Source of the DNA: Chrysophaeum taylorii
Taxonomy: Eukaryota > Sar > Pelagophyceae > Pelagomonadales > Pelagomonadaceae
Direction: 5' to 3'
Length of the DNA stretch: 64,000 nucleotides
Assembly (NCBI GenBank): GCA_029834535.1
Contig: JAQMWT010000053.1
Span: 1-64,000 of the forward strand
The translations under genes and the position numbers were made by a program. Position 1 is the first letter of the stretch. Each line of letters starts with the position of its first letter. Of this stretch, positions 1-64,000 are shown piece by piece. Below the pieces are notes generated by a model. It did not search any database, was not told the origin of the DNA, and saw nothing but the letters and a program-made list of their open reading frames with translations.

Positions 1-38
1 TGGGTCGTCGAAGCGGGCTTCGCCGTAGACGCGGGCGG

Positions 39-2792
39 TCAAGTCGGCGGGGCTGTCGACGTGGGGCACGTGGGTGCCGAGGTTGATCCAGTCGTCGCCG
101 AGGGCGGGCTCGGTGGGCAGCGTGCCGTTTCCGACGCGGAGGAGGAAGTCGGCGAACTGTTGGAGGTCGACTTGGTCCTGGCCGCCAGACATTTGACGCG
201 CATGTTGACGGTGAGCTCGCGGACACGAACGTGGGCCCAGACGGGCGCGTTCTTGATGCAGGCGCCGACGATTTCGTACCGGCGGCCGCGCTTGACGATC
301 GGCAGCGTCTGGCGGAAGTCGCCGAGGAAGACGATGACCTTGCCGCCGAAGGGCGCGTCGGTCATGAGGATGTCGCGCAGCGTGCGGTCCACGGTCATGA
401 GCGTGTCCTTGTTCGTCATGGGCGCTTCGTCCCACAAAATGAGCTTGGCCTTGTGAGGACGTCGCGGGTGCGGTCCTTCTTGTTTCTCGTGACGTTGCAG
501 ACGCTCGTGTCGGACACGTTGAGCGGGATCTTGAAACGCGAGTGCGCGGTGCGGCCGCCCTGGAGGAGCGTGGCGGCGATGCCGGAGCTCGCGGTGGCGA
601 GCGCAACGTGGTGGCGTTCGCGCACGGCTGCGAGGAGCGTCTGGCAGAGGAAAGTTTTGCCGGTTCCCGCGGCCGCCTGTATGAAGAAGGCGGCGCCGGG
701 CGCGAGGAGCATGGGGGGGACTACCTTGGTAGACGAAGATCATGATCTCGTTGAAGGTGTCGAGCTGCGGCTGGTTGTGCTGGCGCATGCTTTCGAGGTT
801 GCGGCGCAGGATCTCGGCGAGGGCGGCGCGCTTCTCCCGGGTGTCGCCGAAGCGGAGTTCCTCGGCGACGAACCGCGACGTGAGCTGCTCGGCCTGCGTG
901 GGCTCGGGCAAGCCGACTTGGCGCATTGTCATGCCGGCGCCTTCGAGGTGGGCCTGGATGTCGAGGAGGGCTTCGTTCTCCATGCTCTCGTTGAGGTCGA
1001 GGTCCTGGTTCCGGTGATGTGTCCGGTACCGGCGGAGGATGTCGGTGGTAAGGGTTTTCTTCGTGGCTTCCCAGATGGCGAAGGGGTTAGTGAGCTCGCA
1101 GTGAGTGATGAGCATGGCGAAGAGCAACCGTTGCTCGTACGCGGTGTTGGAGACCGCGGCGGCCTCGAGGCACTTGGTCCATTCGGCGTCGTCGTGGAGG
1201 AGGTTCCGCGCCTTGCAGGCTTCCTTGAAGGTGTCGTACGGCTCGTCGTTGTTTTTCCCGGGCACGATGCGCAAGTCGGAGTAGCAGGTGGGCCCGCGGA
1301 CGACTGTCAGGAGGACGCGCATGTGGAAGGCCTCCTGGTTCTTGGGAGAGACGGCGTACATGCGCGCCACGGTATCCGTCGAGAAGTCGTTCTCGTCGAG
1401 GCCGAGGCGCTCGCGGCGTTTGGTGTCTCCTCTGCTTCGTGGGACCCAAGTTTTTTTGTCTGAGAACGTGTAGTGTGTGGGGAGGTCGGTGTAGAGGAGC
1501 GTGAGGGGGTCGACCTGGTAGGGCTCGATGTGCTGGATGCCGTTTGCCTTGTTGGTCTTGGCGGCGTCGTTGAGGTTGAACATGGCAGTGAGCGTGGTGT
1601 CGGGGGGGGGGGTCTGGGCGGCGAGCGAGGCGTAGTAGTCGCGGAGGGCGGGGTCGTCGGAATCCTGCCAGTAGACCCGCTGGCCGTTTTCGAGGTGGAC
1701 GGCGAGGTGGAAGACGGCGGGGTGCCTCGCGTGGGTTTCGTTGCCGAAGATGCGGTTGAGGGCCTCCGTCGAGCAAATGTAGCGGCCGGTCTGGTACGTC
1801 GAAATCTCGTCCAGGAGGCGGGGGTCGCGGTGGCCGCGAGACGTGTCTTGCCGGATCGTGATCGTTGCGCTGTCCGGGCCCTTGAAGACATATTTGTACA
1901 GGTAGGCGCAGACGTGGATGGTGCAGCAGATCTCGACGTTGAGGTGCGTCTTGTATTTCTTGAGGAGCCAGGGGTTGTAGGGGACGATCCATCTGTTGTC
2001 GATGACGCAGGGGCGGCCGTTTATGACCTTGGTATAGGTGCGGCCGCCGTCTTGGGGCGAGCGGCGGCGGTATTGGACGTAGTTGTCCTCCGGGACGGTC
2101 GTGTGCCGTTGGAATTCTTTGGGAAAGCGCTTGGAGCATTCTCCGTCCTGCATGCAGGGGCACGACGGGTAGTCGCGGCCGCAGGGCCCGTGGAGCATGT
2201 GGTTGACGACGATTTGGTGGAGTTCCTTTTGTCTCGGGTCGTTCGGGTCGGGGAACTCTGCGCAGGCGACCTTGTCGACGTCGTCGGCGGCGATGTCGTC
2301 TCGGCTGTCGAGGATGAGGAGGATGTGGGCGTGGGGCAGGCCCCGCTTCTGGTACTCGATCGTGTACGTGTACGCGTGCACGCGGCCGAGGACGGAGCGC
2401 TCGGTGAGGTCGCGGAGGAGCTCGGCGAGCTTAATGTGAAAGACGCGGATGATGAGGTCGGGTCGCATGTGGGGCTCCTCGTGCTCGTAGAGCTCGGCCA
2501 TGATTTCGTCCCACTTCGGGTTGCACGTGAACGTAATGAAGAATGAGGGCCTGCCGCAAACTCTGACGATGGCCATGGCGTCCTGGTAGGCGGCGCGCAT
2601 CTCTCGCTGCGACCCCTTGAACGTGGACGGGAGGATGCTGCGTTTGCCCGCGTTGCCCGCCTCGCCATCCGCGACGGCGTCTTGGAGACCGAAGTAGAGA
2701 TCGGCGCGCAGCTTCTTTTGGTTCCGGCGGCACCACTCGATCCGCGACACCTCCATCTTGACGGCGCCGTCGAGGAAGTATTCGTGGCTCAA
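39..2792 (-). CDS. Helitron A Rep endonuclease and start of PIF1-type helicase
   Basis: This is the second and larger readable block (917 codons) of the Helitron A gene. Residues 84-92 hold the Helitron Rep motif around FFITFTCNP. GLPHAHILL at 151-159 supplies the metal-binding HxH, and CAYLYKYVFKG near 295-305 carries the tyrosines expected to nick and join DNA. Cysteines in between (HGPCG, CPCMQDGEC) fit the usual Rep zinc region. Toward the C-terminus come helicase motifs: LILWDEAPM (Walker B) and FLGDFRQTLP. Walker A is out of frame here because copy A has seven G where copy B has six near 715; the frame returns near 455. A missing T near 190 breaks it again. The ORF start is artificial: the protein continues upstream into the block at 2,789-4,810, separated by a run of five A (near 2,816) where six would keep the frame. 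Confidence 0.85.
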   Translation of the reverse strand: MSHEYFLDGAVKMEVSRIEWCRRNQKKLRADLYFGLQDAVADGEAGNAGKRSILPSTFKGSQREMRAAYQDAMAIVRVCGRPSFFITFTCNPKWDEIMAELYEHEEPHMRPDLIIRVFHIKLAELLRDLTERSVLGRVHAYTYTIEYQKRGLPHAHILLILDSRDDIAADDVDKVACAEFPDPNDPRQKELHQIVVNHMLHGPCGRDYPSCPCMQDGECSKRFPKEFQRHTTVPEDNYVQYRRRSPQDGGRTYTKVINGRPCVIDNRWIVPYNPWLLKKYKTHLNVEICCTIHVCAYLYKYVFKGPDSATITIRQDTSRGHRDPRLLDEISTYQTGRYICSTEALNRIFGNETHARHPAVFHLAVHLENGQRVYWQDSDDPALRDYYASLAAQTPPPDTTLTAMFNLNDAAKTNKANGIQHIEPYQVDPLTLLYTDLPTHYTFSDKKTWVPRSRGDTKRRERLGLDENDFSTDTVARMYAVSPKNQEAFHMRVLLTVVRGPTCYSDLRIVPGKNNDEPYDTFKEACKARNLLHDDAEWTKCLEAAAVSNTAYEQRLLFAMLITHCELTNPFAIWEATKKTLTTDILRRYRTHHRNQDLDLNESMENEALLDIQAHLEGAGMTMRQVGLPEPTQAEQLTSRFVAEELRFGDTREKRAALAEILRRNLESMRQHNQPQLDTFNEIMIFVYQGSPPHAPRARRRLLHTGGRGNRQNFPLPDAPRSRARTPPRCARHRELRHRRHAPPGRPHRALAFQDPAQRVRHERLQRHEKQEGPHPRRPHKAKLILWDEAPMTNKDTLMTVDRTLRDILMTDAPFGGKVIVFLGDFRQTLPIVKRGRRYEIVGACIKNAPVWAHVRVRELTVNMRVKCLAARTKSTSNSSPTSSSASETARCPPSPPSATTGSTSAPTCPTSTAPPT
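416..712 (-). CDS. Helitron A helicase Walker A block (shifted frame)
   Basis: This 98-codon frame carries the P-loop AAAGTGKTF and the following helicase motif SSGIAATLLQGGRTAHS. In Helitron B these lie in the same frame as the rest of the helicase. Here they are isolated by two compensating indels: an extra G near 715 and a missing G near 456. It is not a separate gene. Confidence 0.8.
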   Translation of the reverse strand: MLLAPGAAFFIQAAAGTGKTFLCQTLLAAVRERHHVALATASSGIAATLLQGGRTAHSRFKIPLNVSDTSVCNVTRNKKDRTRDVLTRPSSFCGTKRP

Positions 2793-4810
2793 GCGGTTGA
2801 GGCGGTGGATGAGGGAAAAACGTGGAGGGCGAGGGCCAGTACCGGCGAAGTGTTGTTGTTGCGTCTCTGTTGGTCTCGCTCTTGGTCTCTCTGTTGGTCT
2901 CGTCCTCGGGGCCGGCAGGTGGTTTGTCCGGGTTTTGGCGCGCGGAGGTGCGCGCGATAAACGTAATATTCCTTTGGCGTGATGGTGGTGAGGCGGGCGG
3001 TCCCGTCCTCGGGGTTAACCTTGTTGATTCCGATGTTGTAGCCGCTGGGCCGCCCCGTGGGGAACATGAGGGTGAAGTGAAGGGGATCGCGCTGCCCGTT
3101 GTAGATGCTGATGAGCTCGAGCTCGGGCCGCCCGTGCGCGCCCTCGCAGTGGACGACGATGTCGCGGTTCGGCACGGCGGTCTCTTCGTCGCCGAGGACG
3201 ATCATGGCGACCTCGTCGACGACCTGCGCGTTTCCGCGTCGCGCGTGGTGGTCGGCGGGCCTTTGTTCCGCGTGGATGACGATTCGGGCGTTGGTTGCGT
3301 CGGCGTTCGCGCTGTTGATGTAGGCGTCGGCGTGTCGAAACGTTCGGACGAAGCGGTTGTTGGCGAGGATGACGTCCTGGACCGTGCGGACCACGTGATC
3401 GTTCAGGAGCGACGACTGGAGGCGGTGCTGGAGTTGCGTGCCGGGATCGAGCAGGTACGTCTGCGCGAACATCGGCGCCTCGCCGGCCCGCGGCCGCAAG
3501 GAGCCGAGGCGGTGGTGTATTTGCCCCGAGATGCGCAGGGCGCTGAGGGGGCACCGATTGGTCGAGGTCGTGCTGCTTCTGGCGAACGGGCGCTCGTCGT
3601 GGACCTGCATGCTCGCGAACGTGAAAGCGTTGTTGAGCTTGCGGGTGTCGGCTCTGAAGGCGATGCCGGTGGCGTGGGGTGTCGTGATGAGATGGACGAA
3701 CTCCGGAGGCGGGTTCGGAGGGTCGGGAAGCACGATCGTGCCCCCCGAGCAGCACCGGTTGTATGTGCCTCTGGTCGTCTCCTCGGACTGCCAGTAAAGC
3801 GCGTAGCAGTACGGACAGACTTTGTCCATCGCGCCGGCGTCGTGCGTGGGGACGGTTGTGTCGTCGAAGTCCTCGAGGGCGCAGCGGGCGACGAAGGTCG
3901 GGCGTCGCCGCACTTCGTTGACGACATTTTGGCGGGCGCGTCGCTGTTCGGCGGCGTTGGCGGCGCGCCGCGCGGCGCGCTGCCCGTGGTCGTCGGTTCG
4001 TTGGCGCGAGTCGCGGTGGGCGTCGGCGTCGCGTGCGCGCTGGGCGTCGCGGTCCCCTCGTTCGTCGGCGCGGTTGCGCGATTCGCGCTGCTCGGCGGCA
4101 TTGGTCGCCAGTCGAGCGTCGCGCTCGCCCCGCGCGTCGGCGCGCGCTCGCGACTGGCGCTGCTCTTCCGCGTGCGCGTCTCGCAGCGCCGCGGTCTCCT
4201 CGGGCGAAGCCGCGTGGCGCGCGGCGAGGCGGCGTTGGCGCTGGCGGACGTATCTGTAGCCGGCGTGCTTCGGCGTAAAACGGTACCCGGTTCGATAGCA
4301 GGTGTCGCAGCCGCGTCCCGCGCACGACGCGCACGCGTCCTCGCGGTGTTGCCAGAAGTCGAGGATCTCGGCATCGGTGAAGCTTCGATACGTATCCGCG
4401 GCGTCGTCGACGGCGGTTGCGCGGGTGGCGGTGGGCAAGGTCGCGTCGGGAGCGAGCGCGGCCGGGGCGACGCGAGGCTGTGGAGGACCGTCGACGGTCG
4501 GTACCTGTCCGACGGGCGCCGGAATCGCGTTCGGCGCGGCATCGTTCGCGTCGGTCCGGAGGAGGCGCGCGGCGTTGATTCGCCGTTGGCGGCCGTACAC
4601 ATACGTGTAGGCGTCGTGCTTGGTCGAGAATCGGCGGCCGGTGCGGCAGCACGCGTCGCATCCTTCGGCCGAACAGGGTTCGCATCGTTCGTTGCGATCG
4701 CGCCAGAGCGCGAGAATTTCGTCGTCGGCGAGATCTCTGAAGGCGGCGGTGGCGGAGGAGGACGGCGCGTCGGTCGTTACCATGATAATGAGGAGGAGGG
4801 CGTGGCGCAT
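2789..4810 (-). CDS. Helitron A N-terminal zinc-rich region
   Basis: This is the first readable block of the Helitron A protein. The start may be the Met at 4,810 or a second Met 9 codons in (MVTTDAPSS, 4,783). It has two tandem ~55-residue modules, each an acidic DxEIL-W helix, a CxxC...CxxC finger (CEPCSAEGCDACC and CASCAGRGCDTCY) and a basic YVxxRQRR tail. Arg/Asp-rich repeats of about 23 residues follow (ADARGERDARLAT type). Next is the usual Helitron pre-Rep segment: CPYCYALYW, CCSGGTIVLP, then PPNPPPEF. Further on, LISIYNGQRDPLHFTLMFP and YNIGINK match typical Helitron text. The frame ends at the A-run near 2,816, before the Rep block. Copy B has one Arg/Asp repeat fewer. Confidence 0.8.
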   Translation of the reverse strand: MRHALLLIIMVTTDAPSSSATAAFRDLADDEILALWRDRNERCEPCSAEGCDACCRTGRRFSTKHDAYTYVYGRQRRINAARLLRTDANDAAPNAIPAPVGQVPTVDGPPQPRVAPAALAPDATLPTATRATAVDDAADTYRSFTDAEILDFWQHREDACASCAGRGCDTCYRTGYRFTPKHAGYRYVRQRQRRLAARHAASPEETAALRDAHAEEQRQSRARADARGERDARLATNAAEQRESRNRADERGDRDAQRARDADAHRDSRQRTDDHGQRAARRAANAAEQRRARQNVVNEVRRRPTFVARCALEDFDDTTVPTHDAGAMDKVCPYCYALYWQSEETTRGTYNRCCSGGTIVLPDPPNPPPEFVHLITTPHATGIAFRADTRKLNNAFTFASMQVHDERPFARSSTTSTNRCPLSALRISGQIHHRLGSLRPRAGEAPMFAQTYLLDPGTQLQHRLQSSLLNDHVVRTVQDVILANNRFVRTFRHADAYINSANADATNARIVIHAEQRPADHHARRGNAQVVDEVAMIVLGDEETAVPNRDIVVHCEGAHGRPELELISIYNGQRDPLHFTLMFPTGRPSGYNIGINKVNPEDGTARLTTITPKEYYVYRAHLRAPKPGQTTCRPRGRDQQRDQERDQQRRNNNTSPVLALALHVFPSSTASTA

Positions 4811-4857
4811 AATCCACAGTGCTCGGTTCGGAATCTGCTGTGACGCAAGTTCGCAGT

Positions 4858-5432
4858 GACGCCACGATTGTGATCGTTATATCTTCTAGGGCGAGGGGAG
4901 GGCAACAAACTCGAGACGTACGCAAACGCCGGTCTGTCTACACAGCAAGCACACCACTCCCCAGGAGGTTCTTCCTCGAAATACTCGCGATCTACGACTA
5001 CACCAGCATACAGCCAGCATAGAAATCGACCATCCGACAGGGTTTTCTTTTCGACGAATACTACGGTTTTCTTCTTCGAAATACTCACGACTAAGGGTTT
5101 TCTCCTTCGAAATACTACCAGGATCCGAACTCGAGACGTACGTACAGCAATCACCCAGATTCTCGCTCAAACTTCTACGGTCTCTTCGATACTCCAAGGG
5201 TCGCCGCAGATGGCAAGAACAAAACATTTTATAAACATTAAGGCTTTTGGCTCATACATTTAGCAAAGAACAGAAAGTAGGCCTCGAGTGAAGCGTTTTG
5301 AAATGAATCGGCTTTACAAAACGCAGATTTTGACGGCCCGTTTCGAGCATACATGCTCGTTCGAACAGAAAGTAGAGTTCCGTTAAGTGATCCTCACTGA
5401 CAGACTGACATTTCCCAATTAATTATTGTGGA
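4858..5432. repeat. Flank repeats between Helitron A and the deleted Helitron
   Basis: No gene seen. There are four variants of a motif resembling GGTTTTCTTCTTCGAAATAC (near 4,970, 5,040, 5,068 and 5,095), two more of which lie at 7,018 and 7,232. A copy of GAACTCGAGACGTACGTAC lies at 5,128-5,146 (another at 7,400). At 5,317-5,387 lies a ~68 bp repeat with the palindrome GAGCATACATGCTC, also found at 7,606 and twice at 13,612-13,748. The stretch from about 5,130 to 5,432 aligns with 7,400-7,715, so it was duplicated along with the Helitron insertion site. Confidence 0.6.
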
Positions 5433-5886
5433 CTAGTAAGGCCAAGTCGGGTTTTTTCGGCCTTTTTCTCGGGGGGCAAGCCCCCCGAACCCCCCGGGAA
5501 TTGGGGGGCTCTGCCCCCCAAACCCCCCGCCGGGGACACCCCCGGACCCCCACCGCCTCGACGGCCGCCGCGTCTCGGGAGCCGACCAAAAACGCCGTCG
5601 CGACGCCGTGGAAATTCTGTCTTTTCGGTTCTTGAAGATTTCTGCGCATTTTTTCGTTCTTGGGTTAGGGTGGGTACCCTTTTCCTTCCTTTCCGTTGCG
5701 CGAAGCGTTCTGGGGGTTAGCGTTATGCCTGTTTATTTTCGGCTTTGCGTTTTTTGCGGATGGACTATGAGATGGACTATGAGATGGCGGATGGCCGCTT
5801 TGTTTAATGGAGTATTTCATTATAGACAATAGGCGCCGGGGTGGCGGCGGGCGTAGTGAGAAGGAGGGCGTCGCGCATAATCCATA
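5433..5886 (-). mobile_element. Internally deleted, non-autonomous Helitron
   Basis: The left part (5,433-5,855) matches the left (3') end of Helitron B from 7,716, including the CTAG terminus, both G/C hairpins and the last helicase codons. At about 5,857 it jumps directly to sequence matching the other end of the element (AGGAGGGCGTGGCGCATAAT, as at 13,459-13,478). The gene is therefore almost wholly deleted. The right boundary is uncertain because similarity stops soon after GCATAATCCA. Confidence 0.65.
5470..5521. other. Two G/C-rich hairpins in the Helitron 3' subterminal region
   Basis: CGGGGGGC (5,470-5,477) pairs with GCCCCCCG (5,480-5,487) across an AA loop. TTGGGGGGC (5,501-5,509) pairs with GCCCCCCAA (5,513-5,521) across TCT. 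A weaker stem, AAGGCC/GGCCTT, lies nearer the CTAG end. Helitrons typically carry a terminal hairpin for replication termination; which of these acts is not known. Confidence 0.6.
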
Positions 5887-5929
5887 GATAGCGGACGCGC
5901 CGTCGCGGTCGACGGTCCAGAGGTTCTCG

Positions 5930-6040
5930 CGGCGAGGACGGCCGCAGCGGGAAGAGCGAGGCGTGGCCGCGGAAGCGGGCTTCGCCGTAGACGCGAGCGG
6001 GGAGGTCTTCGTCTCCGTGGGCGATGGCCGATGGCCACGG
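5930..6040 (-). pseudogene. Scrap of Helitron helicase
   Basis: The minus strand reads LPARVYGEARFRGHASLF, matching TARVYGEARFDDPAWLF at about 8,745-8,800 in Helitron B. The match is short, with unrelated GC-rich sequence on both sides. It is a fragment of a further Helitron copy. Confidence 0.5.
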
Positions 6041-6289
6041 GCGGTCGTGGTGGACGCGCGCGGGCGCGCGGCCGGTCGTCGGCGCGGGCGCGCGCGGCGC
6101 GCTCGTCGCCGCGTTGTTCCTGGTCTTGGATCCGTAGGCGTTCCAGCAGTAGGACGCGAGGCTTGCGATGGCCAGAGCGCGGCCAGTCCCAGGACGTGGC
6201 GCGACCACCGTCGACAAAAGCGAAATCGATGTCGCAGACGCGTCGAGGTCGACGACGCGTCGACGAAGGCCGCGACTTTACGGCGAGCC

Positions 6290-6810
6290 GTTGTCGCCGG
6301 CGGGGGAGAGTCCGAGGCCGCGGTCGCGACGGCGGTGGCCGCTCGCAGCGGCGACGAAGACGCCGGCACGCATCGTATCGAAGCGCTGGCGCGCGCGGCG
6401 CGGGCCCACGCGGCGAGCTCGACGCGGAGCGCCGCCGGTCGAGCGGGCCGCCGAGTTTTTTTTCGGGTTGGTCGACTGGACGTCAACCCGCGGGAGAGTC
6501 CGAGGCCGCGGTCGCGACGGCGGTGGCCGCTCGCAGCGGCGACGAAGACGGCGGCACGCATCGTATCGAAGCGTGAGCGACGGGTTCGACTGGACGTCAA
6601 CCCGCGGGCGAGTCGAGACCGCGGTCGCGACGTCGGTGGCCGCTCGCAGTCGTATCGCGACGATTCTCGAGTCCCGTCGGAAGATCGAGTCGTAGCCGTG
6701 GAAGCGGGCTTTGACCGCAGACGCGAGCGCGGCAAGCCCTTCTCGATTTCGGTGGCCGGTCGCAGCGGCGACGAAGACGCCGGCACGCATCGCGCGCGTG
6801 CGTACCGAAG
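6290..6810. repeat. GC-rich tandem repeat region (~190 bp period)
   Basis: A unit containing GTGGCCGCTCGCAGCGGCGA, followed by ACGAAGACGCCGGCACGCATCG, occurs near 6,335, 6,525 and, partly, 6,640 and 6,755. The phrase GACGTCAACCCGCGGG recurs at 6,479 and 6,593. Long ORFs on both strands here are by-products of the GC content; no protein family is recognisable. Confidence 0.55.
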
Positions 6811-7066
6811 AGTTCGCGCGCAAAAAAGGCGAAATCGCGTCGCATTTTTGCGCGCGCCAGAACCCCGAAAGAACCCCGAACGTAAAACGCCGGCATGCCA
6901 TGCCGGCGTCGAGGCTCGCGTAGCGTCCGTGGCTCGAGCGCGTCGTCCCGTTTGCCGGGCGAAGGCTCCATCGCCGTCGCACGCGTCAACCTTACTTCAA
7001 AAAAAGATCGGTCGAAAGGGTTTTCTTCTTCGAAATACTCTCGATTTTTACGACTACAACCTTACC

Positions 7067-7213
7067 CTGATCGCTGACTGCGCGCGATGGAGGACGGTGC
7101 CTCACGAATCCTGAGCCTTGCGAGGGCCATCCGCCCTCCCGGCGTAGGTTGGCACCTATTCGCCTCCCGGGCGTGCCGGTTGACAGCCGGAACGTTCGCT
7201 GTGGGACGGGGTA
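7067..7213 (+). repeat. SINE-like element, 5' part only
   Basis: The segment from CCCTGATCGCTGACTGCG to about 7,213 matches the first ~150 bp of the full element at 34,602-34,955. The 3' half and the (TTAG)n tail are missing; instead a copy of the TTCTTCGAAATACTC motif follows. No target duplication is seen. Confidence 0.6.
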
Positions 7214-7215
7214 TG

Positions 7216-7715
7216 GTCTTCTTAGCAAATAGTACGGGTTTTCTTCTTCGAAATACTCTCGATTTTTACGACCACCAGCGTCCAATTTACTACTACGGGA
7301 ATCGAACTCGATACCAGGGACCTAGGCGCACTACGTATCCGAAAATCGTCTTCACCCACGCTCGCCAGGCTACTACTCTCAGCATTACAAATCGACCACC
7401 AGGATCCGAACTCGAGACGTACGTACGGCAACGACCCCAGATTCTCGCTCAAACTTCTACGGTCTCTCCGATACTACAAGGCTCGCCGCAGATGGCAAGA
7501 AGAGAACATTTTATAAATAGCAATGCTTTTGGCTCATACATTTAGCAAAGAACAGAAAGTAGGCCGCGGGTTGAAGTTTTGACTTTACAATTGACTTTAC
7601 AAAACGCAGATTTTGACGGCCCGTTTCGAGCATACATGCTGGTTTGAACAGAAAGTAGAGTTCCGTTAGAGTTCTCTGACACACAGACACACGTTTCCCA
7701 ATTAATTATTGTGGA
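7216..7715. repeat. Flank repeats before Helitron B
   Basis: No gene seen. The block parallels 4,960-5,432: a TTCTTCGAAATACTC motif at 7,232, then the GACGTACGTAC segment, the ~68 bp palindrome-bearing repeat near 7,606, and finally TTAATTATTGTGGA directly before the Helitron CTAG end. The same last phrase at 13,768-13,790 has no Helitron after it. Confidence 0.6.
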
Positions 7716-7753
7716 CTAGTAAGGCCAAGTCGGGTTTTTTTCGGCCTTTTTCT

Positions 7754-7804
7754 CGGGGGGCAAGCCCCCCGAACCCCCGGGAATTGGGGGGCTCTGCCCC
7801 CCAA
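7754..7804. other. Paired G/C hairpins in Helitron B 3' region
   Basis: CGGGGGGC/GCCCCCCG (7,754-7,761 with 7,764-7,771) and TTGGGGGGC/GCCCCCCAA (7,784-7,792 with 7,796-7,804) repeat the structures at 5,470-5,521. Both stems are kept perfectly although the sequence between them differs by one C between copies, which suggests a role in the DNA or RNA. Confidence 0.55.
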
Positions 7805-7949
7805 ACCCCCCGCCGGGGGACACCCCCGGACCCCCCACCGCCTCGACGGCCGCCGCGTCTCGGGAGCCGACGAAAAAAGCCGTCGCACGCCGTGGAAATT
7901 GAGTGTTTTCGGTTCTTGAAGATTTCTTGGTAAGTTTTTCGTTCTTGGG

Positions 7950-10517
7950 TTAGGGTGTGTACCGTTTTCCTTCCTTTCCGTTGCGCGAAGCGTTCTGGGG
8001 GTTAGCATTATGCCTGTTTATTTTCGGCTTTGCGTTTTTTGCGGATGGACTATGTGATGGCCGAGGGCCGTTTTTATTGGAGTATTTCCTTGTAGACAAT
8101 GTTTTTGGTGTAGGCGCCGGGGTGGCGGCGGGCGTAGTCGCGGACGAAGGTGTTGTTCTGGGCGTAGAAGACGAAGTCTTCACGGCGGCCGACGCGGCTA
8201 AGGGCGACGTATAGTTGGCCGTGGGAAAAGACGGGTTCGGGGAGGAGGAGGCCAACCTTTTAAGGGTTTGGCCTTGGGATTTGTTGATGGTCATCGCGAA
8301 AGCGGGGCGCAGTGGGAACTGGCGGCGTCGCAATGTGAAGGGGTAGTCGTTGCCGGTGGTCGTAAACGTGAAGCGGGGGACCAGGAGCGTGTGTCGTTGG
8401 GGGACGCCGGCTTCGTCTTTGATCCAGGTGGCGAGTTCGAGGAGGCAGTCGGTTACGACGCGGAGGAGAACGTAGCGCGTTCCGTTGGAGTGGAGGGTGG
8501 CGTTTCGAAGGAGCATGACGGGCATGCCGACCTTGAGTGTGAGTTCGTGGGGAGGCATGCCGCTGGGCGTGAGGGAGTTCAAGAATTCGATGGGGTAGAG
8601 GACGGGGTCGTCCTCGTATGCGACTTCGTTGGCCGAGTGGAAGGTGTGGACGGTGGAGCCGGGGAAGGTCGCGGTCATCTCGGCGTTGTAATGGTCGACG
8701 TTCGAGTTCTTGGGCGTGAGAACCGCGCGTTCGAAAAGCCACGCGGGGTCGTCGAAGCGGGCTTCGCCGTAGACGCGGGCGGTCAAGTCGGCGGGGCTGT
8801 CGACGTGGGGCACGTGGGTGCCGAGGTTGATCCAGTCGTCGCCGAGGGCGGGCTCGGTGGGCAGCGTGCCGTTTCCGACGCGGAGGAGGAAGTCGGCGAA
8901 CTGTTGGAGGTCGACTTGGTCCTGGCCGCCAGACATTTTGACGCGCATGTTGACGGTGAGCTCGCGGACACGAACGTGGGCCCAGACGGGCGCGTTCTTG
9001 ATGCAGGCGCCGACGATTTCGTACCGGCGGCCGCGCTTGACGATCGGCAGCGTCTGGCGGAAGTCGCCGAGGAAGACGATGACCTTGCCGCCGAAGGGCG
9101 CGTCGGTCATGAGGATGTCGCGCAGCGTGCGGTCCACGGTCATGAGCGTGTCCTTGTTCGTCATGGGCGCTTCGTCCCACAAAATGAGCTTGGCCTTGGT
9201 GAGGACGTCGCGGGTGCGGTCCTTCTTGTTTCTCGTGACGTTGCAGACGCTCGTGTCGGACACGTTGAGCGGGATCTTGAAACGCGAGTGCGCGGTGCGG
9301 CCGCCCTGGAGGAGCGTGGCGGCGATGCCGGAGCTCGCGGTGGCGAGCGCAACGTGGTGGCGTTCGCGCACGGCTGCGAGGAGCGTCTGGCAGAGGAAAG
9401 TCTTGCCGGTTCCCGCGGCCGCCTGTATGAAGAAGGCGGCGCCGGGCGCGAGGAGCATGGGGGGACTACCTTGGTAGACGAAGATCATGATCTCGTTGAA
9501 GGTGTCGAGCTGCGGCTGGTTGTGCTGGCGCATGCTTTCGAGGTTGCGGCGCAGGATCTCGGCGAGGGCGGCGCGCTTCTCCCGGGTGTCGCCGAAGCGG
9601 AGTTCCTCGGCGACGAACCGCGACGTGAGCTGCTCGGCCTGCGTGGGCTCGGGCAAGCCGACTTGGCGCATTGTCATGCCGGCGCCTTCGAGGTGGGCCT
9701 GGATGTCGAGGAGGGCTTCGTTCTCCATGCTCTCGTTGAGGTCGAGGTCCTGGTTCCGGTGATGTGTCCGGTACCGGCGGAGGATGTCGGTGGTAAGGGT
9801 TTTCTTCGTGGCTTCCCAGATGGCGAAGGGGTTAGTGAGCTCGCAGTGAGTGATGAGCATGGCGAAGAGCAACCGTTGCTCGTACGCGGTGTTGGAGACC
9901 GCGGCGGCCTCGAGGCACTTGGTCCATTCGGCGTCGTCGTGGAGGAGGTTCCGCGCCTTGCAGGCTTCCTTGAAGGTGTCGTACGGCTTGTCGTTGTTTT
10001 TCCCGGGCACAATGCGCAAGTCGGAGTAGCAGGTGGGCCCGCGGACGACTGTCAGGAGGACGCGCATGTGGAAGGCCTCCTGGTTCTTGGGAGAGACGGC
10101 GTACATGCGCGCCACGGTATCCGTCGAGAAGTCGTTCTCGTCGAGGCCGAGGCGCTCGCGGCGTTTGGTGTCTCCTTTTCTTCGTGGGACCCAAGTTTTT
10201 TTGTCTGAGAACGTGTAGTGTGTGGGGAGGTCGGTGTAGAGGAGCGTGAGGGGGTTCGACCTGGTAGGGCTCGATGTGCTGGATGCCGTTTGCCTTGTTG
10301 GTCTTGGCGGCGTCGTTGAGGTTGAACATGGCAGTGAGCGTGGTGTCGTAGGGTCTGGGCGGCGAGCGAGGCGTAGTAGTCGCGGAGGGCGGGGTCGTCG
10401 GAATCCTGCCAGTAGACCCGCTGGCCGTTTTCGAGGTGGACGGCGAGGTGGAAGACGGCGGGGTGCCTCGCGTGGGTTTCGTTGCCGAAGATGCGGTTGA
10501 GGGCCTCCGTCGAGCAA
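7950..10517 (-). CDS. Helitron B PIF1-type helicase
   Basis: SF1 helicase part of the rolling-circle protein, expected to unwind DNA during transposition. True coding in this frame runs from about 10,250 (LLYTDLPTHYTFSD) to about 8,262. Order of motifs: Walker A AAAGTGKTF (about 9,400-9,430), the TASSGIAATLL segment, LILWDEAPM Walker B (about 9,165-9,190), FLGDFRQTLP (about 9,050-9,075), LKVGMPVMLLRN, and TINKSQGQT near 8,270-8,295. The first ~85 codons are a shadow of the Rep frame. After a one-base break near 8,262 the true C-terminus (PEPVFSHGQLYVALSRVG, then YARRHPGAYTKNIVY) continues in another frame to about 8,090, so the last codons of this ORF are not real. Confidence 0.85.
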   Translation of the reverse strand: MLDGGPQPHLRQRNPREAPRRLPPRRPPRKRPAGLLAGFRRPRPPRLLRLARRPDPTTPRSLPCSTSTTPPRPTRQTASSTSSPTRSNPLTLLYTDLPTHYTFSDKKTWVPRRKGDTKRRERLGLDENDFSTDTVARMYAVSPKNQEAFHMRVLLTVVRGPTCYSDLRIVPGKNNDKPYDTFKEACKARNLLHDDAEWTKCLEAAAVSNTAYEQRLLFAMLITHCELTNPFAIWEATKKTLTTDILRRYRTHHRNQDLDLNESMENEALLDIQAHLEGAGMTMRQVGLPEPTQAEQLTSRFVAEELRFGDTREKRAALAEILRRNLESMRQHNQPQLDTFNEIMIFVYQGSPPMLLAPGAAFFIQAAAGTGKTFLCQTLLAAVRERHHVALATASSGIAATLLQGGRTAHSRFKIPLNVSDTSVCNVTRNKKDRTRDVLTKAKLILWDEAPMTNKDTLMTVDRTLRDILMTDAPFGGKVIVFLGDFRQTLPIVKRGRRYEIVGACIKNAPVWAHVRVRELTVNMRVKMSGGQDQVDLQQFADFLLRVGNGTLPTEPALGDDWINLGTHVPHVDSPADLTARVYGEARFDDPAWLFERAVLTPKNSNVDHYNAEMTATFPGSTVHTFHSANEVAYEDDPVLYPIEFLNSLTPSGMPPHELTLKVGMPVMLLRNATLHSNGTRYVLLRVVTDCLLELATWIKDEAGVPQRHTLLVPRFTFTTTGNDYPFTLRRRQFPLRPAFAMTINKSQGQTLKRLASSSPNPSFPTANYTSPLAASAAVKTSSSTPRTTPSSATTPAATPAPTPKTLSTRKYSNKNGPRPSHSPSAKNAKPKINRHNANPQNASRNGKEGKRYTP

Positions 10518-11529
10518 ATGTAGCGGCCGGTCTGGTACGTCGAAATCTCGTCCAGGAGGCGGGGGTCGCGGTGGCCGCGAGACGTGTCTTGCCGGATCGT
10601 GATCGTTGCGCTGTCCGGGCCCTTGAAGACATATTTGTACAGGTAGGCGCAGACGTGGATGGTGCAGCAGATCTCGACGTTGAGGTGCGTCTTGTATTTC
10701 TTGAGGAGCCAGGGTTGTAGGGGACGATCCATCTGTTGTCGATGACGCAGGGGCGGCCGTTTATGACCTTGGTATAGGTGCGGCCGCCGTCTTGGGGCGA
10801 GCGGCGGCGGTATTGGACGTAGTTGTCCTCCGGGACGGTCGTGTGCCGTTGGAATTCTTTGGGAAAGCGCTTGGAGCATTCTCCGTCCTGCATGCAGGGG
10901 CACGACGGGTAGTCGCGGCCGCAGGGCCCGTGGAGCATGTGGTTGACGACGATTTGGTGGAGTTCCTTGTGTCTCGGGTCGTTCGGGTCGGGGAACTCTG
11001 CGCAGGCGACCTTGTCGACGTCGTCGGCGGCGATGTCGTCTCGGCTGTCGAGGATGAGGAGGATGTGGGCGTGGGGCAGGCCCCGCTTCTGGTACTCGAT
11101 CGTGTACGTGTACGCGTGCACGCGGCCGAGGACGGAGCGCTCGGTGAGGTCGCGGAGGAGCTCGGCGAGCTTAATGTGAAAGACGCGGATGATGAGGTCG
11201 GGTCGCATGTGGGGCTCCTCGTGCTCGTAGAGTTCGGCCATGATTTCGTCCCACTTCGGGTTGCACGTGAACGTAATGAAGAATGAGGGCCTGCCGCAAA
11301 CTCTGACGATGGCCATGGCGTCCTGGTAGGCGGCGCGCATCTCGCTGCGACCCCTTGAACGTGGACGGGAGGATGCTGCGTTTGCCCGCGTTGCCCGCCT
11401 CGCCATCCGCGACGGCGTCTTGGAGACCGAAGTAGAGATCGGCGCGCAGCTTCTTTGGTTCCGGCGGCACCACTCGATCCGCGACACCTCCATCTTGACG
11501 GCGCCGTCGAGGAAGTACTCGTGGCTCAA
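9832..11529 (-). CDS. Helitron B Rep endonuclease block
   Basis: HUH-type Rep domain. It opens with MSHEYFLDGA and keeps FFITFTCNPKWDEI, the HxH in GLPHAHILL, the cysteine cluster CPCMQDGEC and YRRRSPQDGG. Missing bases near 11,455 and 11,341 give a short wrong-frame stretch. A lost G near 10,710 moves the tyrosine motif (CAYLYKYVFKG, near 10,610-10,645) into the overlapping frame at 10,052-10,903. Past about 10,330 this ORF is out of frame. The parent protein is continuous with the zinc region upstream and the helicase downstream. Confidence 0.8.
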   Translation of the reverse strand: MSHEYFLDGAVKMEVSRIEWCRRNQRSCAPISTSVSKTPSRMARRATRANAASSRPRSRGRSEMRAAYQDAMAIVRVCGRPSFFITFTCNPKWDEIMAELYEHEEPHMRPDLIIRVFHIKLAELLRDLTERSVLGRVHAYTYTIEYQKRGLPHAHILLILDSRDDIAADDVDKVACAEFPDPNDPRHKELHQIVVNHMLHGPCGRDYPSCPCMQDGECSKRFPKEFQRHTTVPEDNYVQYRRRSPQDGGRTYTKVINGRPCVIDNRWIVPYNPGSSRNTRRTSTSRSAAPSTSAPTCTNMSSRARTAQRSRSGKTRLAATATPASWTRFRRTRPAATFARRRPSTASSATKPTRGTPPSSTSPSTSKTASGSTGRIPTTPPSATTTPRSPPRPYDTTLTAMFNLNDAAKTNKANGIQHIEPYQVEPPHAPLHRPPHTLHVLRQKNLGPTKKRRHQTPRAPRPRRERLLDGYRGAHVRRLSQEPGGLPHARPPDSRPRAHLLLRLAHCAREKQRQAVRHLQGSLQGAEPPPRRRRMDQVPRGRRGLQHRVRATVALRHAHHSLRAH

Positions 11530-13534
11530 GCGGTTGAGGCGGTGGATGAGGGAAAAAAACGTGGAGGGCGAGGGCCAGTACCGGCGAAGTGTTGTTGTTG
11601 CGTCTCTGTTGGTCTCGCTCTTGGTCTCTCTGTTGGTCTCGTCCTCGGGGCCGGCAGGTGGTTTGTCCGGGTTTTGGCGCGCGGAGGTGCGCGCGATAAA
11701 CGTAATATTCCTTTGGCGTGATGGTGGTGAGGCGGGCGGTCCCGTCCTCGGGGTTAACCTTGTTGATTCCGATGTTGTAGCCGCTGGGCCGCCCCGTGGG
11801 GAACATGAGGGTGAAGTGAAGGGGATCGCGCTGCCCGTTGTAGATGCTGATGAGCTCGAGCTCGGGCCGCCCGTGCGCGCCCTCGCAGTGGACGACGATG
11901 TCGCGGTTCGGCACGGCGGTCTCTTCGTCGCCGAGGACGATCATGGCGACCTCGTCGACGACCTGCGCGTTTCCGCGTCGCGCGTGGTGGTCGGCGGGCC
12001 TTTGTTCCGCGTGGATGACGATTCGGGCGTTGGTTGCGTCGGCGTTCGCGCTGTTGATGTAGGCGTCGGCGTGTCGAAACGTTCGGACGAAGCGGTTGTT
12101 GGCGAGGATGACGTCCTGGACCGTGCGGACCATGTGATCGTTCATGAGCGTCGACTGGAGGCGGTGCTGGAGTTGCGTGCCGGGATCGAGCAGGTACGTC
12201 TGCGCGAACATCGGAGCCTCGCCGGCCCGCGGCCGCAAGGAGCCGAGGCGGTGGTGTATTTGCCCCGAGATGCGCAGGGCGCTGAGGGGGCACCGATTGC
12301 TCGAGGTCGTGCTGCTTCTGGCGAACGGGCGCTCGTCGTGGACCTGCATGCTCGCGAACGTGAAAGCGTTGTTGAGCTTGCGGGTGTCGGCTCTGAAGGC
12401 GATGCCGGTGGCGTGGGGTGTCGTGATGAGATGGACGAACTCCGGAGGCGGGTTCGGAGGGTCGGGAAGCACGATCGTGCCCCCCGAGCAGCACCGGTTG
12501 TATGTGCCTGTGGTCGTCTCCTCGGACTTCCAGTAAAGCGCGTAGCAGTACGGACAGACTTTGTCCATCGCGCCGGCGTCGTGCGTGGGGACGGTTGTGT
12601 CGTCGAAGTCCTCGAGGGCGCAGCGGGCGACGAAGGTCGGGCGTCGCCGCACTTCGTTGACGACATTTTGGCGGGCGCGTCGCTGTTCGGCGGCGTTGGC
12701 GGCGAGGCGCGCGGCGCGCTGCCCGTGGTCGTCGGTTCGTTGGCGCGATTCGCGCCGCTCGGCCGCATCGGTCGCCAGGCGAGCGTCGCGGTCCCCCCGC
12801 GCGTCCGCGCGCGCTCGCGAGTGGCGCTGGCTGTTCGCGTTCGCGTCTCTCTGAGCCGCGGCCTCCTCGGGCGATGCCGCGTGGCGCGCGGCGAGGCGGC
12901 GGTGGCGGTCGCGGACGTATCTGTATCCGGCGTGCTTGGACGTAAAACGGTACCCCGTTCGATAGCACGTGTCGCAGCCGCGTCCCGCGCACGACGCGCA
13001 CGCGTCCTCGCGGTGTTGCCAGAAGTGGAGGATCTCGGCATCGGTGAAGCTTCGATACGTACCCGCGGCGTCGTCGACGGCGGTTGCGCGGGTGGCGGCG
13101 GGCAAGGTCGCGTCGGGAGCGAGCGCGGCCGGGGCGGCGCGAGGCTGTGGACCGTCGACGGTCCGTACCTGTCCGACGGGCGCCGGAATCGCGTTCGGCG
13201 CGGCGTCGTTCGCATCGGTCTGGAGGAGGCGCGCGGCGTTGATTCGACGTTGGCGGCCGTACACATACGTGTAGCCGTCGTGCTTGGTCGAGAATCGGCG
13301 GCCGGTGCGGCAGCAGGCGTCGCATCCCTCGGCCGAACAGGGTTCGCATCGTTCGTTGCGATCGCGCCAGATGGCGAGAATTTCGTCGTCGGCGAGGTCT
13401 CTGTATGCGGCGGTGGCGGAGGAGGACGGCGCGTCGGTCGTTACCATGATAATGAGGAGGAGGGCGTGGCGCATAATCCACAGTGCTCGGTTCGGAATCT
13501 GCTGTGACGCCTTAAATATAAATGCATAATCCAC
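11171..13534 (-). CDS. Helitron B N-terminal zinc-rich region
   Basis: Counterpart of 2,789-4,810 with the same two CxxC...CxxC modules, a shorter Arg/Asp repeat block and the CPYCYALYW / CCSGGTIVLP segment. The likely start is the Met near 13,481 or 13,454; the extra residues upstream come from a tandem duplication. A run of seven A near 11,555 (copy A has five; six keeps the frame) shifts the reading, so the last ~130 residues here are mostly out of frame. Confidence 0.8.
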   Translation of the reverse strand: MDYAFIFKASQQIPNRALWIMRHALLLIIMVTTDAPSSSATAAYRDLADDEILAIWRDRNERCEPCSAEGCDACCRTGRRFSTKHDGYTYVYGRQRRINAARLLQTDANDAAPNAIPAPVGQVRTVDGPQPRAAPAALAPDATLPAATRATAVDDAAGTYRSFTDAEILHFWQHREDACASCAGRGCDTCYRTGYRFTSKHAGYRYVRDRHRRLAARHAASPEEAAAQRDANANSQRHSRARADARGDRDARLATDAAERRESRQRTDDHGQRAARLAANAAEQRRARQNVVNEVRRRPTFVARCALEDFDDTTVPTHDAGAMDKVCPYCYALYWKSEETTTGTYNRCCSGGTIVLPDPPNPPPEFVHLITTPHATGIAFRADTRKLNNAFTFASMQVHDERPFARSSTTSSNRCPLSALRISGQIHHRLGSLRPRAGEAPMFAQTYLLDPGTQLQHRLQSTLMNDHMVRTVQDVILANNRFVRTFRHADAYINSANADATNARIVIHAEQRPADHHARRGNAQVVDEVAMIVLGDEETAVPNRDIVVHCEGAHGRPELELISIYNGQRDPLHFTLMFPTGRPSGYNIGINKVNPEDGTARLTTITPKEYYVYRAHLRAPKPGQTTCRPRGRDQQRDQERDQQRRNNNTSPVLALALHVFFPHPPPQPLEPRVLPRRRRQDGGVADRVVPPEPKKLRADLYFGLQDAVADGEAGNAGKRSILPSTFKGSQRDARRLPGRHGHRQSLRQALILHYVHVQPEVGRNHGRTLRARGAPHATRPHHPRLSH

Positions 13535-13577
13535 AGTGCTCGGTTCGGAATCTGCAGTGACGCCTTAAATATAAATA
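13471..13577. repeat. Tandem duplication (2 x 53 bp) at the Helitron B 5' end
   Basis: GCATAATCCACAGTGCTCGG plus ~33 further bases occurs at 13,471 and again at 13,524 with one mismatch (GCTGTGACG versus GCAGTGACG). Both copies end CCTTAAATATAAAT. The duplication spans the presumed 5' end of the Helitron. Confidence 0.7.
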
Positions 13578-13611
13578 AAAGACTTTCCAAAGTTTAGATC
13601 GGCCGAGGGTT

Positions 13612-13748
13612 AAAACGCAGATTTTGTCGGCCCGTTTCGAGCATACATGCTCGTTCGAACAGAAAGTAGAGTTCCGTTCAAAAACGCAGATTTTGTGTTT
13701 CCGTTTCGAGCATACATAGGGCTTCGAACAGAAAGTAGAGTTCCGTTC
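13612..13748. repeat. Two tandem ~68 bp repeats with palindromic core
   Basis: AAAACGCAGATTTTGTCGGC opens the first unit and a variant opens the second. Both contain CGAGCATACAT and end GAACAGAAAGTAGAGTTCCG. The first unit's GAGCATACATGCTC is palindromic; the second has lost it. Single units also lie near 5,317 and 7,606, each upstream of a Helitron end. Confidence 0.65.
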
Positions 13749-13767
13749 GTGTGTCGTGACGGACTGA

Positions 13768-13908
13768 CATTTCCCAATTAATTATTGTGGATTATTGTGG
13801 AAGACTGCTAAGAGGGGGGTGTGTGTGGGTTGTTTGTCTGTCCCTCGATTTAGGGTAAGGATCAGGTAGGCGCGAGAGTAAGGATCAGGTAGGCGCGAGA
13901 GCCAGATA
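13768..13908. repeat. Unoccupied Helitron target sequence and leader of helicase-relic unit A
   Basis: TTAATTATTGTGGA is followed here by TTATTGTGG instead of a Helitron. Then come GACTGCTAAGAGGGGGG and two direct repeats of AAGGATCAGGTAGGCGCGAG, the leader shared by the relic units at 54.2, 55.3 and 56.3 kb. No gene. Confidence 0.55.
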
Positions 13909-14497
13909 GTGATCCTCCAAGCCGTCTACGGCGACCTCGCAGACTATTTCCACGACCCGCGGCGGCTCTTTCAGCGCGCCATTCTCACGCCCCGTCGAAA
14001 CGATGTTGTCGATGCTGACAACGCGCGCATGACCGCGGCCTTTTTTTCCCGGAGACGAGGCGTCGGAGTTCTTTTCGGCTGACTAGGCTGGGTCGGAAGA
14101 CGACGCCTCGCTCTTTACAGTAGAGTTTTCAGCTCCCTGACAACCAACGGCATGCTGACTTTGATCGCGAGCTTAATGTCTTCGCAACCTCGACCCGTCG
14201 CACGGCCACTGCATACCAGATACATGATCGATCGTGTCGTTGTCACCGAGGCTCCTCCAACCTGTATCCCTTAAGGCCCGCCGACGCCAAACGATCACCA
14301 AGAGCCAGGGCCAGACGCCCCGCGAGGTCGGCGTCCTCTTGGCGAAGCCCGTCTTCTGCCACGTCCAGCTCTACGTGGCTCTCTGTCGATCGGCAACCCC
14401 GAGGATATACTCATCTGGGTCGACGACTCCACCCTACCCCACACGTGCTGCGCAATACCGATAAGCCCCCTCCCGGCGTCTACACCCGCACTATAGG
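13909..14497 (+). pseudogene. Helitron helicase C-terminal relic, unit A
   Basis: Three frames are needed to read it. First come LQAVYGDLADYFHDP and RRLFQRAILTPRRNDVV, like the Helitron B text VYGEARF...RAVLTPKNSNVD. Then the motif VI part [13 protein letters not shown] and [13 protein letters not shown], ending GNPEDILIWVDD. The segment between is shortened. It is plus-strand and diverged from Helitrons A and B, so it derives from another Helitron family. Four further units in the window share its layout and several of its breaks. Confidence 0.75.
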
Positions 14498-14780
14498 TGA
14501 ACTTACTGGGGTTTGAGATTGGGACTAGGTGAATTGAGTGACCAGGTGAAACTGGGACCAGGTGAACATACTGGGGTTTTTAGAGTAAAGGGTTTTTAGA
14601 GTAAACTCAAAGGTTGGCGGCGCGTGCGGATCAAAGCAGCTTAGATTGGCGGAAGCGAGAGCGACGAGCTCAAAGGAGTTGGTGTGAGCTAGGTGAACTT
14701 ACTGTCCAGGTGAACTTATATGAAACTTACTGGGACCAGGTGAACTTACTGGGGTTAGAGATTGGGAGTAGGTGAACTTA
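14498..14780. repeat. Spacer of AGGTGAACTTACTGGG repeats
   Basis: Interspersed copies of AGGTGAACTTACTGGG, GGGGTTAGAGATTGGGACTA and TTTTTAGAGTAAACTC, followed by TTGGCGGCGCGTGCGGATCA. The same spacer follows every relic unit (20,811-21,113; 54,891-55,220; 55,934-56,235; 56,951-57,266). No coding. Confidence 0.7.
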
Positions 14781-15480
<700 letters not shown>

Positions 15481-15513
15481 GGGTAAGGATCAGATAGGCC
15501 CTCGAGCTAGGCA

Positions 15514-16108
15514 TTGATCCTCCAAGCCGTCTACGGCGACCTCGCAGACTGTTTCCACGACCCGTGGCGGCTCTTTTAGCGCGCCATTCTCACGCCCCGT
15601 CGAAACGATGTTGTCGATGCTGACAACGCGCGCATGACCGCGGCCTTTTTCCCCCGGAGACGAGGCTTCGGAGTTCTTTTCGGCCGACTAGGTTGGGTCG
15701 GAAGACGACGCCTCGCTCTTTACAGTCGAGTTTTCGACTCCCTGACAACCAACGGCTTGCTGACTTTGATCGCGAGCTTAAAGTCTTCGCAACCTCGACC
15801 CGTCGCACGGCCACTGCAACGGTACCAGATACATGATCGATCGTGTCGCGTCACCGAGGCTCCTCCAACCTGTATCCCCTAAGGCCCGCCGACGCCAAAC
15901 GATCAATAAGAGCCAGGGCCAGACGCCCCGCGAGGTCCGCGTCCTCTTGCCCACAAGCCCGTCTTCTGTCACGTCCAGCTCTACGTGGCTCTCTGTCGAT
16001 CGGCAACCCCGAGGATATACTCTTCTGAGTCGACGACTCCACCCTACCCCACACATGCTGCGCAATACCTATAAGCCCCCTCCCGGCGTCTACACGCGCA
16101 CTGTAGGT
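15514..16108 (+). pseudogene. Helitron helicase C-terminal relic, unit B
   Basis: Near copy of unit A, with the same order [32 protein letters not shown] and NPEDILF. Differences include a stop in the leader (CTCTTTTAGC) and small indels. The downstream spacer is split by the transposon at 16,148-20,810. Confidence 0.75.
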
Positions 16109-16147
16109 GGGCTTACTGGGACCAGGTGAACTTACTGGGGTTTGAGA

Positions 16148-16161
16148 TAGGGTCGGATAAG
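16148..16161 (+). repeat. Left TIR of the 4.66 kb transposon
   Basis: TAGGGTCGGATAAG, perfect inverted match to the right end. Preceded by the target duplicate TTTGAGA at 16,141-16,147. Confidence 0.9.
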
Positions 16162-16525
16162 GAACTCGGGGGTCCCGCGCCGGGGCTAAAAATCCCCAAG
16201 GATTGGCGGGCTTTTTTGTCCGTCGCCAAGTTGACCCAAAATGGTGCCGATTTTATCTTGGAACGATGTCCGTAGCTGCCGATTTGGCGAATCTACTTGG
16301 GAGTGAGGTATTTTGGCGCCTCGGTGGAGGCGGGGGCCTAGGTGGCTCTACTCTGCACGACGCCATCGGCTCCAAATACAACAACCGGCGCATCGGGAAT
16401 GTCCGTAGGCCCAATGAGGGTCGTGTGGGCGTTTAGACGGCGCCTTTTGTTCGCTGGGGCCAGTTCTAGTGTCCTCGTCTTTCCGGGCGTCCTCGGGAGA
16501 CCGGCGTCGGGGCCCGCGAACGCAG

Positions 16526-19500
16526 CTATGCGTAGTCGTCGTCGTCGACGTCCATCGCGTCCTCCTCCTCCTCCTCGTCGTCGTCGTCGTCGTATTCGTT
16601 GTCCTCGGACACGAAGCGCCAGGAAGCCGGCTTGGAGCCGTTGAAGAAGGTGGGGCGGTTCGCGAGGAGCCACCCGCTGAAACCGTCGTCATAGGAAACG
16701 AAGATCCAACCCAGCCCGAGTTTCTTGCGACCGTCCTTGGAGTTCTCGTCGGATACCGCCTCGATGGTGCCGGGCATCCAGTAGCAGCCCGGGTGCCCCG
16801 ACAACTCCCAGAGAACCTCGACGCGTGACCCGACCAACGCCACGTCAATCGTCGGTAGCTTCGAGCGGCCACTCGTTGTCCGCGTCCGCTTCCTCGGATG
16901 GCGAAAGGCGCGGCACTCCTCAACCTTGGCCTTGAGCTCGTCAACGCTCAAGTGCCGCCTCGCGTCGAGTTCGAGACGCTGGGCCGTCGCGGTCCCGAGC
17001 ACTGGCAGCTGCCGTCGGCGCTCGCCCGGGACTACCGCCTCGGCGACCAACTCGCGGGAGTTGGTCTTGATCTGCTCGTAGACGTACTCGAGGTGCGCGG
17101 TGAGGAATTCGATGTTGGCCTTGGAACCGGCCGAGCCGATCGTCGGGTCCTTGCCCGAGGTGTAGGACTTGGGTTTGAGGTCGCCCATGCCCATGCCGAC
17201 GACGTACCTGTCGATGTTCTCCTTGAGGACCTTCGACCGCGCAGCGTCGCTCGAGATCTGCTTAAGTGCCGCATCAAGTCGCTTCTTGACCGTCGAGAGC
17301 AGGGTCCTCCCGACGAGGGCCTGCTCGTCGACGACAGGCTTGACTTTCATGGCCTCCTGGGCCTTGGCGTAGTCGTTCACCTGGCGCTCGAGGGCCTTCT
17401 CGACGAACGCGGCGGCGCGACGGCGATGGTGCTCCTTCGCCGCCTCCGCGCGCGCGGCAGCCTGCTCCTTGTGGTTCTGCCGACCACGACGAGCCGCCTC
17501 CATCAACACTCCTCGAAAGTCGTCGCCGAGCGTGGCGAGACGTCCTCCACCAACTCGATCGCGCATTCGAGCCTTCGTCGTCGTTCGACCAGCGACCTCG
17601 TCGGCGACGCGTCGCCGGCGCTTGGTCGTAAAACTCGTGGCGGCCCGGTCGAACATGTGGTCCCGTTGGCACGCGACGACCCCGACGCAGTTCACGACGC
17701 TCATGTTGACGTAGGAGGCGTTGTAATACTTCAATACGCCAAACTCGCCTTCGACCTCGTTCGAGTTCCGCCGCGCGCCGTCGAAGGCCCTCCGGAGCTC
17801 CGACGTCTGGTTGACCGCCGCGAGGTCGCCGTCGCCGACGTAGCGCATAGACTGCCCCCTCGAACGTGCGGCGCATGCCGCGGCCCCAGGCCCGGAGCGC
17901 GTCGAGCATGGTCTTGGCCTCTGGATCATTGGTGTCAGTCGGAGCGTAGAGCCGCGCCCGAACGGCCGCGACGTCGCGGATCGTGGACTGGCCGTCGACG
18001 GACAGCTTCGCCGACCCGGCCCGCGTCTCGAGGAACTGGGCGTAGGTGGCGATCTCAGTGTCGAAGGCCTCGTAACCGGCGGTCGCAACGAGTTGTGGAT
18101 TATCCTGGCAGACTTGGAAGAAGGCATGCACTCGCTCGAGAACGCCCGCCATGTCGAGAACCGACCAACCCTCGAGGGCGTCCGATGCGGCGAAAAATCG
18201 GAAAGGCACCGTGAGCTTGTCGTCGATGATCGCTCGGGCTCGAATGGCTCCGGCGACCTCCTGCGAGGACAAGGTCGAGAAGAGGTTGTTCCTGAGGATG
18301 TTCTGCGGCGCGTAGCTCGCGTTCTCGAGGAACTCGACGAGAAACGGGAGGTTGTGGAAGATGACCCAGGCCGCGTTGGTGCACGCGTCCTGCCGCGTCC
18401 CCTTGTCCGTGCGGCCGAGCGTGAGGTAGAGCTCCGACGGGTGCTTCTCCTCGAGGAATGCCCGGAGAGGGGTCCCGAAGCCCTTCCCGTAGCGATCCAC
18501 GCCCTCGCCGATACACTTGGACAAGGCATGAATGACCTTGTTCAACTCGCCGGTGAGGCGCAGGTGCTTCGCCTCCGAGCTCTCGATGCTATCCTTCAGC
18601 AGCGTGTCGAGCATCTTGGCCTCCTCGGCGGCGCCGCCGTCGAGCCATGTGTTGCCTGCTCAACAAATTGCTGGTGGGACGGCACGACGTACCGAGATGT
18701 CGCTGGCAGTTCCCGTGAAAGACACGAGTCTTCGCGTCGCGCTCGTCTTGCGTCATCAAATTCCACAGCTCTTCCCCGATCTCCTTCTGCACCGCCGCGA
18801 GGACATGCTCCTGGAGCTCGCGGACCGATGCGATGGCGGCGGAGGCGTTGTCGGTAACGTTGGCCCGGCCGGCGAGATTCTGCACGCCGGCGCTGCCGGC
18901 GGCCGGGAGCACCTCCGCAGCAGCGTCGGCTCCGTAGAGCTCCTGGTGAACTTGATTAACGAGCTGGAGCGCTCGATTCAGGTCACCAAACCGATCGTTG
19001 ATCGCCTTGGCCTCGCCAGGCGCGCTCTGGTCGGAGATCTCGCTCGCGCCCAGCGTCCAGTTCTCCGTCACGCCGCCGCGTGTGACGCGAAGTTGGGTAG
19101 TCGCGATCTCCTTGCCGTCGAGCGGCGACGCGTCCGTCGCCGCGTCGACGACGTCACCGTATCCCACGGCGAGGGCGACGGCGGCCTCGTGAAGGACACC
19201 CATCTCGGAGCGCAGGTCGCGAATGAAGCGTGCGGACGGGAGCTCCATGTCGCGCACTCGCTCCGGGCCAACGACCGCCTCGACGACCGAGACCAGGACC
19301 TCGGGGATTTCCGCAGGCGCAACCCGCGAGGCGAGCAGTTTCATACACAGCACCCTGAGCTTCGAGTCCCACGGAGTGCCCTTGCCGGATCCCTTGCCGG
19401 ACGGCTTCCGCGGTACCCACACTTCGGCGTTCTGCTTCTCGAGGACCGCGACCCGCTCCCGCAGCCGCTCGATCTCCTCCTCCCGGGCCTGGACGCGGTC

Positions 19501-20671
19501 CTCGGCAGCCGCGAGCTTTATCTCCATTTGCTTCGCTTCCTGGTTGAGGGCGGCGTAATTGTTCTTGAGTTGTCGCATGGCCCGAGGGTCCGATTTCTTC
19601 AGTCGGTTCCTCTCCCGAAACTCGGCCGCCGCCGCAGCCTGTCTCGCCGCCTCGTTCGACTGGGCCTTGGTCGCGTTGAGCTCGTCGATGGCTCGCTGCA
19701 GCCTCGCGGTCGCGGTGCTTCTCATTGGAGGCCTGGTGGCGTTCGATGCGGACCTGGAGCCGTGCCTCCCGACGTGCGGCATCCCGGACCTCGTCCTCGT
19801 ACTTCCACTTGGCCTCGAGACGCGCCGCGTCTGCCTTGGCGGCCGCCATTTCCGCGGCGAAGGCGTCGGCGTGGGCTTCTTTCGTCTCGCGTTCGGCGGT
19901 GACAGAGCGAGAGTGCTGAGCCGTCTTGGCCGCCGTGAGCTTGTCGACCGTGCTCCGGAGTTTCGACACCTCCTTCTCGAGCTCCGAGATCCGCACATTC
20001 GAGTCCGACGACGACGACAGTGTGGAGATAACCGATGACCCACTCGATCCAAGCGTCGGACGCGCTGGCCGTCCGGGTGGTAGTCGCCGAATCGGGGGGG
20101 TGTCGTTCTCCTTGTCGGGCTTGGCCTTGACGTGGGAGAACGGGACGCGGATCTCTCCCTGCTGAATCGTTTTCACGTCGTATGACTCGACCCGACACAC
20201 AGCGTTGTTGTAGATTAGGCCCAGGACAACGCCGTTGCCGCCCTGGATGTTGTGCCCCGCCGAGAAGTCGTGCTCGATGAGGACCTCGTCCCCGCTGCGG
20301 ATGGTTGTCTTGAGAGTCCTAGTTAGCGACGCGGAGATCCGGGCGAGAACGGCCTTCGCGCCCTTCGTCGTGTGTAGCTTGCTCGGGGTGAAGTCGTCCC
20401 GGCACATTTTCGAGCACACGTAGAACTTGTCGGGCAGCTCGCCCTCGATATTCAGGAGTCGCTCCAGGTCGAGCGGCTGGCACCTGGCCGTCTCGTCGGC
20501 GTCGAGCCTCGCTACGCACCACACGCACTCTCCCCTCAAGAGGTTTTTTCGCCGTTGACGTTTGGCAGCGGGTTTTTTCGACACTTTCGTCAACTCAGCC
20601 GGGACCGAAGGGTCCACAGGGGTTACAGAAGGACCCGGGGCCGACTCTTTGCTCGTTTCGGCCGATTCCAT
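16526..20671 (-). pseudogene. Transposase-like gene, ~1,380 codons in four frame blocks
   Basis: The likely start is ATG at 20,671 (MESAETSK). Block 1 (20,671 to ~19,720) has a cysteine pair CVWC, then CSKMC, an SH3/Tudor-like stretch (GDEVLIEHDF...RVPFSHVKA) and coiled coil. Block 2 (to ~18,695) has more coiled coil, GYGDVVDAATDASPLDGKE (candidate first catalytic Asp) and NCQRHL. Block 3 runs to ~17,865. Block 4 has NEVEGEFGVLKYYNASY (candidate catalytic Glu), a basic region and a C-terminal Tudor-like domain (GSRVEVLWE, WMPGTIEAVSD, FVSYDDGFSGW) with an acidic tail. The breaks lie at ~19,720, ~18,695 and in a GGGG run at ~17,865. A DDE transposase is inferred from the residue pattern plus the element's TIRs and TSD; the family is not certain. 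Confidence 0.6.
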
Positions 20672-20699
20672 GGGCGGAACGCCGATTTTGTGATTTTGC

Positions 20700-20722
20700 A
20701 GGCTATGTTTGAAACATAGCCT
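20700..20722. other. Perfect 11 bp palindrome upstream of the transposase gene
   Basis: AGGCTATGTTT and AAACATAGCCT flank a single G. It lies 29 bp upstream of the presumed ATG and ~75 bp inside the right TIR. It could be a promoter element or a transposase-binding site; nothing in the sequence decides this. Confidence 0.5.
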
Positions 20723-20796
20723 GAGACAATCCACTTTTGAATGAGGGTTTCTCGTTTGGTGTTCGAAATGTAGGCTAGGGCCTAGTTTTGAGCTTT

Positions 20797-20810
20797 CTTA
20801 TCCGACCCTA
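20797..20810 (-). repeat. Right TIR of the 4.66 kb transposon
   Basis: CTTATCCGACCCTA, followed by the target duplicate TTTGAGA at 20,811-20,817. Confidence 0.9.
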
Positions 20811-21113
20811 TTTGAGATTGGGACTAGGTGAATATAGTGACCAGGTGAACTTACTGGGACCAGGTGAACTTACTGGGGGTTTTAGAGTAAACTCAAAGGT
20901 TGGCGGGGTATGCGGATCAAAGCACCTTAGATTGGCGGAGGCGAGAGCGACGAGCTCGAAGGAGCGGGTGTGAGCACGAGTGGGTTTACGCCGAACTTAC
21001 TGGGGTTAGAGATTTGGACTAGGTGAACTTACTGACCAGGTGAACTTACTGGGACTACGTGAACTTACTGGGGTTAGAGATTGGGACTAGGTGAACATAC
21101 TGGCCTGCACTTG
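20811..21113. repeat. Remainder of the relic unit B spacer
   Basis: Continues the interrupted spacer: TTTGAGATTGGGACTAGG, several AGGTGAACTTACTGG copies, TTTTAGAGTAAACTC and the closing CTGGCCTGCACTTG that ends each relic unit. No coding. Confidence 0.7.
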
Positions 21114-22080
21114 TATGGTCAAACTTGGAGGCATTCAATTTGGTGTGATCAAATTTCGAACAATCACATCAAACTTGTCATATTTTAGACTCGTACTGAT
21201 GACTGGGTTAGAATTGCAGGGGTGGTGTCAGCGATCTTCCCGAGCGAGGCTGTCGACGTCTTGACATCCCTTCGCGCCGCTGCTTGTATTTGCCGACTTT
21301 CTCGTACAGTGCTCGACGGTGCGGCAGCAGCTCCCGGGGAGATGTTGCGGCAGGGCGGGGTTGTCGAGATGCGCGAGGAGGAGGATAAGGAGGTGTTCTC
21401 TTACGGTCGTGCGAGTTGTTTATGCTGGCGTAACGGCACGTGCTCGCGTTGCCGTCCCATGATCAAGCTGGACAGCTAGCTCCGGATCGGGTACGCGACG
21501 GTGAGGAACTCCTGAACGTGGTCCTGTACGGTCCCGCAAACGTGTGGGACTACAATCTTTGGGTGCTCGAGGGGCGTTGCTCGCGCAGTTTCTCGAGGTC
21601 GTCGAGTTTCGCGTTCTCGACCCCGAGTCGATTATCAAAGACGCGCTCCCTCTCGGATTTTGGGATACAGAATGGGGTGATCCGTCTCACGCAGACCATG
21701 TAAGTCTGGTGTCCGATGTCCGCTTGTTGCTGAAGAATGACGCACGACCACGGCAACACCACCGTGGTGAGTCGCGGTTTGGGTGGCTTCTACGAACGAT
21801 GGAAGGTACGATAATGGGCCCAGCTTAAATACGCCAAGCCGTGGGAATGTGCTCTCGAGGCCGCGCGTCGCTACCCGCTCTCCTTGCGTATCGCCGCGCT
21901 GTCTTAGGATGGACCTCCTTCTAAGGCGGTCATGGGGGGGTGCCCATGCCGCGCGTGTAACGCGACGGTAGATTCTGCGTGGCTGCAGCACCTAGCTCTC
22001 GTTTTTAAAGCATTTTCGCACCAAAAGCGCTCACGCGCCCCCTTGAAAAGCCTTCTTTAGTTTGATTTTAAAAGCAAAAG
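21114..22080 (+). repeat. Outer block of the left palindrome arm
   Basis: About 970 bp, inverted relative to 51,543-52,512 with high similarity. It begins with TGGTCAAA-type motifs. ORFs in both orientations are short and differ between copies by indels, so I do not call a gene. It may be a small non-autonomous element whose other end is marked by GTTGACCATA near 35,872. Confidence 0.6.
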
Positions 22081-22777
22081 TACTGTAGGCCGTTTGGCGA
22101 ATAGTAATTCTGGGGCCGCAGTACCCTACGTGTCCGTTCGCTAAGTATATAGTCGGTTTGTGGGAGTCAGTACTTTAGGTGCGTGTCCGTTGGCGAAGTA
22201 TATAGTCGTTTTGTGGGAGTCGATACCTTTAGGTGCGTGTCCGTTGGCTAAGTATATAGTCGTTTTGTGGGAGTCGATACCTTTACGTGCGTGTTCGTCG
22301 GCGAAGTATATAGTCGTTTTGTGGGAGTCGATAGCTTTACGTGCGTGTCCGTTGGCGAAGTATATAGTCGTTTTGTGGGAGTCGATACCTTTACGTGCGT
22401 GTTCGTCGGCGAAGTATATAGTTGTTTTGTGGGAGTCAGTACTTTAGGTGCGTGTTCGTCGGCGAAGTATATAGTCGTTTTGTGGGAGTCAGTACTTTAG
22501 GTGCGTGTCCGTTGGCGAAGTATATAGTTGTTTTGTGGGAGTCGATACCCTTACGTGCGTGTTCGTCGGCGAAGTATATAGTCGTTTTGTGGGAGTTACG
22601 TAATAGTTTATCAGGGAGTGGTGCTGTAATAGTTACTTTTTCGAAAGTCGTGTAATAGTTTATCGGGAGTCAAATAGTTTTGAGAATCGGAGAGAACAAA
22701 TTGGATGCTGTCCGTTAAGCTGACGTAGCCGTCCTTTAACGGATCAACTAGGTTCAGGCGTCGGTGTACAGGCCACT
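22081..22777 (+). repeat. Left TIR of the 13.74 kb transposon
   Basis: Matches the inverse of 34,965-35,822. Order: terminal ~65 bp, nine 54 bp minisatellite units, a segment with GTAATAGTTTATC repeats, then AACGGATCAACTAGG and GTACAGGCCACT, where a SINE interrupts it. About 35 bp of TIR continue after the SINE (23,188-23,222). Confidence 0.85.
22140..22602 (+). repeat. 54 bp minisatellite, ~9 units
   Basis: Each unit contains GCGAAGTATATAGTCGTTTT, GTGGGAGTC and GTGCGTGT. The period is 53-54 bp, and long stretches keep frame because 54 is 18 codons; the resulting 18-residue peptide repeat is probably not a real protein. Units alternate between GTCGATACCTTTACG and GTCAGTACTTTAGG types. Confidence 0.85.
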
Positions 22778-23175
22778 ACCCTAACCCTCCGATCGCTAAC
22801 CGCATGGTTGCGATGGAGGACGGCGCCTAACACGCTTGCTCCCTGCGGCGGCCCCTGCCGTCCCGGAGTGAGACGGTGCCTCCTCGCCTCCCGGGCTGGC
22901 CGGTTAGCACCCGGAAAGTCCGCGCCGGGATGGGGTGCGCTCGGTTGGGCAGAACGCGACGGACAGGTCGATTGTTCGTGGACCAACACGTCCGCGGCCT
23001 GCGACGCTCTTGCACGACCTCGCACAAGACCGCGCGCAGTGGCGGTCCGTCATCAACGAGTCCTCGTCCCTCGCCTCAGCCCCAACTGCGTGATTTTCCT
23101 CTGTGATTCCGGATCGGCTCCTACATGTCCGGCCTGGCTCCCATGCTCGGGAGAGGTCTGAAGTTAGTTTAGTTA
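22778..23175 (+). repeat. SINE-like element, full length, in left TIR
   Basis: About 398 bp flanked by 12 bp direct repeats GTACAGGCCACT (22,766-22,777 and 23,176-23,187). The opposite TIR has the same site uninterrupted (inverse near 34,560-34,580). It ends GGAGAGGTCTGAAGTTAG with a TTAG-rich tail. Head and tail match the element at 34,602 but the middle differs; that middle is shared with 52,746-53,034. Target duplication and tail suggest LINE-driven retrotransposition; I see no clear pol III A and B boxes. Confidence 0.8.
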
Positions 23176-23222
23176 GTACAGGCCACTCAACACCACGTCA
23201 GTTTTTCTTTACGTCAACTTGC

Positions 23223-24451
23223 AGGCTCGCAACGGTCTTGGTTTGTGAGGCTCATGATTGTGGGCGACGGGAGGACTGGAAGCTCCAATCGTGGCCCGCG
23301 GCGTCTGGCTAGAGGACTGGAAGCGCCAGTCGTTCGTGGCCCCGACGAATGGGTCCTCGACGAGCACGTGCATGGCGACGGGTGTGGACACTGACGGCCA
23401 GAATGGCGAAGCTGCTGAGGTGATGACGACCATCTGTGTCAGGCTGCATCGCGACGGCGCCGATCGGTGATCCAAGTCCGCGTCACGAAACGAGCCAGCG
23501 ACACGGTTGGCAACTCGGTGAAGTTTCACGGCGACGCCACGCGATTTTGTAAGCAGCTGGTTAGATGACCTTCGAAGACGTTCGCACGAGGCGCGCGACG
23601 ACGGCCGCACCGATGTGTTCGAAACCCACGGCAATGTGGTGGCTTGTGTTGGGTTCTATATTTGATGACTCCGGTCGGGTGACGCGCCATGCAAGTGGCA
23701 CGAATGTGGGCGCGCGCTCAACATTTCGCACGTCAACATCCCTCACTGACGTTCCGGGCGCACAAACTTCTGTAAAGCCGCCTACGAAGACAACCGGCGG
23801 TTTGCAGATTGAGACGACGGGCCGATCAGACCAACACCGTGTGTTCCGCGACGAGCCCAAAGTGTGCCCCCGACCAACCATAAAGCCCAGCGCATTTGTT
23901 TCGTTGAAACCACCGTGACGGTGCGGCTGGTTGCCTATGGTTTACAATTTCATGCCACGTCAAAGGCAGCCTGAACAATTCAACGCCCGCACCGACACTG
24001 AAACGCAGCCACTGCCGCCCTGCTCCCTACTTCGCCAGCAAGAAGCGGTACCCCATAGAGCACCTCACCATCAAGGGATTTGTCGTCCCAGTCTCAAGGC
24101 CAACGCCTGCATCCGTACGCCCGGCCCCTTGCGGCGTTCTCTTGCGATGATCGTGCGTCTCGCGGGCGATTGCGCGTCGGCACCTGCACACCGCGCCCTC
24201 GAGCATTCGCTTCGCTGTTACTCCTTCGTATACTGTGACGACGTCTTAAATGTTTGTGTGAACACCGCGCCTTTTCTGTCGTTTAGGAGGGGTACACGCG
24301 ACGAGCACGATGCGCTCCGACAAGAGTCCGATGATGCTCGGGCGAACTGCACAGTCCGCGTTTGTGTCCACCTTGGTGCTTTCTCGCATGACGTCAACGC
24401 ACCGTAGTCAGTCTAACCTTTGAGTTACTCCTAAACCCTTGTGTAAAAAAA
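23223..24451. other. Transposon interior, no recognisable gene
   Basis: Upstream of the transposase gene. Short ORFs on both strands show no recognisable family. The last bases before the ATG are GTAAAAAAA; TGCAG just after the ATG could alternatively be a 3' splice site of an upstream exon. Confidence 0.4.
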
Positions 24452-25836
24452 ATGCAGGTTGGAGACGATGTGTCCATCGACGGAGATGATTCAGGTCACT
24501 CGAACCTGACGCAAGCGGAGATCGTGAAGCTTGCTATCGAAGAGGGCTGCCGTCCTTGCCAGGTCTTCGACCGCCTCAGAGGTGCGGGCTTTTGCGTCAC
24601 GCGCAGCCGCTTGCGCACCCTGTTGCAAAAACAAGGCTTCGAGGGGTACACCGGCATAAGCGATGACGATCTCGTCAAGGTGACCTGTCTGTCTCGTGTC
24701 GCAGACGACTCCCCGCACATTGCGCAGGAAGTCTGCGACATCTTAGAGCAGCAGCATGGCCGCATCGGTGGCACTGTGGCTGCTGGGGCTCTACGTGCGC
24801 GAGGAATCATCGTCCAGCGTCGGCGGCTGCGTGCTGCATTGCACCGAGCCCGCGACTTTTCGGCGAACACGCCGACCGCGACACGAAGGCCGACGTACTT
24901 CAACGGCGTGGCGCCCGACTTCGTGTGGTGCCTGGACTCGAACTGCAAGCTCGCCAAATTCCGTATCTACTTCCACGCCGTCATCGACGGCTTCTCGCGC
25001 TTATGCAAGTTCCACTACGCCACGGTGCGGCTGGACTCGGGCACCCTCTTTCAAGGGTTCCTCAAAGAGCTCCTGCTGCTTGGACATGTCCCTCACCACC
25101 TTCGGCTCGATCGGCACAGGGGCTGGTACGGCATCGAGGATTTCATGTGGGCACTCATGGGCGAGCGCGACCCAGACCTCGTGCCGGTCGGCAACGGCGA
25201 GTATGTGCTCGTGGACACAGTCCAGCACGGCAAGTCGACGCATAATACGCCCGTCGAGATCCAGTGAGGCCAGTGTTCTGAATGGAAATTTGCTGCTGCG
25301 ATGAAGAATAGTGCTAATGTTGAGATAAGGGTTCGCGCAGGTGGCGGTTCCTGAACGAGACCACGGCGAAGTGGTACAACGAGTTCTGTCGCCTGCAGCG
25401 CGACGGGCTCCTCGCGCATGAGAATGACCCCGACTTCGACGTGGACATCTGGTGCCTCCACCGTGTATACTTGGGGCCATTGTGCGAGAACGTCAGTGAG
25501 CACTACCGCGCCCTCAACTTTCGACCGCGGCGATGCTCTAGCCGCAATCCGTTCTACGTTTCGGGTTCGCCGGTTGATGTGTATCGGAAACATCCGACCG
25601 TCCGCGAGAACTTCGATATCCACCGTATTGATGCGGTACTCCTAGACCTTGAGGACAACATACACATCGAGCCAGCCCCGGCCGAGGGCTACGAGCGCTC
25701 CCCTCTGGAAGGAACACGCTGGGAGGGACGCCTCGAAGGCGCTGTCGCTACTGTACGTGCGTCTAGGGAATATTCCTTGCGCACCAAGTACCTCTTACTA
25801 CGAATGGTTGTCCACGAGTTTCTCGACGCCGACTAA
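24452..25836 (+). CDS. DDE integrase-like transposase, two exons
   Basis: Start ATG 24,452. Exon 1 is 24,452-25,263 and exon 2 is 25,341-25,836; joining them keeps one frame and gives about 435 residues. Residues ~18-135 form two helix-turn-helix-like segments (QAEIVKLAIEEG, HGRIGGTVAAGALRARGI). The retroviral-type integrase core follows: WCLDSNCKL with D162, IDGFSRL, LRLDRHRGW with D220, and STHNTPVEIQ with E269, a DD48E triad. Exon 2 continues WRFLNETTAKWYNEFCRLQ and WCLHRVYLGPL, as in eukaryotic 'integrase core' transposases. It should cut and insert the 13.74 kb element through its TIRs. The frame is intact, unlike most genes here. Confidence 0.82.
25264..25340 (+). other. Spliceosomal intron (77 nt) in the transposase gene
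   Basis: It begins GTGAGG and ends CGCAG, with GTGCTAATG about 25 nt before the acceptor as a branch point. It interrupts the CAG codon after its second base. Without splicing the protein would stop two bases after the exon 1 boundary; with it, the conserved E-I-Q-W segment of the integrase family is restored. Confidence 0.85.
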
Positions 25837-27439
25837 TGCTAATTCACGTGAATCAGCCCCATGGCACGAATCTCGGCCGCGGTCGACAGCAGTTGGTCGA
25901 CTGATTGGCTGGGTAAGCTGGGTAAGCTAGGAATGTGTCGACTGTTTTGCGCACGTGTTCCAACAGGGGAGCTAGAGCCTAGCAAGAAAGTGTGGACGGG
26001 GATGTGGCGAAGGTGTTCCTTGATCCCCGAATTTCACTTTTCAGGAAGGGTGCTGATCTTGGTGTTGATTTCCTCGCGGATGCCGGCGTCGACGTCGCAT
26101 CGAGTATCTCATTCCTCAGCTTCGAGGCGCTACGAATGCGCTCGTGTCGCGAGGATGCACCACCGCATCCTTTTTGCAGGCGCGCCGCAGTAACGGCTAT
26201 CGAGGCGCGCAAAGACGGTCACACGCTCGTTCGCCTTGTGAGAAATGGAGACAAGGGATGCGGAGGGTGTCGCAAGCGTGCTGTCGTACATCTTTTCCTG
26301 AGTTGTCTCAATGTTCGAAAACTTTGACAAGTTCTCGACCACGAGAGCTTTGAGGATGCCGGTCCTCGAGGTCGTTGGTGAGAAGGAGGTGCTCGGCGAC
26401 GGCTCGCATCATCACATTCCCGCGGCGAGTGTGAGCCCCATATTCTCGGACCGGCACGTGGAAAATCCGCGTCAGGATAGCGCACTCGTGTGCTTCTCTT
26501 TCGTGCCCATCGTACGTGTGCCCGTGCGACGAGACTTGGTTAATGCTGCGCAGGTCGGACATGTCCATGAGCTCGCCAGTATTACTATCAGGGTTCAACA
26601 TTTTCTTCATCTTGAGGCGGGCCTCCACCATGTCTTCGACGGCAACCTCGACTACGACTGGGCTCAGGTGATTTTCCCTCAGATGCCCAACACGACGGGT
26701 GAACACAACAACCCTGGACACGACACGGACGGTAACGCCGAATCCGGTGGCGAGGCTGACGATTAGGAGCCCCTTAGGCCGCTTGCCGCCGACATCCAAC
26801 GACTAAGCCTCACTCTGGTCGTATGTCGCAGCCTCGTACTCAGCCACTCAAATCGAGTTCACTCCACATGTCAGCCTCGAACACACACTCCCTACTACCG
26901 TGTCGTAGACGGTCAAAATGGCGCGAGACTCTTGCAAAAGAATGTTTGCATATACGCAAGTGCCGCAATGACTAGCACAATGTTGTTGCGAGTGGCTTCG
27001 GGTGCGGACACAATGCAGGCGCATATGTGACGCAGCTGCTGAAACTCGGAGGTTGCAGATGACTATGAGATGCGAACCCCCAACGGCGGCGGCGGTGCAG
27101 CAGATGCGGATAGTCGGCGGTCGCAGGTAGCTCGCGGTTGCAGATAGCTCTGCCAAGCTGCAGGTGCACGTGGTATGCGGTTGTGGATAGCCTTGCTTGT
27201 TGCAGATGGTCTTCAAACGCAGGGTCGGGGAGAATGCGAGATGCCTCAGAGGGCACAACCCCTTGGCACGTGCGGAGTCGCAACGGGGACCGTCCAGAAG
27301 CGCCATCATCCATTGACGCGAAAGTGATCCCGTCGAGCTTCCTGAGCTCAAAAACGACGCTTCATTTGCAACCTGTATCGCTGTTTAACTTCGTCGCGAT
27401 GGACGACGTCCCTGGTTTGACAAGCAGGAAGTTGTTGCG
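25837..27439. other. Transposon interior, no recognisable gene
   Basis: A minus-strand open frame at 26,308-26,799 (163 codons, with a plausible helix VEDMVEARLKMKKML) overlaps a plus-strand frame of 151 codons; neither is recognised and I call neither. At 27,040-27,215 there are loose ~22 bp repeats of the type CGGTTGCAGATAGCTC. Confidence 0.35.
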
Positions 27440-27797
27440 CTAACTAACTGACTTACTTACCAACTATAGGCGAGCCCAATGGCTGGGGCGTAGGCCAATC
27501 ACAGCGCCGTGGCCCGTGGTATCAGAGTCACTGGGCGTGCAGACGAGGGGCGCCGAAAGGTGATTCGGCGGAGAGTTATCATCAGGCTTGTCGCCATGCG
27601 ACGCGGAGACTGCGATTTGACTGACAACCATCTCGCTGTTAACGCTTCCTTCAGCGTCCCCCGGCCATATCCCGTCCCACCGCGAACGTCCGGCTTCCAA
27701 CCGGCCCGCTCGGGCGGCGAACAGGCGCCAACCTACGCCGGGGGGACGGATGCCCTCGCAAGGCGCAGGTTCAGGAGGCACCGTCCTCCATCGCAAC
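27440..27797 (-). repeat. SINE-like element, inverted, slightly 5' truncated
   Basis: Read on the minus strand it has the head GTTGCGATGGAGGACGG, the CCCTCCCGGCGTAGG-like and CCGGTTGGAAGCCGG parts, and a tail at 27,440-27,462 of TTAG-like repeats. The 3' segment before the tail differs from the copy at 34,602. No convincing target duplication. Confidence 0.65.
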
Positions 27798-28804
27798 ATT
27801 TTTTTGTTTCGACCACGCAAGGCTATAAAATGTTGCGCGTGACGAGCTTTCTCGACGTCGACCATAACGTGTCGCCCTTTCGCGCGAGCTTTCTCGACGT
27901 CGCCGAGGCTGTGCTCGACGGGAGCCATCGTAATGTCACGCCGAGCCGAGAAAAGTTGGCTAAAAGACTCCCAAGAAATCAAAACACATTGCACTCGCAT
28001 CAGAAGCCGCGCTTCACCACGTGCGACGCGGCCGATTGTGCGCCGCTTTCTTGCTCAGCGATGCGAACAAACCACCCACGACATTGAAGACGGCTTCCCG
28101 CGCCCATTATCAACGCGAAATCTAGGCGCGCCACATCGCGTCCATCGGCGCGGATTTCGTTGCACTGCGCGTCGGCCTTGATTGATCTCCAAAAGCTTCG
28201 CCAGTGAGCGCCCAATAAGAGCTACCACGCCGACGGGCCGAGGATCGAGCCTCGCCGACCTCGAAAAATTGATCGTCGGGAGGAGCCCCGAATGATCCCG
28301 ATTGCGCCGAAGTCGCAAGAGACCCTCAAGTTCCACAGCCAGCACCGGGGCGTCGAGGCCGGTTTCGAGCTCCATTTAAGACCCTGTCGACGAAAATTGC
28401 AAGATCCTCGAGGAGAACATCGAGACGGGCATTGTGACCGAGCACCGCATCTAGCTCCAGCGTCCGAGCTGTCGCCTTAGCATTCGAGGGTGTGGTCTTA
28501 GCGAGTCCCTTCCATGCTGGCCTTGGAACAGACCGCGCACCTTCGAGCTCGGCCTGCCCGTCCCGCCTAACGAAGTGCTCATATCTTTTACGAGGGGGGA
28601 ACTCGTGGCCATGTCGATCTGGAGACGTAGAGTTGTAGCTGGGTTTCCACGCGGGCGACATGATCGAGGAAAGACTTTAAAGGGAAAAGGCAAGGCACGT
28701 CGAAGGTCTTGTGGGGAGCCGAGGATAGCGCGGGTTTCAGCAGGGTGTCGCGAACTTGAGGGCGTGCGCCCGGGCCGCGAGACGGGTATGGCGCTGCCTT
28801 AGAC
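27798..28804. other. No recognisable gene
   Basis: GAGCTTTCTCGACGTCG occurs twice, at about 27,847 and 27,887. Short frames on both strands are not convincing. Confidence 0.35.
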
Positions 28805-31293
28805 TCAAGAGTCATACAAATCACTGCCATCGAATTTCTTCAACATGTCGAAGAGGAACTTCGCCACCTCGGCATGGTCCTTGAACCCCGTGGAGATAAA
28901 GATCTCGAAACTGCACGTTGCGGCCCAGATCGGCTTGTGCTGCTCCTTCCAAGGCTTGCCGTGACCATCAACGAGGCGCCACTTTAGAACCGACGGCTTA
29001 TGCTTGTCGGGTGGCGAGAGCGTCCCGGTCGTGTATAATATCAGCGCCCGGAGAGGCGGAAGGACCGGCGGACATGCCTCTAGGGCTTCGTGCCCATCGT
29101 CCGGATGGGGAGCGAAAATTTCGGGGTGATCGCGGTAGTTGTCGAGCAAGCGTAGCACTTCGTGAATGAATCTCCGGAAGGAACCGGCGTCGAAGATGTC
29201 GCGGTGCCATGACTGTGGGCACGCGGAGAAATTGCACTCGGCGACGATGTTCAGAGGCTTTAATGCCGGGGCACCTTTGCAAATAGCGAGGAGCAGCTCC
29301 TCCGGTACTTGTCGCTAAAGAGCGTCGTCGCGAGCACCGAAAAAACGACGGCGGCTGCTCTGAAGTCGCAGTTCAGGCCACCTAGGTTTTGGACCTTCTC
29401 CAGGGCCTCGACGATGGAGCTGTGTCGCCCTGGGAGCGACAACTCTCGAACCTTGGACAGGAAATCGGTGGCTGCACGAAGCATGATGCCTTTTGGGGCA
29501 TGAGCCGAGCTGTCCGAACCGCCGAACATCAAGCGACCCGCGAAGCTTTGGAGAACAAAGTCCCCGTGCCAGCCGATTCGGGTTCAGCCCCTTCATTGGC
29601 ACCGGCGCCTTCCACGCAGGCAGAAGCGACGGCTTCCAAAAGGAGCAGAGCCGCCACGCACTTACCGTCCAGTTCGCCTATTTCACGGTCGCGAGCGAGG
29701 AGGCCTGAGGTCGAGATTTCGTGTGAGAATGCGAGCGGATTCTAGCACACAGACACATGCTAAAAGCAGATAACGAACATGTGAGAGGAACCAAGGCAGA
29801 AACTCGGACGCTGGGTCTTGCCTTCTTCTGCAGGCTCCCTGAAGTCCTGCACAAGGCGGAGACCACCATGATCGGACGAAGGCTGGAGCACCTGTTCAGC
29901 ACGCCGGGTAGCGTCAAGTGGCACCTTGATAGACGCGCGGTACACACCAAGCTCTCACTCTGCTCAAGCGCGAGGTGCGCAATTGAGACGAGCGTCGCCA
30001 TCTTGCCTGGGCCTTTACCTGCATTAATCGCGGAAGTTTGAGGGCTGTTGATTCCGATCTGGCCGGTGAAGAAGAGGCAGAGCAGCGTGAGGAAGGTGAT
30101 GTACGATGACCTCGCCGTTCTGCACGTACCCCCGGAAATTAGAAACGCTTGGTACGCGATGCCCTCGGGGTTCTTGACCTCGTAGGTGAGCTTCGCGACG
30201 AGCCAATCTTCGTTGCTTTGACGGAGAGTTGGCGCGTAGACGTCGTAGAACTTCTGGTTGAAGATGTCGGCAATGGCGCGGCGAGACAAGGCGACTGTGG
30301 TGGACGGGGCACAGTCAACCTGTAGGCTCATAAACTTGACTCGAAATCACCCATACGGAAGTTGCACGGACCTGCACACTCGTATCAAAGTTCGCCGCAA
30401 TCGGCAAACAACGCGGGAGCCCCTGGGAGCATTCACCGCCAGCGTCGTCCGGACCGTGCACGACACGAGGGGCTCGAGGCGGAGCTCCAACTCGAACAGC
30501 AGGTTTGGCGGATCCGCTGTGATGTGCATCTCGCTATTGTGGCAGAAGACTCCCAACGCGGGGGACTGGAAGTTCCCTCCATTTGGAGTGATGACGCGGA
30601 CGCTGAGGGTCGTCATGCCCCCGAGGACTCCGAGGGCCTCGGCGAGCCGGTCCTCTGGAAGCAATGCCCGCAACCCGTCGTTGATCTCGAAAAAATCTAT
30701 GACCGTGACAAGCTTGCCTTCGAAGACGATGCCGCGGCGGAGGATCGAGGTGGGATCGCGCAACTTGTAGACGCCATTTCCAGACTGCTGCACGATGTCG
30801 AAGACTGTTTTCTCCAGGCCGGACGTTTCGTTGACCTCGTCGATGCGCGGTCGTTGAGGTTGGTGCGCAGGCAGCTGCGTAGGGAAGGTCAATGGCGGCA
30901 AAGGGAGTGTAATGTGGCGTACCTCGAACGAGGGGTCGTTGATGCCAGTGTCGCTGCGACTAGGGGATTGGTTCGGAGCATCGCGCTTTGTAGGGGACGC
31001 CCTTGGTGGAGACACATTTTGTTGGACCTCCTTCTCCTGCGCCGCGCTATCCCTGTCATCCTCGTCGACGTCGTCGACGACAGCAGAGCCGAGGTCAGAC
31101 TCGTCGACCTCGATCGGGCAAGCTTCGCGCCCATCCGTGGTGCCATGCGCGGTTGGTGGGGGGTGCTCGCTTTTGGCCTCAGCAGCGACCGGCCCTTGAA
31201 AGGGTCGGTTGGCATGCTGGCCCCATAGTCGCCCGAGGTCGTGCAAGCCAGTTTCACGAGCCCGACGTGCACGGCGATAAATGGGCTGGCGGC

Positions 31294-31325
<32 letters not shown>

Positions 31326-32493
31326 GCCTCCTCGTCCATATCTCTCGGGCGCATGATGGCCCTCATGACGGCCGGCATAATTTCCGGAAAGAGTATCAAT
31401 ACGATTTTCGGGCGTGGGTTGGTCGTTCGATGCCCCAACTGGGACACGAGGCTCGCATTCAACCCTGGGCAATGACGTGAGTCGGCAACATAGGACGGGT
31501 CCGAATTTGAAGATTTTGAGCTCAACGCAACCTTTAGGCGCCCTTGGAAAGAATCGACGCGCACCTCAGGAAGTAGATGTGCGTGGCTGTCGCGGACAAG
31601 TTCGCCGGGACGAGAGCGAATCTCGACAAACAGGTTGACGAGCGGGTTTGTGTGGCGGCGGTGCATGATTCCGTTCGCGAACCTCCCATCCGCATCAAGT
31701 CCTCGAAGGGTGAACAAGTCGTCGGGGGCGCTCTGTACGCCAAAGAATTCCAGAATGTTGAACACAGCTTCGTTTACTGTAATAGGATTCCCTCACGACC
31801 TAAAACGAGCGAAAATTCGGTTCGGGTGAGCGTCTGTTCCATAATAGGAAGATCGCCATGCAGGATAGTAGCACTCGGCCTCCCCGTTTGTCCTCGAGCT
31901 TGTCGGTAAAGGTCCCGTACAGACCACCCGGCGTCTTCTAGGAGCGGACGGACGCACGAAACCGCGTTCAACGCGATGCTGCTTGAGTCGTGCCAGCTGG
32001 GTTCCCGTTCTTGGTACCGACGTGTGCCTCGACGTCTCGGACCGCCTCGGCCGCGAGGAAAAGTGCTCGCCCCCCCGTTGGCCACTCCCTCCCGACCTCG
32101 TAAGTTGTCGGGTCCAAGATTCCAATACCGACCCGCGACCCGACTGGTTTCGCGACTTGCGTCACCACGACGAGGAACGGCCGACTCCCTCAGAAAATCG
32201 GCCGACTCTCTCCGGAAATCGTCTTCGCGGCGGGCATCAGGCGTGTCGCTGCGCGAATCGAATCTTCGTCTCCCTCTGAGAGCGTTCCCTTCAGACTCTC
32301 TCTCGGCGGCGTCACGGACATCATCAGGCGCTTGACTGCTGCGACGCGCACTTTCGATCGCGCCCAGAAAAGCTTCTAAGCTTAACCCGAAGCGGCGCGC
32401 TACTTGCGCCAAATGCGCCGCGTCGTCCATCACGTCGGGCCTACGTGGCACCTCCTGTGGCTTGTTGAAGTTTGGCGATTTCATCAATATCAT
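28805..32493 (-). CDS. Unknown accessory gene of the 13.74 kb transposon, several segments
   Basis: I do not recognise this protein. It begins at ATG 32,493 (MILMKSPNFNK). Segment 1 (to ~31,790) has a short helix and an Arg/Ser-rich stretch. Segment 2 (31,790-~30,350) has VNEAVFNILEFFGV, a poly-Asp tract (31,290-31,340), a low-complexity acidic/proline region and a compact part around VFDIVQQSGNGVYKLRDP. Segment 3 (~30,310-~30,110) has LSRRAIADIFNQKFYDVYAP. Segments 4 and 5 include ATDFLSKVRELSLPG and PEELLLAICKGAP, ending KFLFDMLKKFDGSDLYDS at 28,805. Joins could be short introns or one-base indels. An ordinary host gene carried by the element is also possible. Confidence 0.45.
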
Positions 32494-32511
32494 TACCACT
32501 AGAGTGTGCCA

Positions 32512-32889
32512 ATGCCACAAGAAAACGGGCATCTCACGATGCGCGAAAATGCAGAAGAGGTGGACGCAATGATTCGCAAGCGGAAGGCGGAGGAGGAAGC
32601 AGGCGACTCGTACCACCTTCGACTGTCAGAGGCTTCTTTGGTTTCGGCGGAACAGGCGGCGGAAACGACGAAAAAGTTGTTGGTGACGGCGCGGCGCGCG
32701 GAGTTGCAGCAGAAGGCGGCGACGTCTGCGGCGGCGTCTGCGGCGGCGCCGACGGAAAAGAAGGAGCCAAAGAGGCGGTCACTGGAGTTGTTGAACGTGC
32801 CAACGAGGTGCCCGTCGCGATACCGGAACGTGCAATCCGTCGTGGGCACCCACGAGTACGTCAATCAATTCGAGGCCGAGGGGCGGTAG
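32512..32889 (+). CDS. Small coiled-coil protein, unknown
   Basis: ATG 32,512, 125 codons. Charged helical N-terminus (ENAEEVDAMIRKRKAEEE), an Ala-rich middle and a basic KKEPKRRS. The stop follows a GGGG run; one base of shift would join it to NWRRTVEELETNLAAAG at 32,940-32,990 and extend it to about 33,224. Its start is only 18 bp from the oppositely directed start of the gene at 28,805-32,493, so the two may share a promoter. No homology recognised. Confidence 0.4.
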   Translation: MPQENGHLTMRENAEEVDAMIRKRKAEEEAGDSYHLRLSEASLVSAEQAAETTKKLLVTARRAELQQKAATSAAASAAAPTEKKEPKRRSLELLNVPTRCPSRYRNVQSVVGTHEYVNQFEAEGR

Positions 32890-33224
32890 AAAAACGACGA
32901 GCCTACCCAGGAGGAGGCGTGCAAAGTCGCGTTCTGAGTAACTGGCGCCGGACGGTCGAGGAGTTGGAAACCAATCTTGCTGCAGCAGGCACACCTTCCG
33001 ACCTTCCCGTCACGTACCTCAAGGGCATCATCGTCTCCCGCACTGGCGCATGTCCCAAGGCTAAGAACAACAGGGAGGTCGATGGCCAAAGCCCCTTCTC
33101 GCAGAATGCGACAGCGCCCTCCGAGTTATCACCAACACGCAATGTCCACCCACCCCCGCGCTGCCGACGCTCGCTCCAAGGCTCCCGTCGAACAGCAATG
33201 CCGACGAGCCCAAGACCCCTATGA

Positions 33225-34526
33225 AGACCCAGCTGCGTCGACTGTGACACCTGCATCCCCAACGTCGCCCGCGATGACGAGGGCTTTTTCGTCTGACTCG
33301 AATGCGGTGCCGTGCAGCTGGAATATACCCGAGTTTGTTGTGGACCCACCCACCGCAAAACGATTGACTTCGAGGGACCACCATCGCGATGGATATCATC
33401 ATTCCCCAAACCCGGCCCAATCCGTACCTCCTGTCCACCACCGTGTCCCTTTATAGATGTGCTTCGCATGGCGGCCAGCCAACCGGAAAGTCCAGGCGCA
33501 TCAGACCGCCTGCTGCCACCACGGAGCCTTACGTCCCATTGTTCGGCGCGACACGACGCTCAAACCACCGTGCTCCCCGCGGCTAGCGGACCAACGGAGC
33601 AAGCCATCCAGGTGAAAACAACACGCGAGGGCTCACTGCCCCATCCGGTCTCCTGACTTCGCGAATTGGGCTTCGAGTCAAATGAAAAGCTACAGCCCCA
33701 AGCCCACCAACGGAGACCCATATGTTTTATTAGCAGCCGCCGCCCTTGCCCTCGCGGCAGGGTAAAAATCTTGAACGGGTGATGATCATCGCGATTCGAA
33801 CATTCGGAAGCATGCACAGTCACCGGCGTGAATAACCTCGAGCTAACTTACTTTACGGCACAAAAACCGCAACGGGAAACAGCGCGGGGTGTCGCGGGGT
33901 GGTCGGCCGAAGGCAGCACGTTCGCGGCAATGTGCCGAAGAGCAACAGGGCCCTCCGCATTCGGGTCAGATCGCGAAGTCGGAGTTATCGGAGGTGGAGT
34001 TGGGGATGTTGGCGTTGGGGATGTTGGAGTCCCAGTCGGCGCAATTGGCATTTTCATCTTGGTCGTGGACGCGCTCGGTTGGAGCTCAGTGATGAGGGGG
34101 CGCCGTGGGGTGTGCTGTTTCGTAGGGCCACGCGGGCTTCTTTCGAGAAAGGTTTTAAGCCTTCTGGCCGTAGACTTCGTCTCACCCGCTGCCTCGCAAC
34201 CGGCGAAGCCACCAAATTCGCCTCCAGAGCGTATGGCTCCGGGTCGCCCGTCTCGACATCTACCTCACGCTTCCTGCGCCCGTCTCGACGTCTGCCTTAC
34301 GCTTGCAGAACATCTTCCCAACGTTTTCCACCGTGACCAAGTGGTAAAACCAACTGGTGCCGAAAAACAAGAACATGGACTGTGTCGCGCCGCACGCGCC
34401 AAGACGTAACAATCTCAGCATCACCATCAGCGCCATGTTGCCGGGCCTCATCACCGCCCTGCCAGCTGGCCCGCGCGCGCTCTGTAGTCTTCCTCACACG
34501 TCATCGTGGTTTTCGGGCCGTTCGAT
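33225..34526. other. Transposon interior, no recognisable gene
   Basis: Several overlapping frames of 110-190 codons; none has recognisable domains. GTTGGGGATGTTGG repeats twice near 33,998-34,028. Confidence 0.35.
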
Positions 34527-34601
34527 GCAAGTTGACGTAAAGAAAACGGACGTAGTGTCGAGTGGCCTGTACACCGACGCTTAAACCTAGTTGATCCGTT
34601 A

Positions 34602-34955
34602 CCCTGATCGCCGACTGCGGTTGCGATGGAGGACGGTGTCTCATGAATCCTGAGCCTTGCGAGGGCATCCGCCCTCCCGGCGTAGGTTTGCGCCTATTCG
34701 CCTCCCGGGCGGGCCGGTTGGCAGCCGGAACGTTCGCAGTGGGACGGTGTATGGCCGGGGGGCGAAGACGGAAGGTTATCGACGAGTTGGTTGTCAGTCA
34801 CATCGCGGTCTCCTCGTCGCATGGCGACAAGCTTGATGGTCTCTCCGCCGACCGACCTTTCGGCGCTCCTCGTCTACAGGCCCGTGATTCCGGACTGGCT
34901 CCTGTCGGTCCGGCCTGGCTCCCATGCTCGGGAGAGGTCTGAAGTTAGTTAGTTA
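34602..34955 (+). repeat. SINE-like element, full length, in right TIR
   Basis: About 354 bp flanked by GATCCGTTA at 34,593-34,601 and 34,956-34,964. The left TIR has this site uninterrupted (TAACGGATC near 22,737). It starts CCCTGATCGCCGACTGCGG, ends GGGAGAGGTCTGAAG, and has a tail of three TTAG. Best reference copy in the window for one subfamily. Confidence 0.82.
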
Positions 34956-34964
34956 GATCCGTTA

Positions 34965-35822
34965 ACGGACGGCTGCGTCAGCTTAACGGACAGCATCCAA
35001 TTTGTTCTCTCCGATTCTCAAAACTATTTGACTCCCGATAAACTATTACACGACTTTCGAAAAAGTAACTATTACAGCACCACTCCCCGATAAACTATTA
35101 CGTAACTCCCACAAAACGACTATATACTTCGCCGACGAACACGCACGTAAAGGTATCGACTCCCACAAAACGACTATATACTTAGCCAACGGACACGCAC
35201 CTAAAGTACTGACTCCCACAAGACAACGAACGGACACGCACCTAAAGTACTCACTCCCACAAAACGACTATATACTTCGCCGACGAACACGCACGTAAGG
35301 GTATCGACTCCCACAAAACGACTATATACTTCCCCGACGAACACGCACGTAAGGGTATCGACTCCCACAAAACAACTATATACTTAGCGAACGCACACGC
35401 ACCTAAAGTACTGACTCCCACAAAACAACTATATACTTCGCCGACGAACACGCACGTAAAGGTATCGACTCCCACAAAACGACAATATACTTCGCCAACG
35501 GACACGCACGTAAAGCTATCGACTCCCACAAAACGACTATATACTTCGCCGACGAACACGCACGTAAAGGTATCGACTCCCACAAAACGACTATATACTT
35601 AGCCAACGGACACGCACCTAAAGGTATCGACTCCCACAAAACGACTATATACTTCGCCAACGGACACGCACCTAAAGTACTCACTCCCACAAAGCAACTA
35701 TATCCTTCGCCAACGGACACGCACCTAAAGTACTGACTCCCACAAACCGACTATATACTTAGCGAACGGACACGTAGGGTACTGCGGCCCCAGAATTACT
35801 ATTCGCCAAACGGCCTACAGTA
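34965..35822 (-). repeat. Right TIR of the 13.74 kb transposon
   Basis: Inverse of the left TIR. It has more minisatellite units than the left (about 12 versus 9) and one shortened unit near 35,222. Inner TIR sequence continues before the SINE from about 34,527 (CAAGTTGACGTAAAGAAAAC). Confidence 0.85.
35105..35790 (-). repeat. 54 bp minisatellite, ~12 units
   Basis: Inverse of the 22,140-22,602 array (ACTATATACTTCGCC core). Unit variants such as CAATATACTT (35,482) and CTATATCCTT (35,698) are private to this side. Confidence 0.85.
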
Positions 35823-35827
35823 AAAAG

Positions 35828-36085
35828 TTTGGTCAATACTGTGGAAGTTTGAGGAGTAGTGATCAAACTTGTTGACCATACTTACAAGGCTATTAATCAA
35901 ACTTGAAGGGGTGATTGATCAAACTTAATGCAACTTCGGAGTGACCAAACTTAACTGATAAAACTTCTATTGAAAATGACCAAAGTTGTGAATTTTTCCT
36001 TAAACATACATCAAAATCGAGCAAACTTGAAAGAAATTGACCAAACTTATTGACCAAACTTGACCGATCCCAAAATATAATTGCG
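35828..36085. repeat. AT-rich block of GACCAAACTT-like motifs, left arm
   Basis: About a dozen copies of (T/G)ACCAAACTT or GATCAAACTT in one direction, 15-25 bp apart. The matching block in the right arm is 51,355-51,542. Subterminal binding sites of a transposase are one possibility; not proven. Confidence 0.55.
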
Positions 36086-36121
36086 GAAGAGTAAGGGAGA
36101 AAGGAAGGAGGGAAAGCCGTA

Positions 36122-36412
36122 TTACGGAGAGAAACCCCTCGTGTAGAGATAGGTGTGAAATGTTCCAGTGTCGCACACATAATAGTGTAGCTCTCTGGAA
36201 ATCTTCAGTACCATCCTGCTGTCAATAGGGCGAGAGACACCGTCGGGTAAGGAAAGTTTGAAGCAGCCAAAGCGGATAATGTCGTGGAGTTCCTTGGCGA
36301 TGGCCTTGAGGTAGGCGTGCCTGTTTTCAGGCGACATACCGTGGAGGCACTTAAGTTTGTATTCGTCAAACGGAAACGTCCGCTCCTTGGACCTTATATT
36401 CGTCAGGACCAA
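36122..36412 (-). pseudogene. Copia-type reverse transcriptase, N-terminal stub
   Basis: AYLKAIAKELHDIIRFGCFK and LPDGVSRPIDSRMVLKI match the opening of Copia-type RTs (W-x-A-x-x-x-E-L..., then lP-x-x-x-x-I-x-x-R-W-V-F-K-I-K). After that the sequence jumps to SRELHYYVCDTGT, whose DNA matches 58,790-58,870 in another relic; that part is 3' tail, not RT. No YxDD motif is present anywhere nearby. Confidence 0.65.
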
Positions 36413-37037
36413 CAGTGGCTGGTGAATTGTAGTTTAACGACGCTGCGGTCGAGGCAGTGTGCGCAACATCGGGATAAGCGGAAACAGCGTCAGTAGGAGG
36501 AGTAGAAGAAGCAGATTCCAGTTGAATATGGATAGTAGGGTCGGCATGTAAGACCTGGGTGATATACTCTGTAGAGACCAGAAGGTATTCCTCCAAGTCA
36601 GCCAGAGATGCAGAATTAGCGCCAAACTCGGAGTAGTTGTGATCGATAAAGCTGGTCGGCGCAAGATACGTAAGTGCATATTGTAAGGATGAAATGCCAA
36701 AGGCAGCAGCGTGCTCAGTGAACGCAGCTAAAAGGGGCTGAGGAATGGGGCACGTAGGTGAGCCATCAGCAGTTAGAAAGGTTGCAGCTGGGATGCTGGA
36801 TGCGCACTCGGCGTGGGCGAAGTAACCATCGACGTGCGGGTAGCGGGCAAGTAAGTGCGCAACGGGAGAAGAAGACGAGCTAACAACGCATGTTCCCCTC
36901 TGAGCAGATAGCAGACCAGAGGATACCACCATTGATATGAAGGGCGGAGAGGGCGGGAGACTTGAACGTAAGAAAGTGGTGGCGAAGATCCCAGCGGAAA
37001 TCGGCGAGTTTGCCACCGGCGGCTTTGTAAGCACCAA
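36366..37037 (-). CDS. Retroelement integrase-RT linker, left copy
   Basis: Continues the polyprotein after the integrase C-terminus in a different frame. Contains LARYPHVDGYFAHAECASS, FTEHAAAFGISSLQYALTYL, and near the end STAASLNYNSPATVGPDEY, the third occurrence of the SLNY motif (36,429-36,440). No known domain recognised in the linker. The first ~45 residues are shadow. Confidence 0.55.
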   Translation of the reverse strand: MVLTKPPVANSPISAGIFATTFLRSSLPPSPPFISMVVSSGLLSAQRGTCVVSSSSSPVAHLLARYPHVDGYFAHAECASSIPAATFLTADGSPTCPIPQPLLAAFTEHAAAFGISSLQYALTYLAPTSFIDHNYSEFGANSASLADLEEYLLVSTEYITQVLHADPTIHIQLESASSTPPTDAVSAYPDVAHTASTAASLNYNSPATVGPDEYKVQGADVSV

Positions 37038-40000
37038 TAGTAGACGCTTGTAGCCGGGCTTGGATAGTTTTCATAGAAGTGGCCTTGCGGGTGTTGGGCT
37101 GTTTGGAACCTGGGACAAGAATGAGGTCATCTTGTGCAAAAAGGTCTTTGTAAGAAGGAAGCAAGGGCGGCGGTGACATAGAGCCAGAATCGTCGGCGAG
37201 AGTGTTAGAAGAGGGAGAAGAGGTAGGAGCAGGGGACGAAGAAGGAGCTGAGGGAGGTGGGGAGTGCCCCCTCTGAGGATGAGGAGTCCGTGTCCCCCTC
37301 TGAATGACATGGTCTTGGATAGCGGCGTGGGGTGTGAGCGAGAAAGGCGCGGGAGGAGCGTGAGGCGGAGGAGCAAGTTCAGGATCAGGAGTAGGATGCT
37401 GGAGCATGTAGAGGAATTGCATCTTGGACGAAACACGAATTTGTCCGTTTTCTGGGTTGAGGACGACGTCGGCGATATGGTCAACGCGTGGGGAGACGAG
37501 CGGGTTTTGCGCGTTGGCGCAACATAGATATAAGTATTTGCGGCGGCACGGTTCCCACTTGTGGTGCTCGTGGGGCTCCAATAGAAGGTAGCATTCAGCG
37601 CCGAAGATCTTGAGCATGTCATGCTGGGGGGTGGTTAGTTGGTTGTAGAGCAGCTGTTGCGGACTTAGGATGGCATGGTGAGCGCGCTCGAGCGTGGCGT
37701 TCGGAAGGAGGTTGTAACTTTGTATGGTGTGTATTACCGCCCAGGGAAACATGATGGCTGGTTCCACGATCTTTGAGCCACGATAATGAGCATTAAGGAG
37801 AGAACGAAGGCGAGTTGAGGAGGCGGAGGCGATGAAACCGATGGGTGACTCAACTTCAATGTTAAAGTGGTGCATGGACGGCGGGAAAGCGATGAGCTGA
37901 ATGCCTTTATCGACGCGGTACGGGGCGGTAATGTGCTGACTAAAATAGGGTTTGAAGGCATCAGAGAAGAGGGTGCGCATGTGCACATTGAGCTGTGTAC
38001 GACAAAAGTCATACACAAAATCCAGAGCTTGAGTGAACTCCGTGGCGTTGGTGGTGCGTGTAAAGTACACCAAGAGAAATTTCGAAATGAGTTCCTTGAA
38101 GACGATAATACGTGTGAAGCCTCTCCATTCGGATGGGATGGTCACATGGCCGCCGTCGCACGCCCAAACTTCGCCGGCCTTGTGAGTTTGCTCAAAAGAG
38201 GGCTTGGTCGGATTGAAGTGCTTGTGCGGGTGGCGCTTGTTGTGTGCGATGCAGTCGGTGCATAAGTCGCGATACGGTATGTCAGAGGCAGAGAAGCCAG
38301 GGCGAGCCAGTACGTTGGGGGCCTTGGCAGCGACGTTGTCGGGGCAGTGGTGCACCCGGTGGAAGCGATTGGCACGTTCTTTGGCGTTGAGGTATTCGGC
38401 AGATCCGTGTGCGAAGGACTTGCGAGGAATGGGATGAGCGGGAATATGACGTTTGCGCCGAACATCGAACTTGAGTTCGGTGTCCAAGGCAGGGGGAGGC
38501 GGTGCATCGTTATCCTGGTGCGCAGCAGGGTCACTTGGAGGTGCATCCTCATCATCACGAGTAGCGAGAGTATCTTCGTAGGACGAAGATATATAGTTTA
38601 ACGACATTTCGGTCAAGCAGTTGCTGGAAATAGACATCATAAAATCTTGTGCCAAAGACAAGGTATCGGTGCTGCACGTGGTGGAGGCCTGATCAAGGGT
38701 CATAAAATTGGATACATAGGATTTCTTCGTCACGGCAGCAGTATGTTGGAAGGTAGGGTCCAACATAAGGGATTTAATATCGGAAACGAGGAGCGAAAGG
38801 TGCTTGTACAGTGTACTGTACGTACCGGCAGGCAGAGCATTGCTGAGCATGTCGCAGCAAAGGTCGTGGCGAAGAGACACGAGGGAAGATTCCCGTTGTT
38901 TGGTGTGGTTGTTAGCACGAATCAAGCCCGGTCGAGTGGGTTGGCGTAATTTCCCGTTGCGAGGGTCGAGTAAAATAATGTTGGCATACCCTCGGACGGT
39001 GGGCAATGGAGCAAGCATGGAGTGGATTTTAGAGCCGAGTTTGCGGTCACTTCCACGAAGGTACCCTATATAGCGACTATGGGATAAGTGGTGATCTTCC
39101 AGAGCAAAATGAGAATCCTTGTAGTCGAAAGAGTTGTCGGTGGCCTTGTAGGTAAGGCAGCCAGGCATCACAAGAGAGCATCTCGACAAGAGCTTTTGTA
39201 TGGCGGTGCCATAGGTGGCAGCGGAGCCAACTTGAGGAAGGGCCTGGACTATCCACAAGTAACCCACAAACGGCTCCAAACATATATATCTGTCCCTGTC
39301 GCGGGGGACGTTGGAGGCATTAAACGTATACGTGCTTCCAAACGCGTCAATGGAAGCATAATATTTGGTGGCGGCGTTCTCTATGGTGAGGTTGCCGTCA
39401 GAATGGTGGCCACCGGTTAGGAAGTGGGTGTTGTGTGATGTTGATGAGGCTGTAAGTAGTAACCTATGTGACGGTTGGTCAGTTTCGAAAACGGTTATGT
39501 AATAGGACACAGGAGTGGGTGAGTTAGTGTGCAATCTGGCAAACACGTTATAGAGGATTGTAAAAGCCTTGACGTGTATAGAATTGGTTGCATGAGGCAG
39601 CGGCTCCATGGAGGAGCGTTTGAAGCACAGCTGATGATAAGTACACTCGGATTGAACAGAGTGAGTACGTTGCTCGTGAGCCTGTTGTGAGTGAAGGCGC
39701 AACAATAACATATTGAGTGTTTCAAGGTCAGCCACAGTAAGCTGAACAGAACCTGTGCGAGAGTAAGGTGCAAACGTTTTAGGAACGGGGACATATGGAG
39801 GATCGGGGAACACCCGGATCCAGTCTTTGGCGATGTGTTTGGGTAGCCAAAGTCGCTTAGGAATGGCTTGTAAGTCATCCACGATCTTTAGGAAGGGGCG
39901 TGGATGGAGGATAGGCCATGACAATATGTTAATTGGTCCAGTAGAATACCTGCGTGCGATGCATATCCATCTTTCTCTAGATTGGTAGTCGCCACAGAGG

Positions 40001-40155
40001 TAGGTCGGGAACCTATCAACAACATCGACACAGTAATCAAGTGTAGCATGGATGAGATTGGCGACAGTTATGTGGTCTTGATGACAGTACTTATGCGGAG
40101 GCGTCATCTCAGCCAGTAGTACCAAGGGCTGGAGTAACTTGATGACTGACAGCAT
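36880..40155 (-). CDS. C5 methyltransferase C-terminal part and Copia-type integrase, left copy
   Basis: 1,091 codons. Residues 13-21 LLAEMTPPH are methyltransferase motif VI (Glu kept), 56-69 contain Q58-S-R-E-R (motif VIII QxRxR), ~85-370 a long target-recognition-like region, 381-400 APLPTVRGYANI, and 433-453 DMLSNALPAGTYSTLYKHL (motif X, with SNALPAG for the usual GNAVP). TEMSLNY lies at ~515. A pre-integrase zinc finger follows (HHC at 602-604, CTDC at 632-635), then the integrase core with D667, D732 and E767 or E769, and a Copia-like tail (MLKIFGAECYLL). A Ser/Pro-rich linker ends the ORF. The ORF start lies inside the methyltransferase: motifs I-IV are at 40,251-40,508, broken off by a deletion. 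Confidence 0.8.
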   Translation of the reverse strand: MLSVIKLLQPLVLLAEMTPPHKYCHQDHITVANLIHATLDYCVDVVDRFPTYLCGDYQSRERWICIARRYSTGPINILSWPILHPRPFLKIVDDLQAIPKRLWLPKHIAKDWIRVFPDPPYVPVPKTFAPYSRTGSVQLTVADLETLNMLLLRLHSQQAHEQRTHSVQSECTYHQLCFKRSSMEPLPHATNSIHVKAFTILYNVFARLHTNSPTPVSYYITVFETDQPSHRLLLTASSTSHNTHFLTGGHHSDGNLTIENAATKYYASIDAFGSTYTFNASNVPRDRDRYICLEPFVGYLWIVQALPQVGSAATYGTAIQKLLSRCSLVMPGCLTYKATDNSFDYKDSHFALEDHHLSHSRYIGYLRGSDRKLGSKIHSMLAPLPTVRGYANIILLDPRNGKLRQPTRPGLIRANNHTKQRESSLVSLRHDLCCDMLSNALPAGTYSTLYKHLSLLVSDIKSLMLDPTFQHTAAVTKKSYVSNFMTLDQASTTCSTDTLSLAQDFMMSISSNCLTEMSLNYISSSYEDTLATRDDEDAPPSDPAAHQDNDAPPPPALDTELKFDVRRKRHIPAHPIPRKSFAHGSAEYLNAKERANRFHRVHHCPDNVAAKAPNVLARPGFSASDIPYRDLCTDCIAHNKRHPHKHFNPTKPSFEQTHKAGEVWACDGGHVTIPSEWRGFTRIIVFKELISKFLLVYFTRTTNATEFTQALDFVYDFCRTQLNVHMRTLFSDAFKPYFSQHITAPYRVDKGIQLIAFPPSMHHFNIEVESPIGFIASASSTRLRSLLNAHYRGSKIVEPAIMFPWAVIHTIQSYNLLPNATLERAHHAILSPQQLLYNQLTTPQHDMLKIFGAECYLLLEPHEHHKWEPCRRKYLYLCCANAQNPLVSPRVDHIADVVLNPENGQIRVSSKMQFLYMLQHPTPDPELAPPPHAPPAPFSLTPHAAIQDHVIQRGTRTPHPQRGHSPPPSAPSSSPAPTSSPSSNTLADDSGSMSPPPLLPSYKDLFAQDDLILVPGSKQPNTRKATSMKTIQARLQASTIGAYKAAGGKLADFRWDLRHHFLTFKSPALSALHINGGILWSAICSEGNMRC

Positions 40156-40250
40156 GCTGTCGAAAAGAGAATCGTCCAGCAGGCTGTGTAAGTCTTCTGT
40201 CTTATGCTGCTTTAGTAGATTCCTGTTCGTACAGGGAGGAGTAATCTCAA

Positions 40251-40508
40251 TTATATCACAATAAAATTTGCGCCACAGACTAGGTGAAGGTGGTTAATAA
40301 AGGCGGGGAGAGATCCAAATAATAATACTGTAGGGAAACGGTGGCGTAACATACGAACAGGCGTATCATCAAACTCAACAACAACATGTACTTTGATATT
40401 TAAGCCTAAGTCATTAGTGGCTTGAGACAGGGACGCTGGGGTTGACAAACCAGAACAAAGTAACATGACAGAGGGTTTGCGAAGATTGGGCTCTTGTGAG
40501 AGAAACAC
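40251..40508 (-). CDS. C5 methyltransferase motifs I-II, left copy
   Basis: VMLLCSGLSTPASLSQATND corresponds to the S-adenosylmethionine-binding motif I, and VHVVVEFDD to motif II with its acidic residue. A 14 bp deletion relative to the right copy near 40,280 breaks the frame before motif IV. Confidence 0.7.
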   Translation of the reverse strand: MFLSQEPNLRKPSVMLLCSGLSTPASLSQATNDLGLNIKVHVVVEFDDTPVRMLRHRFPTVLLFGSLPAFINHLHLVCGANFIVI

Positions 40509-40706
40509 TGGGCGCGAGAGGATTCAGGTTAATGGCGGTGTGTGTTGCTGGACAAACTTGTTATGTTTCCGAAGATTGAGAACCAAAGGACGAATCCACG
40601 GGTGATCTGGTAAAACTCTTTTGAGTATATAATTGTAATATGCCAGTAGACCCCTGTTTTCATGGTATCGCTTGAGCGGAAATGCGAGGGAGCGAAGTTC
40701 GAGTTG

Positions 40707-41861
40707 CTAGCCGCGAGCGATCTTGTAGGTGAGACAAGGGAGAGCAAGTAAATTAGCTGCTATGTAGTGTATGGGAATACGTACATCTTTGTCTATGCGG
40801 CTCGTGACAGCGCTGAGCTTTGGCTCGGATCGATCATTGAACACAGTGGTCAGGTTCGACTGGTTCCACTCGAGCATGCTCAGGATAGCGAGATGTCGGT
40901 CGGGCACTGGCTGAAGACATAAAGCGAAATCGATCTTAACATAGCCAACTTGTGGATGATCTGGTAGGGGAACAACTATGTTACGCGTTAACATCATGTG
41001 TGAGGCACGTTGTTGTCCAGTGGCAGTTTGAATAACAATCGGCGCGTATTTGGAGTCCAGTGGAATAATATGGTTTGGTATTGCAAAATCATACGTGGAC
41101 ATCAAGGATATGGTAGCACAAGAGTCAATATATAGAAAGGAACAATGTTGAGGGACACTGTTTACCTTCATATAGTTGGTTAGGAGTGCATTTTCCGAAT
41201 CCGGGCAAGTAGCGGAGAGGTTGGCAGTGAAGAAGTTCTCCAGAAATAACATGAAATTTGGAATGATGATCGGTTGAACAGGTGGTGATGGTTCGTCAGC
41301 CTCATCAGCCATGCCGTGTTTCTCATCAAATGACGATAGCGAAGTCTGATCGACATCCCTTTTGGTTTCGGCTTGTGGTGGTTGGTTGATGGCAGATTGA
41401 GCCTGTGAAGATAGCGAGGACAGTAACGCTGGTGGTAAAGCCGAGATGGCGGAAGCAGTAAAGAAGTTAGGCGCAATATCGGAGGGATTACCCTGTGTGT
41501 TGGAGGCATCATTGGTATCTGTAGTAGGAGGAGTTGCCGTTGGGGTGGGGGCAGTAGCAACAGCATGATGTTGTGGCTCCACGTAGTTTAACGACTTTTC
41601 GGTCGAGGATAGATGAGCGTCTACATCATAAATGATGTCTTCTGCGAACATGAGTTGTTCGTTTAGACGAAACAAGTCACTGTTGTCCTCAGTAGATGTC
41701 GTTGACAGAATGTCAGCGGATTGTAATAGAGTCTCAAATAACTTGTTGATATTCCGTTGTAGCTGAGCCGTGGTATCATTATCTGTCACATGCTTCGTAA
41801 GTTCGCTACACTGCTCTTGCAGTGTGTTTAGGGTGTGCTTCGTTCGATCTAATAATTTCAT
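40707..41861 (-). CDS. Gag C-terminus and aspartic protease, left copy
   Basis: 384 codons. The first part is helical Gag (HTLNTLQEQCSELTKHV). STEKSLNYVEP at 41,575-41,605 is the first SLNY site, followed by a Thr/Pro linker. SFLYIDSCATISLMS is the retropepsin active site (D-S-C-A), with TATGQQRASHMM as flap region and HLAILSMLEW as the final hydrophobic motif. The frame continues toward the methyltransferase but stops at CLTYKIARG. It overlaps the Gag ORF by 4 nt only because of a lost C (four versus five in the right copy). Confidence 0.72.
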   Translation of the reverse strand: MKLLDRTKHTLNTLQEQCSELTKHVTDNDTTAQLQRNINKLFETLLQSADILSTTSTEDNSDLFRLNEQLMFAEDIIYDVDAHLSSTEKSLNYVEPQHHAVATAPTPTATPPTTDTNDASNTQGNPSDIAPNFFTASAISALPPALLSSLSSQAQSAINQPPQAETKRDVDQTSLSSFDEKHGMADEADEPSPPVQPIIIPNFMLFLENFFTANLSATCPDSENALLTNYMKVNSVPQHCSFLYIDSCATISLMSTYDFAIPNHIIPLDSKYAPIVIQTATGQQRASHMMLTRNIVVPLPDHPQVGYVKIDFALCLQPVPDRHLAILSMLEWNQSNLTTVFNDRSEPKLSAVTSRIDKDVRIPIHYIAANLLALPCLTYKIARG

Positions 41862-42781
41862 GTTAGATCGAGAGGACCTGTCAAAAGTGCGGGGTAGATT
41901 GGGCGATCATGGGACTGTCCAGTAGTTTTCTTGGTGACGTAAGAATCACCAGAACGATAATACGATAAGTCGCTGCGAGAGAAAGGCTGGCGAGCATCAT
42001 TAGAGTTACGCAAGCGTCTAGCATTGAACGTGGAAGATGTACCAGGTTGAGACGCAGTGATGAAGGCGAGTGTGCTAGCAGTTTGAGTCAGACTTTTGTC
42101 TGCTAAATCCAGCGTATTTGTAAGTAGTAACTTTGGTTTTGGTTGAGGTGTCAATCCTTCGACGTAGGGTTGCCAAGAAACAGGGCGTTCTAAGCGTCTT
42201 TTGTTCGACCCATTTGATACTACATTATATAAGTCTAATGCGCATTCTAAGATGTAGCTAGGGTTGGTAGGGTGACACAATCGTTCAGCGTCTGGCACAG
42301 GCCGAGATGAAGATCGGGTTTCATACATATACCACCAATCTACCCAACCACGATCGTAACGATTGTTGCTGGTTTTATCGGCATAATGCCGATGTATCTC
42401 TTCATAAAATTTTCTACAAAGAGTACCAAAGTCGAATTGAAGGTCAGTCTCTTCCTGGTTAAGTTGGTAATAGATTTGCCTAAATGCTAGGACAGCTTCG
42501 ATAAAGACATGGACATACCAGTTAGGATTATAAACAACAGAGTTAAACTGCTGTTTCAAGTAGGACACATCAGTAGTCGCAACAGACTCGTAGTGACTGA
42601 AGGCAATGAGCATAATGGCTCGAGCCTTGTTGGATAAATAACTTTCGTTATACGCCTCATTGATGGCGGGCCAGGCCGCAAGTGCTGGATTTCCAACACT
42701 TTCAAGATTGAAATAAGTATGCAAGAATGTAGCATGCGTATTCTGATAAGTGTGCCAGTCAGCAGCAGTTAACGAAAACAT
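41858..42781 (-). CDS. Gag, middle part, left copy
   Basis: 307 codons of capsid-like helical protein: SLTAADWHTYQNTHATFLHT, KARAIMLIAFSHYES, WYVHVFIEAVLAFRQ. No CCHC zinc knuckle. Identified as Gag from its place before the protease. Confidence 0.6.
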   Translation of the reverse strand: MFSLTAADWHTYQNTHATFLHTYFNLESVGNPALAAWPAINEAYNESYLSNKARAIMLIAFSHYESVATTDVSYLKQQFNSVVYNPNWYVHVFIEAVLAFRQIYYQLNQEETDLQFDFGTLCRKFYEEIHRHYADKTSNNRYDRGWVDWWYMYETRSSSRPVPDAERLCHPTNPSYILECALDLYNVVSNGSNKRRLERPVSWQPYVEGLTPQPKPKLLLTNTLDLADKSLTQTASTLAFITASQPGTSSTFNARRLRNSNDARQPFSRSDLSYYRSGDSYVTKKTTGQSHDRPIYPALLTGPLDLT

Positions 42782-43136
42782 AGTAACAGGGGCACGAACA
42801 CGGGTGTCAAAAGCTAATGCTTTCGGGCGCGCGCGATTTAAGATTCGTTCCTCTTCTAAAAAACGAACATTGATTTCAGGACGTAATGCCTTGGCTTCAT
42901 TGTCGTAACAGACAGTAGCTAGCTGAGCTACTTCTGCATCAGGTAAATTGGGAAAGCTTCATTGGTGAAATGCCATTCCTGATACTCAGGGGGCAATTCA
43001 TCAACAACTAAACGGAGATCAGCAGCCCTATCGGTGTTCCATTTCAGAAAAACGCGATCGAGAATTTGATTCCGGAGGATAGTATGTCCGCACCTGTGAT
43101 CGTCTTGGGTGCGGCTCGTGCTGCGTGTTCTGCCAT
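42782..43136 (-). pseudogene. Gag N-terminus, left copy, broken
   Basis: It starts ATG at 43,136 (MAEHAARAAPK). About 170 bp present in the right copy are deleted after ADIL (near 43,075), and one C is lost near 42,955. The remaining text matches the right copy. Confidence 0.65.
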
Positions 43137-43425
43137 AGCAGTTGACGGGGAACCAATGGGTTCAGTCACGCAGTTGACACTGTCTAGACATTCTAAGGGG
43201 GTCTGTCTATCGGTGTCTATGTACACTCATTCGTTATCGATGGAAAAATGTCTATTTGACAACTGTGCAAGCTGTGAGTCCAGAGTAGTGTCGCTAAGCG
43301 TAGTCACTCATGGCAGCTGGTTATTTTTGGTGCTCTCAAGGAGCTTGTTAGGTGCATTGCCATGGAATGTACGAGTGGACGTACCCAAAATATTCCATAA
43401 CATGTGTGCAAGAGTACTGGTTGCA

Positions 43426-43979
43426 GAGAAATCTGCTGCCTCTTATCCTTATCCGTCCGTTGAGAACGTGATCTCTTCCTTACCCTTCTTCTTCCTTTCT
43501 ACACAATCAAATAGTCCTCTGATTTGTGCTTAAGCTCATCATCATGGTCTAGCGCGTCCCGAGGTATTTGGCACTATACACTTTACCTTTCTCGTGTAGT
43601 TCTAGATGCCGCCTGTCGTGTTCTGAGGATATAGGGAACATACCTTTTCATTCCCCGAATTAAATACTTCCAGACGTTCATGATGAGACGGGATGGTTTC
43701 CCAGGTGACTTACCACTGCTGGCTAAATGCTCTGCAGGTTATGGGCCCAGGCGGGTCCCTGAGAAACCATGTGTTAAAACGTGCACGTAACGTATGGGTA
43801 TTGGGCCGTTACCGCGCCGGCCCAGCCTCGCCACGTAAGCACGCTTGTGAATACAACGCCATTACCATTGGGCTGTATATGATACTCTTTGCACACGTGA
43901 TCGTGTAACCTTGTGTGCACCTGTTCATAGTATCGTATTGTCATAACAATGTTGATGTGTGTGTAATTGGCTAACCTGT
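43426..43979 (+). other. LTR-like core of the palindrome
   Basis: Single-copy core between the arms. The part 43,445-43,760 (GTGATCTCTTCCTTACCC, GGTCTAGCGCGTCCC, GAGACGGGATG) matches the inverse of 61,000-61,260. GGTTATGGGCCCAG at 43,738 matches the inverse of 58,440-58,460. All lie directly upstream of Gag-bearing sequence, as a 5' LTR and leader would. Its direction fits the right copy. No complete LTR pair is present, so ends are undefined. Confidence 0.5.
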
Positions 43980-44256
43980 ACTCTTGCACACATGTTATGG
44001 AATATTTTGGGCACGTCCACTCGTACATTCCATGGCAATGCACTTAACAAGCTCCTTGAGAGCACCAAAACTAACCAGCTGCCTGAGTGACTACGCTTAG
44101 CGACACTACTCTGGACTCACAGCCTGCACAGTCGTCAAATAGACATCTTTCCATCGAAAACGATGAGTGTACATAGACACCGACAGACAGACCCCCTTAT
44201 AATGTTTAGACAGTGTCAGCTGCGTGACTGAACCCACACGTTCCCCGTCAACTGCT

Positions 44257-46527
44257 ATGGCAGAACACGCAGCACGAGCCGCACCCAAGGCGATCACAGG
44301 TGCGGATATATTGAAGCTCGAAGCTCCTGTAGTTGAGTTTCTTAACGACGGAAATCGATTTCAGCTTCAGACTCGCAAGGTATCCTTGCAAATCAAGCAC
44401 ATTAAGCAATTGTTACGGTCCAGTCATGCCGATGCCTTCCTCGAGTACGACTCGTACGAAGCATATACTCGGTCATGCAAGGACTACGAGATCCTCCGGA
44501 ATCAAATTCTCGATCGCGTTTTCCTGGAATGGAAGACCGACAGGGCTGCTGATCTCCGTTTAGCTGTTGATGAACTGCCCCCTGAGTATCAGGAATGGCA
44601 TTTCACCAACGAAGCTTTCCCCAACTTACCTGATGCAGAAGTAGCTCAGCTAGCTACTGTCTGTTATGACTGTGAAGTCAAGGCATTACGTCCTGAAATC
44701 AATGCCCGTTTCTTAGAAGAGGAACGAATATTAAATCGCACGCACCCGAAGGCATTAGCTTTTGACACCCGTGTTCGTGCCCCTGTTACTATGTATTCTT
44801 TAACTGCTGCTGACTGGCACACTTATCAGAACACGTATGCTACATTCTTGCATACTTACTTCAATCTTGAAAGTGTTGGAAAACCAGCACCTGCGGCCTG
44901 GTCCGCCATCAATGAGGTGTATAACAAAAGTTATTTACCCAACAAGGCTCGCGCCATTATGCTCATTGCCTTTAGTCACTACGAGTCTGTTACGACTACT
45001 GATGTGTCCTACATGAAACAGCAGTTTAACTCTGTTGTTTATAATCCCAACTGGTATGTCCATGTCTTTATTGAAGCTGTCCTAGAATTTAGGCAAATCT
45101 CTTACCAACTTAACCAGGAAGAGACTGACCTTCAATTCGACTTTGGTACTCTTTGTAGAAAAATCTATGAAGAGATACATCGGCATTATGCCGATAATAC
45201 CAGCAACAATCGTTACGATCGTGGTTGGGTAGATTGGTGTTATATGTATGAAACCCGATCTTCATCTCGGCCTGTGCCAGAAGCTGAACGATTGTGTCAC
45301 CCTACCAACCCTAGCTACATTTTAGAGTACGCATTAGACTTATACAATGTAGTATCAAATGGGTCGAACAAAAGACGCTTAGAACGCCCCGTTTCTTGGC
45401 AACTCTATGTCGAAGGTTTGTCATCTCAACCAAAGCCAAAGTTACTACTTACAAATACGCTGGATTTAGCAGACAAAAGTCTGACTCAAACTGCTAGCAC
45501 ACTCGCCTTCATCACTGCGTCTCAACCTGGTACATCTTCCACGTTCAATGCTAGGCGCTTGCGTAACTCTAATGATGCTCGCCAGCCTTTCTCTCGCAGC
45601 GACTTATCGTATTATCGTTCTGGTGATTCTTACGTCACCAAGAAAACTGCTGGACAGTCCCATGACCGTCCAATTTACCCCCGCACTTTTGACAGGTCCT
45701 CTCGGTCTAACATGAAATTATTAGATCGAACAAATCACACCTTAAACACCCTGCGAGAACAGTGTAGTGAACTTACGAAGCATGTGGCAGATAATGATAC
45801 CACGGCTCAGCTACAACCGAATATCAACAAGTTATTTGAGACTCTATTACAATCAGCTGACATTCTGTCAACGACATCTACTGAGGACAACAGTAATTTA
45901 CTTCGTCTAAACGAACAACTCATGTTTGCAGAAGACATCATTTATGATGTAGACGTTCATCTATCCTCGACCGAAAAGTCGTTAAACTACGTGGAGCCAC
46001 AACACCATACTGTTGTCACTGCTCCCACCCCAAAGGCAACTCCTCCTACTACAGACACGAAGAATGCCCCCAACACACAGGGTAATCCCTCCAATATTGT
46101 GCCTAACCTCTTTACTGCTTCCGCCATCTCGGCTTTACCACCAGCGTTACTGTCCTCGCTATCTTCACAGGTCCAATCTGCCCTCAACTTACCACCACAA
46201 GCCGAAACCAAAAGGGATGCCGATCATACTTCGCTATCGTCATTTGATGAAAAGCACGGCATGGCTGATGAGGCTGACGAACCATCACCACCTGTTCAAC
46301 CGATTGTCATTCCAACGAATCTGCTATTGCTGGAGAACTTCTTCACAGCCAGCCTCTCCACTACTTGCCCACATTCGGAAAACGCCTTCCTCGCCACCTA
46401 CAAGAAGGTAAACAGTGTCCCTCCACATTGTTCTTTTCTATATTTTGACTCTTGTGCTACCATCTCATTGATGTCCATTTACGATTTTGCAATACCTAAT
46501 CACATTATTCCACTGGACTCCAAATAA
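44257..46527 (+). CDS. Gag and aspartic protease N-terminal part, right copy
   Basis: ATG 44,257 (MAEHAARAAPK); an upstream in-frame GTG at 44,224 is less likely. About 755 residues: Gag to ~490, a helical region, SSTEKSLNYVEP (45,967-45,996), a Thr/Pro linker, and the retropepsin motif FLYFDSCATISLMS near 46,437-46,478. The frame ends in the TAA made by a SINE insertion (LDSK then stop). The left copy shows the intact continuation IVIQTATGQQ. No zinc knuckle or NLS recognised. Confidence 0.78.
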   Translation: MAEHAARAAPKAITGADILKLEAPVVEFLNDGNRFQLQTRKVSLQIKHIKQLLRSSHADAFLEYDSYEAYTRSCKDYEILRNQILDRVFLEWKTDRAADLRLAVDELPPEYQEWHFTNEAFPNLPDAEVAQLATVCYDCEVKALRPEINARFLEEERILNRTHPKALAFDTRVRAPVTMYSLTAADWHTYQNTYATFLHTYFNLESVGKPAPAAWSAINEVYNKSYLPNKARAIMLIAFSHYESVTTTDVSYMKQQFNSVVYNPNWYVHVFIEAVLEFRQISYQLNQEETDLQFDFGTLCRKIYEEIHRHYADNTSNNRYDRGWVDWCYMYETRSSSRPVPEAERLCHPTNPSYILEYALDLYNVVSNGSNKRRLERPVSWQLYVEGLSSQPKPKLLLTNTLDLADKSLTQTASTLAFITASQPGTSSTFNARRLRNSNDARQPFSRSDLSYYRSGDSYVTKKTAGQSHDRPIYPRTFDRSSRSNMKLLDRTNHTLNTLREQCSELTKHVADNDTTAQLQPNINKLFETLLQSADILSTTSTEDNSNLLRLNEQLMFAEDIIYDVDVHLSSTEKSLNYVEPQHHTVVTAPTPKATPPTTDTKNAPNTQGNPSNIVPNLFTASAISALPPALLSSLSSQVQSALNLPPQAETKRDADHTSLSSFDEKHGMADEADEPSPPVQPIVIPTNLLLLENFFTASLSTTCPHSENAFLATYKKVNSVPPHCSFLYFDSCATISLMSIYDFAIPNHIIPLDSK

Positions 46528-46664
46528 CTAACTAACTAACTTCAGACCTCTCCCGAGCATGGGAGCCAGGCCGGACCGACAGGTGCCAGTCCGGAATCAC
46601 GGGCCTGTAGACGAGGAGCGCCGAAAGGTCGGTCGGCGGAGAGTGACCATCAAGCTTGTCGCTA
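46527..46664 (-). repeat. 5'-truncated SINE-like element in the protease frame
   Basis: ~138 bp starting with (CTAA)n and CTTCAGACCTCTCCCGAGC, the inverse of the SINE 3' end. The left retroelement copy has the uninterrupted site (CTCCAAATACGCGCCGAT, inverse near 41,040). Only TA is repeated at the ends, so a long target duplication is absent or lost. Confidence 0.75.
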
Positions 46665-46713
46665 CGCGCCGATTATTATTCAAACAGCCACTGGATAACA
46701 ACGTGCCTCACAC

Positions 46714-47187
46714 ATGATGTTTACACGTAACATTGTTGTTCCCCTACCAGATCATCCACAAGTTGGCTATGTTAAGATCGACTTCGCTTTATGTCTTCAG
46801 CCAGTGCACGACCGACATCTCGCTATCCTGAGCATGCTCGAGTGGAACCAGGCGAACCTGACCACTGTGTTCAATGATCGAGCCGAGCCAAAGCTCAGCG
46901 CTGTCACGAGCCGCATAGACAAAGATGTACGTATTCCCATACACTACATAGCAGCTAATTTACCGGCTCTCCCTTGTCTCACCTACAACATCGCTCGCGA
47001 CAAGCAACTCGAACTTCGTTCCCTCGCATTTCCCCTCAAGCGATACCATGAAAACAGGGATCTACTGGCATACTACAACTACCTACTCCAAAGAGTTTTA
47101 CCAGATCGCCCGTGGATTCGCCCTTTGGTTCTCAATCTTCGGAAACAGAACAAGTTTGTTCAACAAAACACGCAGCCATTAACCTGA
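46714..47187 (+). CDS. Protease C-terminal part and linker, right copy
   Basis: Resumes after the SINE with the flap region MMFTRNIVVPLPDHPQVGY, then HLAILSMLEWNQ and the linker LELRSLAFPLKRYHENRD. Ends TQPLT at a stop just before the methyltransferase block; one base of shift joins them. Confidence 0.65.
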   Translation: MMFTRNIVVPLPDHPQVGYVKIDFALCLQPVHDRHLAILSMLEWNQANLTTVFNDRAEPKLSAVTSRIDKDVRIPIHYIAANLPALPCLTYNIARDKQLELRSLAFPLKRYHENRDLLAYYNYLLQRVLPDRPWIRPLVLNLRKQNKFVQQNTQPLT

Positions 47188-47202
47188 CTACTCTCACGCC
47201 CA

Positions 47203-47994
47203 GTGTTTATCTCACAAGAGTATAATCCCCGCAAGCCCTCTGTCATGTTACTTTGTTCCGGTTTGTCAACTCCGGCGTTCCTGTCTCAAGCCACTAATGA
47301 CTTAGGCTTAAATATCAATGTAAAAGTTGTTCTTGAGTCTGATGATACGCTTGTTCGTATGTTACGCCACCGTTTCCCTACTGTATTATTATTTGAATTT
47401 CTCCCCGCCTTTATTAACAATCTTCACCTAATTTCACCAGATGAAAGGCGCAAGTTCTATTGTGATATAATTGAGATTACTCCTCCCTGCACGAACAGGA
47501 ATCTACTAAAGCAGCATAAGACAGAAGACTTACACAGCCTGCTAGACGATTCTCTTTTCGACAGCATGCTGTCAGTCATCAAGTTACTCCAGCCCTTGGT
47601 ACTACTGGCTGAGATGACGCCTCCGCATAAGTACTGTCATCAAGACCACATCACAGTGGCCAACCTCATCCATACTACACTTGATTACTGTGTCGATGTT
47701 GTTGATAGGTTCCCGACCTACCTCTGTGGCGACTACCAATCTAGAGAAATATGGATATGCATCGCACGCAGGTATTCTACTGGACCAATTAAAGCATTGT
47801 CGTGGCCTATCCTCCATCCACGCCCCTTCCTAAAGATCGTGGATGATCTACAAGCTATTCCCAAGCGCCTTTGGCTACCTAAACACGTATCCAAAGACTG
47901 GATCCGGGTGTTCCCCGATCCTCCATATATCCCCGTTCCTACAAACGTTTGCACCTTACTCTCGCACAGGTTCTATTCAGCTTACTATGGCTGA
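47203..47994 (+). CDS. C5 cytosine methyltransferase-like domain, N-terminal part, right copy
   Basis: Best preserved catalytic part, about 263 codons. Residues 14-30 VMLLCSGLSTPAF (motif I), E45 in KVVLESDD (II), CDIIEITPPCTNRN at 87-100 with the candidate nucleophile C96 (IV; most enzymes have P-C-Q or P-C-N), LLAEMTPPH with E137 (VI; usually E-N-V), and GDYQSREIWICIARR at 177-190 (VIII). Then PRPFLKIVDDLQAIP, like the segment after motif VIII in bacterial enzymes. Together these fit a C5 DNA methyltransferase inside the polyprotein; activity is unknown. The ORF start is not the protein start. Confidence 0.75.
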   Translation: MFISQEYNPRKPSVMLLCSGLSTPAFLSQATNDLGLNINVKVVLESDDTLVRMLRHRFPTVLLFEFLPAFINNLHLISPDERRKFYCDIIEITPPCTNRNLLKQHKTEDLHSLLDDSLFDSMLSVIKLLQPLVLLAEMTPPHKYCHQDHITVANLIHTTLDYCVDVVDRFPTYLCGDYQSREIWICIARRYSTGPIKALSWPILHPRPFLKIVDDLQAIPKRLWLPKHVSKDWIRVFPDPPYIPVPTNVCTLLSHRFYSAYYG

Positions 47995-48129
47995 CCTTGA
48001 GTCCCTCAATATGTTACTGCTTCGCCTTCACTCACAACAGGCTCACGAGCAACGTACTCACTCTGTTCAATCCGAGTGTACTTATCATCAGCTGTGCTTT
48101 AAACGCTCCTCTATGGACCCGCTAACCCA

Positions 48130-48663
48130 ATGCAACCTACCCTATACACGTCAAGGTTTTTTACAATCCTCTATAACTTGTTTGCCAGCTTACACACTAA
48201 CTCACCCACTCCTGTGTCTTATTACATAACCGTTTTCGAAACTAACCAACCGTCACACAGGTTACTACTTACAGCCTCATCAACATCACACAACTCCCAC
48301 TTCTTAACTGGTGGCCACCATTCTGACGGCAACCTCACCATAGAGAACGCCACCACCAACTATCATGCTTCCATTGACGCTTTTGGAAGCACGTATACGC
48401 TCACTGCTTCCGACATCCCCCGCGACCGGGACAGGTCCATATATTTGGAGCCGTTTGCGGGTTACTTGTGGATAGTCCAAGCCCTCCCTCAAGTTGGCTC
48501 CGCTGCCACCTATGCTATGGCACCGCCATACAAAAGCTCTTTTCCAGATGCTCTCTTGCGATGCCTGGCTGCCTTACCTACAAAGCCACCGACAACTCTT
48601 TCGACTACAAGGATTCTCATTTTGCTCTGGAAGATCACCACTTATCTCATAGTCGCTATATAG
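48130..48663 (+). CDS. Methyltransferase target-recognition-like region, right copy
   Basis: Frame-shifted continuation: FTILYNLFASLHTNSPTPVS, HRLLLTASSTSHNSHFL, YLWIVQALPQVGSAATY. It corresponds to residues ~198-315 of the left ORF. After ~48,520 the frame is wrong and the next block takes over. Target-recognition role inferred only from its place between motifs VIII and IX. Confidence 0.55.
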   Translation: MQPTLYTSRFFTILYNLFASLHTNSPTPVSYYITVFETNQPSHRLLLTASSTSHNSHFLTGGHHSDGNLTIENATTNYHASIDAFGSTYTLTASDIPRDRDRSIYLEPFAGYLWIVQALPQVGSAATYAMAPPYKSSFPDALLRCLAALPTKPPTTLSTTRILILLWKITTYLIVAI

Positions 48664-50134
48664 GGTACCTTCGTGGAAGTGACCGCAAACTCGGCTCTAA
48701 AATCCACTCCATGCATGCTCCATTGCCCACCGTCCGAGGGTACGCCAATATTATTTTACTCGACCCCCGCAACGGGAAATTACGCTACCCCACTCGACCG
48801 GAGTTGATTCGTGCTAACAACCACACCAAACAACAGGAATCTTTCCTCTTGTCTCTACGCCAAGACCTTTGCTGTGACATGCTCAGCAATGCTCTGCCTG
48901 CCGGTACGTACAGCACTCTGTACAAGCACCTTTCGCTCATCGTCGCCGATATTAAATCCCTTATGTTGGACCCTACCTTCCAACACACTGCTGCCGTGAC
49001 GAAGAAATCCTATGTGTCCAATTTCATGACCGTTGACCAAGCTTCCACCATGTGCAGCACAGATACCTTGTCCTTGGCACAATCTTTTATGATGTATATT
49101 TCCTGCAACTGCTTGACCGAAATGTCGTTGAACTATATATCTTCGTCCTACGAAGATACTCTCGCTACTCGTGATGATGAGGATGCACCTCCAAGTGACC
49201 CTGCTGCGCACCAGGATGACGACGTACCGCCTCCCCCTGCCTTAGACACCGAACTCAAGTTCGATGTTCGGCGCAAACGGCATATTCCCGCTCATCCCAT
49301 TCCTCGTAAGTCCCTCGCACACGGATCTACCGAATATCTCAATGCCAAAGAACGTGCCAATCGCTTCCACCGGGTGCATCACTGCCCCGACAACGTCGCT
49401 GCCAAGGCCCCCAACGTACTTGCTCGCCCTGGATTCTCTGCTTCCGACATACCATATCGCGACTTATGCACCGACTGCATCGCACACAACAAGCGCGACC
49501 CGCACAAGCATTTCAATGCGACCAAGCCTTCTTTTGAGCAAACACACAAAGCCGGCGAAGTCTGGGCGTGCGACGGCGGCTATGTGACCATCCCATCCGA
49601 ATGGGGAGGCTTCACACATACCATCGTCTTCAAGGAACTCATCTCGAAATTTCTCTTGGTGTACTTTACACGCACCACCAACGCCACGGAGTTCACTCAA
49701 GCTCTGGATTTTGTGTATGACATCTGTCGTACACAACTCAACGTGCACATGCGCACCCTCTACTCCGATGCCTTCAAGCCCTACTTTAGCCAGCACACTA
49801 CCTCCCCGTACCGCGTCGATAAGGGCATTCAACTCATCGGCTTCCCGCCGCACATGCACCACTTTAACTTTGAAGTTGAGTCCGCCATCGGTTTCATCGC
49901 CTCCGCCTCCTCAACTCTCCTTCGTTCTCTCCTTAATGCTCACTATCGTGGCGCCAAGATCGTGGAACCAGCCATCATGTTTCCGTGGGCGGTGATACAC
50001 ACCGTTCAAAGCTACAACCTTCTCCCGAACGCCACGCTCGAGCGCATTCATCATGCTATCCTGAGTCCGCAACAGCTACTCTACAACCAACTCAACACTC
50101 CCCAACATGACATGCTCAAGATTTTGGCGCTGAA
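48468..50134 (+). CDS. Methyltransferase motifs IX-X and integrase, right copy
   Basis: The open frame extends to 50,849 but is real only from ~48,515 to ~50,134. Contains RGSDRKLGSKIHSM, LPTVRGYANIILLD, DMLSNALPAGTYSTLYKHL, TEMSLNYISSS (49,113-49,145), the HHC...CTDC finger, the integrase core WACDGGYVTIP, LYSDAFKPYF and FNFEVESAIG. A base lost near 50,130 (IL instead of IFG) moves the rest to the next frame. Confidence 0.75.
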
Positions 50135-51241
50135 TGTTACCTTTTATTGGAGCCCCACGAACACCACAAGTGGGAACCGTGCCGCCGCAAATACTTATAT
50201 CTCTGTTGCGCCAACACGCAAAACCCGCTCGTCTCCCCACGCGTCGACCATCTCGCTGACGTCGTCCTCAACCCTGAAAACGGACAAATTCGTGTTTCGT
50301 CCAAGCTGCAATTCCTCTACATGCTTCAGCATCCTACTCCGGATCCTGAACTTGCTCCTCCGCATCACGCTCCTCCCGCGCCTTTCTCGCTCACACCCCA
50401 CGCCGCTATCCAAGACCATGTCATTCAGAGGGGGACACGGACTCCTCATCCTCAGAGGGGGCACTCCCCACCTCCTTCAGCTCCTTCTTCGTCCCCTGCT
50501 CCTGCTTCTTCTCCCTCCTCTGACGCTCTCGCCGACGATTCTGGCTCTATGTCACCGCCGCCCTTGCTTCCTTCTTACAAAGACCATTTTGCACAAGATG
50601 ACCTCAGTCTTGTTCCAGGTTCCAAACAGCTCAACACCCGTAAGGCAACTTCTATGCAAAATATCCAAGCCCGGCTGCAAGCGTCTACTATTGGTGCTTA
50701 CAAAGCCGCTGGTGGCAAACTCGCCGATTTCCGCTGGGATCTTCGCCACCACTTTCTTACGTTCAAGTCCCCCGCCCTCTCCGCCCTTCATCTCAATGGT
50801 GGTATCCTCTGGTCTGCTATCTGCTCAGAGGGGGTACATGCGTTGTTAGCTCGTCTTCTTCTCCCGTTGCGCACTGACTTACTTGCCCGCTACCCGCACG
50901 TCGATGGTTACTTCGCCGACGCCGAGTGCGCATCCAGCATCCCAGCTGCAACCTTTTTAACTGCTGATGGTTCACCTACGTGCCCCATTCCTCAGCCCCT
51001 TTTATCTGCGTTCACTGAACACGCTGCTGCCTTTGGCACTTCTTCCTTACAATATGCACTTACGTACCTGGCGCCGACGAGCTTCATCGATCACAACTCC
51101 TCCGAGTTTGGCGCTAATTCTGCATCTCTGTCTGACTCGGAGGAATACCTTCTGGTCTCTACAGAGTATATCACCCAGGTCTTAAAGGCCGACCCTACTA
51201 TCCATCCTACTGGAATCTGCTTCTTCTACCCCTCCTACTGA
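50135..51241 (+). CDS. Integrase C-terminus and integrase-RT linker, right copy
   Basis: EPHEHHKWEPCRRKYLYLC completes the Copia-like integrase tail, followed by a Ser/Pro-rich stretch, RLQASTIGAYKAAGGKLADF and the linker YPHVDGYFADAECASS. It stops at FFYPSY. The third SLNY site lies just past this stop in another frame (51,301-51,312, TSLNYSSP). Confidence 0.65.
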   Translation, partial: CYLLLEPHEHHKWEPCRRKYLYLCCANTQNPLVSPRVDHLADVVLNPENGQIRVSSKLQFLYMLQHPTPDPELAPPHHAPPAPFSLTPHAAIQDHVIQRGTRTPHPQRGHSPPPSAPSSSPAPASSPSSDALADDSGSMSPPPLLPSYKDHFAQDDLSLVPGSKQLNTRKATSMQNIQARLQASTIGAYKAAGGKLADFRWDLRHHFLTFKSPALSALHLNGGILWSAICSEGVHALLARLLLPLRTDLLARYPHVDGYFADAECASSIPAATFLTADGSPTCPIPQPLLSAFTEHAAAFGTSSLQYALTYLAPTSFIDHNSSEFGANSASLSDSEEYLLVSTEYITQVLKADPTIHPTGICFFYPSY

Positions 51242-51354
51242 CGCTGTTTCCGCTTATCCCGAAGTCGCGCACACTGCCTCGACCGCAAGTCGGCGCAACG
51301 TCGTTAAACTATAGTTCACCAGCCACTGTTGGTCCTTGCTCGATTTTGATGTAT

Positions 51355-51542
51355 GATTAAGGGAAAACTCGCAAGTGTGGTCACTTTCCATAGAACTTAT
51401 TAGAAGTTTGGTCAATTAAGTTTGGTCACTCCGAAGTTGCATTAAGTTTGATCAATCAACCCTTCAAGTTTGATTAATTTCCTTGTAAGTTTGGTCAACA
51501 AGTTTGATCACTACTCCTCAAACTTCCACAGTATTGACCAAA
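51355..51542. repeat. AAGTTTGGTCA-like motif block, right arm
   Basis: About eight AAGTTTGGTCA or AAGTTTGATCA motifs. Inverse of 35,828-36,085 but with some units missing or extra. Confidence 0.55.
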
Positions 51543-52512
51543 CTTTGGCTTTTAAAATCAAACTTAAGAAGGCTTTTCAAGGGGGCGCGTGAGCGCTTTT
51601 GGTGCGAAAATGCTTTAAAAACGAGAGCTAGGTGCTGCAGCCACGCAGAATCTACCGTCGCGTTACACGCGCGGCATGGGCACCCCCCCATGACCGCCTT
51701 AGAAGGAGGTCCATCCTAAGACAGCGCGGCGATACGCAAGGAGAGCGGGTAGCGACGCGCGGCCTCGAGAGCAGATTCCCACGGCGTGGCGTATTTAAGC
51801 TGGGCCCATTCTCGTACCTTCCATCGTTCGTAGAAGCCACCCAAACCGCGACTCTCCACGGTGGTGTTGCCGTGGTCGTGAGTCATTCTTCAGCAACAAG
51901 CGGACATCGGACACCAGACTTACATGGTCTGCGTGAGACGGATCACCCCATTCTGCATCCCAAAATCCGAGAGGGAGCGTCTTTGATAATCGACTCGGGG
52001 TCGAGAACGCGAAACTCGACGACCTCGAGAAACTGCGCGAGCAACGCCCCTCGAGCACCCAAAGATTGTAGTCCCACACTTGTGCGGGACCGTACAGGAC
52101 CACGTTCAGGAATTCCTCACCGTCGCGTACCCGATCCGGAGTTAGCTGTCCAGCTTGATCATGGGACGGCAACGCGAGCACGTGCCGTTACGCCAGCATA
52201 AACAACTCGCACGACCGTAAGAGAACACCTCCTTATCCTCCTCCTCCTCGCGCATCTCGAAAACCCCGCCCTGCCGCAAGATCTCCCCGGGAGCTGCTGC
52301 TGCACCGTCGAGCACTGTACGAGAAAGTCGGCAAATACAAGCTGCGGCGCGAAGGGATGTCAAGACGTCGACAGCCTCGTTCCGGGAAGATCGCCGACAC
52401 CACACCTGTAATTCTAACCCAGTCTTCATTACGAGTCTAAAATATGACAAGTTTGATGTGACTGTTCGAAATTTGATCACACCAAATTGAATGCCTCCAA
52501 GTTTTGACCATA
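51543..52512 (-). repeat. Outer block of the right palindrome arm, with the empty site of the 13.74 kb transposon
   Basis: Inverse of 21,114-22,080. At 51,543-51,547 the sequence runs through uninterrupted (GACCAAACTTTGGCTTTTAA), showing the site before insertion of the transposon. No gene recognised. Confidence 0.65.
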
Positions 52513-52745
52513 CTCACGCATCAACATGCGAACACTCGCAGAACAACATATACAAACAAGGCCTGCGCAAGACAACGCTGATACCACGCTGTTTCGTCGC
52601 CCAAGATTGTTCGGATGCGCCTTATTAGTTCGATGTTTATGACAGACTACAGCGAACAATCCCGGTTCGTCATCTCGTGCCTTTAGCGGATGAACATTGT
52701 TGCAGATGTCTATCAAACGCATATGCCGAGAAGAGCCGCCTGACT

Positions 52746-53034
52746 GACTAACTAACTAACTAACTTCAGACCTCTCCCGAGCATGGGAGCCAGGCCGGAC
52801 CGGCAGGTGCCGGTACGGAATCACGGAGGAAAATCACGCAGTTGGGGCAGAGGCGAGGGACGAGGACGGACTTCTTGATGGTGGACCGCCACTGCGCGGT
52901 CTTGTGCGAGGTCGTGCAAAAGCGTCGCAGGCCGCGGACGTGTTGGTCCACGAACAATCGACCTGTCCGTCGCGCTCTGCCCAACCGAGCGAACCCCATC
53001 CCAGCGCGGACTTTCCGGGTGCTAACCGGCCAGC
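52746..53034 (-). repeat. 5'-truncated SINE-like element with 13 bp target duplication
   Basis: GAGCCGCCTGACT occurs at 52,733-52,745 and 53,035-53,047. The body starts with the (CTAA)n tail and CTTCAGACCTCTCCCG and shares its middle with the element at 22,778-23,175. The 5' head is missing. The combination of 5' truncation, short tandem-repeat tail and TSD is typical of target-primed reverse transcription. Confidence 0.82.
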
Positions 53035-53047
53035 GAGCCGCCTGACT

Positions 53048-53659
53048 TGCCCTCCATAAAGCCCTTGATGAGGACCGACACGGCCTCGCAGAAGTGCTTC
53101 GCGCGATAGCTGGATCTTTGTCGGCAAGAAGGTTCGGAGCAGGTGTGCCTTTTAGCACACGTGACGGTATTGTCTACTTGCACGTCACAACGACCAGCAC
53201 GCACATAAAAGCTGCATCTTGCATATAGCACTTGAACGACAGCGCTGTCGCGCTGTATACCATGTTGTACATGCCGTCAACTTGCCGCCCGTGTCGAACA
53301 TCATCTGCTGCAAGTCGGCCTCGAGAACACACATGCTGAACTTTGCATCTTGGTTAGATCGAGTAAAGTGGAGCCTCGCATTTGCGCGCTCTGAGCTGCG
53401 ACAGCGTACTCGGCGATCTCTCATAGTCGTTTACCTTCGTCTGGGCACGCGACTTCTTGTTTTCTTTCTCGGCGTCGTGGTCAACCGACGTCGGCGTGTT
53501 ACCACCACGCTCCCGCTCGACCTGAGCGACGAAACCCGCATCGATACCGTGTTCGTTTCGAAGTCGAAGGACGCTCCGGAGTCTCAGTGCGACGTGCAGA
53601 ACCGCTGAATGCTTGATCACGGCGGGCCTTGTTTTGTCAGCGAACAGTATGTTTGCTCT
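53048..53659. other. Stretch without recognisable gene
   Basis: Short minus-strand frames such as AKHFCEAVSVLIKGFMEGK look protein-like but are brief, and I cannot assign them. Possibly a decayed exon. Confidence 0.3.
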
Positions 53660-53770
53660 CTAAGAGTACAAGTTTAGTCAGCCAAGATACGGATTGACTA
53701 AACTTAAGTGACCAAACTTGTTGAGGGTTTACGGTGACCAAACATATGTGGTGGTTGGAAACTTGACTTT
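53660..53770. repeat. Further AAGTTTGGTCA-like motifs
   Basis: GACTAAACTTAAGTGACCAAACTT and nearby variants, mixed orientation. Related to the blocks at 35.8 and 51.4 kb. Confidence 0.45.
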
Positions 53771-54297
53771 TCCCTAATAATCTTCTTTCTTCTAACTACT
53801 AATCGACAGATGTTTGTCTGTTTGTTTGTTTGTCTGTCTGTTTGTCTTTAAATGTCGACTGCTAAGAGGGGGGGGTGTGTGTGGGGAGCATGAAGGATGT
53901 GGGTGGGTTTGTGGGGTATGAAGGATGTGCTTGACGGGCGGAGATAAGTACGCGGGACCTAGTCGGGGTCATCGCCGAGGCGTGGGGCAGGCGAAGAGAG
54001 GACGGGCCCCGCCCGTAGGTCGTACGCATGCTGCCGCCGGACGTATGTGCGACGAAGGGTGACGTCCTGCTGGGATCGGGCGGCCTGGGCGGGGTTCCCC
54101 GAGGCGGCGACATGGGTGAGGGCGGTGAGGGCGCAGCGAGCCCGGCCTAATGCGTTGGCGATCCCCCACTCACGGTAGATGCGGCGAGTTTGGGCCGCCT
54201 TTGCCTCTGTGAAGTTGTCTGTCTGTTTGTCCCTCGATTTAGGGTGAGGATCAGGTAGGCGCGAGAGTAAGGGTCAGGTAGACGCGAGAGCCAGACA

Positions 54298-54890
54298 GTG
54301 ATCCTCCAAGCCGTCTACGGCGACCTCGCAGACTATTTCCACGACCCGCGGCGGCTCTTTCAGCGTGCCATTCTCACGCCCCGTCGAAACGATGTTGTCG
54401 ATGCTGACAACGCGCGCATGACCGCGGCCTTTTTTTCCCGGAGACGAGGCGTCGGAGTTCTTTTCGGCCGACTAGGTTGGGTCGGAAGACGACGCCTCGC
54501 TCTCAAGAGTCGAGTTTTGAACTCCCTGACAACCAACGGCATGCTGACTTTGATCGCGAGCTTAAAGTCTTCGCAACCTCGACCCGTCGCACGGCCACTG
54601 CAACGGTACCAGATACGTGATCGATCGTGTCGTTGTCACCGAGGCTCCTCCAGCCTGTATTCCTTAAGGCCCGCCGACGCCAAACGATCACCAAGAGCCA
54701 GGGCCAGACGCCCCGCGAGGTCGGCGTCCTCTTGGCGAAGCCCGTCTTCTGCCACGTCCAGCTCTACGTGGCTCTCTGTCGATCGGCAACCCCGAGGATA
54801 TCCTCTTCTGAGTCGACGACTCCACCCTACTCCACACGTGCTGCGCAATACCGATAAGCCCCCTCCCAGCGTCTACACGCGCACTATAGG
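54298..54890 (+). pseudogene. Helitron helicase C-terminal relic, unit C
   Basis: Same content as unit A, preceded by a longer leader (53,800-54,297) with TTTGTCTG tract, GACTGCTAAGAGGGGGGG and two AGGTAGGCGCGAG-like repeats. It reads [50 protein letters not shown]. Confidence 0.75.
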
Positions 54891-55342
54891 TTAACTTACT
54901 GGGACCAGGTGAACTTACTGGGGTTAGAGATTGGGACTAGGTGAACTTAGTGACCAGGTGAACTTACTGAGACCAAGTGTGAACTTACTGGGGCTTTTAG
55001 AGTAAACTCAAAGGTTGGCGGCGTCTGCGGATCAACGCAGCTTAGATTGGCGGGGGTGAGAGCGACGAGCTCGAAGGAGAGTGGGGTGAGTGGGTGTGAG
55101 CACGAGTGGGCTTACGCCGAATTTACTGGGGTTAGAGATTGGGACTAGGTGAACTTACTGGGACCAGGTGAACTTACTGGGGTTAGAGATTGGGAGTAGG
55201 TGAACTTACTGGCCTGCACTTGTAACTACTAATCGACAGATGTTTGTCTGTTTGTTTGTCTGTCTGTCTGTTAGTCCCTCGATTTAGGGTAAGGATCAGG
55301 TAGGCGCGAGAGTAAGGATCAGGTAGGCGCGAGAGCCAGACA

Positions 55343-55933
55343 GTGATCCTCCAAGCCGTCTACGGCGACCTCGCAGACTATTTCCACGACCCGCGGCGGC
55401 TCTTTCAGCGCGCCATTCTCACGCCCCGTCGAAACGATGTTGTCGATGCTGACAACGCGCGCATGACCGCGGCCTTTTTTTCCGGAGACGAGGCGTCGGA
55501 GTTCTTTTCGGCTGACTAGGCTGGGTCGGAAGACGACGCCTCGCTCTTTACAGTAGAGTTTTCAACTCCCTGACAACCAACGGGATGCTGACTTTGATCG
55601 CGAGCTTAAAGTCTTCGCAACCTCGACCCGTCGCACGGCCACTGCAACGGTACCAGATACATGATCGATCGTGTCGTGTCACCGAGGCTCCTCCAACCTG
55701 TATCCCTTAAGGCCCGCCGACGCCAAACGATCAACAAGAGCCAGGGCCAGACGCCCCGCGAGGTCGGCGTCCTCTTGCCCAAGCCCGTCTTCTGTCACGT
55801 CCAGCTCTACGTGGCTCTCTGTCGATCAGCAACCCCGAGGATTTGCTCTTCTGGGTCGACGACTCCACCCTACCCCACACGTGCTGCGCAATACCGATAA
55901 GCCCCCTCACGGCGTCTACACGCGCACTGTAGG
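55343..55933 (+). pseudogene. Helitron helicase C-terminal relic, unit D
   Basis: Near copy of unit [12 protein letters not shown] lies in yet another frame between the two readable parts. Followed by AGGTGAACTTACTGGG spacer to 56,235. Confidence 0.75.
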
Positions 55934-56357
55934 TGAACTTACTGGGACCAGGTGAGCTTACTGGGGTTAGAGATTGGGACTAGGTGAGCTGAGTGACCAG
56001 GTGAACTAACTGGGACCAGGTGAACTAACTGGGACCAGGTGAACTTACTGGGGTGTTTAGAGTAAACTCAAGGGTTGGCGGCGCGTGCGGATCAAAGCAG
56101 CTTGGATTGGCGGGGGTGAGAGCGATGAGCTCAAAGGAGAGTGGGGTGAGTGGGTGTGAGCACGAGTGGGTTTACGCCGAACTTACTGGGGTTAGAGATT
56201 GGGACTAGGTGAACTTACTGGCCTGCACTTGTCTTCTTAACTACTAATCGACAGATGTTTGTCTGTCTGTTTGTCTGTCTGTCTGTTTGTCCCTCGATTT
56301 AGGGTAAGGATCAGGTAGGCGCGAGAGTAAGGATCAGGTAGGCGCGAGAGCCAGACA

Positions 56358-56950
56358 GTGATCCTCCAAGCCGTCTACGGCGACCTCGCAGACTATTTCC
56401 ACGACCCGCGGCGGCTCTTTCAGCGCGCCATTCTCACGCCCCGTCGAAACGATGTTGTCGATGCTGACAACGCGCGCATGACCGCGGCCTTTTTCTCCCG
56501 GAGACGAGGCGTCGGAGTTCTTTTCGGCTGACTAGGCTGGGTCGGAAGACGACGCCTCGCTCTTTACAGTAGAGTTTTCAACTCCCTGACAACCAACGGC
56601 ATGCTGACTTTGATCGCGAGCTTAATGTCTTCGCAATCTCGACCCGTCGCACGGCCACTGCAACGGTACCAGATACATGATCGATCGTGTCGTTGTCACC
56701 GAGGCTCCTCCAACCTGTATCGCTTAAGGCCCGCCGACGCCAAACGATCAACAAGAGCTAGGGGCAGAAGCCCCGCAAGGTCGGCGTCCTCTTGCCCAAG
56801 CCCGTCTTCTGCCACGTCCAGCTCTACATGGCCCTCTGTCGATCGGCATCCCCGAGGATATACTCATCTGGGTCGACGACTCCACCCTACCCCACACGTG
56901 CTGCGCAATACCGATAAGCCCCCTCACGGCGTCTACACGCGCACTGTAGG
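56358..56950 (+). pseudogene. Helitron helicase C-terminal relic, unit E
   Basis: Near copy of units C and D; the unit repeats at about 1.02-1.06 kb. Followed by spacer to 57,266 ending CTGGCCTGCACTTG. Confidence 0.75.
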
Positions 56951-57373
56951 TGAACTTACTGGGACCAGGTGAACTTACTGGGGTTGGGGATTGGGACTAG
57001 GTGAGCTGAGTGACCAGGTGAAACTGGGACCAGGTGAACATACTGGGGCTTTTAGAGTAAAGGGTTTTTAGAGTAAACTCAAAGGCTGGCGGCGCGTGCG
57101 GATCAAAGCAGCTTAGATTGGCGGAGGCGAGAGCGACGAGCTCAAAGGAGTTGGTGTGAGCTAGGTGAACTTACTGACCAGGTGAACTTATATGAAACTT
57201 ACTGGGACCAGGTGAACTTACTGGGGTTAGAGATTGGGAGTAGGTGAACTTACTGGCCTGCACTTGTAATAATACGAAAGAAGTGTTATTGCAGAAGTTT
57301 TATTCGGATGGGCGCTGGCAGCATAATTCTCTTTGAATTGCGCCCAAATGGCCATGGGCGGCTTATGAACTGA

Positions 57374-57964
57374 CTATAAATTAAGGAACGTGTAGAGGAA
57401 GCTTGCGTACGTTCCCACGTATCTAATCCAATCGGCTTTAGACAGACTTAGGAAAGTTATATTGGTTAGGGACGAATCATATACAACTGATTTGGGAAAT
57501 TGGATATTTAAATGGCTTAATGCTCTTTTGACTTCGGCGTTTAATTCTGGACGAGCGAGGTTGTACGAGCCCTGGTACAATAAACGTTCAAGACCATTGC
57601 GCTCGTCATCAGTCAAGTGATGTGGACTGTTGACGTGCCATGTCTTGAGATGCGCCGCGAGGGCTGTTTCATCAGGCAGATGAAGATTCTGAACTTGTTC
57701 AGCTTTCCACTGAACAAAAATGTCGTCGACTGCTTCATCGAGCATGACATTGTATTCCGGGGCATTCCTTGTGAATGCCTCGTCCGTGTCGAAGGTGAAC
57801 AACGCGTCCGCGTACGCAAAGGTCATGTGCCTGCGAAGCATTTCCAGGTGCAAACTGGCCTTTGTATAATTATTTTGGAAGCGTAGACCATCGGCTAGTT
57901 TATTAACTAGCTTCTGTTATAGCTTGAGAATATCCGTCGTAGAGACGGGCTTGGACTTTGACAT
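57374..57964 (-). pseudogene. Gag N-terminal fragment of a related retroelement
   Basis: Start ATG 57,964 (MSKSKPVSTTDILKL), parallel to Gag of the palindrome copies (GADILKLEAP). One in-frame TAA lies at 57,917-57,919. Then HLEMLRRHMTFAYADAL and WIRYVGTYASFLYTFLNL, where it breaks off at the point matching FLHTYFNLES. Diverged from the palindrome copies, so a separate family member. Confidence 0.65.
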
Positions 57965-58169
57965 ACGTGATGTGAGGGGTGTGAGTGTGAGCCTGTGGAA
58001 ATATGTTAGAGGATTGATAAACAAATGCGACACATACGAAAGAAGGGGTATAATGTGCGCGTGTAATATGTACAATACGCTATATCTAAAGTGTGGGCTT
58101 ATGTACAGAACCAAACAAATCAACATGCCAGTTAAGCATGGTGACCTGAGACTGATAGGCAACATTTAA

Positions 58170-58790
58170 TTCCCTGTCAGACTGTCCTGGGTTGGGGATG
58201 TTGGAAAAAACCCGCGCATGTTTCCGCAGCATGCGACGGGGAAAGTTTAATGTTATTGCATCATGCAAGTGCACGTGTCCAATGACCAACCCAACTCGGT
58301 CAACTGGTGGGCACGCACCGTCACATAACAAATATGTACAGTAGACCAACGCCAAACACAATTATCGTGTCGAACTCGCAATCAGGCGTGAACACTTCAT
58401 TAAACGTACAAAACAATTGGACTAACACACCTACGCGTCTGGGCCCATAACCTGGAGAGATTTGACCCTCTCCGGGTACATGGTAGAGACCGCGTGCGGT
58501 CTTAGGCGTGTACAGACCATTCCGCATGTCACGTGTTACTACACAAGGCAGGAATTAGCTCCTAACTTCCCCAGGGACATTAAGTCCCGTATAAGCTTTC
58601 ACACTGACAACGAGGGACAGAGCTCCTGCTACTTAGGCATAAGACTCCTTGACCTTACGACACGCACCTTGTGGATTTCTCCTTGTCAGAAGAGAGACTC
58701 TATATGTTATCTCATATCTAGAAAGAACGCAAAAGCGGAAGGGGGAAAAAGGTTAAGCATGAGGGAAAGCCGTATTAATTCGGAGAGAAA
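58170..58790 (-). other. LTR-like and 3' tail sequence of a related retroelement
   Basis: GGGAAAGCCGTATTAATTCGG at 58,764 matches GGAAAGCCGTATTACGG at 36,111. CTGGGCCCATAACCTGG at 58,439-58,455 is the inverse of the palindrome core phrase at 43,738. So this stretch joins the 3' tail of one relic to the 5' leader of the Gag fragment at 57.9 kb, as an LTR would. Confidence 0.5.
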
Positions 58791-58883
58791 ACCCTCATGA
58801 TGATAGAGTGTAAGAAAGGTGCAAGAAGTTCCAGAGTGCCGTACATATTATGTGTCGACTCTCTGGGGAAATAGCATTGGCAT

Positions 58884-60540
58884 TCATGTCACAACATAGA
58901 TCTGGCGGGAATGACAAAAAAAAGTGATTTGGTGCGCTGTGAAATTGTTCGTGCGTACCAGCTTATGGCGTGAGCAGTGCCGTAAGCGATTAACGCGAGC
59001 ATCGAGCACAATTATATTTGCAGAGCCTCTAATGGTAGGCATTGGGGCAAATAAAGAATGCACCTTGGCGCCCATTCCTTTGTCACTGGAGTTGATGTGG
59101 CCCAGGTATATGCTTTGATACAGATGCAAATCTGCGAGGGTGAATGTGCGATCAATAAACTGGAATCGATCTTCCTTGGGATAGTGAACAAGGGAGTCCT
59201 GTAGAGATTGACAACTGCGAGATACGAGAGTGCTGATTAAGCGACGAGTGTCAGCAGATTCCTTTGAAATTGTGATGTGCTTCACAAAGCCACAAGAATC
59301 CTGTGGCGAGCTCTATAACGGGGGTTTTCTCAACAGAGGCATCATGGTGCGAGTGCAGTGTATACGTTTGCCGAACGTGTTCACTGTGGCTTGGTACTTG
59401 GAGCTTGGATTGGTGATGGTGATGTCTCCGCCAGTGTGTCTACCTCCTGTGAGGAAGTCGATGGGGGTGTAGAAGATTCGTTGATGAATAGCCTGTGGGA
59501 CAATTGGTCAGCTTCGAAAATAGTAATACGAAAGGACACAGGTTTGGTTGTTTTGTCTGGAAAGAGACGACCAAAAGCGTTGTGTAAAAGCACAAATGCT
59601 TTCAGTTCTATGTTCTTGACACCACACAATCTAGGGGCTCTCTTGAGGTCCTGTTAAAACCTAAACGGAAGTCCGACACATAGGACATGTCGTCTTGTGA
59701 AGGCTGCTCAAGCGTCTTTTGAGAGCGCAGGCGTGTGAACAACAGTGTGAGCGTCTATAGCTCAACCATTGGCAAGCGCACAGAACCAGTGCGGCTAATT
59801 TCGCAAAAGGTCTCTGGCTTTGCTACATAGGCAGCGTCGGGGGGAACTCGAGTCCAGTGCTCATCGACAAATAATTGGCGATCAAGGGAATTGCTGTGGT
59901 CGGCAATATCAACAAATGCAGTAACGTGCTTGTTGGGCCGGCTGGGGATCCAATGGACCAGTGTTGTATCTCCGTACAACGAGTATCCATCTCTCACGAA
60001 ACTGAAAGTCTCCACACGTTTAACAAGGAAATTGATCGCAAACACCGACTGTATAGAGGACGGAAGAAAATGATAGATTGGCGATCCGGATATGGCACTT
60101 ATATGAGGCCAAATGAGGGGGTGTCATTTCAACCAGCAGCACCTGTGGCTTGAGGAGTTCCAAAGTACTTACAGCACTTAGAAATGGCGAATCGTCCATA
60201 TCTCGCTCGAATGTGGATATGGCTCTCCCGTTGATAACGTTGCGCTTAGTACATGGGGCTGTCAGCTCCGCGACCTCCGTATAAAATTCGGACCGTTTCT
60301 TGCTCGGAGGCACGATGCAGGTTCTTCAAGAACATTGGGAGAGACGGGAAATTTTCGATAGAGTTCCCGAAACGCGACCTAAGCGCATGTACAAGCATTT
60401 CATCAACATCAACGACAACTTTGACAGTGATGTTGGAACGTAAGTCGGGAGTTGCACGAGCAAGGGACGCTGGGGTACATAGACCGGCGCAAAGAAGCAT
60501 GACTAGAGTCATAGAGGAGGCGGTAGCTTCTTGCGAATCG
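58884..60540 (-). pseudogene. Diverged C5 methyltransferase-like relic
   Basis: Four or more frames. VMLLCAGLCTPASLARATPD (motif I), VKVVVDVDE (II), VAELTAPCTKRN (IV, Cys kept), VLLVEMTPPH (VI), FQFRERWILVVRRYNTG (VIII, QxRxR) near 59,990, then RTGSVRLP and HSLFAPMPTIRGSANIIVLD before motif IX. It is joined upstream to Gag with the protease region missing, and downstream to the 3' tail with integrase and RT missing. Conservation of the motifs in so diverged a copy shows the domain was an old part of the element. Confidence 0.7.
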
Positions 60541-60589
60541 TTATAAACCTGAAGCAACAACTATAATAATGGACTTACGTCGGTGTGGC

Positions 60590-60985
60590 TAGTTAGTCTA
60601 GCGACGTCGTCGTCGTCGTGATTGGTGGATGTCCGGGTTTCGTACATTTTGCACACTCAAATAGGGCTTGAGTGTAGCGGCCATGATCGGTAAGATTTCG
60701 ATAGGTGCGATAGACCTCTCTTCGTGTGCTTTCTGAGTGATAACCACGTCAAAAAACTGTATGTTAGCTTCTTCGAAGTTGAGGCGCTTAGCCTGAGTCT
60801 GAAAAGCAAGCAGTTGCTCGATGAACGTGTCGGCGTACGAGATTCATTAAGCGACAACCGGTTGAACTGTTGTTTCCGCTCGGACTCACCTGGCGTTGTT
60901 ATCGAATCATAATAGTACAGTACCAGCAGCATAATTGCGCATGTTTTGTTCGGATGCACAGGCATAGTATACAGTTCCTTATGCA
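60590..60985 (-). pseudogene. Gag fragment of the diverged retroelement
   Basis: HPNKTCAIMLLVLYYYDS and QQFN match PNKARAIMLIAFSHYES of the palindrome Gag. After a shift come ADTFIEQLLAFQTQAKRLN and MYETRTSTNHD. Runs straight into the methyltransferase relic. Confidence 0.6.
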
Positions 60986-60999
60986 GAGTATTCCGCGAG

Positions 61000-61260
61000 G
61001 CAGTGGTATAAAGTCACTGAAGAAACATCCCGTCTCACCGTGGTTGAGTTCAGGGAACAGGTTCCCCTAGCCTCCGCACACGACAGACGACACGTAGAAC
61101 TACCCCTTGTGTAACATGTAATCCTACGCACCTATGGGACGCGCTAGACCATCACGAAGAGCGTGAAGCAAATCACATAACTATTTGATTTGGTACAAAG
61201 GGAAGAAGAAGGGCAAGGAAGAGATCGCGCTCTCGACGGACGGAATATTAGCAGGAGTCT
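61000..61260 (-). other. LTR-like fragment
   Basis: Inverse matches 43,445-43,760: CGATCTCTTCCTTGCCCTTC, GGTCTAGCGCGTCCC, CTGTCGTGTGC, GAGACGGGATG. Lies directly upstream of the Gag fragment. Confidence 0.5.
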
Positions 61261-61514
61261 TCGGATTTCGCTGCACCCCCTCGAGATGTATAGAAAGCAA
61301 GGCAATCTAATATCTCAATAGAAATGTGGTGAGGACGGAAGACTTCAACCTGAGTATCATGACTCATGGAGCGTCGTTATTTCATTTGAATGCAACGTCC
61401 AAGTAATAAAGCTCGGAAGTTAGATCGGGATTGCAGTCTTCTTAGTAAGAGCGGTCAAACCATGAAAGTTGTGAACTGTCGATGAACAGCAAGAAAGGAG
61501 TGAAACTACAGAGG

Positions 61515-62141
61515 TCATACGAGGAAACACACTTCTTTTTGCTCGTGTTCCGACGTATGATCATCAGCTGCATTAATAGCCTGGACATCATAGTCTTCAT
61601 TGGTACGTGTCTCCAGCGTAGTAGTCAGACGACAGTTGTTAATATGGGTAGAAGACAAGACCGGCATGATACTATGCGTGATAAAAAAAAAAAAAAAAAA
61701 AAAGAAGACGAGCATGCTGGAGATAGTCTCCATGGACTCAAGAGGCGTGCTGTTATAGTCCAATCTGAGCTCCACGAAGGGAACAAGGAAGCGTGACAAC
61801 ATCTGACATAGTCGGGTATTGTCTGATGTACGTTGCGAGTTGAGGAGGAATCGCGCGACAGTAAGGAATTCGGGCCTTATGCCCAGCCCATAGTAGACGA
61901 CCGTCGTGGACGATACGGTACCATTAGGGGTGGTGTCCGTGAGCCATACGTCATCCGGTACTGAGTAGTCAGTCTCTAGGAGGATGCAATGTTGGGCGGT
62001 TGAGTTTCCATGGAGAGGTGGGTCCTTTGAGATCGTTAGTGTCCAGTGGGCGCCGAGCAAATACAGTGGTGTTGCGGTGCTTGGAAATAGCATCACTAGA
62101 GGTCGAGCCGTTGTATCTACAAGAATGACCGAAGTAGCCAA
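61515..62141 (-). pseudogene. Possible protease-region relic of another retroelement copy
   Basis: SVILVDTTARPLVMLF has a D-T-T-A that could be a retropepsin site, followed by hydrophobic strands (LYLLGAHWTLTI, HCILLETDYSVPDDVW). A 22-nt A run (61,681-61,702 region) makes poly-Phe in this frame. The assignment is weak; it rests on position between an SLNY-like remnant (62,854) and an LTR-like fragment. Confidence 0.3.
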
Positions 62142-62953
62142 TGCATTTAACAGTGCTGAGCGAGCTGTGTGTATTCGGGATGTGCCCGCATGTTAGGCAG
62201 AACATTTTTTTGACAATGGTGTACGTTAGTAGTGTGCACTGAACAAAGCGAGCCTGATCCTTTTACGAAGGCCGGCTCTGACGGAAGTGGGGTATCCGCC
62301 ATACTCTATCATCATGTTAAGTGTTGGCATAGAAGAGTGAAGCCAAGTCAAAGCGTGGTAGGCGTATTTCTGCCAACTAGAAGAGAAACGTTCAATCTCA
62401 GTAAGTCCGGTAAGTTGCAGAGCGTCAAGAGAGAGTCTGCATGCACGGGTACGAAGAGTGAGGTTGATTTCGCATGTAGCCACGACAATAAGCTGTTTGT
62501 AAAACGCTTACGAAAAGAGGTAAAACTTTCCTGATACTGTAATCCTCCTGCAATGATGCGTCGACATGCAAAGGTGGGCGTGCGGAGACATGGAGGTCTA
62601 CGTCGCCTAGGAGTGCATATGCCGAGTAGGGTTGGGAAGTTGGTATGCCTCGGTTGATAATGAGGCGTGTACCTGTAGCTAGGTTAGTGAAGTCCAAGTG
62701 CTAGGCTGCGAGCATGAGATCGGAAAGTTAGATAACAGATCCAGTAGTCTGTTTCAGAATACCCGAAATATCTTCATGAGTAGTGCTGTTCGCAATGCTG
62801 GATGGTGTATTATCAGTGATCTTGTCAGGTGGATTGGAAAAAAAAGGAAGGGGCTAGTTTGACGACATTGCGGTCTCCAGCCTGAGTCCAGGGTTAGCGA
62901 GTTAGTGCCCTCCTTGACTAATTCTTAAGTTGACACGATGCTTGCCGACAGGC
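62142..62953 (-). pseudogene. Degenerate retroelement text with an SLNY-like remnant
   Basis: Short minus-strand frames, no domain recognised. At 62,854-62,865 the minus strand reads TCGTCAAACTAG after ACCGCAATG, that is T-A-M-S-S-N-stop, matching T-E-M-S-L-N-Y of the intact copies with two changes. Confidence 0.3.
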
Positions 62954-62954
62954 G

Positions 62955-64000
62955 GGTCGACACTGAAAATCACCCGACACTAAAAATTACCCGCTCTTTC
63001 GAAACTCAGCTTCCGCAGCTAAGGCCAGCAGAGCCAAGCCGAAGGTGGCGAAGCGCCCCAAGCCATGGAAGGAGCCTGGGCGGCCCCCTATGACAGCCCG
63101 GGAGAAGCGGCAGCGAGAAAAAGCGGCTCCAGCTCGCTCCGAAGCGAGTTTTCAACAAGAAAACGGCTGCGTTGGACACTGAAAATAAACGCCAGCAGCA
63201 GAAAGTCTTCGCGCAGGCCTTAGCGTATTGCGAGAATGAAGGAATAGGGGCCAATAAGTGCATGACTGGCCACCCAGGGTGGATCGAGCTCGTCACCTGG
63301 AGACAGTTTGACGATAGACTGAAGGAGCGTGTTTTGTTTGATGAAACAGCCGCGACGCACACTCGCTCGGACCGGATGTTGCTCACACCGAAGGAGGAGC
63401 AGACGCCCGTGAAATACATTGTTGAGAGCAACAAGGCCGCGAAGAGATTGGAGTCAAAGTGCGCCATATTTTACTCAATCGTCGACTTCAGAACCGGCGC
63501 GGCGGACGCAAGAAAATCCCGTTCAACAACGTCAACTACAAACTTGTGTGCGGCCGTTCGCCCTCGGAAGAATTATTCATAGGTTTCTTCGCCCGCAACT
63601 CGCACCGGATCAGCACGAAAATCAAGCAAAATAATCGAGGCGAAGCGTGCCGCCGTGAACTGCGACGAGATGGTCGAGGAGTACTTTGCGGGCATCCACG
63701 GACTTCGCGCCGAGCTCAAGGCCGCAGGGATTATGGACGAGCACGGCGCCATATCGGACCCCGCCTTGTCCTGAAACTCGACGAGACGTCCCAGTTCGTG
63801 GACTACGCCGACAACAAAGGGGACGCCAAGACCAAGTTTGGGGCCGGCAAGGGTGACGTCTGCTGGGCCGAGGCCTATGCCTACCGCGAGTGCAACACTG
63901 GCATGATGTGCTGGGGCCTGTGCGGGCCGCGATGGACGCGGCTGTATCGGCATGCTTCGAGGCGTGGCAGCGCTGCAAGGACGGCTGTGTCTGCGGCCTT
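62955..64000 (+). pseudogene. Transposase-like gene start, cut by the window edge
   Basis: It opens with GGGTCGACACTGAAAATCAC and a nearby CCGACACTAAAAATTACCC, possibly a transposon end. Coding text: KPWKEPGRPPMTAREKRQRE (another frame), ENKRQQQKVFAQALAYCENE, FIGFFARNSHRISTKIKQNN, NCDEMVEEYFAGIHGLRAEL, VLKLDETSQFVDYADNKGD. The LDET pattern after an N-terminal helical region resembles Tc1/mariner-pogo type (DDE_1) transposases, with D-E-T containing the first catalytic Asp. At least two frame changes (near 63,540 and 63,770). The downstream part lies outside. Confidence 0.5.

Follow-up and report, generated by a model that had tools for sequence, protein, structure and literature searches.

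The question raised by this locus is whether a Copia retrotransposon has taken a C5 cytosine methyltransferase into its polyprotein and, if so, which nucleic acid such an enzyme would modify. The window, a 64,000-nt stretch of Chrysophaeum taylorii contig JAQMWT010000053.1, was analysed together with relatives taken from the same 70.8 Mb genome. The best explanation, which we consider fairly probable, is a Copia element with a split, barrel-bearing methyltransferase in Pol that would modify nucleic acid newly made by the element itself; the anatomy in itself, a Ty1/Copia Pol with a C5 methyltransferase between protease and integrase, is very likely.

An initial sequence-only reading had stated that retrotransposon capture of cytosine methyltransferases is reported, and the DNMT carriers described in de Mendoza 2018 are indeed LINE, DIRS and Gypsy elements (PMC5890265), this host-silencing type of enzyme being carried by retrotransposons in dinoflagellates and charophytes. 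Its suggestion of a distinct case is borne out, since a Copia carrier is absent from those described in that paper, where the Copia elements of Symbiodinium are given as lacking a DNMT domain. A Copia carrier in a stramenopile host, in three families and with a built-in dioxygenase-like domain, would show that capture is recurrent.

Two inverted copies and their Copia relatives

Between 34.8 and 51.5 kb, 16 inverted pairs were detected, of which 15 represent two element copies or their flanks (91–96% complementary), the sixteenth being a small 116-nt insert (99% complementary) that lies in copy 2 at 46528-46643. Both copies belong to family B and align to longer copies elsewhere in the genome. 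Alignment to L039 and L040, along with the inverted pairs, places copy 1 at 36200..43422 (-), 3'-truncated approximately 50 nt inside the reverse transcriptase, while the same alignment places the inverted copy 2 at 43416..51336 (+), 3'-truncated before the reverse transcriptase; shifted frames further break both. In copy 1, gag and protease occupy two overlapping frames (40707..42958, -), with the protease motif DSCATISL located by pattern at 41103-41126 (-), upstream of the methyltransferase, and an integrase (HHC, D, D, E) with an SH3-like stretch at 37573..38364 (-), downstream of it. The same arrangement is found in copy 2, with gag and the protease start at 44203..46527 (+), DSCATISL at 46447-46470 (+, pattern) and the integrase and SH3-like stretch at 49365..50155 (+). 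The window also contains the methyltransferase parts of two relics, one of the related family B' (58887..60560, -) and one related to family A (61518..62700, -).

The Copia type proposed in the sequence-only reading is confirmed by relatives at other places in the genome, L039 and L042 for example, whose open frames match RVT_2 and show the order PR-INT-RT. RVT_2 was matched in L039 (7.7e-42), L042 (1.6e-38), L043 (9.5e-28) and L045 (5.1e-32), and is preceded by rve, scoring under the Pfam cut-off, in both L039 of family B (rve 784-866, RVT_2 1431-1651) and L042 of family A (rve 1016-1110, RVT_2 1686-1933). This one copy of family A, L042, has LTRs at 360-567 and 9789-9984, with CTCAC on both flanks as a target-site duplication; no LTR pair of family B was found in the window copies or L039, and in L040, also of family B, the LTR search gave only a 75-nt repeat and short low-complexity matches. 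The families A, B and B' are all abundant in this genome, and some copies contain stops or frame breaks.

Identity of the enzyme between protease and integrase

Methyltransferase motifs I to VIII of copy 1 are split over two frames at 39967..40463 (-), where search patterns located motif I (40434-40463), II (40365-40382), IV (40219-40242), VI (40093-40113) and VIII (39967-39987), followed by an X-like SNALPAG at 38824-38844 (all -). Those of copy 2 lie at 47248..47754 (+), with motif I at 47248-47277, IV at 47479-47502, VI at 47608-47628, VIII at 47734-47754 and SNALPAG at 48885-48905 (all + and by pattern), its motif II being VVLESDD, which the search pattern did not cover. The inverted pairs and these positions uphold the claim of two inverted copies with the motifs in order. 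The third relic of the sequence-only reading, that of B', lies outside the interval given there and stands in part: motifs I (60468-60497), II (60399-60416), IV (60239-60262) and VI (60113-60133; all -, by pattern) were located, and motifs VIII and X were not found with the patterns used. Alignments and patterns show the order I, IV (PC), VI (E), VIII and X across the families, with SNALPAG of family B aligning with LANAVPH of family A; motif VI, ENV in known C5 methyltransferases, is EMT in family B. A motif I-II query matched all 150 scored places (of 633 candidates), the window included, so the motifs are more than chance.

Family A encodes a C5 methyltransferase at the place between protease and integrase. 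The family passes the Pfam cut-off of the DNA_methylase profile (3/12 members of alignment A5 match), and in structure comparison the first ~200 residues of its model show the C5 methyltransferase SAM fold, with DNA methyltransferases as top-ranked structures, the Z score by itself not being specific (HaeIII 11.7 vs fibrillarin 10.5). Bacterial and phage C5 methyltransferases (HaeIII, HhaI, 3g7u) and DNMT1/MET1 share this fold and the motif order. Overall model confidence is low, with a mean pLDDT of 42 for the B model and 36 for the A model.

For family B, the family of the window, relation to A and the motifs support assignment as a putative C5 methyltransferase. The DNA_methylase profile matched none of the scanned B or B' proteins, and the B block found no methyltransferase among Pfam, NCBIfam and PDB sequences. 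Against the B/B' profile, family A scored higher than any of its 2000 shuffles; the hhalign comparison of the two families was weak (E 0.0093, probability 4%), and a profile search listed 8yf3 first, then an antibody chain (0.076) and then HhaI (0.12-0.27). Since the window frames alone gave no methyltransferase in Pfam, and rve and SH3_retrovirus only weakly and under the cut-offs, the window methyltransferase is confirmed through its relatives in the same genome, and the placement originally proposed is direct in family A and by relation and motifs in B. The lack of a significant C5 methyltransferase match, which would have overturned the sequence-only reading, does not apply to family A; family B by itself shows no direct match to this fold. 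It is most improbable that the block is something else, with motifs arising by chance in a Copia domain; this would fit the absence of a direct profile match in B, but family A, at the same site in the same kind of element, has both the profile match and the SAM fold and outscores its shuffles. The best PDB match of profile A1 (B copies and relic pieces), 3-dehydroquinate synthase (0.08), was taken as chance.

Concerning origin, capture from host Dnmt2 or DNMT5 was set aside, the lowest E values in a five-sequence set being 1.6 with BLASTP and 0.45 with phmmer. Among 5.8 billion proteins, 0/7997 scored candidates reached E 1e-3 with family A polyprotein residues 290-870 and 0/7997 reached E 0.01 with alignment A6, an absence that is weak, scoring being limited to candidates with 5-residue words in common.

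A predicted dioxygenase-like barrel within the methyltransferase

Target-recognition domains of C5 methyltransferases usually sit between motifs VIII and IX. The enzyme of these elements would be split, motifs I-VIII forming the SAM-binding and catalytic half and motifs IX-X closing the enzyme, with a barrel between them. In the B model, residues ~256-444 form a double-stranded beta-helix like that of 2OG-Fe(II) dioxygenases such as AlkB, TET and PHD2 (pLDDT there mostly 42-84); the barrel is seen in this model only and is placed in family A by alignment only, the A model having a pLDDT under 40 there. The corresponding stretches are 39202..39768 (-) in copy 1, transferred from L039 model residues 256-444 through a gapless alignment, and approximately 47954..48525 (+) in the broken frames of copy 2. 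The target-recognition-like part noted in the sequence-only reading does lie between the motif halves, its modelled fold having gone unnoticed. Modelling thus makes it likely that a barrel fold replaces the target-recognition domain, the ~190 residues at this site setting the elements apart from HaeIII, HhaI, 3g7u and DNMT1/MET1. Barrel alignment A7 matched 0/177635 PDB sequences at E 10 and 0/13 of its members matched Pfam, with no 2OG-family sequence match; in viral contigs it gave 105 pattern matches with no relative among them.

Family A keeps an HxD (H 29/32, D 31/32, middle residue L or S; the aligned copies are kin and such row counts are not independent), with conserved His and Arg after it; two His residues are candidates for the distal position and basic residues for 2OG binding. 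The positions that align with H and D of its HLD are L/F and T/N in B and B'. A further HxD-like stretch, GGHHSD, is present in family B only (its second H and its D each 29/29), and the alignments of this family reveal no evident distal His. As the metal triad is replaced at the aligned HxD in B/B' and candidate-only in A, the barrel is not classed as an oxygenase; that it is an active one in family A is a possibility we regard as rather unlikely.

The chances are about even that the barrel is a target-recognition domain only, a dioxygenase-fold scaffold, its chemistry lost or never present, that would place the methyltransferase on its substrate in a plain DNMT-Copia. The replaced HLD positions, the lack of an evident distal His in B, the location at the usual target-recognition place and the higher dN/dS of the family B barrel (0.31 vs 0.12 in the catalytic half) favour this; the HxD of family A with its His and Arg speaks against it, as may GGHHSD, whose role is unclear. 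A two-step enzyme in family A, in which the methyltransferase would write 5mC and the barrel oxidise it (TET-like, to 5hmC or further), is rather doubtful; it would place a retrotransposon-borne writer and oxidiser on one chain and hypermodify cDNA (or RNA) before integration, B and B' having kept the writer with the barrel reduced to a reader or guide. Phages disguise their own DNA by modification, which offers a parallel for hypermodified cDNA. In the host, a TET search gave one weak place (E 0.009, under cut-off), and AlkB-type genes were found at 14 places, 12 of them above cut-off. A 2OG-dioxygenase-type domain is also present in AlkB-bearing LTR retrotransposons of Phalaenopsis orchids (PMC9289625), which differ in being Gypsy elements with clear AlkB similarity in an additional ORF; RNA demethylase activity in vitro is reported for this AlkB, with no methyltransferase mentioned in the account of these elements.

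Purifying selection, substrate and expression

Substitution ratios show purifying selection on the predicted enzyme, with dN/dS of 0.12-0.31 over families A and B and 0.04-0.08 in B' pairs (dS near 1). It is thus highly improbable that a captured, functionless gene has merely spread along with the element, as the catalytic residues are also kept in families only 18-48% alike; the broken window copies, the stops or frame breaks in some others and the dN/dS of 0.40-0.42 in the methyltransferase of L042/L043, the sole close A pair, would suit such a passenger. Retained key residues and purifying selection are likewise reported for KnitGypsy-Dnmt3 of Klebsormidium nitens (PMC5890265), also an LTR retrotransposon with a C5 methyltransferase in Pol, which differs in being a Gypsy element of Dnmt3 type, with no embedded dioxygenase-like domain mentioned in its description. 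SymbioDIRS-Dnmt3 and SymbioLINE-Dnmt of Symbiodinium resemble the present elements in having hundreds of copies in an alga and the methyltransferase in the coding region, and differ in being DIRS and LINE rather than Copia; the SymbioDIRS enzyme is reported to methylate CG (PMC5890265).

Sequence and models together suggest that these Copia elements may chemically mark nucleic acid themselves. The probability that this is their own cDNA, an inferred substrate, stands near one half: marking would occur inside the particle, ahead of integration, with the barrel aiming the methyltransferase and in family A perhaps also oxidising the methyl mark. The DNA itself bears no strong methylation trace, as C/T differences between copies at CG are only 1.13-1.25x those at CHH and 1.2-1.6x those at CHG, with transversions at CG also raised in B and B', and the CpG deficit is mild (0.79-0.97 in elements vs 1.23-1.42 in host stretches).

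This weak trace would agree with an action on RNA inside the particle, either the element's genomic RNA or a priming tRNA, by analogy with Dnmt2 and its tRNA targets; we give this reading about one chance in four. Copia Pol is packaged in the particle together with RNA, as this enzyme would be; several structures matched by the barrel (ALKBH5, FTO) act on RNA or single strands, and the structures that Foldseek matched to the A model include human DNMT2. Against it, though not decisively, family A has no significant match to host Dnmt2 (BLASTP E 4.2, phmmer 0.46; five sequences) and its model ranks DNA methyltransferases highest. Such elements would make their gain from base modification directly testable, the domains being small enough for expression.

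An in-frame TGA lies between protease and methyltransferase in copy 1 (40524..40526, -) and copy 2 (47185..47187, +), and at one same place throughout B and B'. As the enzyme begins just after it, stop read-through would make the methyltransferase and remaining Pol in these families, at a level below Gag-protease. Re-initiation at an ATG past the TGA was set aside, the next codon being ATG in only 10/34 B rows and ATA (9), ATC (3), CTA (11) or TTA (1) in the others; the base following the TGA varies among copies.

Anatomy of the elements and their copies in the window

The sequence-only reading, which described a Copia-type retroelement bearing a C5 cytosine methyltransferase, was right in its main point, and the Copia assignment could be settled because open copies elsewhere in the genome display the full domain order. 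In L039, a longer copy of the window's own family B, a single frame of 1691 residues opens with the methyltransferase motifs, followed by rve (784-866), SH3 (968-1007) and RVT_2 (1431-1651; 7.7e-42). The single 1952-residue frame of L042, from family A, contains a stretch (DGGA, residue 82) that resembles a protease motif, a direct DNA_methylase match (349-475; 1.1e-7, 32 bits with a cut-off of 22), rve (1016-1110) and RVT_2 (1686-1933; 1.6e-38). The region of approximately 200 residues between integrase and reverse transcriptase (L039 ~1180-1400; L042 ~1450-1660) had no Pfam match. The LTRs of L042 measure 208 and 196 nt, and a 5-bp duplication, CTCAC, flanks the element; no LTR pair was found in the available stretches of family B.

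Alignment to longer copies elsewhere placed the two inverted family B copies of the window, whose arms are 91-96% complementary, at 36200-43422 (copy 1, minus strand) and 43416-51336 (copy 2, plus strand). Relative to those longer copies, copy 1 ends 50 nt into the reverse transcriptase and copy 2 ends before it, and beyond both copies short matching stretches persist on either side (35824-35969 with 51401-51546). The methyltransferase motifs previously named in these copies (I, II, IV, VI, VIII and an X-like one, in the usual labelling) are present; all were located by pattern except motif II of copy 2, which reads VVLESDD. The protease motif reads DSCAT (41103-41126 and 46447-46470), as opposed to the usual DSGA. 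The third relic, at 58.9-60.6 kb and belonging to the related family B', retains motifs I, II, IV and VI, while VIII and X were not found there by pattern search. A fourth relic, related to family A, lies at 61.5-62.7 kb.

Copy 2 carries a 116-nt insert (46528-46643) that is 99% complementary to 34841-34956 outside the element, which points to a small mobile sequence that inserted recently or to a recent conversion. Adjoining copy 1, at 35051-35730, a 209-nt repeat occurs six times in overlapping fashion (start-to-start spacing 202, 54, 107, 54 and 54). A repeat of ~950 nt is present at 13879-14788, 54268-55223, 55313-56232 and 56328-57271, three of these in a tandem row; it is 88-96% like positions 9032-9977 of L040, another long family B copy, in the part 3' of the reverse transcriptase.

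Abundance, Pol expression and selection

Across the genome (70.8 Mb, 697 contigs), the DNA_methylase profile had 474 candidates, of which 123 were scored, and 57 places matched. Two of these are host genes; eight further places that were read (L003-L008, L042 and L043) all align with family A. With only the best candidates scored, the window's motif I-II piece matched at 150 of 150 places (633 candidates), the relic piece at another 150 of 150 (630 candidates), and the family A barrel in 150 rows from 240 candidates, a few of the places accounting for more than one row. This barrel is a 2OG-dioxygenase-like part between motifs VIII and IX that was modelled in family B and assigned to A by alignment. 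No place on the motif I-II list lies within 500 bases of one on the relic list. Among the best 150 of 1670 RVT_2 candidates, a same-strand match was present 2.5-6.5 kb upstream in at least 45 (B) and at least 24 (B'), and 2-7 kb upstream in at least 2 (A), amounting to at least 71 of 150, a lower bound since the hit lists compared were capped and the A comparison took in 44 of the 150 rows. The opposite-strand and downstream controls each gave 0 of 150.

An in-frame TGA separates protease and methyltransferase in all 34 B rows (32 distinct places), which are mutually related, and occupies the same position in 4 of 4 B' copies examined. With just 48% likeness between the proteins of B and B', a stop codon of no use should have been lost. 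The TGA is followed by A in 22 of the B rows, by C in 11 and by T in one; in the four B' rows the next base is C. Read-through of this stop would yield the methyltransferase and downstream Pol in both families. Family A has its pol in the -1 frame relative to gag, with an overlap between the two (L042 1300-3033 and 2997-8852), and no stop between protease and methyltransferase was found in L042 or L043; judged from these frames, Pol expression in family A appears to differ from that in B and B'.

Pairwise dN/dS, as a ratio of means, was 0.19 (catalytic), 0.19 (linker), 0.22 (barrel) and 0.30 (IX-X) for family A (31 rows, one place twice), and 0.12, 0.30, 0.31 and 0.24, respectively, for family B (30 rows). 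For the B' methyltransferase, three pairs whose dS is near 1 gave 0.04-0.08 and two closer pairs 0.06-0.14; in the same comparison B pairs gave 0.07-0.28 and the sole A pair 0.40-0.42. Integrase dN was an outlier near 0.19 in both pairs with L040, probably owing to frame shifts near its end. Since dead copies raise dN/dS, selection on active lineages is probably stronger than these values show.

Relation to described elements

DNMT-bearing retrotransposons are already known as a kind, and it is the embedded dioxygenase-like barrel that adds interest. In the accessible text of de Mendoza 2018 the carriers are LINE, DIRS and Gypsy elements, and Symbiodinium Copia elements are without a DNMT domain (PMC5890265). 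One sentence in the available part of PMC12344493 assigns DNMT3 members to 'LTR Copia and DIRS' elements and, with the words 'as previously reported', refers to de Mendoza 2018; this wording may refer to the Gypsy case, but if Copia is truly meant, the bare pairing of DNMT and Copia is already known. That same part makes no mention of an embedded barrel. Excerpts of other reports describe Gypsy elements of orchids that bear an AlkB domain, with plant Copia elements having gained no domain (PMC9289625), and a DNA transposon with a ParB and N4/N6-methyltransferase protein (PMC12477816). In the accessible portions of the open-licence literature, no description was found of a Copia element that combines a C5 methyltransferase with a domain of dioxygenase-like type.

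Host genes and surroundings

A plastid contig carries a 488-residue rbcL. Among the best 120 matches listed (7999 scored), identity reaches 97%, and the sole match bearing a species name, Pelagococcus subviridis, stands at 93%; on this basis the host is termed pelagophyte-like. One host methyltransferase gene, on contig C634, has a full-length PF00145 match and is presumably Dnmt2-like, partly on account of its opening motif. The other, on contig C621, is a methyltransferase-SNF2 gene of the DNMT5 type, a type on record in pelagophytes according to the accessible parts of PMC9998398 and PMC3145265. Within the window, minus-strand host frames at 42-4876 and 7953-13564 share sequences, constituting a gene-sized duplication, and long simple repeats at 14702-15589 give frames of SLSL and RERE runs.
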